Origin: Coriaria nepalensis
Taxonomy: Eukaryota > Streptophyta > Magnoliopsida > Cucurbitales > Coriariaceae
Reading direction: 5' to 3'
Length of the DNA stretch: 64,000 bases
NCBI GenBank assembly: GCA_027186245.1
Contig: CP114483.1
Location: 12,668,220-12,732,219 of the forward strand
Shown: positions 1 through 64,000 of the stretch, piece by piece
Layout of the letters: each line of letters opens with the position of its first letter
Position numbering within the stretch: the first letter of the stretch is position 1
The notes under the pieces: generated by a model
What the model was told of the DNA's origin: nothing
What the model saw: only the letters and a program-made list of their open reading frames with translations
Database searches by the model: none
Program-made: the position numbers and the translations under genes

Positions 1-60
1 AAATTGTTTGAAAGCACATCGAACCAATTATATGTCTGCACTTAAAACACTACTTTCATG

Positions 61-196
61 CATAACTTGCAAATGATCTATTGAAGAAAACTATGCATTT
101 TTTTAGCCTTAAAGTCGTATTATTGCGTCTCTTTTGGTCATTAAATCATTCAAAATCACTTCGTACGAAATTCGCAGTTTAAACATGACTTTCGTG
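61..196. repeat. Subunit A of the 420-bp repeat (136 bp, reference copy)
   Basis: The subunit begins at the shared box CATAACTTGC and ends just before the next one at 197. Core motifs in order are ATGCATT, a run of seven T, TAGCCTTAAA, GTCTCTTTTGGTCATTAAAT and TTTAAACATGA. It alone carries the 10-bp perfect palindrome TTCGTACGAA (160-169). It aligns with B and C over its whole length but is the shortest of the three. Unit boundaries are a convention; the array has no natural start. Confidence 0.9.
160..169. other. 10-bp palindrome TTCGTACGAA, once per 420-bp repeat (reference copy)
   Basis: The ten bases read the same on both strands and contain a BsiWI hexamer (CGTACG). Subunits B and C have related but non-palindromic sequence at this place (CCGAACGAATT and ATCGAACCAATT). 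Almost every clean copy keeps it. Copies I saw broken are at 9406 (C to T), 18219 (T to A), 27050 (G to A) and 29566 (G to A). A protein-binding role is possible but purely an inference. Confidence 0.75.
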
Positions 197-337
197 CATA
201 ACTTGCCGTTGATCGATTCAAGGCAACAACGCATTTGTTTAGCCTTAAAATCATGTCATTGAGTCTCTTGTAGTCATGAAATCATTTTAATTAATCCGAA
301 CGAATTCTATTTTCGCCCTTCAAACATGATTTTCTTA
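197..337. repeat. Subunit B of the 420-bp repeat (141 bp, reference copy)
   Basis: It opens with CATAACTTGCCGTT and continues with GCATTTGTTTAGCCTTAAAA, GAGTCTCTTGTAGTCATGAA and CAAACATGAT, each the counterpart of a motif in A and C. It carries the 8-bp palindrome TTAATTAA (287-294) and an EcoRI hexamer GAATTC (302-307), both present in nearly every clean repeat. EcoRI should therefore cut the array into 420-bp steps. The G/C change just before ATCGATT (211 in this copy) is one of the most informative variants in the array. Confidence 0.9.
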
Positions 338-480
338 CATAACTTGCAATTAATCTATTGAAGACAACAATGCATTCCTTTAGCCTTAAAAAGCATGTCA
401 TTCAGTCTTTTCATGTCATTAAATTGTTTGAAAGCACATCGAACCAATTATATGTCTGCACTTAAAACACTACTTTCATG
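338..480. repeat. Subunit C of the 420-bp repeat (143 bp, reference copy)
   Basis: It opens with CATAACTTGCAATTAATC, then GCATTCCTTTAGCCTTAAAA, CATTCAGTCTTTTCATGTC and ATTAAATTGTTTGAAAGC, and ends with CTTAAAACACTACTTTCATG. It is the longest subunit. Several variants that track higher-order structure lie here: A or T in GAAAGC/GATAGC, T or G in TTATATG/TTAGATG, and C or T in GCACTTAAA/GCATTTAAA. The three subunits sum to 420 (136+141+143). Confidence 0.9.
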
Positions 481-1680
481 CATAACTTGCAAATGATCTA
501 TCGAAGAAAACTATGCATTTTTTTAGCCTTAAAGTCGTATTATTGCGTCTCTTTTGGTCATTAAATCATTCAAAATCACTTCGTACGAAATTCGCAGTTT
601 AAACATGACTTTCGTGCATAACTTGCCGTTGATCGATTCAAGGCAACAACGCATTTGTTTATCCTTAAAATCATGTCATTGAGTCTCTTGTAGTCATGAA
701 ATCATTTTAATTAATCCGAACGAATTCTATTTTCGCCCTTCAAACATGATTTTCTTACATAACTTGCAATTAATCTATTGAAGACAACAATGCATTCCTT
801 TAGCCTTAAAAAGCATGTCATTCAGTCTTTTCATGTCATTAAATTGTTTGAAAGCACATCGAACCAATTATATGTCTGCACTTAAAACACTACTTTCATG
901 CATAACTTGCAAATGATCTATTGAAGAAAACTATGCATTTTTTTAGCCTTAAAGTCGTATTATTGCGTCTCTTTTGGTCATTAAATCATTCAAAATCACT
1001 TCGTACGAAATTCGCAGTTTAAACATGACTTTCGTGCATAACTTGCCGTTCATCGATTCAAGGCAACAACGCATTTGTTTAGCCTTAAAATCATGTCATT
1101 GAGTCTCTTGTAGTCATGAAATCATTTTAATTAATCCGAACGAATTCTATTTTCGCCCTTCAAACATGATTTTCTTACATAACTTGCAATTAATCTATTG
1201 AAGACAACAATGCATTCCTTTAGCCTTAAAAAGCATGTCATTCAGTCTTTTCATGTCATTAAATTGTTTGAAAGCACATCGAACCAATTATATGTCTGCA
1301 CTTAAAACACTACTTTCATGCATAACTTGCAAATGATCTATTGAAGAAAACTATGCATTTTTTTAGCCTTAAAGTCGTATTATTGCGTCTCTTTTGGTCA
1401 TTAAATCATTCAAAATCACTTCGTACGAAATTCGCAGTTTAAACATGACTTTCGTGCATAACTTGCCGTTGATCGATTCAAGGCAACAACGCATTTGTTT
1501 AGCCTTAAAATCATGTCATTGAGTCTCTTGTAGTCATGAAATCATTTTAATTAATCCGAACGAATTCTATTTTCGCCCTTCAAACATGATTTTCTTACAT
1601 AACTTGCAATTAATCTATTGAAGACAACAATGCATTCCTTTAGCCTTAAAAAGCATGTCATTCAGTCTTTTCATGTCATT

Positions 1681-4200
1681 AAATTGTTTGAAAGCACATC
1701 GAACCAATTATATGTCTGCATTTAAAACACTACTTTCATGCATAACTTGCAAATGATCTATTGAAGAAAACTATGCATTTTTTTAGCATTAAAGTCGTAT
1801 TATTGCGTCTCTTTTGGTCATTAAATCATTCAAAATCACTTCGTACGAAATTCGCAGTTTAAACATGACTTTCGTGCATAACTTGCCGTTCATCGATTCA
1901 AGGCAACAACGCATTTGTTTAGCCTTAAAATCATGTCATTGAGTCTCTTGTAGTCATGAAATCATTTTAATTAATCCGAACGAATTCTATTTTCGCCCTT
2001 CAAACATGATTTTCTTACATAACTTGCAATTAATCTATTGAAGACAACAATGCATTCCTTTAGCCTTAAAAAGCATGTCATTCAGTCTTTTCATGTCATT
2101 AAATTGTTTGAAAGCACATCGAACCAATTATATGTCTGCATTTAAAACACTACTTTCATGCATAACTTGCAAATGATCTATTGAAGAAAACTATGCATTT
2201 TTTTAGCCTTAAAGTCGTATTATTGCATCTCTTTTGGTCATTAAATCATTCAAAATCACTTCGTACGAAATTCGCAGTTTAAACATGACTTTCGTGCATA
2301 ACTTGCCGTTGATCGATTCAAGGCAACAACGCATTTGTTTAGCCTTAAAATCATGTCATTGAGTCTCTTGTAGTCATGAAATCATTTTAATTAATCCGAA
2401 CGAATTCTATTTTCGCCCTTCAAACATGATTTTCTTACATAACTTGCAATTAATCTATTGAAGACAACAATGCATTCCTTTAGCCTTAAAAAGCATGTCA
2501 TTCAGTCTTTTCATGTCATTAAATTGTTTGAAAGCACATCGAACCAATTATATGTCTGCATTTAAAACACTACTTTCATGCATAACTTGCAAATGATCTA
2601 TTGAAGAAAACTATGCATTTTTTTAGCCTTAAAGTCGTATTATTGCATCTCTTTTGGTCATTAAATCATTCAAAATCACTTCGTACGAAATTCGCAGTTT
2701 AAACATGACTTTCGTGCATAACTTGCCGTTCATCGATTCAAGGCAACAACGCATTTGTTTAACCTTCAAATCATGTCATTGAGTCTCTTGTAGTCATGAA
2801 ATCATTTTAATTAATCCGAACGAATTCTATTTTCGCCCATCAAACATGATTTTCTTACACAACTTGCAATTAATCTATTGAAGACAACAATGCATTCCTT
2901 TAGCCTTAAAAAGCATGTCATTCAGTCTTTTCATGTCATTAAATTGTTTGATAGCACATCGAACCAATTATATGTCTGCATTTAAAACACTACTTTCATG
3001 CATAACTTGGAAATGATCTATTGAAGAAAACTATGCATTTTTTTAGCCTTAAAGTCGTATTATTGCGTCTCTTTTGGTCATTAAATCATTCAAAATCACT
3101 TCGTACGAAATTCGCAGTTTAAACATGACTTTCGTGCATAACTTGCCGTTCATCGATTCAAGGCAACAACGCATTTGTTTAGCCTTAAAATCATGTCATT
3201 GAGTCTCTTGTAGTCATGAAATCATTTTAATTAATCCGAACGAATTCTATTTTCGCCCTTCAAACATGATTTTCTTACATAACTTGCAATTAATCTATTG
3301 AAGACAACAATGCATTCCTTTAGCCTTAAAAAGCATGTCATTCAGTCTTTTCATGTCATTAAATTGTTTGAAAGCACATCGAACCAATTATATGTCTGCA
3401 CTTAAAACACTACTTTCATGCATAACTTGCAAATGATCTATTGAAGAAAACTATGCATTTTTTTAGCCTTAAAGTCGTATTATTGCGTCTCTTTTGGTCA
3501 TTAAATCATTCAAAATCACTTCGTACGAAATTCGCAGTTTAAACATGACTTTCGTGCATAACTTGCCGTTGATCGATTCAAGGCAACAACGCATTTGTTT
3601 AGCCTTAAAATCATGTCATTGAGTCTCTTGTAGTCATGAAATCATTTTAATTAATCCGAACGAATTCTATTTTCGCCCTTCAAACATGATTTTCTTACAT
3701 AACTTGCAATTAATCTATTGAAGACAACAATGCATTCCTTTAGCCTTAAAAAGCATGTCATTCAGTCTTTTCATGTCATTAAATTGTTTGAAAGCACATC
3801 GAACCAATTATATGTCTGCATTTAAAACACTACTTTCATGCATAACTTGCAAATGATCTATTGAAGAAAACTATGCATTTTTTTAGCCTTAAAGTCGTAT
3901 TATTGCGTCTCTTTTGGTCATTAAATCATTCAAAATCACTTCGTACGAAATTCGCAGTTTAAACATGACTTTCGTGCATAACTTGCCGTTGATCGATTCA
4001 AGGCAACAACGCATTTGTTTAGCCTTAAAATCATGTCATTGAGTCTCTTGTAGTCATGAAATCATTTTAATTAATCCGAACGAATTCTATTTTCGCCCTT
4101 CAAACATGATTTTCTTACATAACTTGCAATTAATCTATTGAAGACAACAATGCATTCCTTTAGCCTTAAAAAGCATGTCATTCAGTCTTTTCATGTCATT
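1681..4200. repeat. 2520-bp higher-order unit, copy 1 (six 420-bp repeats)
   Basis: Six successive repeats each carry a recognisable signature: TAGCATT in subunit A (repeat at 1681); TTGCATC (2101); TTGCATC with ACCTTCAAA, GCCCATCAA and TTACACAAC (2521); GATAGC with CTTGGAAATG (2941); GCACTTAAA with GATCGATT (3361); and GCATTTAAA with GATCGATT (3781). The same six signatures recur in the same order from 4201. By eye, bases 1302-4211 equal 3822-6731 without a mismatch, so the duplicated match is slightly longer than the unit. Confidence 0.88.
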
Positions 4201-6720
4201 AAATTGTTTGAAAGCACATCGAACCAATTATATGTCTGCATTTAAAACACTACTTTCATGCATAACTTGCAAATGATCTATTGAAGAAAACTATGCATTT
4301 TTTTAGCATTAAAGTCGTATTATTGCGTCTCTTTTGGTCATTAAATCATTCAAAATCACTTCGTACGAAATTCGCAGTTTAAACATGACTTTCGTGCATA
4401 ACTTGCCGTTCATCGATTCAAGGCAACAACGCATTTGTTTAGCCTTAAAATCATGTCATTGAGTCTCTTGTAGTCATGAAATCATTTTAATTAATCCGAA
4501 CGAATTCTATTTTCGCCCTTCAAACATGATTTTCTTACATAACTTGCAATTAATCTATTGAAGACAACAATGCATTCCTTTAGCCTTAAAAAGCATGTCA
4601 TTCAGTCTTTTCATGTCATTAAATTGTTTGAAAGCACATCGAACCAATTATATGTCTGCATTTAAAACACTACTTTCATGCATAACTTGCAAATGATCTA
4701 TTGAAGAAAACTATGCATTTTTTTAGCCTTAAAGTCGTATTATTGCATCTCTTTTGGTCATTAAATCATTCAAAATCACTTCGTACGAAATTCGCAGTTT
4801 AAACATGACTTTCGTGCATAACTTGCCGTTGATCGATTCAAGGCAACAACGCATTTGTTTAGCCTTAAAATCATGTCATTGAGTCTCTTGTAGTCATGAA
4901 ATCATTTTAATTAATCCGAACGAATTCTATTTTCGCCCTTCAAACATGATTTTCTTACATAACTTGCAATTAATCTATTGAAGACAACAATGCATTCCTT
5001 TAGCCTTAAAAAGCATGTCATTCAGTCTTTTCATGTCATTAAATTGTTTGAAAGCACATCGAACCAATTATATGTCTGCATTTAAAACACTACTTTCATG
5101 CATAACTTGCAAATGATCTATTGAAGAAAACTATGCATTTTTTTAGCCTTAAAGTCGTATTATTGCATCTCTTTTGGTCATTAAATCATTCAAAATCACT
5201 TCGTACGAAATTCGCAGTTTAAACATGACTTTCGTGCATAACTTGCCGTTCATCGATTCAAGGCAACAACGCATTTGTTTAACCTTCAAATCATGTCATT
5301 GAGTCTCTTGTAGTCATGAAATCATTTTAATTAATCCGAACGAATTCTATTTTCGCCCATCAAACATGATTTTCTTACACAACTTGCAATTAATCTATTG
5401 AAGACAACAATGCATTCCTTTAGCCTTAAAAAGCATGTCATTCAGTCTTTTCATGTCATTAAATTGTTTGATAGCACATCGAACCAATTATATGTCTGCA
5501 TTTAAAACACTACTTTCATGCATAACTTGGAAATGATCTATTGAAGAAAACTATGCATTTTTTTAGCCTTAAAGTCGTATTATTGCGTCTCTTTTGGTCA
5601 TTAAATCATTCAAAATCACTTCGTACGAAATTCGCAGTTTAAACATGACTTTCGTGCATAACTTGCCGTTCATCGATTCAAGGCAACAACGCATTTGTTT
5701 AGCCTTAAAATCATGTCATTGAGTCTCTTGTAGTCATGAAATCATTTTAATTAATCCGAACGAATTCTATTTTCGCCCTTCAAACATGATTTTCTTACAT
5801 AACTTGCAATTAATCTATTGAAGACAACAATGCATTCCTTTAGCCTTAAAAAGCATGTCATTCAGTCTTTTCATGTCATTAAATTGTTTGAAAGCACATC
5901 GAACCAATTATATGTCTGCACTTAAAACACTACTTTCATGCATAACTTGCAAATGATCTATTGAAGAAAACTATGCATTTTTTTAGCCTTAAAGTCGTAT
6001 TATTGCGTCTCTTTTGGTCATTAAATCATTCAAAATCACTTCGTACGAAATTCGCAGTTTAAACATGACTTTCGTGCATAACTTGCCGTTGATCGATTCA
6101 AGGCAACAACGCATTTGTTTAGCCTTAAAATCATGTCATTGAGTCTCTTGTAGTCATGAAATCATTTTAATTAATCCGAACGAATTCTATTTTCGCCCTT
6201 CAAACATGATTTTCTTACATAACTTGCAATTAATCTATTGAAGACAACAATGCATTCCTTTAGCCTTAAAAAGCATGTCATTCAGTCTTTTCATGTCATT
6301 AAATTGTTTGAAAGCACATCGAACCAATTATATGTCTGCATTTAAAACACTACTTTCATGCATAACTTGCAAATGATCTATTGAAGAAAACTATGCATTT
6401 TTTTAGCCTTAAAGTCGTATTATTGCGTCTCTTTTGGTCATTAAATCATTCAAAATCACTTCGTACGAAATTCGCAGTTTAAACATGACTTTCGTGCATA
6501 ACTTGCCGTTGATCGATTCAAGGCAACAACGCATTTGTTTAGCCTTAAAATCATGTCATTGAGTCTCTTGTAGTCATGAAATCATTTTAATTAATCCGAA
6601 CGAATTCTATTTTCGCCCTTCAAACATGATTTTCTTACATAACTTGCAATTAATCTATTGAAGACAACAATGCATTCCTTTAGCCTTAAAAAGCATGTCA
6701 TTCAGTCTTTTCATGTCATT
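4201..6720. repeat. 2520-bp higher-order unit, copy 2
   Basis: This is an apparently perfect copy of 1681-4200. The repeat at 5041 again has ACCTTCAAA, GCCCATCAA and TTACACAAC, and the repeat at 5461 again has CTTGGAAATG. Complete identity over about 2.9 kb, including rare private variants, points to a very recent duplication, or to an assembly that counted one read segment twice. Confidence 0.88.
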
Positions 6721-9700
6721 AAATTGTTTGATAGCACATCGAACCAATTATATGTCTGCACTTAAAACACTACTTTCATGCATAACTTGCAAATGATCTA
6801 TTGAAGAAAACTATGCATTTTTTTAGCCTTAAAGTCGTATTATTGCGTCTCTTTTGGTCATTAAATCATTCAAAATCACTTCGTACGAAATTCGCAGTTT
6901 AAACATGACTTTCGTGCATAACTTGCCGTTGATCGATTCAAGGCAACAACGCATTTGTTTAGCCTTAAAATCATGTCATTGAGTCTCTTGTAGTCATGAA
7001 ATCATTTTAATTAATCCGAACGAATTCTATTTTCGCCCTTCAAACATGATTTTCTTACATAACTTGCAATTAATCTATTGAAGACAACAATGCATTCCTT
7101 TAGCCTTAAAAAGCATGTCATTCAGTCTTTTCATGTCATTAAATTGTTTGAAAGCACATCGAACCAATTATATGTCTGCATTTAAAACACTACTTTCATG
7201 CATAACTTGCAAATGATCTATTGAAGAAAACTATGCATTTTTTTAGCCTTAAAGTCGTATTATTGCGTCTCTTTTGGTCATTAAATCATTCAAAATCACT
7301 TCGTACGAAATTCGCAGTTTAAACATGACTTTCGTGCATAACTTGCCGTTGATCGATTCAAGGCAACAACGCATTTGTTTAGCCTTAAAATCATGTCATT
7401 GAGTCTCTTGTAGTCATGAAATCATTTTAATTAATCCGAACGAATTCTATTTTCGCCCTTCAAACATGATTTTCTTACATAACTTGCAATTAATCTATTG
7501 AAGACAACAATGCATTCCTTTAGCCTTAAAAAGCATGTCATTCAGTCTTTTCATGTCATTAAATTGTTTGATAGCACATCGAACCAATTATATGTCTGCA
7601 CTTAAAACACTACTTTCATGCATAACTTGCAAATGATCTATTGAAGAAAACTATGCATTTTTTTAGCCTTAAAGTCGTATTATTGCGTCTCTTTTGGTCA
7701 TTAAATCATTCAAAATCACTTCGTACGAAATTCGCAGTTTAAACATGACTTTCGTGCATAACTTGCCGTTCATCGATTCAAGGCAACAATGCATTTGTTT
7801 AACCTTAAAATCATGTCATTGAGTCTCTTGTAGTCATGAAATCATTTTAATTAATCCGAACGAATTCTATTTTCGCCCTTCAAACATGATTTTCTTACAT
7901 AACTTGCAATTAATCTATTGAAGACAACAATGCATTCCTTTAGCCTTAAAAAGCATGTCATTCAGTCTTTTCATGTCATTAAATTGTTTGAAAGCACATC
8001 GAACCAATTATATGTCTGCACTTAAAACACTACTTTCATGCATAACTTGCAAATGATCTATTGAAGAAAACTATGCATTTTTTTAGTCTTAAAGTCGTAT
8101 TATTGCGTCTCTTTTGGTCATTAAATCATTCAAAATCACTTCGTACGAAATTCGCAGTTTAAACATGACTTTCGTGCATAACTTGCCGTTGATCGATTCA
8201 AGGCAACAACGCATTTGTTTAGCCTTAAAATCATGTCATTGAGTCTCTTGTAGTCATGAAATCATTTTAATTAATCCGAACGAATTCTATTTTCGCCCTT
8301 CAAACATGATTTTCTTACATAACTTGCAATTAATCTATTGAAGACAACAATGCATTCCTTTAGCCTTAAAAAGCATGTCATTCAGTCTTTTCATGTCATT
8401 AAATTGTTTGATAGCACATCGAACCAATTATATGTCTGCACTTAAAACACTACTTTCATGCATAACTTGCAAATGATCTATTGAAGAAAACTATGCATTT
8501 TTTTAGTCTTAAAGTCGTATTATTGCGTCTCTTTTGGTCATTAAATCATTCAAAATCACTTCGTACGAAATTCGCAGTTTAAACATGACTTTCGTGCATA
8601 ACTTGCCGTTGATCGATTCAAGGCAACAACGCATTTGTTTAGCCTTAAAATCATGTCATTGAGTCTCTTGTAGTCATGAAATCATTTTAATTAATCCGAA
8701 CGAATTCTATTTTCGCCCTTCAAACATGATTTTCTTACATAACTTGCAATTAATCTATTGAAGACAACAATGCATTCCTTTAGCCTTAAAAAGCATGTCA
8801 TTCAGTCTTTTCATGTCAATAAATTGTTTGAAAGCACATCGAACCAATTATATGTCTGCACTTAAAACACTACTTTCATGCATAACTTGCAAATGATCTA
8901 TTGAAGAAAACTATGCATTTTTTTAGTCTTAAAGTCGTATTATTGCGTCTCTTTTGGTCATTAAATCATTCAAAATCACTTCGTACGAAATTCGCAGTTT
9001 AAACATGACTTTCGTGCATAACTTGCCGTTGATCGATTCAAGGCAACAACGCATTTGTTTAGCCTTAAAATCATGTCATTGAGTCTCTTGTAGTCATGAA
9101 ATCATTTTAATTAATCCGAACGAATTCTATTTTCGCCCTTCAAACATGATTTTCTTACATAACTTGCAATTAATCTATTGAAGACAACAATGCATTCCTT
9201 TAGCCTTAAAAAGCATGTCATTCAGTCTTTTCATGTCATTAAATTGTTTGATAGCACATCGAACCAATTATATGTCTGCATTTAAAACACTACTTTCATG
9301 CATAACTTGCAAATGATCTATTGAAGAAAACTATGCATTTTTTTAGCCTTAAAGTCGTATTATTGCGTCTCTTTTGGTCATTAAATCATTCAAAATCACT
9401 TCGTATGAAATTCGCAGTTTAAACATCACTTTCGTGCATAACTTGCCGTTCATCGATTCAAGGCAACAATGCATTTGTTTAACCTTAAAATCATGTCATT
9501 GAGTCTCTTGTAGTCATGAAATCATTTTAATTAATCCGAACGAATTCTATTTTCGCCCTTCAAACATGATTTTCTTACATAACTTGCAATTAATCTATTG
9601 AAGACAACAATGCATTCCTTTAGCCTTAAAAAGCATGTCATTCAGTCTTTTCATGTCATTAAATTGTTTGAAAGCACATCGAACCAATTATATGTCTGCA

Positions 9701-10080
9701 CTTAAAACACTACTTTCATGCATAACTTGCAAATGATCTATTGAAGAAAACTATGCATTTTTTTAGTCTTAAAGTCGTATTATTGCATCTCTTTTGGTCA
9801 TTAAATCATTCAAAATCACTTCGTACGAAATTCGCAGTTTAAACATGACTTTCGTGCATAACTTGCCGTTGATCGATTCAAGGCAACAACGCATTTGTTT
9901 AGCCTTAAAATCATGTCATTGAGTCTCTTGTAGTCATGAAATCATTTTAATTAATCCGAACGAATTCTATTTTCGCCCTTCAAACATGATTTTCTTACAT
10001 AACTTGCAATTAATCTATTGAAGACAACAATGCATTCCTTTAGCCTTAAAAAGCATGTCATTCAGTCTCTTCATGTCATT
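6301..10080. repeat. Alternating two-repeat (840-bp) pattern
   Basis: Nine consecutive repeats alternate strictly between GAAAGC and GATAGC at the same site in subunit C: GAAAGC at 6301, 7141, 7981, 8821 and 9661; GATAGC at 6721, 7561, 8401 and 9241. Other variants partly follow the alternation: TAGTCTT in subunit A marks 7981, 8401, 8821 and 9661, and CAATGCATTTG with TTTAACC marks 7561 and 9241. This suggests spread by 840-bp steps. Confidence 0.75.
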
Positions 10081-10920
10081 AAATTGTTTGAAAGCACATC
10101 GAACCAATTAGATGTCTGCACTTAAAACACTACTTTCATGCATAACTTGCAAATGATCTATTGAAGAAAACTATGCATTTTTTTAGCCTTAAAGTCGTAT
10201 TATTGCGTCTCTTTTGGTCATTAAATCATTCAAAATCACTTCGTACGAAATGCGCAGTCTAAACATGACTTTCGTGCATAACTTGCCATTGATCGATTCA
10301 AGGCAACAACGCATTTGTTTAGCCTTAAAATCATGTCATTGAGTCTCTTGTAGTCATGAAATCATTTTAATTAATCCGAACGAATTCTATTTTCGCCCTT
10401 CAAACATGATTTTCTTACATAACTTGCAATTAATCTATTGAAGACAACAATGCATTCCTTTAGCCTTAAAAAGCATGTCATTCAGTCTTTTCATGTCATT
10501 AAATTGTTTGAAAGCACATCGAACCAATTATATGTCTGCATTTAAAACACTACTTTCATGCATAACTTGCAAATGATCTATTGAAGAAAACTATGCATTT
10601 TTTTAGCCTTAAAGTCGTATTATTGCGTCTCTTTTGGTCATTAAATCATTCAAAATCACTTCGTACGAAATTCGCAGTTTAAACATGACTTTCGTGCATA
10701 ACTTGCCGTTCATCGATTCAAGGCAACAACGCATTTGTTTAACCTTAAAATCATGTCATTGAGTCTCTTGTAGTCATGAAATCATTTTAATTAATCCGAA
10801 CGAATTCTATTTTCGCCCTTCAAACATGATTTTCTTACATAACTTGCAATTAATCTATTGAAGACAACAATGCATTCCTTTAGCCTTAAAAAGCATGTCA
10901 TTCAGTCTTTTCATGTCATT

Positions 10921-11338
10921 AAATTGTTTGATAGCACCGAACCAATTATATGTCTGCATTTAAAACACTACTTTCATGCATAACTTGCAAATGATCTATT
11001 GAAGAAAACTATGCATTTTTTTAGCCTTAAAGTCGTATTATTGCGTCTCTTTTGGTCATTAAATCATTCAAAATCACTTCGTACGAAATTCGCAGTTTAA
11101 ACATGACTTTCGTGCATAACTTGCCGTTCATCGATTCAAGGCAACAATGCATTTGTTTAACCTTAAAATCATGTCATTGAGTCTCTTGTAGTCATGAAAT
11201 CATTTTAATTAATCCGAACGAATTCTATTTTCGCCCTTCAAACATGATTTTCTTACATAACTTGCAATTAATCTATTGAAGACAACAATGCATTCCTTTA
11301 GCCTTAAAAAGCATGTCATTCAGTCTTTTCATGTCATT
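10921..11338. repeat. 418-bp repeat with a 2-bp deletion
   Basis: CACATCGAACC has become CACCGAACC near 10935, shortening this copy to 418 bp and shifting the phase of everything downstream by two bases. The same deletion occurs at 19320. It is a useful marker because it is rare in clean sequence. Confidence 0.9.
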
Positions 11339-14300
11339 AAATTGTTTGAAAGCACATCGAACCAATTATATGTCTGCACTTAAAACACTACTTTCATGCA
11401 TAACTTGCAAATGATCTATTGAAGAAAACTATGCATTTTTTTAGCCTTAAAGTCGTATTATTGCGTCTCTTTTGGTCATTAAATCATTCAAAATCACTTC
11501 GTACGAAATTCGCAGTTTAAACATGACTTTCGTGCATAACTTGCCGTTGATCGATTCAAGGCAACAACGCATTTGTTTAGCCTTAAAATCATGTCATTGA
11601 GTCTCTTGTAGTCATGAAATCATTTTAATTAATCCGAACGAATTCTATTTTCGCCCTTCAAACATGATTTTCTTACATAACTTGCAATTAATCTATTGAA
11701 GACAACAATGCATTCCTTTAGCCTTAAAAAGCATGTCATTCAGTCTTTTCATGTCATTAAATTGTTTGAAAGCACATCGAACCAATTATATGTCTGCATT
11801 TAAAACACTACTTTCATGCATAACTTGCAAATGATCTATTGAAGAAAACTATGCATTTTTTTAGCCTTAAAGTCGTATTATTGCGTCTCTTTTGGTCATT
11901 AAATCATTCAAAATCACTTCGTACGAAATTCGCAGTTTAAACATGACTTTCGTGCATAACTTGCCGTTCATCGATTCAAGGCAACAACGCATTTGTTTAG
12001 CCTTAAAATCATGTCATTGAGTCTCTTGTAGTCATGAAATCATTTTAATTAATCCGAACGAATTCTATTTTCGCCCTTCAAACATGATTTTCTTACATAA
12101 CTTGCAATTAATCTATTGAAGACAACAATGCATTCCTTTAGCCTTAAAAAGCATGTCATTCAGTCTCTTCATGTCATTAAATTGTTTGAAAGCACATCGA
12201 ACCAATTAGATGTCTGCACTTAAAACACTACTTTCATGCATAACTTGCAAATGATCTATTGAAGAAAACTATGCATTTTTTTAGCCTTAAAGTCGTATTA
12301 TTGCGTCTCTTTTGGTCATTAAATCATTCAAAATCACTTCGTACGAAATTCGCAGTCTAAACATTACTTTCGTGCATAAGTTGCCGTGGATCGATTCAAG
12401 GCAACAACGCATTTGTTTAGCCTTAAAATCATGTCATTGAGTCTCTTGTAGTCATGAAATCATTTTAATTAATCCGAACGAATTCTATTTTCGCCCTTCA
12501 AACATGATTTTCTTACATAACTTGCAATTAATCTATTGAAGACAACAATGCATTCCTTTAGCCTTAAAAAGCATGTCATTCAGTCTTTTCATGTCATTAA
12601 ATTGTTTGAAAGCACATCGAACCAATTATATGTCTGCATTTAAAACACTACTTTCATGCATAACTTGCAAATGATCTATTGAAGAAAACTATGCATTTTT
12701 TTAGCCTTAAAGTCGTATTATTGCGTCTCTTTTGGTCATTAAATCATTCAAAATCACTTCGTACGAAATTCGCAGTTTAAACATGACTTTCGTGCATAAC
12801 TTGCCGTTGATCGATTCAAGGCAACAACGCATTTGTTTAGCCTTAAAATCATGTCATTGAGTCTCTTGTAGTCATGAAATCATTTTAATTAATCCGAACG
12901 AATTCTATTTTCGCCCTTCAAACATGATTTTCTTACATAACTTGCAATTAATCTATTGAAGACAACAATGCATTCCTTTAGCCTTAAAAAGCATGTCATT
13001 CAGTCTCTTCATGTCATTAAATTGTTTGAAAGCACATCGAACCAATTAGATGTCTGCACTTAAAACACTACTTTCATGCATAACTTGCAAATGATCTATT
13101 GAAGAAAACTATGCATTTTTTTAGCCTTAAAGTCGTATTATTGCGTCTCTTTTGGTCATTAAATCATTCAAAATCACTTCGTACGAAATTCGCAGTCTAA
13201 ACATGACTTTCGTGCATAAGTTGCCGTGGATCGATTCAAGGCAACAACGCATTTGTTTAGCCTTAAAATCATGTCATTGAGTCTCTTGTAGTCATGAAAT
13301 CATTTTAATTAATCCGAACGAATTCTATTTTCGCCCTTCAAACATGATTTTCTTACATAACTTGCAATTAATCTATTGAAGACAACAATGCATTCCTTTA
13401 GCCTTAAAAAGCATGTCATTCAGTCTTTTCATGTCATTAAATTGTTTGAAAGCACATCGAACCAATTATATGTCTGCATTTAAAACACTACTTTCATGCA
13501 TAACTTGCAAATGATCTATTGAAGAAAACTATGCATTTTTTTAGCCTTAAAGTCGTATTATTGCGTCTCTTTTGGTCATTAAATCATTCAAAATCACTTC
13601 GTACGAAATTCGCAGTTTAAACATGACTTTCGTGCATAACTTGCCGTTGATCGATTCAAGGCAACAACGCATTTGTTTAGCCTTAAAATCATGTCATTGA
13701 GTCTCTTGTAGTCATGAAATCATTTTAATTAATCCGAACGAATTCTATTTTCGCCCTTCAAACATGATTTTCTTACATAACTTGCAATTAATCTATTGAA
13801 GACAACAATGCATTCCTTTAGCCTTAAAAAGCATGTCATTCAGTCTTTTCATGTCATTAAATTGTTTGAAAGCACATCGAACCAATTATATGTCTGCATT
13901 TAAAACACTACTTTCATGCATAACTTGCAAATGATCTATTGAAGAAAACTATGCATTTTTTTAGCCTTAAAGTCGTATTATTGCGTCTCTTTTGGTCATT
14001 AAATCATTCAAAATCACTTCGTACGAAATTCGCAGTTTAAACATGACTTTCGTGCATAACTTGCCGTTCATCGATTCAAGGCAACAACGCATTTGTTTAG
14101 CCTTAAAATCATGTCATTGAGTCTCTTGTAGTCATGAAATCATTTTAATTAATCCGAACGAATTCTATTTTCGCCCTTCAAACATGATTTTCTTACATAA
14201 CTTGCAATTAATCTATTGAAGACAACAATGCATTCCTTTAGCCTTAAAAAGCATGTCATTCAGTCTCTTCATGTCATTAAATTGTTTGAAAGCACATCGA

Positions 14301-16798
14301 ACCAATTAGATGTCTGCACTTAAAACACTACTTTCACGCATAACTTGCAAATGATCTATTGAAGAAAACTATGCATTTTTTTAGCCTTAAAGTCGTATTA
14401 TTGCGTCTCTTTTGGTCATTAAATCATTCAAAATCACTTCGTACGAAATTCGCAGTCTAAACATGACTTTCGTGCATAACTTGCCGTTGATCGATTCAAG
14501 GCAACAACGCATTTGTTTAGCCTTAAAATCATGTCATTGAGTCTCTTGTAGTCATGAAATCATTTTAATTAATCCGAACGAATTCTATTTTCGCCCTTCA
14601 AACATGATTTTCTTACATAACTTGCAATTAATCTATTGAAGACAACAATGCATTCCTTTAGCCTTAAAAAGCATGTCATTCAGTCTTTTCATGTCATTAA
14701 ATTGTTTGAAAGCACATCGAACCAATTATATGTCTGCATTTAAAACACTACTTTCATGCATAACTTGCAAATGATCTATTGAAGAAAACTATGCATTTTT
14801 TTAGCCTTAAAGTCGTATTATTGCGTCTCTTTTGGTCATTAAATCATTCAAAATCACTTCGTACGAAATTCGCAGTTTAAACATGACTTTCGTGCATAAC
14901 TTGCCGTTCATCGATTCAAGGCAACAACGCATTTGTTTAACCTTAAAATCATGTCATTGAGTCTCTTGTAGTCATGAAATCATTTTAATTAATCCGAACG
15001 AATTCTATTTTCGCCCTTCAAACATGATTTTCTTACATAACTTGCAATTAATCTATTGAAGACAACAATGCATTCCTTTAGCCTTAAAAAGCATGTCATT
15101 CAGTTTTTTCATGTCATTAAATTGTTTGAAAGCACATCGAACCAATTATATGTCTGCACTTAAAACACTACTTTCATGCATAACTTGCAAATGATCTATT
15201 GAAGAAAACTATGCATTTTTTTAGCCTTAAAGTCGTATTATTGCGTCTCTTTTGGTCATTAAATCATTCAAAATCACTTCGTACGAAATTCGCAGTTTAA
15301 ACATGACTTTCGTGCATAACTTGCCGTTGATCGATTCAAGGCAACAACGCATTTGTTTAGCCTTAAAATCATGTCATTGAGTCTCTTGTAGTCATGAAAT
15401 CATTTTAATTAATCCGAACGAATTCTATTTTCGCCCTTCAAACATGATTTTCTTACATAACTTGCAATTAATCTATTGAAGACAACAATGCATTCCTTTA
15501 GCCTTAAAAAGCATGTCATTCAGTCTTTTCATGTCATTAAATTGTTTGAAAGCACATCGAACCAATTATATGTCTGCATTTAAAACACTACTTTCATGCA
15601 TAACTTGCAAATGATCTATTGAAGAAAACTATGCATTTTTTTAGCCTTAAAGTCGTATTATTGCGTCTCTTTTGGTCATTAAATCATTCAAAATCACTTC
15701 GTACGAAATTCGCAGTTTAAACATGACTTTCGTGCATAACTTGCCGTTCATCGATTCAAGGCAACAACGCATTTGTTTAGCCTTAAAATCATGTCATTGA
15801 GTCTCTTGTAGTCATGAAATCATTTTAATTAATCCGAACGAATTCTATTTTCGCCCTTCAAACATGATTTTCTTACAGAACTTGCAATTAATCTATTGAA
15901 GACAACAATGCATTCCTTTAGCCTTAAAAAGCATGTCATTCAGTCTCTTCATGTCATTAAATTGTTTGAAAGCACATCGAACCAATTAGATGTCTGCACT
16001 TAAAACACTACTTTCATGCATAACTTGCAAATGATCTATTGAAGAAAACTATGCATTTTTTTAGCCTTAAAGTCGTATTATTGCGTCTCTTTTGGTCATT
16101 AAATCATTCAAAATCACTTCGTACGAAATTCGCAGTCTAAACATGACTTTCGTGCATAAGTTGCCGTTGATCGATTCAAGGCAACAACGCATTTGTTTAG
16201 CCTTAAAATCATGTCATTGAGTCTCTTGTAGTCATGAAATCATTTTAATTAATCCGAACGAATTCTATTTTCGCCCTTCAAACATGATTTTCTTACATAA
16301 CTTGCAATTAATCTATTGAAGACAACAATGCATTCCTTTAGCCTTAAAAAGCATGTCATTCAGTCTTTTCATGTCATTAAATTGTTTGAAAGCACATCGA
16401 ACCAATTATATGTCTGCATTTAAAACACTACTTTCATGCATAACTTGCAAATGATCTATTGAAGAAAACTATGCATTTTTTTAGCCTTAAAGTCGTATTA
16501 TTGCGTCTCTTTTGGTCATTAAATCATTCAAAATCACTTCGTACGAAATTCGCAGTTTAAACATGACTTTCGTGCATAACTTGCCGTTCATCGATTCAAC
16601 GCAACAACGCATTTGTTTAACCTTAAAATCATGTCATTGAGTCTCTTGTAGTCATGAAATCATTTTAATTAATCCGAACGAATTCTATTTTCGCCCTTCA
16701 AACATGATTTTCTTACATAACTTGCAATTAATCTATTGAAGACAACAATGCATTCCTTTAGCCTTAAAAAGCATGTCATTCAGTCTTTTCATGTCATT

Positions 16799-17219
16799 AA
16801 ATTGTTTGAAAGCACATCGAACCAATTATATGTCTGCATTTAAAACACTACTTTCATGCATAACTTGCAAATGATCTATTGAAAAAAAACTATGCATTTT
16901 TTTAGCCTTAAAGTCGTATTATTGCGTCTCTTTTGGTCATTAAATCATTCAAAATCACTTCGTACGAAATTCGCAGTTTAAACATGACTTTCGTGCATAA
17001 CTTGCCGTTCATCGATTCAAGGCAACAACGCATTTGTTTATCCATAAAATCATGTCATTGAGTCTCTTGTAGTCATGAAATCATTTTAATTAATCCGAAC
17101 GAATTCTATTTTCGCCCTTCAAACATGATTTTCTTACATAACTTGCAATTAATCTATTGAAGACAACAATGCATTCCTTTAGCCTTAAAAAGCATGTCAT
17201 TCAGTCTTTTCATGTCATT
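16799..17219. repeat. 421-bp repeat with a longer A tract
   Basis: TTGAAGAAAAC has become TTGAAAAAAAAC (16880-16891), one base longer, and TTTAGCCTTAAA of subunit B reads TTTATCCATAAA. The counterpart in the second 8.4-kb copy lies at 23943-24363. Repeats with TTTATCCATAAA recur later near 31510, 41600, 53442 and 53862. Confidence 0.85.
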
Positions 17220-17639
17220 AAATTGTTTGATAGCACATCGAACCAATTATATGTCTGCATTTAAAACACTACTTTCATGCATAACTTGCAAATGATCTAT
17301 TGAAGAAAACTATGCATTTTTTTAGCCATAAAGTCGTATTATTGCGTCTCTTTTGGTCATTAAATCAGTCAAAATCACTTCGTACGAAATTCGCAGTTTA
17401 AACATGACTTTCGTGCATAACTTGCCGTTCATCGATTCAAGGCAACAATGCATTTGTTTAACCTTAAAATCATGTCATTGAGTCTCTTGTAGTCATGAAA
17501 TCATTTTAATTAATCCGAACGAATTCTATTTTCGCCCTTCAAACATGATTTTCTTACATAACTTGCAATTAATCTATTGAAGACAACAATGCATTCCTTT
17601 AGCCTTAAAAAGCATGTCATTCAGTCTTTTCATGTCATT
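17220..17639. repeat. Marker repeat type: GATAGC / AAATCAGTC / CAATGC / TTTAACC
   Basis: This combination of variants defines a repeat type that comes back at 24364, about 31930, 36141, 40341 and about 42858, and at the clean start after the gap (52676). A partial version lacking GATAGC is at 33621. Spacings are 17 repeats (17220 to 24364), about 18 (to 31930), 10 (36141 to 40341) and about 6 (40341 to 42858), plus 6 between 33621 and 36141. It works as a landmark for higher-order structure. Confidence 0.75.
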
Positions 17640-19319
17640 AAATTGTTTGAAAGCACATCGAACCAATTATATGTCTGCACTTAAAACACTACTTTCATGC
17701 ATAACTTGCAAATGATCTATTGAAGAAAACTATGCATTTTTTTAGCCTTAAAGTCGTATTATTGCGTCTCTTTTGGTCATTAAATCATTCAAAATCACTT
17801 CGTACGAAATTCGCAGTTTAAACATGACTTTCGTGCATAACTTGCCGTTGATCGATTCAAGGCAACAACGCATTTGTTTAGCCTTAAAATCATGTCATTG
17901 AGTCTCTTGTAGTCATGAAATCATTTTAATTAATCCGAACGAATTCTATTTTCGCCCTTCAAACATGATTTTCTTACATAACTTGCAATTAATCTATTGA
18001 AGACAACAATGCATTCCTTTAGCCTTAAAAAGCATGTCATTCAGTCTTTTCATGTCATTAAATTGTTTGAAAGCACATCGAACCAATTATATGTCTGCAC
18101 TTAAAACACTACTTTCATGCATAACTTGCAAATGATCTATTGAAGAAAACTATGCATTTTTTTAGTCTTAAAGTCGTATTATTGCATCTCTTTTGGTCAT
18201 TAAATCATTCAAAATCACATCGTACGAAATTCGCAGTTTAAACATGACTTTCGTGCATAACTTGCCGTTGATCGATTCAAGGCAACAACGCATTTGTTTA
18301 GCCTTAAAATCATGTCATTGAGTCTCTTGTAGTCATGAAATCATTTTAATTAATCCGAACGAATTCTATTTTCGCCCTTCAAACATGATTTTCTTACATA
18401 ACTTGCAATTAATCTATTGAAGACAACAATGCATTCCTTTAGCCTTAAAAAGCATGTCATTCAGTCTCTTCATGTCATTAAATTGTTTGAAAGCACATCG
18501 AACCAATTAGATGTCTGCACTTAAAACACTACTTTCATGCATAACTTGCAAATGATCTATTGAAGAAAACTATGCATTTTTTTAGCCTTAAAGTCGTATT
18601 ATTGCGTCTCTTTTGGTCATTAAATCATTCAAAATCACTTCGTACGAAATGCGCAGTCTAAACATGACTTTCGTGCATAACTTGCCATTGATCGATTCAA
18701 GGCAACAACGCATTTGTTTAGCCTTAAAATCATGTCATTGAGTCTCTTGTAGTCATGAAATCATTTTAATTAATCCGAACGAATTCTATTTTCGCCCTTC
18801 AAACATGATTTTCTTACATAACTTGCAATTAATCTATTGAAGACAACAATGCATTCCTTTAGCCTTAAAAAGCATGTCATTCAGTCTTTTCATGTCATTA
18901 AATTGTTTGAAAGCACATCGAACCAATTATATGTCTGCATTTAAAACACTACTTTCATGCATAACTTGCAAATGATCTATTGAAGAAAACTATGCATTTT
19001 TTTAGCCTTAAAGTCGTATTATTGCGTCTCTTTTGGTCATTAAATCATTCAAAATCACTTCGTACGAAATTCGCAGTTTAAACATGACTTTCGTGCATAA
19101 CTTGCCGTTCATCGATTCAAGGCAACAACGCATTTGTTTAACCTTAAAATCATGTCATTGAGTCTCTTGTAGTCATGAAATCATTTTAATTAATCCGAAC
19201 GAATTCTATTTTCGCCCTTCAAACATGATTTTCTTACATAACTTGCAATTAATCTATTGAAGACAACAATGCATTCCTTTAGCCTTAAAAAGCATGTCAT
19301 TCAGTCTTTTCATGTCATT

Positions 19320-19737
19320 AAATTGTTTGATAGCACCGAACCAATTATATGTCTGCATTTAAAACACTACTTTCATGCATAACTTGCAAATGATCTATTG
19401 AAGAAAACTATGCATTTTTTTAGCCTTAAAGTCGTATTATTGCGTCTCTTTTGGTCATTAAATCATTCAAAATCACTTCGTACGAAATTCGCAGTCTAAA
19501 CATTACTTTCGTGCATAAGTTGCCGTGGATCGATTCAAGGCAACAACGCATTTGTTTAGCCTTAAAATCATGTCATTGAGTCTCTTGTAGTCATGAAATC
19601 ATTTTAATTAATCCGAACGAATTCTATTTTCGCCCTTCAAACATGATTTTCTTACATAACTTGCAATTAATCTATTGAAGACAACAATGCATTCCTTTAG
19701 CCTTAAAAAGCATGTCATTCAGTCTTTTCATGTCATT
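19320..19737. repeat. Chimeric repeat at an unequal-exchange breakpoint
   Basis: The left part matches the repeat at 10921 (GATAGC, the 2-bp deletion, GCATTTAAA). The right part matches the repeat at 12179 (CAGTCTAAA, ACATTAC, ATAAGTTGCCGTGG). The switch lies between the T at 19358 and the C at 19496. Everything between those two sites in the first copy (three repeats, 1260 bp) is absent here. This is the expected product of unequal crossing-over or replication slippage in register with the 420-bp unit. Confidence 0.85.
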
Positions 19738-21837
19738 AAATTGTTTGAAAGCACATCGAACCAATTATATGTCTGCATTTAAAACACTACTTTCATGCAT
19801 AACTTGCAAATGATCTATTGAAGAAAACTATGCATTTTTTTAGCCTTAAAGTCGTATTATTGCGTCTCTTTTGGTCATTAAATCATTCAAAATCACTTCG
19901 TACGAAATTCGCAGTTTAAACATGACTTTCGTGCATAACTTGCCGTTGATCGATTCAAGGCAACAACGCATTTGTTTAGCCTTAAAATCATGTCATTGAG
20001 TCTCTTGTAGTCATGAAATCATTTTAATTAATCCGAACGAATTCTATTTTCGCCCTTCAAACATGATTTTCTTACATAACTTGCAATTAATCTATTGAAG
20101 ACAACAATGCATTCCTTTAGCCTTAAAAAGCATGTCATTCAGTCTCTTCATGTCATTAAATTGTTTGAAAGCACATCGAACCAATTAGATGTCTGCACTT
20201 AAAACACTACTTTCATGCATAACTTGCAAATGATCTATTGAAGAAAACTATGCATTTTTTTAGCCTTAAAGTCGTATTATTGCGTCTCTTTTGGTCATTA
20301 AATCATTCAAAATCACTTCGTACGAAATTCGCAGTCTAAACATGACTTTCGTGCATAAGTTGCCGTGGATCGATTCAAGGCAACAACGCATTTGTTTAGC
20401 CTTAAAATCATGTCATTGAGTCTCTTGTAGTCATGAAATCATTTTAATTAATCCGAACGAATTCTATTTTCGCCCTTCAAACATGATTTTCTTACATAAC
20501 TTGCAATTAATCTATTGAAGACAACAATGCATTCCTTTAGCCTTAAAAAGCATGTCATTCAGTCTTTTCATGTCATTAAATTGTTTGAAAGCACATCGAA
20601 CCAATTATATGTCTGCATTTAAAACACTACTTTCATGCATAACTTGCAAATGATCTATTGAAGAAAACTATGCATTTTTTTAGCCTTAAAGTCGTATTAT
20701 TGCGTCTCTTTTGGTCATTAAATCATTCAAAATCACTTCGTACGAAATTCGCAGTTTAAACATGACTTTCGTGCATAACTTGCCGTTGATCGATTCAAGG
20801 CAACAACGCATTTGTTTAGCCTTAAAATCATGTCATTGAGTCTCTTGTAGTCATGAAATCATTTTAATTAATCCGAACGAATTCTATTTTCGCCCTTCAA
20901 ACATGATTTTCTTACATAACTTGCAATTAATCTATTGAAGACAACAATGCATTCCTTTAGCCTTAAAAAGCATGTCATTCAGTCTTTTCATGTCATTAAA
21001 TTGTTTGAAAGCACATCGAACCAATTATATGTCTGCATTTAAAACACTACTTTCATGCATAACTTGCAAATGATCTATTGAAGAAAACTATGCATTTTTT
21101 TAGCCTTAAAGTCGTATTATTGCGTCTCTTTTGGTCATTAAATCATTCAAAATCACTTCGTACGAAATTCGCAGTTTAAACATGACTTTCGTGCATAACT
21201 TGCCGTTCATCGATTCAAGGCAACAACGCATTTGTTTAGCCTTAAAATCATGTCATTGAGTCTCTTGTAGTCATGAAATCATTTTAATTAATCCGAACGA
21301 ATTCTATTTTCGCCCTTCAAACATGATTTTCTTACATAACTTGCAATTAATCTATTGAAGACAACAATGCATTCCTTTAGCCTTAAAAAGCATGTCATTC
21401 AGTCTCTTCATGTCATTAAATTGTTTGAAAGCACATCGAACCAATTAGATGTCTGCACTTAAAACACTACTTTCACGCATAACTTGCAAATGATCTATTG
21501 AAGAAAACTATGCATTTTTTTAGCCTTAAAGTCGTATTATTGCGTCTCTTTTGGTCATTAAATCATTCAAAATCACTTCGTACGAAATTCGCAGTCTAAA
21601 CATGACTTTCGTGCATAACTTGCCGTTGATCGATTCAAGGCAACAACGCATTTGTTTAGCCTTAAAATCATGTCATTGAGTCTCTTGTAGTCATGAAATC
21701 ATTTTAATTAATCCGAACGAATTCTATTTTCGCCCTTCAAACATGATTTTCTTACATAACTTGCAATTAATCTATTGAAGACAACAATGCATTCCTTTAG
21801 CCTTAAAAAGCATGTCATTCAGTCTTTTCATGTCATT

Positions 21838-22262
21838 AAATTGTTTGAAAGCACATCGAACCAATTATATGTCTGCATTTAAAACACTACTTTCATGCAT
21901 AACTTGCAAATGATCTATTGAAGAAAACTATGCATTTTTTTAGCCTTAAAGTCGTATTATTGCGTCTCTTTTGGTCATTAAATCATTCAAAATCACTTCG
22001 TACGAAATTCGCAGTTTAAACATGACTTTCGTGCATAACTTGCCGTTCATCGATTCAAGGCAACAACGCATTTGTTTAACCTTAAAATCATGTCATTGAG
22101 TCTCTTGTAGTCATGAAATCATTTTAATTAATCCGAACGAATTCTATTTTCGCCCTTCAAACATGATTTTCTTACATAACTTGCAATTAATCTATTGAAG
22201 ACAACAATGCATTCCTTTAGCCTTAAAAAGCATGACATGTCATTCAGTTTTTTCATGTCATT
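21838..22262. repeat. 425-bp repeat with a 5-bp insertion
   Basis: AAGCATGTCATTC reads AAGCATGACATGTCATTC here (about 22230-22245), a 5-bp gain made of ACATG or an equivalent shift. It looks like a small local duplication with divergence. The counterpart at 14699-15118 lacks it, so the insertion arose after the 8.4-kb duplication, or is an assembly error in one copy. Confidence 0.85.
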
Positions 22263-25203
22263 AAATTGTTTGAAAGCACATCGAACCAATTATATGTCTG
22301 CACTTAAAACACTACTTTCATGCATAACTTGCAAATGATCTATTGAAGAAAACTATGCATTTTTTTAGCCTTAAAGTCGTATTATTGCGTCTCTTTTGGT
22401 CATTAAATCATTCAAAATCACTTCGTACGAAATTCGCAGTTTAAACATGACTTTCGTGCATAACTTGCCGTTGATCGATTCAAGGCAACAACGCATTTGT
22501 TTAGCCTTAAAATCATGTCATTGAGTCTCTTGTAGTCATGAAATCATTTTAATTAATCCGAACGAATTCTATTTTCGCCCTTCAAACATGATTTTCTTAC
22601 ATAACTTGCAATTAATCTATTGAAGACAACAATGCATTCCTTTAGCCTTAAAAAGCATGTCATTCAGTCTTTTCATGTCATTAAATTGTTTGAAAGCACA
22701 TCGAACCAATTATATGTCTGCATTTAAAACACTACTTTCATGCATAACTTGCAAATGATCTATTGAAGAAAACTATGCATTTTTTTAGCCTTAAAGTCGT
22801 ATTATTGCGTCTCTTTTGGTCATTAAATCATTCAAAATCACTTCGTACGAAATTCGCAGTTTAAACATGACTTTCGTGCATAACTTGCCGTTCATCGATT
22901 CAAGGCAACAACGCATTTGTTTAGCCTTAAAATCATGTCATTGAGTCTCTTGTAGTCATGAAATCATTTTAATTAATCCGAACGAATTCTATTTTCGCCC
23001 TTCAAACATGATTTTCTTACAGAACTTGCAATTAATCTATTGAAGACAACAATGCATTCCTTTAGCCTTAAAAAGCATGTCATTCAGTCTCTTCATGTCA
23101 TTAAATTGTTTGAAAGCACATCGAACCAATTAGATGTCTGCACTTAAAACACTACTTTCATGCATAACTTGCAAATGATCTATTGAAGAAAACTATGCAT
23201 TTTTTTAGCCTTAAAGTCGTATTATTGCGTCTCTTTTGGTCATTAAATCATTCAAAATCACTTCGTACGAAATTCGCAGTCTAAACATGACTTTCGTGCA
23301 TAAGTTGCCGTTGATCGATTCAAGGCAACAACGCATTTGTTTAGCCTTAAAATCATGTCATTGAGTCTCTTGTAGTCATGAAATCATTTTAATTAATCCG
23401 AACGAATTCTATTTTCGCCCTTCAAACATGATTTTCTTACATAACTTGCAATTAATCTATTGAAGACAACAATGCATTCCTTTAGCCTTAAAAAGCATGT
23501 CATTCAGTCTTTTCATGTCATTAAATTGTTTGAAAGCACATCGAACCAATTATATGTCTGCATTTAAAACACTACTTTCATGCATAACTTGCAAATGATC
23601 TATTGAAGAAAACTATGCATTTTTTTAGCCTTAAAGTCGTATTATTGCGTCTCTTTTGGTCATTAAATCATTCAAAATCACTTCGTACGAAATTCGCAGT
23701 TTAAACATGACTTTCGTGCATAACTTGCCGTTCATCGATTCAACGCAACAACGCATTTGTTTAACCTTAAAATCATGTCATTGAGTCTCTTGTAGTCATG
23801 AAATCATTTTAATTAATCCGAACGAATTCTATTTTCGCCCTTCAAACATGATTTTCTTACATAACTTGCAATTAATCTATTGAAGACAACAATGCATTCC
23901 TTTAGCCTTAAAAAGCATGTCATTCAGTCTTTTCATGTCATTAAATTGTTTGAAAGCACATCGAACCAATTATATGTCTGCATTTAAAACACTACTTTCA
24001 TGCATAACTTGCAAATGATCTATTGAAAAAAAACTATGCATTTTTTTAGCCTTAAAGTCGTATTATTGCGTCTCTTTTGGTCATTAAATCATTCAAAATC
24101 ACTTCGTACGAAATTCGCAGTTTAAACATGACTTTCGTGCATAACTTGCCGTTCATCGATTCAAGGCAACAACGCATTTGTTTATCCATAAAATCATGTC
24201 ATTGAGTCTCTTGTAGTCATGAAATCATTTTAATTAATCCGAACGAATTCTATTTTCGCCCTTCAAACATGATTTTCTTACATAACTTGCAATTAATCTA
24301 TTGAAGACAACAATGCATTCCTTTAGCCTTAAAAAGCATGTCATTCAGTCTTTTCATGTCATTAAATTGTTTGATAGCACATCGAACCAATTATATGTCT
24401 GCATTTAAAACACTACTTTCATGCATAACTTGCAAATGATCTATTGAAGAAAACTATGCATTTTTTTAGCCATAAAGTCGTATTATTGCGTCTCTTTTGG
24501 TCATTAAATCAGTCAAAATCACTTCGTACGAAATTCGCAGTTTAAACATGACTTTCGTGCATAACTTGCCGTTCATCGATTCAAGGCAACAATGCATTTG
24601 TTTAACCTTAAAATCATGTCATTGAGTCTCTTGTAGTCATGAAATCATTTTAATTAATCCGAACGAATTCTATTTTCGCCCTTCAAACATGATTTTCTTA
24701 CATAACTTGCAATTAATCTATTGAAGACAACAATGCATTCCTTTAGCCTTAAAAAGCATGTCATTCAGTCTTTTCATGTCATTAAATTGTTTGAAAGCAC
24801 ATCGAACCAATTATATGTCTGCACTTAAAACACTACTTTCATGCATAACTTGCAAATGATCTATTGAAGAAAACTATGCATTTTTTTAGCCTTAAAGTCG
24901 TATTATTGCGTCTCTTTTGGTCATTAAATCATTCAAAATCACTTCGTACGAAATTCGCAGTTTAAACATGACTTTCGTGCATAACTTGCCGTTGATCGAT
25001 TCAAGGCAACAACGCATTTGTTTAGCCTTAAAATCATGTCATTGAGTCTCTTGTAGTCATGAAATCATTTTAATTAATCCGAACGAATTCTATTTTCGCC
25101 CTTCAAACATGATTTTCTTACATAACTTGCAATTAATCTATTGAAGACAACAATGCATTCCTTTAGCCTTAAAAAGCATGTCATTCAGTCTCTTCATGTC
25201 ATT

Positions 25204-28200
25204 AAATTGTTTGAAAGCACATCGAACCAATTATATGTCTGCATTTAAAACACTACTTTCATGCATAACTTGCAAATGATCTATTGAAGAAAACTATGCA
25301 TTTTTTTAGCCTTAAAGTCGTATTATTGCGTCTCTTTTGGTCATTAAATCATTCAAAATCACTTCGTACGAAATTCGCAGTTTAAACATGACTTTCGTGC
25401 ATAACTTGCCGTTGATCGATTCAAGGCAACAACGCATTTGTTTAGCCTTAAAATCATGTCATTGAGTCTCTTGTAGTCATGAAATCATTTTAATTAATCC
25501 GAACGAATTCTATTTTCGCCCTTCAAACATGATTTTCTTACATAACTTGCAATTAATCTATTGAAGACAACAATGCATTCCTTTAGCCTTAAAAAGCATG
25601 TCATTCAGTCTCTTCATGTCATTAAATTGTTTGAAAGCACATCGAACCAATTAGATGTCTGCACTTAAAACACTACTTTCATGCATAACTTGCAAATGAT
25701 CTATTGAAGAAAACTATGCATTTTTTTAGCCTTAAAGTCGTATTATTGCGTCTCTTTTGGTCATTAAATCATTCAAAATCACTTCGTACGAAATTCGCAG
25801 TCTAAACATGACTTTCGTGCATAACTTGCCGTTGATCGATTCAAGGCAACAACGCATTTGTTTAGCCTTAAAATCATGTCATTGAGTCTCTTGTAGTCAT
25901 GAAATCATTTTAATTAATCCGAACGAATTCTATTTTCGCCCTTCAAACATGATTTTCTTACATAACTTGCAATTAATCTATTGAAGACAACAATGCATTC
26001 CTTTAGCCTTAAAAAGCATGTCATTCAGTCTTTTCATGTCATTAAATTGTTTGAAAGCACATCGAACCAATTATATGTCTGCATTTAAAACACTACTTTC
26101 ATGCATAACTTGCAAATGATCTATTGAAGAAAACTATGCATTTTTTTAGCCTTAAAGTCGTATTATTGCGTCTCTTTTGGTCATTAAATCATTCAAAATC
26201 ACTTCGTACGAAATTCGCAGTTCAAACATGACTTTCGTGCATAACTTGCCGTTCATCGATTCAAGGCAACAACGCATTTGTTTAACCTTAAAATCATGTC
26301 ATTGAGTCTCTTGTAGTCATGAAATCATTTTAATTAATCCGAACGAATTCTATTTTCGCCCTTCAAACATGATTTTCTTACATAACTTGCAATTAATCTA
26401 TTGAAGACAACAATGCATTCCTTTAGCCTTAAAAAGCATGTCATTCAGTCTTTTCATGTCATTAAATTGTCTGACAGCACATCGAACCAATTATATGTCT
26501 GCACTTAAAACACTACTTTCATGCATAACTTGCAAATGATCTATTGAAGAAAACTATGCATTTTTTTAGCCTTAAAGTCGTATTATTGCGTCTCTTTTGG
26601 TCATTAAATCATTCAAAATCACTTCGTACGAAATTCGCAGTTTAAACATGAATTTCGTGCATAACTTGCCGTTGATCGATTCAAGGCAACAACGCATTTG
26701 TTTAGCCTTAAAATCATGTCATTGAGTCTCTTGTAGTCATGAAATCATTTTAATTAATCCGAACGAATTCTATTTTCGCCCTTCAAACATGATTTTCTTA
26801 CATAACTTGCAATTAATCTATTGAAGACAACAATGCATTCCTTTAGCCTTAAAAAGCATGTCATTCAGTCTCTTCATGTCATTAAATTGTTTGAAAGCAC
26901 ATCGAACCAATTATATGTCTGCATTTAAAACACTACTTTCATGCATAACTTGCAAATGATCTATTGAAGAAAACTATGCATTTTTTTAGCCTTAAAGTCG
27001 TATTATTGCGTCTCTTTTGGTCATTAAATCATTCAAAATCACTTCGTACAAAATTCGCAGTTTAAACATGACTTTCGTGCATAACTTGCCGTTGATCGAT
27101 TCAAGGCAACAACGCATTTGTTTAGCCTTAAAATCATGTCATTGAGTCTCTTGTAGTCATGAAATCATTTTAATTAATCCGAACGAATTCTATTTTCACC
27201 CTTCAAACATGATTTTCTTACATAACTTGCAATTAATCTATTGAAGACAACAATGCATTCCTTTAGCCTTAAAAAGCATGTCATTCAGTCTTTTCATGTC
27301 ATTAAATTGTTTGAAAGCACATCGAACCAATTATATGTCTGCATTTAAAACACTACTTTCATGCATAACTTGCAAATGATCTATTGAAGAAAACTATGCA
27401 TTTTTTTAGCCTTAAAGTCGTATTATTGCGTCTCTTTTGGTCATTAAATCATTCAAAATCACTTCGTACGAAATTCGCAGTTTAAACATGACTTTCGTGC
27501 ATAACTTGCCGTTCATCGATTCAAGGCAACAACGCATTTGTTTAGCCTTAAAATCATGTCATTGAGTCTCTTGTAGTCATGAAATCATTTTAATTAATCC
27601 GAACGAATTCTATTTTCGCCCTTCAAACATGATTTTCTTACATAACTTGCAATTAATCTATTGAAGACAACAATGCATTCCTTTAGCCTTAAAAAGCATG
27701 TCATTCAGTCTCTTCATGTCATTAAATTGTTTGAAAGCACATCGAACCAATTAGATGTCTGCACTTAAAACACTACTTTCATGCATAACTTGCAAATGAT
27801 CTATTGAAGAAAACTATGCATTTTTTTAGCCTTAAAGTCGTATTATTGCGTCTCTTTTGGTCATTAAATCATTCAAAATCACTTCGTACGAAATTCGCAG
27901 TCTAAACATGACTTTCGTGCATAACTTGCCGTTGATCGATTCAAGGCAACAACGCATTTGTTTAGCCTTAAAATCATGTCATTGAGTCTCTTGTAGTCAT
28001 GAAATCATTTTAATTAATCCGAACGAATTCTATTTTCGCCCTTCAAACATGATTTTCTTACATAACTTGCAATTAATCTATTGAAGACAACAATGCATTC
28101 CTTTAGCCTTAAAAAGCATGTCATTCAGTCTTTTCATGTCATTAAATTGTTTGAAAGCACATCGAACCAATTATATGTCTGCATTTAAAACACTACTTTC

Positions 28201-30600
28201 ATGCATAACTTGCAAATGATCTATTGAAGAAAACTATGCATTTTTTTAGCCTTAAAGTCGTATTATTGCGTCTCTTTTGGTCATTAAATCATTCAAAATC
28301 ACTTCGTACGAAATTCGCAGTTTAAACATGACTTTCGTGCATAACTTGCCGTTCATCGATTCAACGCAACAACGCATTTGTTTAACCTTAAAATCATGTC
28401 ATTGAGTCTCTTGTAGTCATGAAATCATTTTAATTAATCCGAACGAATTCTATTTTCGCCCTTCAAACATGATTTTCTTACATAACTTGCAATTAATCTA
28501 TTGAAGACAACAATGCATTCCTTTAGCCTTAAAAAGCATGTCATTCAGTCTCTTCATGTCATTAAATTGTTTGAAAGCACATCGAACCAATTATATGTCT
28601 GCATTTAAAACACTACTTTCATGCATAACTTGCAAATGATCTATTGAAGAAAACTATGCATTTTTTTAGCCTTAAAGTCGTATTATTGCGTCTCTTTTGG
28701 TCATTAAATCATTCAAAATCACTTCGTACGAAATTCGCAGTTTAAACATGACTTTCGTGCATAACTTGCCGTTGATCGATTCAAGGCAACAACGCATTTG
28801 TTTAGCCTTAAAATCATGTCATTGAGTCTCTTGTAGTCATGAAATCATTTTAATTAATCCGAACGAATTCTATTTTCGCCCTTCAAACATGATTTTCTTA
28901 CATAACTTGCAATTAATCTATTGAAGACAACAATGCATTCCTTTAGCCTTAAAAAGCATGTCAATCAGTCTCTTCATGTCATTAAATTGTTTGAAAGCAC
29001 ATCGAACCAATTAGATGTCTGCACTTAAAACACTACTTTCATGCATAACTTGCAAATGATCTATTGAAGAAAACTATGCATTTTTTTAGCCTTAAAGTCG
29101 TATTATTGCGTCTCTTTTGGTCATTAAATCATTCAAAATCACTTCGTACGAAATTCGCAGTTTAAACATGACTTTCGTGCATAACTTGCCGTTCATCGAT
29201 TCAAGGCAACAACGCATTTGTTTAACCTTAAAATCATGTCATTGAGTCTCTTGTAGTCATGAAATCATTTTAATTAATCCGAACGAATTCTATTTTCGTC
29301 CTTCAAACATGATTTTCTTACATAACTTGCAATTAATCTATTGAAGACAACAATGCATTCCTTTAGCCTTAAAAAGCATGTCATTCAGTCTTTTCATGTC
29401 ATTAAATTGTTTGAAAGCACATCGAACCAATTATATGTCTGCACTTAAAACACTACTTTCATGCATAACTTGCAAATGATCTATTGAAGAAAACTATGCA
29501 TTTTTTTAGCCTTAAAGTCGTATTATTGCGTCTCTTTTGGTCATTAAATCATTCAAAATCACTTCATACGAAATTCGCAGTTTAAACATGACTTTCGTGC
29601 ATAACTTGCCGTTGATCGATTCAAGGCAACAACGCATTTGTTTAGCCTTAAAATCATGTCATTGAGTCTCTTGTAGTCATGAAATCATTTTAATTAATCC
29701 GAACGAATTCTATTTTCGCCCTTCAAACATGATTTTCTTACATAACTTGCAATTAATCTATTGAAGACAACAATGCATTCCTTTAGCCTTAAAAAGCATG
29801 TCATTCAGTCTTTTCATGTCATTAAATTGTTTGAAAGCACATCGAACCAATTATATGTCTGCATTTAAAACACTACTTTCATGCATAACTTGCAAATGAT
29901 CTATTGAAGAAAACTATGCATTTTTTTAGCCTTAAAGTCGTATTATTGCGTCTCTTTTGGTCATTAAATCATTCAAAATCACTTCGTACGAAATTCGCAG
30001 TTTAAACATGACTTTCGTGCATAACTTGCCGTTCATCGATTCAAGGCAACAACGCATTTGTTTAGCCTTAAAATCATGTCATTGAGTCTCTTGTAGTCAT
30101 GAAATCATTTTAATTAATCCGAACGAATTCTATTTTCGCCCTTCAAACATGATTTTCTTACATAACTTGCAATTAATCTATTGAAGACAACAATGCATTC
30201 CTTTAGCCTTAAAAAGCATGTCATTCAGTCTCTTCATGTCATTAAATTGTTTGAAAGCACATCGAACCAATTAGATGTCTGCACTTAAAACACTACTTTC
30301 ATGCATAACTTGCAAATGATCTATTGAAGAAAACTATGCATTTTTTTAGCCTTAAAGTCGTATTATTGCGTCTCTTTTGGTCATTAAATCATTCAAAATC
30401 ACTTCGTACGAAATTCGCAGTTTAAACATGACTTTCGTGCATAACTTGCCGTTCATCGATTCAAGGCAACAACGCATTTGTTTAACCTTAAAATCATGTC
30501 ATTGAGTCTCTTGTAGTCATGAAATCATTTTAATTAATCCGAACGAATTCTATTTTCGCCCTTCAAACATGATTTTCTTACATAACTTGCAATTAATCTA
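25204..30600. repeat. Clean repeats after the 8.4-kb duplication
   Basis: The start of the last clean stretch holds twelve complete repeats and most of a thirteenth (starting 25204, 25624, 26044 and so on to 30244), with mixed signatures. Private changes include TTCAAACATG (about 26221), GTCTGACAGC (about 26470), ATGAATTTCG (about 26648), CGTACAAAA (27050), TTTCACCC (about 27195), CAATCAGTC (about 28964), TTTCGTCC (about 29296) and TTCATACG (29566). The pairing of CAGTCTCTTC with a following TTAGATG breaks down here at 25204, 26884 and 28564. No gene or foreign insert is present. Confidence 0.88.
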
Positions 30601-33195
30601 TTGAAGACACAATGCATTCCTTTTAGGCCTTAAAAAAGCATGTCATTCAGTCTTTTCATGTCATTAAATTGTTTGAAAGCACATCGAAACCAATTATATG
30701 TCTGCACTTAAACACTACTTTCATGCATAACTTGCAAATGCTCTATTGACGAAAACTATGGCATTTTTTTAGCCTTAAAGTCGTATTATTTGCGTCTCTT
30801 TTGGTCATATAATCATTCTAAAAACACTTCGTACGAAATTCGCAGTTTAAACATGACTTTCGTGCATAACTTCCGTTGATCGATTCAAGGCAACAACGCA
30901 TTTGTTTAGCCTTAAAATCATGTCATGAGTCTCTTGTAGTCATGAAATCATTTTAATTAATCCGAACGAATTCTATTTTCGCCCTTCAAACATGATTTTC
31001 TTACATAACTTGCAATTAATCTATTGAAGACAACAATGCATTCCTTTAGCCTTAAAAAGCATGTCATTCAGTCTTTTCATGTCATTAAATTGTTTGAAAG
31101 CACATCGAACCAATTATATGTCTGCATTTAAAACACTACTTTCATGCATAACTTGCAAATGATCTATTGAAGGCAACTATGCATTTTTTTAGCCTTAAAG
31201 TCGTATAATTGCGTCTCTTTCAGTCATTAAATCATTCTAAATCACTTCGAACGAAATTAGAAGTTTAAACATAACTTTTGTGCATAACTTGGCGTTCATC
31301 GATTTCAAGGCAACAACGCATTTGTTTAGCCTTAAAATCATGTCATTGAGTCTCTTGTAGTCATTGAAAATCATTTTTAATTAATCCGAACGAATTCTAT
31401 TTTCGCCCTTCAACATGATATTTCTTACTAACTTGCAAATTAATCTATGAAGACAACAATGCATTCCTTTAGCCATAAAAAGCATGTCATTCAGTCTTTT
31501 CATGTCATTAAATTGTTTGAAAGCCCATCGCACCAATTATATGGTCCTGCATTTAAAACACTACTTTCATGCATAACTTGCAAATGATCTATTGAAAAAC
31601 AAACTATGCATTTTTTAGCCTTAAAGTCGATTATTGCGGTCTCTTTTGGTCATTAAATCATTCAAAATCACTTCGTACGAAATTCGCAGTTTAAACATGA
31701 CTTTCGTGCATAACTTGCCATTCATCGATTCAAGGCAACAACGCATTTGTTTATCCATAAAATCATGTCATTGAGTCTCTTGTAGTCATGAAATCATTTT
31801 AATTAATCCGAACGAATTCTATTTTCGCCCTTCAAACATGATTTTCTTACATAACTTGCAATTAATCTATTGAAGACAACAAATGCATTCCTTTAGCCTT
31901 AAAAGCATGTCATTCAGTCTTTTCATGTCATTAAATGTTTGATAGCACATCGAACCAATTATATGTCCTGCATTTAAAACACTACTTTTCATGCATAACT
32001 TGCAAATGATCTATTGAAAAAAACTATGCATTTTTTTATCCTTAAAGTCTATTATTGCGTCTCTTGTGGTCATTAAATCAGTCAAAATCACTTCGTACGA
32101 AATTCGCAGTTTAAAACATGACTTTCGTGCATAACTTGCCGTTCATCGATTCAAGGCAACAATGCATTGTTTAACCTTAAAATCATGTCATTGAGTCTCT
32201 TGTAGTCATGAAATCATTTTAATTAGTCCGAACGAATTCAATTTTCGCCCTTCAAACATGATTTTTCTTACATAACTTGCAATTAATCTATTGAAGACAA
32301 CAATGCATTCCTTTAGCCTAAAAAAGCATGTCATCAGTCTCTTCATGTCATTAAATTGTTTGAAAGCACTATCGAACCAATTATATGTCTGCTTTAAAAC
32401 ACTACTTACATGCATCAACTTGGCAACTGATCTATTATAGAAAACTATGCATTTTTTTAGCCTTAAAGTCGTTATTATTGCGTCTCTTTTGGTCCATTAA
32501 ATCATTCAAATCACTTCGACGAAATTCGCAGTTTAAACGATGACTTTCGTGTGATAACTTGCCGTTGATCGATTTCAAGGCACAACGCATTTGTTTAGCC
32601 TTAAAATCATGTCATTGAGTCTCTTGTCATGAAAAACATTTTAATTAATCCGAACGAATTCTATTTTCGCCCTTCAAAACATGATTTTCTTACATAACTT
32701 GCAATTAATCTATTGAAGACAACAATGCATTCCTTTAGCCTTAAAAAGCATGTCATTCAGTCTCTTCATGTCAGTATAATTGTTTGAAAGCAACATCGAA
32801 CCAATTAGATGTCTGCACTTAAAACACAACTTTCATGCAATAACTTGCAATGAATCTATTGAAGAAAACTATGCATTTTTTTAGCCTTAAAGTCGTATTA
32901 TTGCGTCTCTTTTGGTCATTAATCATTCAAAATCACTTCGTACGAAATTCGCATGTTTAAACATGACTTTCGTGCATAACTTGCCGTTCATCGATTCAAG
33001 GCAACAACGCATTGTTTAACCTTAAATCATGTCCTAGAGTCTCTTTGTAGTCATGAAATCATTTTAATTAATCCGAACGAATTCTATTTTCGCCCAGTCT
33101 AACATGATTTTCTTACATAACTTGCAATTAATCTATTGAAAGACAACAATGCATTCCTTTAGCCTTAAAAAGCATGTCATTCAGTCTTTTTAATG
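30601..33195. repeat. Indel-ridden satellite, noisy block 1
   Basis: The same 420-bp repeat continues but with frequent single-base gains and losses, starting at 30601 (GAAGACACAATG, then TTTTAGGCC, then AAAAAAGC) and ending near 33190 (TTTTTAATGTC). Errors are mostly indels, often in homopolymers, which is typical of uncorrected long-read sequence and unlike the substitution-only variation of the clean block. Repeat types can still be read: TTTATCCATAAA near 31510-31930 and AAATCAGTC with CAATGC near 31930-32350. An open frame on the minus strand at 32206-32418 is produced by these indels. Confidence 0.85.
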
Positions 33196-36100
33196 TCATT
33201 AAATTGTTTGAAAGCACATCGAACCAATTATATGTCTGCACTTAAAACACTACTTTCATGCATAACTTGCAAATGATCTATTGAAGAAAACTATGCATTT
33301 TTTTAGCCTTAAAGTCGTATTATTGCGTCTCTTTTGCTCATTAAATCATTCAAAATCACTTCGTACGAAATTCGCAGTTTAAACATGACTTTCGTGCATA
33401 ACTTGCCGTTGATCGATTCAAGGCAACAACGCATTTGTTTAGCCTTAAAATCATGTCATTGAGTCTCTTGTAGTCATGAAATCATTTTAATTAATCCGAA
33501 CGAATTCTATTTTCGCCCTTCAAACATGATTTTCTTACATAACTTGCAATTAATCTATTGAAGACAACAATGCATTCCTTTAGCCTTAAAAAGCATGTCA
33601 TTCAGTCTTTTCATGTCATTAAATTGTTTGAAAGCACATCGAACCAATTATATGTCTGCATTTAAAACACTACTTTCATGCATAACTTGCAAATGATCTA
33701 TTGAAGAAAACTATGCATTTTTTTAGCCTTAAAGTCGTATTATTGCGTCTCTTTTGGTCATTAAATCAGTCAAAATCACTTCGTACGAAATTCGCAGTTT
33801 AAACATGACTTTCGTGCATAACTTGCCGTTCATCGATTCAAGGCAACAATGCATTTGTTTAACCTTAAAATCATGTCATTGAGTCTCTTGTAGTCATGAA
33901 ATCATTTTAATTAATCCGAACGAATTCTATTTTCGCCCTTCAAACATGATTTTCTTACATAACTTGCAATTAATCTATTGAAGACAACAATGCATTCCTT
34001 TAGCCTTAAAAAGCATGTCATTCAGTCTTTTCATGTCATTAAATTGTTTGAAAGCACATCGAACCAATTATATGTCTGCACTTAAAACACTACTTTCATG
34101 CATAACTTGCAAATGATCTATTGAAGAAAACTATGCATTTTTTTAGCCTTAAAGTCGTATTATTGCGTCTCTTTTGGTCATTAAATCATTCAAAATCACT
34201 TCGTACGAAATTCGCAGTTTAAACATGACTTTCGTGCATAACTTGCCGTTGATCGATTCAAGGCAACAACGCATTTGTTTAGCCTTAAAATCATGTCATT
34301 GAGTCTCTTGTAGTCATGAAATCATTTTAATTAATCCGAACGAATTCTATTTTCGCCCTTCAAACATGATTTTCTTACATAACTTGCAATTAATCTATTG
34401 AAGACAACAATGCATTCCTTTAGCCTTAAAAAGCATGTCATTCAGTCTCTTCATGTCATTAAATTGTTTGAAAGCACATCGAACCAATTATATGTCTGCA
34501 TTTAAAACACTACTTTCATGCATAACTTGCAAATGATCTATTGAAGAAAACTATGCATTTTTTTAGCCTTAAAGTCGTATTATTGCGTCTCTTTTGGTCA
34601 TTAAATCATTCAAAATCACTTCGTACGAAATTCGCAGTTTAAACATGACTTTCGTGCATAACTTGCCGTTGATCGATTCAAGGCAACAACGCATTTGTTT
34701 AGCCTTAAAATCATGTCATTGAGTCTCTTGTAGTCATGAAATCATTTTAATTAATCCGAACGAATTCTATTTTCGCCCTTCAAACATGATTTTCTTACAT
34801 AACTTGCAATTAATCTATTGAAGACAACAATGCATTCCTTTAGCCTTAAAAAGCATGTCATTCAGTCTCTTCATGTCATTAAATTGTTTGAAAGCACATC
34901 GAACCAATTAGATGTCTGCACTTAAAACACTACTTTCATGCATAACTTGCAAATGATCTATTGAAGAAAACTATGCATTTTTTTAGCCTTAAAGTCGTAT
35001 TATTGCGTCTCTTTTGGTCATTAAATCATTCAAAATCACTTCGTACGAAATTCGCAGTTTAAACATGACTTTCGTGCATAACTTGCCGTTGATCGATTCA
35101 AGGCAACAACGCATTTGTTTAGCCTTAAAATCATGTCATTGAGTCTCTTGTAGTCATGAAATCATTTTAATTAATCCGAACGAATTCTATTTTCGCCCTT
35201 CAAACATGATTTTCTTACATAACTTGCAATTAATCTATTGAAGACAGCAATGCATTCCTTTAGCCTTAAAAAGCATGTCATTCAGTCTTTTCATGTCATT
35301 AAATTGTTTGAAAGCACATCGAACCAATTATATGTCTGCATTTAAAACACTACTTTCATGCATAACTTGCAAATGATCTATTGGAGAAAACTATGCATTT
35401 TTTTAGCCTTAAAGTCGTATTATTGCGTCTCTTTTGGTCATTAAATCATTCAAAATCACTTCGTACGAAATTCGCAGTTTAAACATGACTTTCGTGCATA
35501 ACTTGCCGTTCATCGATTCAAGGCAACAACGCATTTGTTTAGCCTTAAAATCATGTCATTGAGTCTCTTGTAGTCATGAAATCATTTTAATTAATCCGAA
35601 CGAATTCTATTTTCGCCCTTCAAACATGATTTTCTTACATAACTTGCAATTAATCTATTGAAGACAACAATGCATTCCTTTAGCCTTAAAAAGCATGTCA
35701 TTCAGTCTCTTCATGTCATTAAATTGTTTGAAAGCACATCGAACCAATTAGATGTCTGCACTTAAAACACTACTTTCATGCATAACTTGCAAATGATCTA
35801 TTGAAGAAAACTATGCATTTTTTTAGCCTTAAAGTCGTATTATTGCGTCTCTTTTGGTCATTAAATCATTCAAAATCACTTCGTACGAAATTCGCAGTCT
35901 AAACATGACTTTCGTGCATAAGTTGCCGTTGATCGATTCAAGGCAACAACGCATTTGTTTAGCCTTAAAATCATGTCATTGAGTCTCTTGTAGTCATGAA
36001 ATCATTTTAATTAATCCGAACGAATTCTATTTTCGCCCTTCAAACATGATTTTCTTACATAACTTGCAATTAATCTATTGAAGACAACAATGCATTCCTT

Positions 36101-36315
36101 TAGCCTTAAAAAGCATGTCATTCAGTCTTTTCATGTCATTAAATTGTTTGATAGCACATCGAACCAATTATATGTCTGCATTTAAAACACTACTTTCATG
36201 CATAACTTGCAAATGATCTATTGAAGAAAACTATGCATTTTTTTAGCCTTAAAGTCGTATTATTGCGTCTCTTTTGGTCATTAAATCAGTCAAAATCACT
36301 TCGTACGAAATTCGC
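33196..36315. repeat. Clean satellite island
   Basis: Seven complete repeats (starting 33201, 33621, 34041, 34461, 34881, 35301 and 35721) and the start of an eighth (36141) are free of indels. Private marks are TTTTGCTCA (about 33337), GAAGACAGC (about 35246) and CTATTGGAG (about 35380). The repeat at 36141 is of the GATAGC/AAATCAGTC type. Clean sequence stops near 36316, where CGCAGTTTAAAC reads CGCATTTAAAC. Confidence 0.85.
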
Positions 36316-39300
36316 ATTTAAACATGACTTTCGTGCATAACTTGCCGTTCATCGATTCAAGGCAACAATGCATTTGTTTAACCTTAAAATCATGTCATTG
36401 AGTCTCTTGTAGTCATGAAATCATTTTAATTAATCCGAACGAATTCTATTTTCGCCCTTGCAAACATGATTTTCTTACATAAACTTGCAATTAAATCTAT
36501 TGAAGACAACAATGCATTCCTTTAGCCTTAAAAGCATGTCATTCAGTCTTTTTCATGTCATTAAATTGTTTGAAGCACATCGAACCAATTATATGTCTGC
36601 ATTTAAAACACTTCTTTCATGCATACTTGCAAATGATCTATTGAGAAACTATGCATTTTTTTTAGCCTTAAAGTCGTATTTATTGCGTCTCTTTTGGTCA
36701 TTAAATCAATACAAAATCACTTCGTACGAAATTACGCAGTTTAAACATGACTTTCGTGCATAACTTGCCGTTCATCGATTCAAGGCAACATGCATTTGTT
36801 TAACCTTAAATCATGTCATTGAGTCTCTTGTAGTCATGAAATCATTTTAATTAATCCGAACGAATTCTATTTTCGCCCTTCAAACATGATTTTCTTACAT
36901 AACTTGACAATTAATCTATTGAAGACAACAATGCATTCCTTTAGCCTTAAAAAGCATGTCATTTCAGTCTTTTCATGTCATTAAATTGTTTGAAAGCACA
37001 TCGAACCAATTAGATGTCTGCACTTAAACCACTACTTTCATGCATAACTTGCAAATGACTATTGAAGAAACTATGCATTTTTTTAGCCTTAAAGTCGTAT
37101 TAATTGCGTCTCTTTTGGTCATTAAATCATTCAAAATCACTTCGTACGAAATTCGCAGTTTCAACATGACTTTCGTGCATAACTTGCTGTTGATCGATTC
37201 AAGCAACCATCGCATTTGTTTAGCCTTAAAATCATGTCATTGAGTCTCTTGTAGTCATGAAATCATTTTAATTAATCCGAACGAATACTATTTTCGCCCT
37301 TCCAAACATGATTTTCTTACATAACTTGCAATTAATCTATTGAAGACAACAATGCATTCCTTTAGCCTTAAAAAGCATGTCATTCAGTCTCTTCATGTCA
37401 TTAAAATGTTTGAAAGAGAATCGAACCCATTATATGACTGCACTTTAAACACTACTTTTCATGCATAAACTTGCAAATGATCTATTGAAGAAAACTATGC
37501 ATTTTTTTAGCCTTAAAGTCGGATTATTGCGTTTTTTTTTGGTCATTAAATCATTCAAAAACACTTCGTACGAAATTCGCAATTTAAACATGACTTTCGT
37601 GCATAACTTGGCGTTGATCGATACAAGGCAACACCGCTTTTGTTTGGCCTTAAAAATCATGTCATTGAGTCTCTTGTAGACATGAAATCATTTTAATTAA
37701 TCCGAACGAATTCTATTTTCGCCCTTCAAACATGATTTTTCTTACATAACTTGCAATTAATCTATTGAAGACAACAATGCATATCCTTTAGCCTTAAAAA
37801 GCATGTCATTCAGTCTCTTCATGTCATTAAATTGTTTGAAAGCACATCGAACCAATTAGATGTCTGCACTTAAAACACTACTTTCATGCATAACTTGCAA
37901 ATGATCTATTGAAGAAAACTAGCATTTTTTTAGCCTTAAAAACGCATTATTGCGTCTCTTTTGGTCCCATTAAATCCTTCAAACCCACTTCGTACGAAAT
38001 TCCCCGTCTAAACATGACTTTCGTGCATAACTTGCCGTTGATCGATTCAAGGCAACAACGCATTTGTTTAGCCTTAAAATCATGTCATTGAGTCTCTTGT
38101 AGTCATGAAATCATTTTAATTAATCCGAACGAATTCTATTTTCGCCCTTCAAACATGATTTTCTTACATAACTTGCAATTAATCTATTGAAGGCAGCAAT
38201 GCATTCTTTGGCCCTTAAAAAGCATGTCATTCAGTCTTTGCATGTCATTAAATTGTTTGAAAGCACATCGAACCAATTATATGTCTGCATTTAAAACACT
38301 ACTTTCATGCATAACTTGCAAATGATCTATTGAAGAAAACTATGCATTTTTTTAGCCTTAAAGTCGTATTATTGCGTCTCTTTTTGTCATTAAATCATTC
38401 TAAATCACTTCGAACGAAATTCGCAGTCATAACATGACTTTCGTGCATACTTGCCGTTCTCGATTCAAGCAACAACGCGTTTGTTTAACCTTAAATTCAT
38501 GTCATTGAGTCTCTTGTAGTCATGAAATCATTTTAATTAATCCGAACGAATTCTATTTTCGCCCTTCAAACATGATTTTCTTACATAACTTGCAATTAAT
38601 CTATTGAAGACAACAATGCATTCCTTTAGCCTTAAAAAGCATGTCATTCAGTCTTTTCATGTCATTAAATTGTTTGAAAGCACCATCGAACCAATTATAT
38701 GTCTGCACTTAAAACCACTACTTTTCATGCATAACTTGCAAATGATCTAATTGAAGAAAACTAGCTTTTTTTAGCCTTAAAGTCGTATTATTGCGTCTCT
38801 TTTGGTCATTAAATCATTCAAAATCACTTCGTACGAATTCGCGATTTAAACATGACTTTCGTGATAACTTGCCGTTGATCGAGTCAAGGCAACAACGCAT
38901 TTGTTTAGCCTTAAAATCATGTCATTGAGTCTCTTGTAGTCATGAAATCATTTAATTAATCCAAACGAATTCTATTTTCGCCCTTGAAACATGATTTTCT
39001 TACATAACTTGCAATTAAATCTATTGAAGACAACAATGCATTCCTTTAGCCTTAAAAAGCATGTCATTCAGTCTCTCATGTCATTAAATTGTTTGAAAGC
39101 ACATCGACCCAATTATATGTCTGCATTTAAAACACAACTTCATGCATAACTTGCAAGATGATCTATTGAAGAAAACTATGCATTTTTTTAGCCTTAAAGT
39201 CTATTATTGCGTCTCTTTTGGTCATTAAATCATTCAAAATCACTTCGTACGAAATTCGCAGTTTAAACATGACTTTCGTGCATAACTTGCCGTTGATCGA

Positions 39301-39924
39301 TTCAAGGCACAACGCATTTGTTTAGCCTTAAAATCATGTCATTGAGTCTCTTGTAGTCATGAAATCATTTTAATTAATCAACGAATCTATTTTCGCCCCT
39401 TCAAACATGATTTTCTTACATAACTTGCATAATTAATCTATTGAAGACAACAATGCATTCCTTTAGCCTTAAAAAGCATGTCATTCAGTCTTTTCATGTC
39501 ATTAAATTGTTTGAAAGCACATCGAACCAATTATATGTCTGCATTTAAAACACTACTTTCATGCAATAACTTGCAAATGATCTATTGGAGAAAACTATGC
39601 ATTTTTTTAGCCTTAAAGTCGTATTATGCGTCTCTTTTGGTCATAAATCATTCAAAATCACTTCGTACGAAAATTCGCAGTTTAAACATGACTTTCGTGC
39701 ATAACTTGCCGTTCATCGATTCAAGCAACAACGCATTTGTTTAGTCTTAAACTCATGTGCTTGAGTCTCTTGTAGTCATGAAATCATTTTAATTAATCCG
39801 AACGAATTCTATTTTCGCCCTTCAAACATGATTTTCTTACATAACTTGCAATTAATCTATTGAAGACAACAATGCATTCCTTTAGCCTTAAAAAGCATGT
39901 CATTCAGTCTCTTCATGTCATTAA
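36316..39924. repeat. Indel-ridden satellite, noisy block 2
   Basis: The 420-bp repeat continues with scattered indels and some substitution clusters, for example CAAACCCACTTCG and TTCCCCGTC near 37980-38005. Some stretches within the block are clean for 200 bases or more. Open frames of 60-92 codons on both strands here (36485-36763, 37024-37243, 37445-37679, 37909-38091, 39478-39744) all translate repeat sequence from shifted frames and are not genes. The CTATTGGAG mark at 39580 also occurs 4.2 kb upstream in clean sequence. Confidence 0.82.
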
Positions 39925-40410
39925 TTGTTTGAAAGCACATCGAACCAATTAGATGTCTGCACTTAAAACACTACTTTCATGCATAACTTGCAAATGATCT
40001 ATTGAAGAAAACTATGCATTTTTTTAGCCTTAAAGTCGTATTATTGCGTCTCTTTTGGTCATTAAATCATTCAAAATCACTTCGTACGAAATTCGCAGTC
40101 TAAACATGACTTTCGTGCATAAGTTGCCGTTGATCGATTCAAGGCAACAACGCATTTGTTTAGCCTTAAAATCATGTCATTGAGTCTCTTGTAGTCATGA
40201 AATCATTTTAATTAATCCGAACGAATTCTATTTTCGCCCTTCAAATATTATTTTCTTACATAACTTGTAATTAATCTATTGAAGACAACAATGCATTCCT
40301 TTAGCCTTAAAAAGCATGTCATTCAGTCTTTTCATGTCATTAAATTGTTTGATAGCACATCGAACCAATTATATGTCTGCATTTAAAACACTACTTTCAT
40401 GCATAACTTG
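39925..40410. repeat. Short clean satellite island
   Basis: About 485 bp is free of indels, holding a TTAGATG repeat with CAGTCTAAAC and ATAAGTTGCC and the start of a GATAGC/AAATCAGTC repeat. Private changes are CAAATATTATTTTC (about 40240) and ACTTGTAATT (about 40264). Noise resumes with an extra G in ACTTGGCAAATG at 40411. Confidence 0.75.
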
Positions 40411-43400
40411 GCAAATGATCTATTGAAGAAAACTATGCATTTTTTTAGCCTTAAAGTCGTATTATTGCGTCTCTTTTGGTCATTAAATCAGTCAAAATCA
40501 CTTCGTACGAAATTCGCAGTTTAAACATGACTTTCGTGCATAACTTGCCGTTCATCGATTCAAGGCAACAATGCATTTGTTCTACCTTAAAATCATGTCA
40601 TTGAGTCTCTTGTAGTCATGAAATCATTTTAATTAATCCGAACGAATTCTATTTTCGCCCTTCAAACATGAATTTTCTTACTAACTTGCAATTAATCTAT
40701 TGAAGACAACAATGCATTCCTTTAGCCTTAAAAAGCATGTCATTCAGTCTTTTCATGTCATTAAATTGTTTGAAAGCACATCGAACCAATTATATGTCTG
40801 CATTTAAAAACACTACTTTCATGCATAACTTGCAAATGATCTATTGAAGAAAACTATGCATTTTTTTAGCCTTTAAAGTCGTATTATTGCGTCCTCTTTG
40901 GTCATTAAATCATTCAAATCACTTCGACGAAATTCGCAGTTTAAACATGAACTTTCGTGCATAACTTGCGTTCATCCGTTCAAGGCAACAACGCCTTAGT
41001 TAACCATAAAATCATGTCAGTTGAGTCCCCTCTTGTAGTCATGAAATCATTTTAATAAGCGCGAACGAATTCTATTTTCGCCCTTCAAACATGATTTTCT
41101 ACATAACATGCAATTAATCTATGAAGACAACAATGCCGTCCTTTAGCCTTAATAGCATTCATACAGTCTTTTCATGTCATTAATTGTTTGAAAGCACATC
41201 GAACCAATTATATGTCTGCATTTCAAACACTACATTCATGCATAACTTGCAAATGATCTATAGTGAAGAAACTATGTACATTTTTTTAGCCTTAAAGTCG
41301 TATTATTGCGTCTCTTTTGGTCATTAAATCATTCAAAATCACTTCGTACGAAATTCGCAGTTTATACATGACTTCGTGCATAACTTGCCGTATCGATCAA
41401 GGCAACAACGCATTTGTTTATCCATCAAATCATGTCATTGAGTCTCTTGTAGTCATGAAATCATTTTAATTAATCCGAACGCAATCGATTTCGCCCTTAA
41501 ACACATGATTTTCTTCATAACTTGCATTAATCTATTGAAGACAACAATGAATTGCTTTAGCCTTAAAAGCCATGTCATTCAGTCTTTCTATGTCATTAAA
41601 ATTGATTGAAAAGCACATCGAACCAATATATGTCTGGCATTTAAAACCCTACTTTCTTGCATAACTTGCAAATGATCTTTAAAGGAAAACCTGCATTTTT
41701 TTAGCTTAAAGTCGTATTATTGCGTCTCTTTTGGTCATTAAATCATTCCAAATCACTCGTACGAAATTGCGCTTGTAAACATGACTTTCGTGCATAACTT
41801 GCCGTTCATCGAGTCAAGGCCAACTACGCATTTGTTTATCCATAAATCATGTCCATAGAGTCTTTAGTCATGAAATCATTTTAATCTAATCCGAACGAAT
41901 TCGATTTTCGCCCTTCAAACATGATTTTCTTACATAACTTGCAATTAATCTTTGAAGACAGCTATGCATTCCCTTAGCCTTAAATAGCATGTCATTCAGG
42001 TCTTTTCCTGTCATTTAATTGTTTGAAAGCACATCGATACCAATTATATGTCTGCACTTAAAACACTACTTTCATGCATAACTTGCAATGATCTATTGAA
42101 GAAAAACTATGCATTTTTTTAGCCTTAAGTCGTATTATTGCGTCTCTTTTGGTCATTAAATCATTCAGAGTCACTTCGTACGAATTCGGCAGTTTAATCA
42201 TGACTTCGTGCATAACTTGCCGTCCATCGATTCAAGGCAACCACGCATTTGTTTAACCTTAAAATCATGTCATGGAGTCTCTTGTAGTCTATGAAAACAT
42301 TTTAATTAATCCGAACGAATTCTATTTTCGCCCTTCAAACATGATTTTCTTACATAACTTGCAATTAATCTATGAAGACAACAATGGCATTTCCTTTAGC
42401 CTTAAAAAGGCATGTCATTCAGTCTTTTCATGTCAATAAATTGTTTTGGAAGCACATCGAACCAATTAATGTCCCTGCCACTTAAAACACTACTTCATGC
42501 ATAACTTGCAAATGATCTATTGAGAAGACTATGCATTTTTTTAGCCTTAAATGTCGTATTATTGCGTCTCTTTTGGTCATTAAATCATCCAAAATCACTT
42601 CGTACGAAATTCGCAGTTTAAACATGACTTTTCGTGCATAACTTGCCGTTCATCGATTCAAGGCAACAACCGATTTGTTTAGCTAAAAACATGTCATGAG
42701 TCTCTTGTAGGTCATGAAATCCATTTTAATTTAATCCGAACGATTCTATTTTCGGCCCTTCAAACAAGTTTTTCTTACATAACTTGCATTACTCTATTGA
42801 AGACAACAATGCATTCCTTTAGCCCTTAAAAAGCATGTCATCAGTCTTTTCATGTCATTAAATTGTTTGATAGCACATCAAACCATTAGATGTCCTGCAT
42901 TTAAAACACTACTTTCATGCATAACTTGCAAATGATCTATTGAAGTAAACTATGCATTTTTTTAGCCTAAAGTCGTATTATTGCGTCTCTGTGGTCCATT
43001 AAATCAGTCAAAATCACTTCGTACGAAATTCGCAGTTAAACTGACTTTCGTGCATAACTTGCGTTCATCGATTCTAGCAACAATGCATTTGTTTAACCTA
43101 AAAACATGTCATTGAGTCTCTTGTAGTCATGAAATCATTTATTAATCCGACGAATTCTATTTTCGCCCCTTCAAAACATTATTTCTTACATAACTTGCAA
43201 TTAATCTATTGAAGACAACAATGCATTCCTTTAGCCTAAAAAGCATTGTCATTCAGTCTTTTCAAGTCATTAAATTGTTTGATAGCACATCTGAACCAAT
43301 TATATGTCTGCACTTAAAACACTCTTTTCATGGCATAACTTGCAAATGATCTATTGAAGAAAACTATGCATTTTTTTAGCCCTTAAAGCCGTATTATGCG

Positions 43401-46400
43401 TCTCTTTTGGTCATTAAATCATTTCAAAAATACTTAGTACGGAAAATCGCAGTTTAAACATGACTTTCGTGCATACTGCCGTTCATCGATTCTAAGGCAA
43501 CAACGCATTTGTTTAAACCTTCAAATCATGTCATTGAGTCCTCTTGTAGGTCATGAAATCATTTTAATTAATCCGAACGAATTCTATTTTCGCCCTTCAA
43601 TCATGTTTTCTTACATAACCTTGTCAATTAATCTATTGAGACAACAATGCATTCCTTTAGCACTCTAAAAGCCATGGCATTGTCAGTCTTTTCATGTCAT
43701 TAAATTGTTTTTGAAAGCACATCGAACCAATTATATGTCTGGCTAGTTAAAAACCTACCTTTCATGCATAACTTGCAATGAATCTTTTGAAGAAAACTAT
43801 GCATTTTTTTAGCCTTAAAGTCGTATAAGCATTGCGTCTCTTTTGGTCCCTTAAATCATCCAAAATCACTTCGTACGAGATTCGCAGTTTAAACATGCCT
43901 TTCGAGCATAACTGCCGTTCATTGATCAAGGCAACAACGCATTTGTTTATCCATAAAATCATGTCATTGAGTCTCTTGAGTCATGAAATCATTTTAATTA
44001 ATCCGAACGAATCTATTTTCGCCCTTCAAACATGATTTTCTTACATAACCTTGCAATTATCCTATTGAAGACACAATGCATTCCTTTAGCCTTAAAAAGC
44101 ATGTCTTCGTCTTTTCATGTCATTAAATGGTTTGAAAGCACATCGAACCATTATATGTCTGCATTTAAAAACACTACTTTTCATGGCATAACTGCAAATG
44201 ATCATTGAAAGAATATGCATTTTTTTAGCCTTAAAGTCGTATATTGCGTCTCTTTTGGTCATAAAATCATTCAAAATCACTCGTACGAAAATTCGCAGTT
44301 TAAACAGGACTTTCGAGCATAACTTGCGTTCATCGATCAAGGCAACACGCATATGTTTATCCATAAAATCATGTCCATTGAGTCCTCTTGTAGTCATGAC
44401 ATCATTTTAATATAATCCGAACGAATTCTATGTTCGCCTACAAACATGATTTTCTACATAACTTGCAATTAATATATTGTAGACAACAATGCCATTCCTT
44501 TAAGCCTTAAAAAGCATGTCATTCAGTCTTTTCATGTCATTAAATTGTTTGAAAGCACATCGAACCAATATATATGTCTGCACTAAAAACATCTACTTTC
44601 ATGCATACCTTGCAAATGGATCTATTGCAAGAAAACTATGCTTTTTTTAGCCTTAAAGTCGCTATTATTGCGTCTCTTTGGTCATTAAATCATCAGAATC
44701 ACTTCGTACGAAATTCGCAGTTTAAACATGACTTTCGTGCATAACTTGCCGTTCAGCGATTCAAAGCAACAACGCATTTGTTTAACCTTAAAATCATGTC
44801 ATTGAGTCTCTTGTAGTCATAAATCATTTTAATTAATCCGAACGGAATTCTATTTTTCGCCCTTCAAACATGGTTTTCTTACATAACTTTGGCCCTATTA
44901 ATCTATTGAAGACAACAATGGCATTCCTTTAGCTTAAAAAGCATGTCCATGCCAGTCTTTTTCATGTCATTAAATTTGTTTGGAAGCACATCGGAACCAA
45001 TTATATGTCTGCACTTAAAACACTACTTTCATGCATAACTTGCAAAATGATCTATTGAAGAAAACTATGCATTTTTTTAGCCCTTAAAGTCGTAATATTG
45101 CGTCTCTATTGGTCAATTAAATCATCAGAATCACTTCGTACGATATTCGCAGTTAAACATGACCTTTCGAGCATAACTTGCCGTTCCATCGATTCAAGGC
45201 AACAACGCATTTGTTTAGCCTAAAATCATTTCATTGAGTCCTCTTAGTAGTCATGAATTCATTTTATTAATCCGAACGGAATTCTATTTTCGCCCTCAAA
45301 CATGATTTTTCCTTACATAACTTGAATAATCTATTGAAGACAACAATGCATTCCTTTAGCCTTAAAAAGCATGTCATTCAGTCTTTCATGTCATTAAATT
45401 GTTTGATAGCACATCGAACCAATTATATGTCTGCACCTTAAAACACTACTTCATGCATAACTTGCAAATGAATCTATGAAGAAAACTATGCATTTTTTTT
45501 AGCCTTACAGTCGTATTATTGGGTCCCTCTTTGGTCATTATAAATCATTCAAAATCACTTCGTACGAAATTCGCAAAGTTTAAACTGACTTTCGTGCATA
45601 ACTTGCGTTCATCGATTCAAGGCAACAACGCATTTGATTTAGCCTTAAAATCATGTCCTTGAGGTCTCTTGTAGTCATGAATCATTATAATTAATCCGAA
45701 CGAATTCTATTTTCGCCCTTCAAACATGATTTTCTTACAACCTTGGCAATTATCTATTGAAGACAACAATGCATTCCTTAAGCCTTAAAAAGCATGTCAA
45801 TTCAGTCTTTTCATGTCATTAAATTGTTTGATTAGCACATCGAACCAATTATATGTCTGGCACTTAAAACAGCTACTTTTCATGCATAACTTGCAAATGA
45901 TCTATTGAAGAAAACTATGCATTTTTTTTAGCCTGAAAGTCGTATATTGCGTCATCTTTTGGTCATTAAATCATTCAAAATCACTTCGACGAAATTCGCA
46001 GTTTAAACATGACTTTCGTGCATAACTTGCCGTTCATCGATTGCACGGCAAACAAACGCATTTGTTTAGCCTTAAATCATGTCATGGAGTCTCTTGTAGT
46101 CATGAAATCGTTTGTAATTAATCCGAATCGAATTCTATTTTTCGCCCTTCAAACATGTTTTTCTTACATAGTTTGCAAATTATCTATTGACAACGACAAA
46201 AGCATTCCTTTAGCCTTAAAAGCATGTCATGCGGTCTTTTCATGTCATACAATTGTTTGATAGCAACATCGAACCTATATATGTCTGCATTTAAAACACT
46301 ACTTTCATGCAGTAACTTGCATGAAATCTATTGAAGAAAACTATGCATTTTTTTAGCCTTAAAGTCGTAATATTGCGTCCTCTTTTTGGTCATTAAATCA

Positions 46401-49400
46401 TTCATAAATAACTTCGTACGAATTCGCAGTGTTAAACATGACTTTCGTGCATAACTTGCCGTTGATCGATTCAAGGCAACATCGCATTTGTTTAGCCTAA
46501 AATCATGTCATGAGTCCTCTTTAGTCATGAAATCATATTAATTAATCCGAACGGAATTCTATTTTCGCCCTTCAAACAGATTTTCTTACATAACTTGCAA
46601 TTAATCTATTGAGGACAACAATGCATTCCCTTTAGCCTTAAAAATGCATGTCACTCAGTCTTTTCATGTCATTAATTGTTTGAAAGCACATCGAACCATT
46701 ATATGTCGCTTTTTAAACACTAGTTTCATGCATAACTTGGCAGATGATCTATGAAGAAAACTATGCATTTTTTAGCCTTAAAGTCGTATTATTGCGTCTC
46801 TTTTGGTCCTTTAAATCATTCAAACTCATTCGTACGAAATTCGCTGTTTAAACTGCCTTTCGTGCATACTTGCGTTCATCGATTCAAGGCAACAACGCAT
46901 TTGTTTAGCCTTAAAATCATGTCATGGAGTCTCTTGTAGTCATGAAATCCATTTTACCATTAATCCGACCGAATTCTATTCGGCCCTTCAAACATGATTT
47001 TCTTACATAACTTGCATTAATCTATGAGACAACCAATGCATTGCCTTAGCTTAAAAAGCATGTCATGCAGTCTTTTCATGTCATTAAATTGTTTGATAGC
47101 ACATCGAACAATTATATGTCTGCACTAAAACCACTACATTTCATGCATATCTAGCAATATGATCTATTGAAGAAAACTATGCATTTTTGTAGCCTTAAAG
47201 TCGTATTAGTTGCGTCTCTATGGTCATTAAAATCATTCAAATCACTTCGTACGAAATTCGCAGTTTAAACAGGACTTTCGTGCATAACTTGCCGTACCTC
47301 GATTCAAGGCAACAACGCATTTGTTTAGCCTTAAAATCACGTCAAAGCAGTCTCTTGTAGTCATGAAATCATTTTATTATCCGATCGAATTCTATTTGCG
47401 CCCTTCAAACATGATTTTCTACATAACTTGCAATTAATCTATTGAAGGACAACAATGCCATTCCTTTAGCCTAAAAAGCATGTCATTCAGTCTTTCATGT
47501 CATTTAAGTGTTGATAGCACATCGACCAATTATATGTCTGCACTTTAAAACACTACTTTCATGCATAACATGCAAATGATCTATTGAAGAAAACTATGCA
47601 TTTTTTTTAGCCTTAACGTCGTATTATGCAGTCCTCTTTTGGTCATTAAAATCATTCAAAATCACTTCGTACGAAAATCGCTGTTTAAACATGACTTTCG
47701 TGCATACATGCCGTTCATCGTATTCAAGGCCAACAACGATTTGCTTAGCCTTAATATCATGTCATTGAGTCTCTGTCGTCATGAAATCATTTTATCTAAT
47801 CCGAACGATTCTATTTTCGCCCTTCAAACATGATTTTTGCTTACATAGTTTGCAATAAATCTATTGAAAACGACAATGCTTCCTATAGCCTTAAAAGCAT
47901 GTCATTCGGTCTTTTTCATGTCATTATTTGTTGGATGAGCACATCGACCAATTATATGTCTGCATTTAAATCACTACTTTCAAGCATAACTTGCATGAAA
48001 TCTATTGATAAGAAACTATGCATTTTTGTTTAGGCCTTAAAGTCGTATTATTGCGGCTCTTTTGGTCATTAAATCAGTCAAAATCATTTCGTACGAAATT
48101 CGCAGTTTAAACATGACTTTCGTGCATAACTTCTGGTTGATCGATTCAAGGCAACAACGCATTTGTTTAGCCTTAAAATCATGTCATTGAGTCTCTTTAG
48201 TCTTGAAATCATTTTATTAATCGAACGAATTCTATTTTCCCCTTCAAACATGATTTTCTTACTACTTGCAATTAATCTATTGAGGACAACAATGCATTCC
48301 TTTAAGCCTTAAAAAGCATGTCACTCAGTCTTTTCATGTCATTAAATAGTTTGAAAGCACATCGAACCAATTATATGTCTGCATTTAAAACACTAGATTT
48401 CAGCATCACTTGCAAATGATCTATGAAGAAAACTATGCATTTTTTTAGCCTTAAAGTCGGATTATTGCGTCTCTTTTGGTCCGGTAAATCATCAAAATCA
48501 CTTCGTACGAAATTCGCAGTATTAACCATGACTTCGTGGCATAACTGCGTTCATCGATTCAAGGCAACAACGCATTTGTTTAGCCTTAAAATCATGTCCA
48601 TTGAGTCTCTTGTAGTCATGAATCATTTTAATTATCCGAACGAATTCTATTTTCCGCCCTTCAACATGATTTTCTTACATAACTTGCAATTAATCTATTG
48701 AAGACAACAATGCTTCCTTTAGCCTTAAAAAGCATGTCCATTCAGTCTTTTCCATGTCATAAATGTTTGATAGCACATCGAACCAATTATATGTCTGCAT
48801 TTAAAAACTATCTTTCATGCATAACTTGCAAATGATCTATTGAAGAAAACTATGCATTTTTTTAGCCTTCAAAGTCCGTATATTGCGTCTCTATTGGACA
48901 TTAAATCATTACAAAATCACTTCGTACGAAATTCGCAGTTTAAACATGACTATCGTGCATAACTGCCGTCATCGCTCAAGGCAACAACGCATTAGTTTAG
49001 CCATAAAATCATGTCATTGAGGTCTCTTTAGTCATGAAATCATTTTAATTAATCCGACGAATTCCTATTTTTTCGCCCTTCAAACATGATTTTTCTTACA
49101 TACTTGTCAAGTAATCCTATTGAAGATCACAATGCATTCCTTTAGCCTTAAAAAGCATGTCATTCAGTCTTTCATGTCATTAATTGTTTGAAGCACCAGC
49201 GACCAATTATCTGTCTGCACTTAAAACACTACTTTCATGCATAACTTGCAAATGATCTATTGAAGAAAACTAGCATTTTTTAGCCTTAAAGTCGTATTAT
49301 TGGGTCTCCTTTTGGTCATTAAATCTATTCAAAATCTCTTCGTACGAAATTCGCAGTTTAACATGACTTTCGTGCATAACTTGCCGTTCATCGATTCAAG

Positions 49401-52400
49401 GCAACAACGGCATTTGTTTAGCCTTATATCATGCATTGAGTCGCTTGTAGTCATGAATCATTTTTAATATCCGAACCGAATTCTATTTTTCGCCCTTCAC
49501 ACATGATTTTCTTACATACTTGCAATAATCTATTGAAGACAACAATGCATTCTTTAGCCTGAAAAAGCATGTCATTCAGTCTTTTCATGTCATTAATTGG
49601 TTTGATAGCACAACGAACCAATTATATGTCTGCACTTAAAACCACTACTTCATGCATAACTTGCAAATGATCTATTGGAAGAAAACTATGCATTTTTTTA
49701 GCCTAAAGTCGTATTATTGCGTCTCTTTTGGTCATTAAATCCTTCAAAACTCACTTCGTACGAAATTCGCCGTTTAAACATGACCTTTCGTGCATACTTG
49801 ACGTTCATCGATTCAAGCAACAACGCATTTGTTTAGCCTTAAAATCATGTCATTGAGTCTCTTGTAGTCCATGACATCATTTTAATTAATCCGAACGATT
49901 CTATTTCGCCCTTCAAACAGGATTTTCTTACATAGATTGCAATTAATCTATTGAAAAAGACAATGCAATCCTTTAGCATAAAATGCATGTCAGTCGGTCT
50001 GTTCATGACATTAATTTGTTTGGATAGGGCACATCGAACCAATTATATGTCTGCATTTAAAACACTACTTTCATGCATAACTTGCTGAAACTATGAAGAA
50101 AACTATGCCATTTTTTTAGCCTTAAGTCGTTTATGCGTCTCTTTTGGTCATTAATCATTCAAAATCATCTTCGTACGAATTCGAAGTTTTAAACATGACT
50201 TTCGTGCATAACTTGCCGTTGATCGATTCAAGCAACAACGCATTTGTTTAGCCATAAAATCATGTCATTGAGTCTCTTTTAGGTCATGAAATCATTTTAA
50301 TTAATCCGAACGAATCTATTTTCGCCTTCAAACATGATTTTCTACTAACTTGCAATTACTCATTGAGGACAAACAATGCATTCCTTAGCCTTAAAAAATC
50401 ATGTCACTCAGTCTTTTCATAGTCATTAAAATTGTTTGAAAGCCACATCGAACCATTATATGCTGCATTTAAAACACTAGTTCTGCTAACTTGCAAATGA
50501 TCTTTGAAGAAAACTATGCATTTTTTTTTAGCCTTAAAGTCGTATTATTGCGTCTCTTTTGGTCATTAAATCATTCCAAAATCACTTCGTAGAACTTCGC
50601 AGTTTAAACATGACTTTCGTGCATAACTTGCCGTTCACGATTCAAGGCAACAACGCATTTGTTAGCTTAAAATCATGTCAATGAGTCTCTTGTAGTCATG
50701 AATCATTTTAATTAATCCGACGAATTCTATTTTCGCCCTTCAAACATGATTTTTTCTTACATAACTTGCAATTAATCTATTGAAGACAACAATGCCATTC
50801 CTTTAGCCTACAAAGCATGTAATTCAGTCTTTTTCATGTCCATTAATAGTTTGATAGCACCATCGAACCAATTATATGTCTGCCATTTAAAACACTACTT
50901 TCATGCATAACTTGCAAATGATCTTTATGAAAGAAAACTATGCATATTTTTAGCCTTAAAGTCGTATTATTGCGTCTCTTTTTGGTCCATTAATCATTCA
51001 AAAATCACTTCGTACGAAATTCGCAGTTTAAACATGACTTTCGTGCCTAACTTGCCGTTCATCGATTCAAGGCAACAATGCATTTGTTTAACCTTACAAT
51101 CATGTCATTGAGTCCGGGTAGTCATGAAATCATTTTAATTAATCCGAACGACATTCTATTTTCGCCTTCAAACATGATTTTCTTACATAACTGCAATTAA
51201 TCTATTGAAGACAACAAATGCATTCCTTTAGCCTAAAAGATGTCTATTCAGTCTTTTCATGTCTTTAAATTGTTGATAGCTCATCGATCCAATTATATGT
51301 CTGCACTTAAAACACTACCTTTCATGCATAACTGCAAATGATCTATTGAAGAAACTATGGCATTTTTTTAGCCTTACAGTCGTATTATTGCGTCCTTTTG
51401 GTCATTAAATCATCATGAATCACTTCGTACGAAATTCGCAGTTAAACATGACTTTCGTCATATAACTTGCCGTTCATCGATCAAGGGCAACAACGCATTT
51501 GTTCTATCCTTTAATCATGTCATTGAGTCTCTTGTAGTCATGAAATCCATTTTAATTAATCGAACGAATTCTATTTTCGGCCCTTCAAACATGATTTTCT
51601 TACAAACTTATAATTAATCTATGAGACAAAATGCGTTCCTTTAGCCTTAAAAAAGCATGTCATTCAGTCTCTTCAGTCATTATATTGTTTGAAAGGCACA
51701 TCGAACCAATTAATGTCTGCAATTAAACACTACTTTCATGCATAACTTGCAAATGGATCTATTGAAGAAAACTATGCATGTTTTTAGCCTTAAAGCTGTA
51801 TTATTGCGGCTCTTTTGGTCAGTAAATCATCAGATCACTTCGTACGAATTCGCAGTTTAAACATGACTTTCCGTGCATAACTTGCCGTTCATCCGGATTC
51901 CAAGGCACTAACGCATTTGTTTAACCTTAAAATCATGTCATTGAGTCCTCTTTGTAGTCATGAAAATCATTTTTAATTAATCCGAACGAATTCTATTTTT
52001 CGCCCCTTCAAACATTATTTTCTACATAACTTGCAATTAATCTATGAAGACCAACAATGCATTCCGTTAGCCTTAAAAAGCATGTCAGTCAGTCTTTTCA
52101 TGTCATTAAATTGTTTGAAAGCACATCGAACCAATTATATGTCTGCATTTAAAACACTACTTGCAAATGATCTATTGAAGAAAACTATGCATTTTTTTTT
52201 AGCCTTAAAGTCGTATTTTGCGTCTCTTGTGGTCAATAATCAATCAAAATCACTTCGTACGGAAATCGCAGTTAACCATGACTTTCGTGCATAACTGCAG
52301 TTCATCGATTCAAGCAACAACAGCATTTGATTAGCCTTAAAATCATGTCCATGGAGTCTCTGTAGTCCATGAAATCATATTATTTAATCCGAACGAATTC

Positions 52401-52575
52401 TATTTTCGCCCTTCAAACATGATTTTCTTACATAACTTGCAATTAATCTATTGAAGGACAACAATGCATTCCTTTAGCCCTTAAAATGCATGTCATTCAG
52501 TCTTTTTCATGTCATAAATTGTTTGATAGCACATCGGACCAATTATATGTCTGCACTTAAACACTACTTTCATGC
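40411..52575. repeat. Indel-ridden satellite, noisy block 3, ends at the gap
   Basis: This is the longest and noisiest block: single-base deletions and insertions occur every few tens of bases, with occasional larger losses such as about 13 bp near 52161 (ACTACTTGCAAATG). The repeat and its variant types are still recognisable throughout. From about 42934 the order of rare variants equals that of the clean block after the gap. Many 60-100-codon frames appear here on both strands and are error products. No gene, RNA or mobile element is seen. Confidence 0.85.
42934..52575. repeat. Probable false duplicate of 52676-62322 (noisy rendering)
   Basis: Rare variants occur in the same order in both blocks at an offset of about 9.71-9.75 kb: TTCAAGTCAT (43261 and 53011), CATTGAT (43920 and 53652), CAGAATC (44694 and 54432), GGAAGCAC (44982 and 54711), TTGGGTC (45519 and 55244), GTTTGC (46171 and 55883), CAGTCGGTC with CATGACAT (49991 and 59720), AAATCATGTCACTCAG (50397 and 60131), ACTTATAATT (51607 and 61343) and CGGACC (52535 and 62281). 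Lengths are about 9642 and 9647 bp, or 23 repeats. A few sites disagree, for example AAATCAGTC at about 48075, and GAAAGC/GCATTT near 52125. Confidence 0.88.
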
Positions 52576-52675
52576 NNNNNNNNNNNNNNNNNNNNNNNNN
52601 NNNNNNNNNNNNNNNNNNNNNNNNNNNNNNNNNNNNNNNNNNNNNNNNNNNNNNNNNNNNNNNNNNNNNNNNNNN
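52576..52675. other. Assembly gap, 100 N
   Basis: There are exactly 100 N, a conventional placeholder for a join of unknown size. The left edge ends in CATGC and the right edge starts with GATCT. In the repeat these two are separated by only 13 bases, so the two edges are nearly in phase. Because the sequence before the gap repeats the sequence after it, the real distance is probably negative (an overlap of about 9.6 kb). Confidence 0.97.
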
Positions 52676-55121
52676 GATCTATTGAAGAAAACTATGCATT
52701 TTTTTAGCCTTAAAGTCGTATTATTGCGTCTCTTTTGGTCATTAAATCAGTCAAAATCACTTCGTACGAAATTCGCAGTTTAAACATGACTTTCGTGCAT
52801 AACTTGCCGTTCATCGATTCAAGGCAACAATGCATTTGTTTAACCTTAAAATCATGTCATTGAGTCTCTTGTAGTCATGAAATCATTTTAATTAATCCGA
52901 ACGAATTCTATTTTCGCCCTTCAAACATGATTTTCTTACATAACTTGCAATTAATCTATTGAAGACAACAATGCATTCCTTTAGCCTTAAAAAGCATGTC
53001 ATTCAGTCTTTTCAAGTCATTAAATTGTTTGATAGCACATCGAACCAATTATATGTCTGCACTTAAAACACTACTTTCATGCATAACTTGCAAATGATCT
53101 ATTGAAGAAAACTATGCATTTTTTTAGCCTTAAAGTCGTATTATTGCGTCTCTTTTGGTCATTAAATCATTCAAAATTACTTCGTACGAAATTCGCAGTT
53201 TAAACATGACTTTCGTGCATAACTTGCCGTTCATCGATTCAAGGCAACAACGCATTTGTTTAACCTTAAAATCATGTCATTGAGTCTCTTGTAGTCATGA
53301 AATCATTTTAATTAATCCGAACGAATTCTATTTTCGCCCTTCAAACATGATTTTCTTACATAACTTGCAATTAATCTATTGAAGACAACAATGCATTCCT
53401 TTAGCCTTAAAAAGCATGTCATTCAGTCTTTTCATGTCATTAAATTGTTTGAAAGCACATCGAACCAATTATATGTCTGCATTTAAAACACTACTTTCAT
53501 GCATAACTTGCAAATGATCTATTGAAGAAAACTATGCATTTTTTTAGCCTTAAAGTCGTATTATTGCGTCTCTTTTGGTCATTAAATCATTCAAAATCAC
53601 TTCGTACGAAATTCGCAGTTTAAACATGACTTTCGTGCATAACTTGCCGTTCATTGATTCAAGGCAACAACGCATTTGTTTATCCATAAAATCATGTCAT
53701 TGAGTCTCTTGTAGTCATGAAATCATTTTAATTAATCCGAACGAATTCTATTTTCGCCCTTCAAACATGATTTTCTTACATAACTTGCAATTAATCTATT
53801 GAAGACAACAATGCATTCCTTTAGCCTTAAAAAGCATGTCATTCAGTCTTTTCATGTCATTAAATTGTTTGAAAGCACATCGAACCAATTATATGTCTGC
53901 ATTTAAAACACTACTTTCATGCATAACTTGCAAATGATCTATTGAAGAAAAATATGCATTTTTTTAGCCTTAAAGTCGTATTATTGCGTCTCTTTTGGTC
54001 ATTAAATCATTCAAAATCACTTCGTACGAAATTCGCAGTTTAAACATGACTTTCGTGCATAACTTGCCGTTCATCGATTCAAGGCAACAACGCATTTGTT
54101 TATCCATAAAATCATGTCATTGAGTCTCTTGTAGTCATGAAATCATTTTAATTAATCCGAACGAATTCTATTTTCGCCCTTCAAACATGATTTTCTTACA
54201 TAACTTGCAATTAATCTATTGAAGACAACAATGCATTCCTTTAGCCTTAAAAAGCATGTCATTCAGTCTTTTCATGTCATTAAATTGTTTGAAAGCACAT
54301 CGAACCAATTATATGTCTGCACTTAAAACACTACTTTCATGCATAACTTGCAAATGATCTATTGAAGAAAACTATGCATTTTTTTAGCCTTAAAGTCGTA
54401 TTATTGCGTCTCTTTTGGTCATTAAATCATTCAGAATCACTTCGTACGAAATTCGCAGTTTAAACATGACTTTCGTGCATAACTTGCCGTTCATCGATTC
54501 AAGGCAACAACGCATTTGTTTAACCTTAAAATCATGTCATTGAGTCTCTTGTAGTCATGAAATCATTTTAATTAATCCGAACGAATTCTATTTTCGCCCT
54601 TCAAACATGATTTTCTTACATAACTTGCAATTAATCTATTGAAGACAACAATGCATTCCTTTAGCCTTAAAAAGCATGTCATTCAGTCTTTTCATGTCAT
54701 TAAATTGTTTGGAAGCACATCGAACCAATTATATGTCTGCACTTAAAACACTACTTTCATGCATAACTTGCAAATGATCTATTGAAGAAAACTATGCATT
54801 TTTTTAGCCTTAAAGTCGTATTATTGCGTCTCTTTTGGTCATTAAATCATTCAGAATCACTTCGTACGAAATTCGCAGTTTAAACATGACTTTCGTGCAT
54901 AACTTGCCGTTCATCGATTCAAGGCAACAACGCATTTGTTTAGCCTTAAAATCATGTCATTGAGTCTCTTGTAGTCATGAAATCATTTTAATTAATCCGA
55001 ACGAATTCTATTTTCGCCCTTCAAACATGATTTTCTTACATAACTTGCAATTAATCTATTGAAGACAACAATGCATTCCTTTAGCCTTAAAAAGCATGTC
55101 ATTCAGTCTTTTCATGTCATT

Positions 55122-56801
55122 AAATTGTTTGATAGCACATCGAACCAATTATATGTCTGCACTTAAAACACTACTTTCATGCATAACTTGCAAATGATCT
55201 ATTGAAGAAAACTATGCATTTTTTTAGCCTTAAAGTCGTATTATTGGGTCTCTTTTGGTCATTAAATCATTCAAAATCACTTCGTACGAAATTCGCAGTT
55301 TAAACATGACTTTCGTGCATAACTTGCCGTTCATCGATTCAAGGCAACAACGCATTTGTTTAGCCTTAAAATCATGTCATTGAGTCTCTTGTAGTCATGA
55401 AATCATTTTAATTAATCCGAACGAATTCTATTTTCGCCCTTCAAACATGATTTTCTTACATAACTTGCAATTAATCTATTGAAGACAACAATGCATTCCT
55501 TTAGCCTTAAAAAGCATGTCATTCAGTCTTTTCATGTCATTAAATTGTTTGATAGCACATCGAACCAATTATATGTCTGCACTTAAAACACTACTTTCAT
55601 GCATAACTTGCAAATGATCTATTGAAGAAAACTATGCATTTTTTTAGCCTTAAAGTCGTATTATTGCGTCTCTTTTGGTCATTAAATCATTCAAAATCAC
55701 TTCGTACGAAATTCGCAGTTTAAACATGACTTTCGTGCATAACTTGCCGTTCATCGATTCAAGGCAACAACGCATTTGTTTAGCCTTAAAATCATGTCAT
55801 TGAGTCTCTTGTAGTCATGAAATCATTTTAATTAATCCGAACGAATTCTATTTTCGCCCTTCAAACATGATTTTCTTACATAGTTTGCAATTAATCTATT
55901 GAAAACGACAATGCATTCCTTTAGCCTTAAAAAGCATGTCATTCGGTCTTTTCATGTCATTAAATTGTTTGATAGCACATCGAACCAATTATATGTCTGC
56001 ATTTAAAACACTACTTTCATGCATAACTTGCATGAAATCTATTGAAGAAAACTATGCATTTTTTTAGCCTTAAAGTCGTATTATTGCGTCTCTTTTGGTC
56101 ATTAAATCATTCAAAATCACTTCGTACGAAATTCGCAGTTTAAACATGACTTTCGTGCATAACTTGCCGTTGATCGATTCAAGGCAACAACGCATTTGTT
56201 TAGCCTTAAAATCATGTCATTGAGTCTCTTGTAGTCATGAAATCATTTTAATTAATCCGAACGAATTCTATTTTCGCCCTTCAAACATGATTTTCTTACA
56301 TAACTTGCAATTAATCTATTGAGGACAACAATGCATTCCTTTAGCCTTAAAAAGCATGTCACTCAGTCTTTTCATGTCATTAAATTGTTTGAAAGCACAT
56401 CGAACCAATTATATGTCTGCATTTAAAACACTAGTTTCATGCATAACTTGCAAATGATCTATTGAAGAAAACTATGCATTTTTTTAGCCTTAAAGTCGTA
56501 TTATTGCGTCTCTTTTGGTCATTAAATCATTCAAAATCACTTCGTACGAAATTCGCAGTTTAAACATGACTTTCGTGCATAACTTGCCGTTCATCGATTC
56601 AAGGCAACAACGCATTTGTTTAGCCTTAAAATCATGTCATTGAGTCTCTTGTAGTCATGAAATCATTTTAATTAATCCGAACGAATTCTATTTTCGCCCT
56701 TCAAACATGATTTTCTTACATAACTTGCAATTAATCTATTGAAGACAACAATGCATTCCTTTAGCCTTAAAAAGCATGTCATTCAGTCTTTTCATGTCAT
56801 T
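55122..56801. repeat. Four-repeat higher-order unit, copy 1 (1680 bp)
   Basis: Order of repeat types: TTGGGTC (55122); TAGTTTGC with GAAAACGACA and CATTCGGTC (55542); GCATGAAATCT with GATCGATT, TGAGGACAAC and CACTCAGTC (55962); ACTAGTTTC (56382). Note that GCATGAAATCT differs from the usual GCAAATGATCT by several bases at once, which looks like a small rearrangement rather than independent substitutions. Confidence 0.8.
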
Positions 56802-58481
56802 AAATTGTTTGATAGCACATCGAACCAATTATATGTCTGCACTTAAAACACTACTTTCATGCATAACTTGCAAATGATCTATTGAAGAAAACTATGCATT
56901 TTTTTAGCCTTAAAGTCGTATTATTGCGTCTCTTTTGGTCATTAAATCATTCAAAATCACTTCGTACGAAATTCGCAGTTTAAACATGACTTTCGTGCAT
57001 AACTTGCCGTTCATCGATTCAAGGCAACAACGCATTTGTTTAGCCTTAAAATCATGTCATTGAGTCTCTTGTAGTCATGAAATCATTTTAATTAATCCGA
57101 ACGAATTCTATTTTCGCCCTTCAAACATGATTTTCTTACATAACTTGCAATTAATCTATTGAAGACAACAATGCATTCCTTTAGCCTTAAAAAGCATGTC
57201 ATTCAGTCTTTTCATGTCATTAAATTGTTTGATAGCACATCGAACCAATTATATGTCTGCACTTAAAACACTACTTTCATGCATAACTTGCAAATGATCT
57301 ATTGAAGAAAACTATGCATTTTTTTAGCCTTAAAGTCGTATTATTGCGTCTCTTTTGGTCATTAAATCATTCAAAATCACTTCGTACGAAATTCGCAGTT
57401 TAAACATGACTTTCGTGCATAACTTGCCGTTCATCGATTCAAGGCAACAACGCATTTGTTTAGCCTTAAAATCATGTCATTGAGTCTCTTGTAGTCATGA
57501 AATCATTTTAATTAATCCGAACGAATTCTATTTTCGCCCTTCAAACATGATTTTCTTACATAGTTTGCAATTAATCTATTGAAAACGACAATGCATTCCT
57601 TTAGCCTTAAAAAGCATGTCATTCGGTCTTTTCATGTCATTAAATTGTTTGATAGCACATCGAACCAATTATATGTCTGCATTTAAAACACTACTTTCAT
57701 GCATAACTTGCATGAAATCTATTGAAGAAAACTATGCATTTTTTTAGCCTTAAAGTCGTATTATTGCGTCTCTTTTGGTCATTAAATCATTCAAAATCAC
57801 TTCGTACGAAATTCGCAGTTTAAACATGACTTTCGTGCATAACTTGCTGTTGATCGATTCAAGGCAACAACGCATTTGTTTAGCCTTAAAATCATGTCAT
57901 TGAGTCTCTTGTAGTCATGAAATCATTTTAATTAATCCGAACGAATTCTATTTTCGCCCTTCAAACATGATTTTCTTACATAACTTGCAATTAATCTATT
58001 GAGGACAACAATGCATTCCTTTAGCCTTAAAAAGCATGTCACTCAGTCTTTTCATGTCATTAAATTGTTTGAAAGCACATCGAACCAATTATATGTCTGC
58101 ATTTAAAACACTAGTTTCATGCATAACTTGCAAATGATCTATTGAAGAAAACTATGCATTTTTTTAGCCTTAAAGTCGTATTATTGCGTCTCTTTTGGTC
58201 ATTAAATCATTCAAAATCACTTCGTACGAAATTCGCAGTTTAAACATGACTTTCGTGCATAACTTGCCGTTCATCGATTCAAGGCAACAACGCATTTGTT
58301 TAGCCTTAAAATCATGTCATTGAGTCTCTTGTAGTCATGAAATCATTTTAATTAATCCGAACGAATTCTATTTTCGCCCTTCAAACATGATTTTCTTACA
58401 TAACTTGCAATTAATCTATTGAAGACAACAATGCATTCCTTTAGCCTTAAAAAGCATGTCATTCAGTCTTTTCATGTCATT
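56802..58481. repeat. Four-repeat higher-order unit, copy 2 (1680 bp)
   Basis: It follows copy 1 directly with the same order: a plain GATAGC repeat (56802, with TTGCGTC instead of TTGGGTC), TAGTTTGC/GAAAACGACA (57222), GCATGAAATCT/TGAGGACAAC (57642, with private TTGCTGTTGATC) and ACTAGTTTC (58062). Confidence 0.8.
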
Positions 58482-60581
58482 AAATTGTTTGATAGCACAT
58501 CGAACCAATTATATGTCTGCATTTAAAACACTACTTTCATGCATAACTTGCAAATGATCTATTGAAGAAAACTATGCATTTTTTTAGCCTTAAAGTCGTA
58601 TTATTGCGTCTCTTTTGGTCATTAAATCATTCAAAATCACTTCGTACGAAATTCGCAGTTTAAACATGACTTTCGTGCATAACTTGCCGTTCATCGATTC
58701 AAGGCAACAACGCATTTGTTTAGCCTTAAAATCATGTCATTGAGTCTCTTGTAGTCATGAAATCATTTTAATTAATCCGAACGAATTCTATTTTCGCCCT
58801 TCAAACATGATTTTCTTACATAACTTGCAATTAATCTATTGAAGACAACAATGCATTCCTTTAGCCTTAAAAAGCATGTCATTCAGTCTTTTCATGTCAT
58901 TAAATTGTTTGATAGCACATCGAACCAATTATATGTCTGCACTTAAAACACTACTTTCATGCATAACTTGCAAATGATCTATTGAAGAAAACTATGCATT
59001 TTTTTAGCCTTAAAGTCGTATTATTGGGTCTCTTTTGGTCATTAAATCATTCAAAATCACTTCGTACGAAATTCGCAGTTTAAACATGACTTTCGTGCAT
59101 AACTTGCCGTTCATCGATTCAAGGCAACAACGCATTTGTTTAGCCTTAAAATCATGTCATTGAGTCTCTTGTAGTCATGAAATCATTTTAATTAATCCGA
59201 ACGAATTCTATTTTCGCCCTTCAAACATGATTTTCTTACATAACTTGCAATTAATCTATTGAAGACAACAATGCATTCCTTTAGCCTTAAAAAGCATGTC
59301 ATTCAGTCTTTTCATGTCATTAAATTGTTTGATAGCACATCGAACCAATTATATGTCTGCACTTAAAACACTACTTTCATGCATAACTTGCAAATGATCT
59401 ATTGAAGAAAACTATGCATTTTTTTAGCCTTAAAGTCGTATTATTGCGTCTCTTTTGGTCATTAAATCATTCAAAATCACTTCGTACGAAATTCGCAGTT
59501 TAAACATGACTTTCGTGCATAACTTGCCGTTCATCGATTCAAGGCAACAACGCATTTGTTTAGCCTTAAAATCATGTCATTGAGTCTCTTGTAGTCATGA
59601 AATCATTTTAATTAATCCGAACGAATTCTATTTTCGCCCTTCAAACATGATTTTCTTACATAGTTTGCAATTAATCTATTGAAAACGACAATGCATTCCT
59701 TTAGCCTTAAAAAGCATGTCAGTCGGTCTTTTCATGACATTAAATTGTTTGATAGCACATCGAACCAATTATATGTCTGCATTTAAAACACTACTTTCAT
59801 GCATAACTTGCATGAAATCTATTGAAGAAAACTATGCATTTTTTTAGCCTTAAAGTCGTATTATTGCGTCTCTTTTGGTCATTAAATCATTCAAAATCAC
59901 TTCGTACGAAATTCGCAGTTTAAACATGACTTTCGTGCATAACTTGCCGTTGATCGATTCAAGGCAACAACGCATTTGTTTAGCCTTAAAATCATGTCAT
60001 TGAGTCTCTTGTAGTCATGAAATCATTTTAATTAATCCGAACGAATTCTATTTTCGCCCTTCAAACATGATTTTCTTACATAACTTGCAATTAATCTATT
60101 GAGGACAACAATGCATTCCTTTAGCCTTAAAAATCATGTCACTCAGTCTTTTCATGTCATTAAATTGTTTGAAAGCACATCGAACCAATTATATGTCTGC
60201 ATTTAAAACACTAGTTTCATGCATAACTTGCAAATGATCTATTGAAGAAAACTATGCATTTTTTTAGCCTTAAAGTCGTATTATTGCGTCTCTTTTGGTC
60301 ATTAAATCATTCAAAATCACTTCGTACGAAATTCGCAGTTTAAACATGACTTTCGTGCATAACTTGCCGTTCATCGATTCAAGGCAACAACGCATTTGTT
60401 TAGCCTTAAAATCATGTCATTGAGTCTCTTGTAGTCATGAAATCATTTTAATTAATCCGAACGAATTCTATTTTCGCCCTTCAAACATGATTTTCTTACA
60501 TAACTTGCAATTAATCTATTGAAGACAACAATGCATTCCTTTAGCCTTAAAAAGCATGTCATTCAGTCTTTTCATGTCATT
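58482..60581. repeat. Higher-order unit, copy 3, five repeats (2100 bp)
   Basis: One extra GATAGC/GCATTTAAA repeat (58482) precedes the usual order: TTGGGTC (58902), TAGTTTGC/GAAAACGACA with CAGTCGGTC and CATGACAT (59322), GCATGAAATCT/TGAGGACAAC with AAATCATGTC (59742), and ACTAGTTTC (60162). The unit thus varies between four and five repeats. Confidence 0.78.
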
Positions 60582-62261
60582 AAATTGTTTGATAGCACAT
60601 CGAACCAATTATATGTCTGCATTTAAAACACTACTTTCATGCATAACTTGCAAATGATCTATTGAAGAAAACTATGCATTTTTTTAGCCTTAAAGTCGTA
60701 TTATTGCGTCTCTTTTGGTCATTAAATCATTCAAAATCACTTCGTACGAAATTCGCAGTTTAAACATGACTTTCGTGCATAACTTGCCGTTCATCGATTC
60801 AAGGCAACAATGCATTTGTTTAACCTTAAAATCATGTCATTGAGTCTCTTGTAGTCATGAAATCATTTTAATTAATCCGAACGAATTCTATTTTCGCCCT
60901 TCAAACATGATTTTCTTACATAACTTGCAATTAATCTATTGAAGACAACAATGCATTCCTTTAGCCTTAAAAAGCATGTCATTCAGTCTTTTCATGTCAT
61001 TAAATTGTTTGATAGCACATCGAACCAATTATATGTCTGCACTTAAAACACTACTTTCATGCATAACTTGCAAATGATCTATTGAAGAAAACTATGCATT
61101 TTTTTAGCCTTAAAGTCGTATTATTGCGTCTCTTTTGGTCATTAAATCATTCAGAATCACTTCGTACGAAATTCGCAGTTTAAACATGACTTTCGTGCAT
61201 AACTTGCCGTTCATCGATTCAAGGCAACAACGCATTTGTTTAACCTTAAAATCATGTCATTGAGTCTCTTGTAGTCATGAAATCATTTTAATTAATCCGA
61301 ACGAATTCTATTTTCGCCCTTCAAACATGATTTTCTTACATAACTTATAATTAATCTATTGAAGACAACAATGCATTCCTTTAGCCTTAAAAAGCATGTC
61401 ATTCAGTCTCTTCATGTCATTAAATTGTTTGAAAGCACATCGAACCAATTAGATGTCTGCATTTAAAACACTACTTTCATGCATAACTTGCAAATGATCT
61501 ATTGAAGAAAACTATGCATTTTTTTAGCCTTAAAGTCGTATTATTGCGTCTCTTTTGGTCATTAAATCATTCAGAATCACTTCGTACGAAATTCGCAGTT
61601 TAAACATGACTTTCGTGCATAACTTGCCGTTCATCGATTCAAGGCAACAACGCATTTGTTTAACCTTAAAATCATGTCATTGAGTCTCTTGTAGTCATGA
61701 AATCATTTTAATTAATCCGAACGAATTCTATTTTCGCCCTTCAAACATGATTTTCTTACATAACTTGCAATTAATCTATTGAAGACAACAATGCATTCCT
61801 TTAGCCTTAAAAAGCATGTCATTCAGTCTTTTCATGTCATTAAATTGTTTGGAAGCACATCGAACCAATTATATGTCTGCACTTAAAACACTACTTTCAT
61901 GCATAACTTGCAAATGATCTATTGAAGAAAACTATGCATTTTTTTAGCCTTAAAGTCGTATTATTGCGTCTCTTTTGGTCATTAAATCATTCAAAATCAC
62001 TTCGTACGAAATTCGCAGTTTAAACATGACTTTCGTGCATAACTTGCCGTTCATCGATTCAAGGCAACAACGCATTTGTTTAGCCTTAAAATCATGTCAT
62101 TGAGTCTCTTGTAGTCATGAAATCATTTTAATTAATCCGAACGAATTCTATTTTCGCCCTTCAAACATGATTTTCTTACATAACTTGCAATTAATCTATT
62201 GAAGACAACAATGCATTCCTTTAGCCTTAAAAAGCATGTCATTCAGTCTTTTCATGTCATT
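60582..62261. repeat. Four repeats of the older type between higher-order units
   Basis: The repeats here lack the TAGTTTGC, GCATGAAATCT and ACTAGTTTC marks. Instead they carry CAATGC with TTTAACC (60582), CAGAATC with ACTTATAATT and CAGTCTCTTC (61002), TTAGATG with GCATTTAAA and CAGAATC (61422), and GGAAGC (61842). The TTAGATG repeat at 61422 is unusual in having GCATTTAAA rather than GCACTTAAA, so it may be a recombinant. Confidence 0.7.
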
Positions 62262-63941
62262 AAATTGTTTGATAGCACATCGGACCAATTATATGTCTGC
62301 ACTTAAAACACTACTTTCATGCATAACTTGCAAATGATCTATTGAAGAAAACTATGCATTTTTTTAGCCTTAAAGTCGTATTATTGGGTCTCTTTTGGTC
62401 ATTAAATCATTCAAAATCACTTCGTACGAAATTCGCAGTTTAAACATGACTTTCGTGCATAACTTGCTGTTCATCGATTCAAGGCAACAACGCATTTGTT
62501 TAGCCTTAAAATCATGTCATTGAGTCTCTTGTAGTCATGAAATCATTTTAATTAATCCGAACGAATTCTATTTTCGCCCTTCAAACATGATTTTCTTACA
62601 TAACTTGCAATTAATCTATTGAAGACAACAATGCATTCCTTTAGCCTTAAAAAGCATGTCATTCAGTCTTTTCATGTCATTAAATTGTTTGATAGCACAT
62701 CGAACCAATTATATGTCTGCACTTAAAACACTACTTTCATGCATAACTTGCAAATGATCTATTGAAGAAAACTATGCATTTTTTTATCCTTAAAGTCGTA
62801 TTATTGCGTCTCTTTTGGTCATTAAATCATTCAAAATCACTTCGTACGAAATTCGCAGTTTAAACATGACTTTCGTGCATAACTTGCCGTTCATCGATTC
62901 AAGGCAACAACGCATTTGTTTAGCCTTAAAATCATGTCATTGAGTCTCTTGTAGTCATGAAATCATTTTAATTAATCCGAACGAATTCTATTTTCGCCCT
63001 TCAAACATGATTTTCTTACATAGTTTGCAATTAATCTATTGAAAACGACAATGCATTCCTTTAGCCTTAAAAAGCATGTCATTCAGTCTTTTCATGTCAT
63101 TAAATTGTTTGATAGCACATCGAACCAATTATATGTCTGCATTTAAAACACTACTTTCATGCATAACTTGCATGAAATCTATTGAAGAAAACTATGCATT
63201 TTTTTAGCCTTAAAGTCGTATTATTGCGTCTCTTTTGGTCATTAAATCATTCAAAATCACTTCGTACGAAATTCGCAGTTTAAACATGACTTTCGTGCAT
63301 AACTTGCCGTTGATCGATTCAAGGCAACAACGCATTTGTTTAGCCTTAAAATCATGTCATTGAGTCTCTTGTAGTCATGAAATCATTTTAATTAATCCGA
63401 ACGAATTCTATTTTCGCCCTTCAAACATGATTTTCTTACATAACTTGCAATTAATCTATTGAGGACAACAATGCATTCCTTTAGCCTTAAAAAGCATGTC
63501 ACTCAGTCTTTTCATGTCATTAAATTGTTTGAAAGCACATCGAGCCAATTATATGTCTGCATTTAAAACACTAGTTTCATGCATAACTTGCAAATGATCT
63601 ATTGAAGAAAACTATGCATTTTTTTAGCCTTAAAGTCGTATTATTGCGTCTCTTTTGGTCATTAAATCATTCAAAATCACTTCGTACGAAATTCGCAGTT
63701 TAAACATGACTTTCGTGCATAACTTGCCGTTCATCGATTCAAGGCAACAACGCATTTGTTTAGCCTTAAAATCATGTCATTGAGTCTCTTGTAGTCATGA
63801 AATCATTTTAATTAATCCGAACGAATTCTATTTTCGCCCTTCAAACATGATTTTCTTACATAACTTGTAATTAATCTATTGAAGACAACAATGCATTCCT
63901 TTAGCCTTAAAAAGCATGTCATTCAGTCTTTTCATGTCATT
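62262..63941. repeat. Four-repeat higher-order unit, copy 4 (1680 bp)
   Basis: After four unrelated repeats (60582-62261) the order returns: TTGGGTC with CGGACC and TTGCTGTTCATC (62262), TAGTTTGC/GAAAACGACA with TTTATCCTT (62682; CATTCAGTC instead of CATTCGGTC), GCATGAAATCT/TGAGGACAAC (63102), and ACTAGTTTC with CGAGCC and ACTTGTAATT (63522). Confidence 0.78.
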
Positions 63942-64000
63942 AAATTGTTTGAAAGCACATCGAACCAATTATATGTCTGCATTTAAAACACTACTTTCAT

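Follow-up and report, generated by a model that had tools for sequence, protein, structure and literature searches.

The two blocks of satellite DNA that lie on either side of a 100-N gap in this assembly are, judging from their letters, very probably one stretch of array written twice, through a missed overlap between two contigs that were set end to end. We regard the case as most likely an example of a known assembly fault, here within a satellite array, rather than a feature of biology. That an uncorrected contig end overlaps the next contig had been proposed in a sequence-only reading of this DNA, and the proposal is supported by the dovetail geometry, the register that holds from end to end, the private alleles, the exact anchors and the error spectrum, all of which fit a missed overlap.

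The satellite array

The window, i.e., the whole stretch of 64,000 nucleotides analysed here (C3:12668220-12732219, in a genome of 316,458,532 bases in 20 contigs), consists entirely of one satellite array with a unit of 420 bp. The genome gives 41 matches for chlorophyll a/b-binding, which mark a photosynthetic eukaryote that we take to be a green plant. Each unit of the satellite comprises three subunits, 136, 141 and 143 bp long, with a mutual likeness of 76-82%, and units within the satellite are about 98-99% alike. Among the matches listed, related units extend along C3 over at least 10.96-13.46 Mb. No Rfam family matched the window at the gathering thresholds, and the one open reading frame of at least 100 amino acids (101 aa) lies in the noisy block. 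A literature search for trimeric satellites of 420 bp showed none of such length among the records listed, and none of 420 bp was found in the available portion of the literature on Salicaceae satellites (PMC12046899); we make no claim that the satellite is unpublished.

The strand of the satellite changes inside the arrays. Among the matches listed, C3 carries it on the + strand at 10.96-12.99 Mb and on the - strand at 13.19-13.46 Mb, and C1 carries it on the + strand at 17.8-19.4 Mb, on the - strand at 23.2-23.6 Mb and again on the + strand at 24.06-24.47 Mb. Both a real inversion and errors of contig orientation are possible explanations of these changes. A single strand flip across the centromere was considered and failed on C1, where the order is +, -, + among the matches listed. 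In addition, C3:12955066-12987777 contains 12 occurrences of a 27-bp satellite word, and some of its spacings, of 2895 or 2055 bp, suggest longer higher-order periods there.

Layout of the gap and the noisy stretches

Along the window, the array is divided as follows.

1-30243, + strand: 72 clean 420-bp satellite units (units 0-71), from the consensus walk
30244-33200, + strand: first noisy patch of seven units (72-78), with 12 substitutions, 14 insertions and 8.5 deletions per kb
33201-36140, + strand: clean units 79-85, which separate the noisy patches, from the consensus walk
36141-40762, + strand: mildly noisy units 86-96, with 12 substitutions, 8 insertions and 7 deletions per kb
40763-42933, + strand: fully noisy stretch ahead of the overlap (units 97-102), best register at right unit 0 (+4.1)
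42934-52575, + strand: left (noisy) copy, the end of the left contig, from the register, allele and edit tests
52576-52675, no strand: 100-N scaffold gap, an N run
52676-62322, + strand: right (clean) copy, the start of the right contig, from the register and allele tests
43247-43289 (left) and 52997-53039 (right), + strand: 43-bp anchor pair, exact match
52515-52561 (left) and 62261-62307 (right), + strand: 47-bp anchor pair, exact match
52118-52160, + strand: patch where left and right disagree (two alleles and a 13-bp deletion), from the edit test and alignment

The left block measures 9642 bp and the right block 9647 bp, about 23 units each, which agrees with the sizes given in the earlier reading. 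The contrast it had drawn between an indel-rich left copy and a right copy free of indels is likewise borne out: to the right of the gap, all 25 whole units walked from 53442 are 420 bp long, as is the unit that precedes them, though 4 of the 25 contain a compensated 2-bp shift. Its view that the noise is limited to the block does not hold, however, as 30244-33200 is noisy too, 36141-40762 is mildly so, and the sequence is fully noisy from 40763; heavy noise is thus already present about 2.2 kb ahead of the block start. This counts against the missed overlap as a complete account: noise that precedes the overlap, from 40763 and in the patch at 30244, means that the overlap alone does not explain the noise. 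The surrounding 200 kb (12.6-12.8 Mb) contain neither other N runs nor further stretches of such noise.

The other noisy stretches were searched against the clean units of the 200 kb, and no convincing source was obtained for either 30244-33200 (best register -0.33 per unit) or 36141-40762 (best +1.90 per unit). Judged by eye, the 25-mers exclusive to the noisy units look like recurring single-base errors, not a further copy. Rare alleles, namely G241T with T244A and T148G with C229T, are common to the patch at 30244-33200 and the units near the gap. Furthermore, the six noisy units at 40763-43271 resemble the next six (43272-45820, corresponding to right units 0-5), mostly without the private alleles of the latter; as read from the sequence, this likeness would suggest a real, older six-unit duplication.

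One register, shared alleles and exact anchors

For the register comparison, every unit became one row in an alignment to the consensus, and the noisy left units were scored against clean units at the variable columns. When the scan was confined to the window, the 22 whole left units from 43272 scored +7.86 log-odds per unit against the right units from 53022, a register in which left unit i pairs with right unit i-103, and all 40 of the other registers listed were negative. When the scan covered 200 kb (421 clean units, 379 registers), the matching register reached +10.28 per unit, as opposed to -4.26 for the next best; it was the only one of the 379 above zero, and the five runners-up ranged from -4.26 to -5.58. 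Thus, the statement that some 9.6 kb is present twice across the gap holds unit for unit between 42934-52575 and 52676-62322. The z-score of the matching register is only 2.4 because the other registers are widely spread (sd 12.3); how far the runner-up falls behind is more informative. Individually, 20 of the 22 left units have their right partner ranked first among the 421 clean units (ties counted as first), and the right partners of the last two whole left units rank 13th and 42nd of 421.

The alleles tell the same register. In the alignment to the consensus, the left copy carries the variant at 81 of the 96 variant sites of the right block, the consensus base at 7, another base at 5 and a gap at 3. 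Rare alleles of the right block (present in at most 5% of the 421 clean units) recur in the left at 33 of 41 sites, compared with a maximum of 10 of 43 at 37 other shifts. Since alignment to the consensus is biased against variants, we added an edit test, which asks whether reverting a variant increases the edit distance to the right unit. Over the 96 right-block variants, the edit test favours the variant in the left at 88, is tied at 6 and favours the consensus at 2; these counts cover the variant sites of the right block, and left-only variants outside the known alleles are indistinguishable from noise.

Several of the shared alleles are private. C156T, C213T, T415A and A21G are each found in one of the 421 clean units, located in the right block, and all of them stand at the matching place in the left. 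The partial first unit of the right contig has five variants, and each of them is found in the left as well; one of these, T413A, is carried by none of the 421 clean units. Next to the gap, A11T and A21G appear within the final 60 bp of the left contig, and the sole clean carrier of A21G (1 of 421) is the right partner. The homology begins with the opening base of the right contig and extends to the final base of the left one, which is the geometry of a dovetail.

Exact matches were also found. Three left-right matches of at least 25 bp are absent elsewhere in the 200 kb, and the 43-bp and 47-bp anchors have exactly two occurrences each in the 316 Mb genome, counting exact occurrences only. 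The two copies of these anchors lie 9750 and 9746 bp apart, respectively. The earlier observation that rare variants follow in the same order at an offset of about 9.71-9.75 kb is confirmed. The third anchor (27 bp) has 14 exact places genome-wide, and this lack of uniqueness in one of the three counts against the missed overlap.

It could be argued that similar units of a single array merely fell into this register by chance, as the clean units are near-identical (413-420 of 420 identities to the consensus in units 0-71, with indels in 5 of the 72) and any two blocks look alike. We give this explanation next to no credence and rejected it: every other register scored negative, no other shift approaches the sharing of rare alleles at the matching one, and it is contradicted also by the two anchors that occur exactly twice in the genome.

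Nature of the errors in the left copy

Compared with the right copy over 22 units (9240 bp), the left copy has 177 substitutions, 234 inserted bases and 230 deleted bases, an error rate of about 7% in the tail. The indel bases adjoin the same base in 338 of 464 cases. Transitions make up 19 of the 177 left substitutions, as against 154 of the 349 distinct variants among clean units (Fisher p 5e-16). With this spectrum, which looks technical, biological decay of the left block was rejected. T-to-G changes are among the commonest kinds of error (34 of 177); the substitution pattern seems to us to differ from typical nanopore error, and we assign no sequencing platform.

The earlier reading had named two places, at about 48075 and about 52125, where the copies differ. 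The former appears to be a single T-to-G substitution, a common kind of error, and gives no sign of a real difference. The latter stands: the left copy has the consensus base at 52118 and 52148, next to which lies a 13-bp deletion, and the register is restored by 52515 at the latest. This discordant patch (52118-52160) weighs against the missed overlap. As far as the sequence can tell, the left copy would otherwise be the right copy plus technical error.

The same patch bears on whether the contigs stem from two parental haplotypes that overlap, such that each block represents one allele, which likewise would make the case a false duplication (heterotype). The patch speaks for this explanation, with its two differing allele sites and 13 bp. 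However, known satellite alleles are not in excess among the left substitutions (21 of 3204, compared with 193 of 23841 for other bases; 21 observed and 25.9 expected), and thus no second haplotype shows. In addition, consistent allele differences between the copies were not found at the sites that can be decided (2 of 96 against), left-only new alleles being indistinguishable from noise, and 88 of the 96 favour identity. Haplotypes of satellites usually differ unless the plant is inbred. We therefore consider two overlapping haplotypes very unlikely.

A possible real duplication in the array

A different objection to the missed overlap comes from clean sequence in the same 200 kb, which contains near-perfect block duplications of its own. 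To the left of the window, 20 units are repeated at a shift of 22 with one difference (C3:12612781 and 12622020), and to the right, 19 units at a shift of 9 with two differences (C3:12773740 and 12777520). Within the window, 13 units are repeated at a shift of 17 with one difference (12599 and 19738), and 8 units at a shift of 6 with two differences (841 and 3361). With such clean examples nearby, a similar real duplication is not far-fetched. The explanation would then be that 23 or more units were truly and recently duplicated, with a contig break within or between the copies and a left copy that is merely unpolished. Assemblers tend to break at block duplications. A missed overlap necessarily gives a dovetail, but the same appearance would result if two contigs ended in separate copies of a longer, truly duplicated block, with an unsized gap between them.

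Against this explanation, the closest clean 22-unit pairs in the 200 kb have 10 (left), 22 (right) and 108 (left versus right) differing columns, whereas the blocks here differ at 2 decided sites, a figure to which hidden left-only changes, being uncountable, are not added. It also requires that the gap happens to lie inside the duplicated block and that a separate cause accounts for the raw-read quality of one copy. On balance, we hold a duplication with these properties to be unlikely. A true tandem is recognized by two accurate and contiguous copies; in the assembly, a gap lies between the copies and one of them is noisy, which is compatible with a real duplication in the plant, and contiguous clean block duplications do exist elsewhere in the array. 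A true tandem duplication within a megabase array, covering 23 or more units (over 9.6 kb), so recent that it shows no detectable difference, and standing beside the other block duplications at shifts of 9, 17 and 22 units in the 200 kb, seems to us improbable.

Comparison with known false duplications

The preferred reading, a missed overlap, has parallels in other assemblies. According to the available portion of the Vertebrate Genomes Project report (PMC8081667), homotype false duplications arise from overlaps at contig boundaries that become tandem duplicates with a gap after scaffolding, often of read length, and false duplications draw reads and disturb polishing. As in the homotype cases described in that portion, one locus would be present twice here, with a dovetail at the contig ends, a gap and, plausibly, a roughly read-sized block; unlike them, this case concerns the satellite DNA of a plant, and its overlap is visible by the register of rare variants only (PMC8081667). 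Indeed, the two copies lie on the same scaffold with a gap between them, the dovetail reaches both contig ends, and one copy has an excess of errors, which extends beyond the left copy. A length of about one sequencing read is plausible for 9.6 kb. As for haplotype-specific differences, there is no excess of known alleles and one short discordant patch is seen.

Unmerged contig overlaps, in the form of a 13-N gap in Bionano scaffolds, are the target of BiSCoT; in the accessible part of that paper, the cases are usually allelic and one copy tends to remain unpolished (PMC7649008). The resemblance lies in overlapping contigs output in succession, with an N gap and a doubled shared region, and the differences from the cases in that part are that the gap here is 100 N and that the allele signal is limited to one short patch (PMC7649008). 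Ko et al., in the portion available, give a gap between the copies and low depth as hallmarks of false duplication (PMC9516828). The gap and the greater number of errors in the falsely duplicated sequence are common to that portion and to this case; their evidence was read depth and linked reads, unlike ours, which is the sequence itself (PMC9516828).

We propose that the end of the left contig was left uncorrected, probably with poor coverage, and that this tail would extend some 9.6 kb into sequence that belongs to the right contig. An error rate of about 7% in the tail, within units that are about 98-99% alike, might have concealed the overlap from the assembler, and the scaffolder would then have placed one contig directly after the other, with 100 N standing for a gap of unspecified size. 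Given a 100-N rather than a 13-N gap, the scaffolding step was presumably another one. The right contig opens with the letters GATC at 52676, a motif with two occurrences in the consensus unit; a start at such a site might arise by chance (about 2 in 420) or reflect a Hi-C step that used it.

Implications

The relevance of the finding is mainly for users of this assembly and low beyond it, although the case illustrates that the register of rare variants can reveal a missed overlap within an array of near-identical units. The array at this place is probably about 23 satellite units too long in the assembly, and much of the 22 kb to the left of the gap is uncorrected sequence. Work on the diversity of the satellite or the turnover of its units in this array would take the noise for variation.
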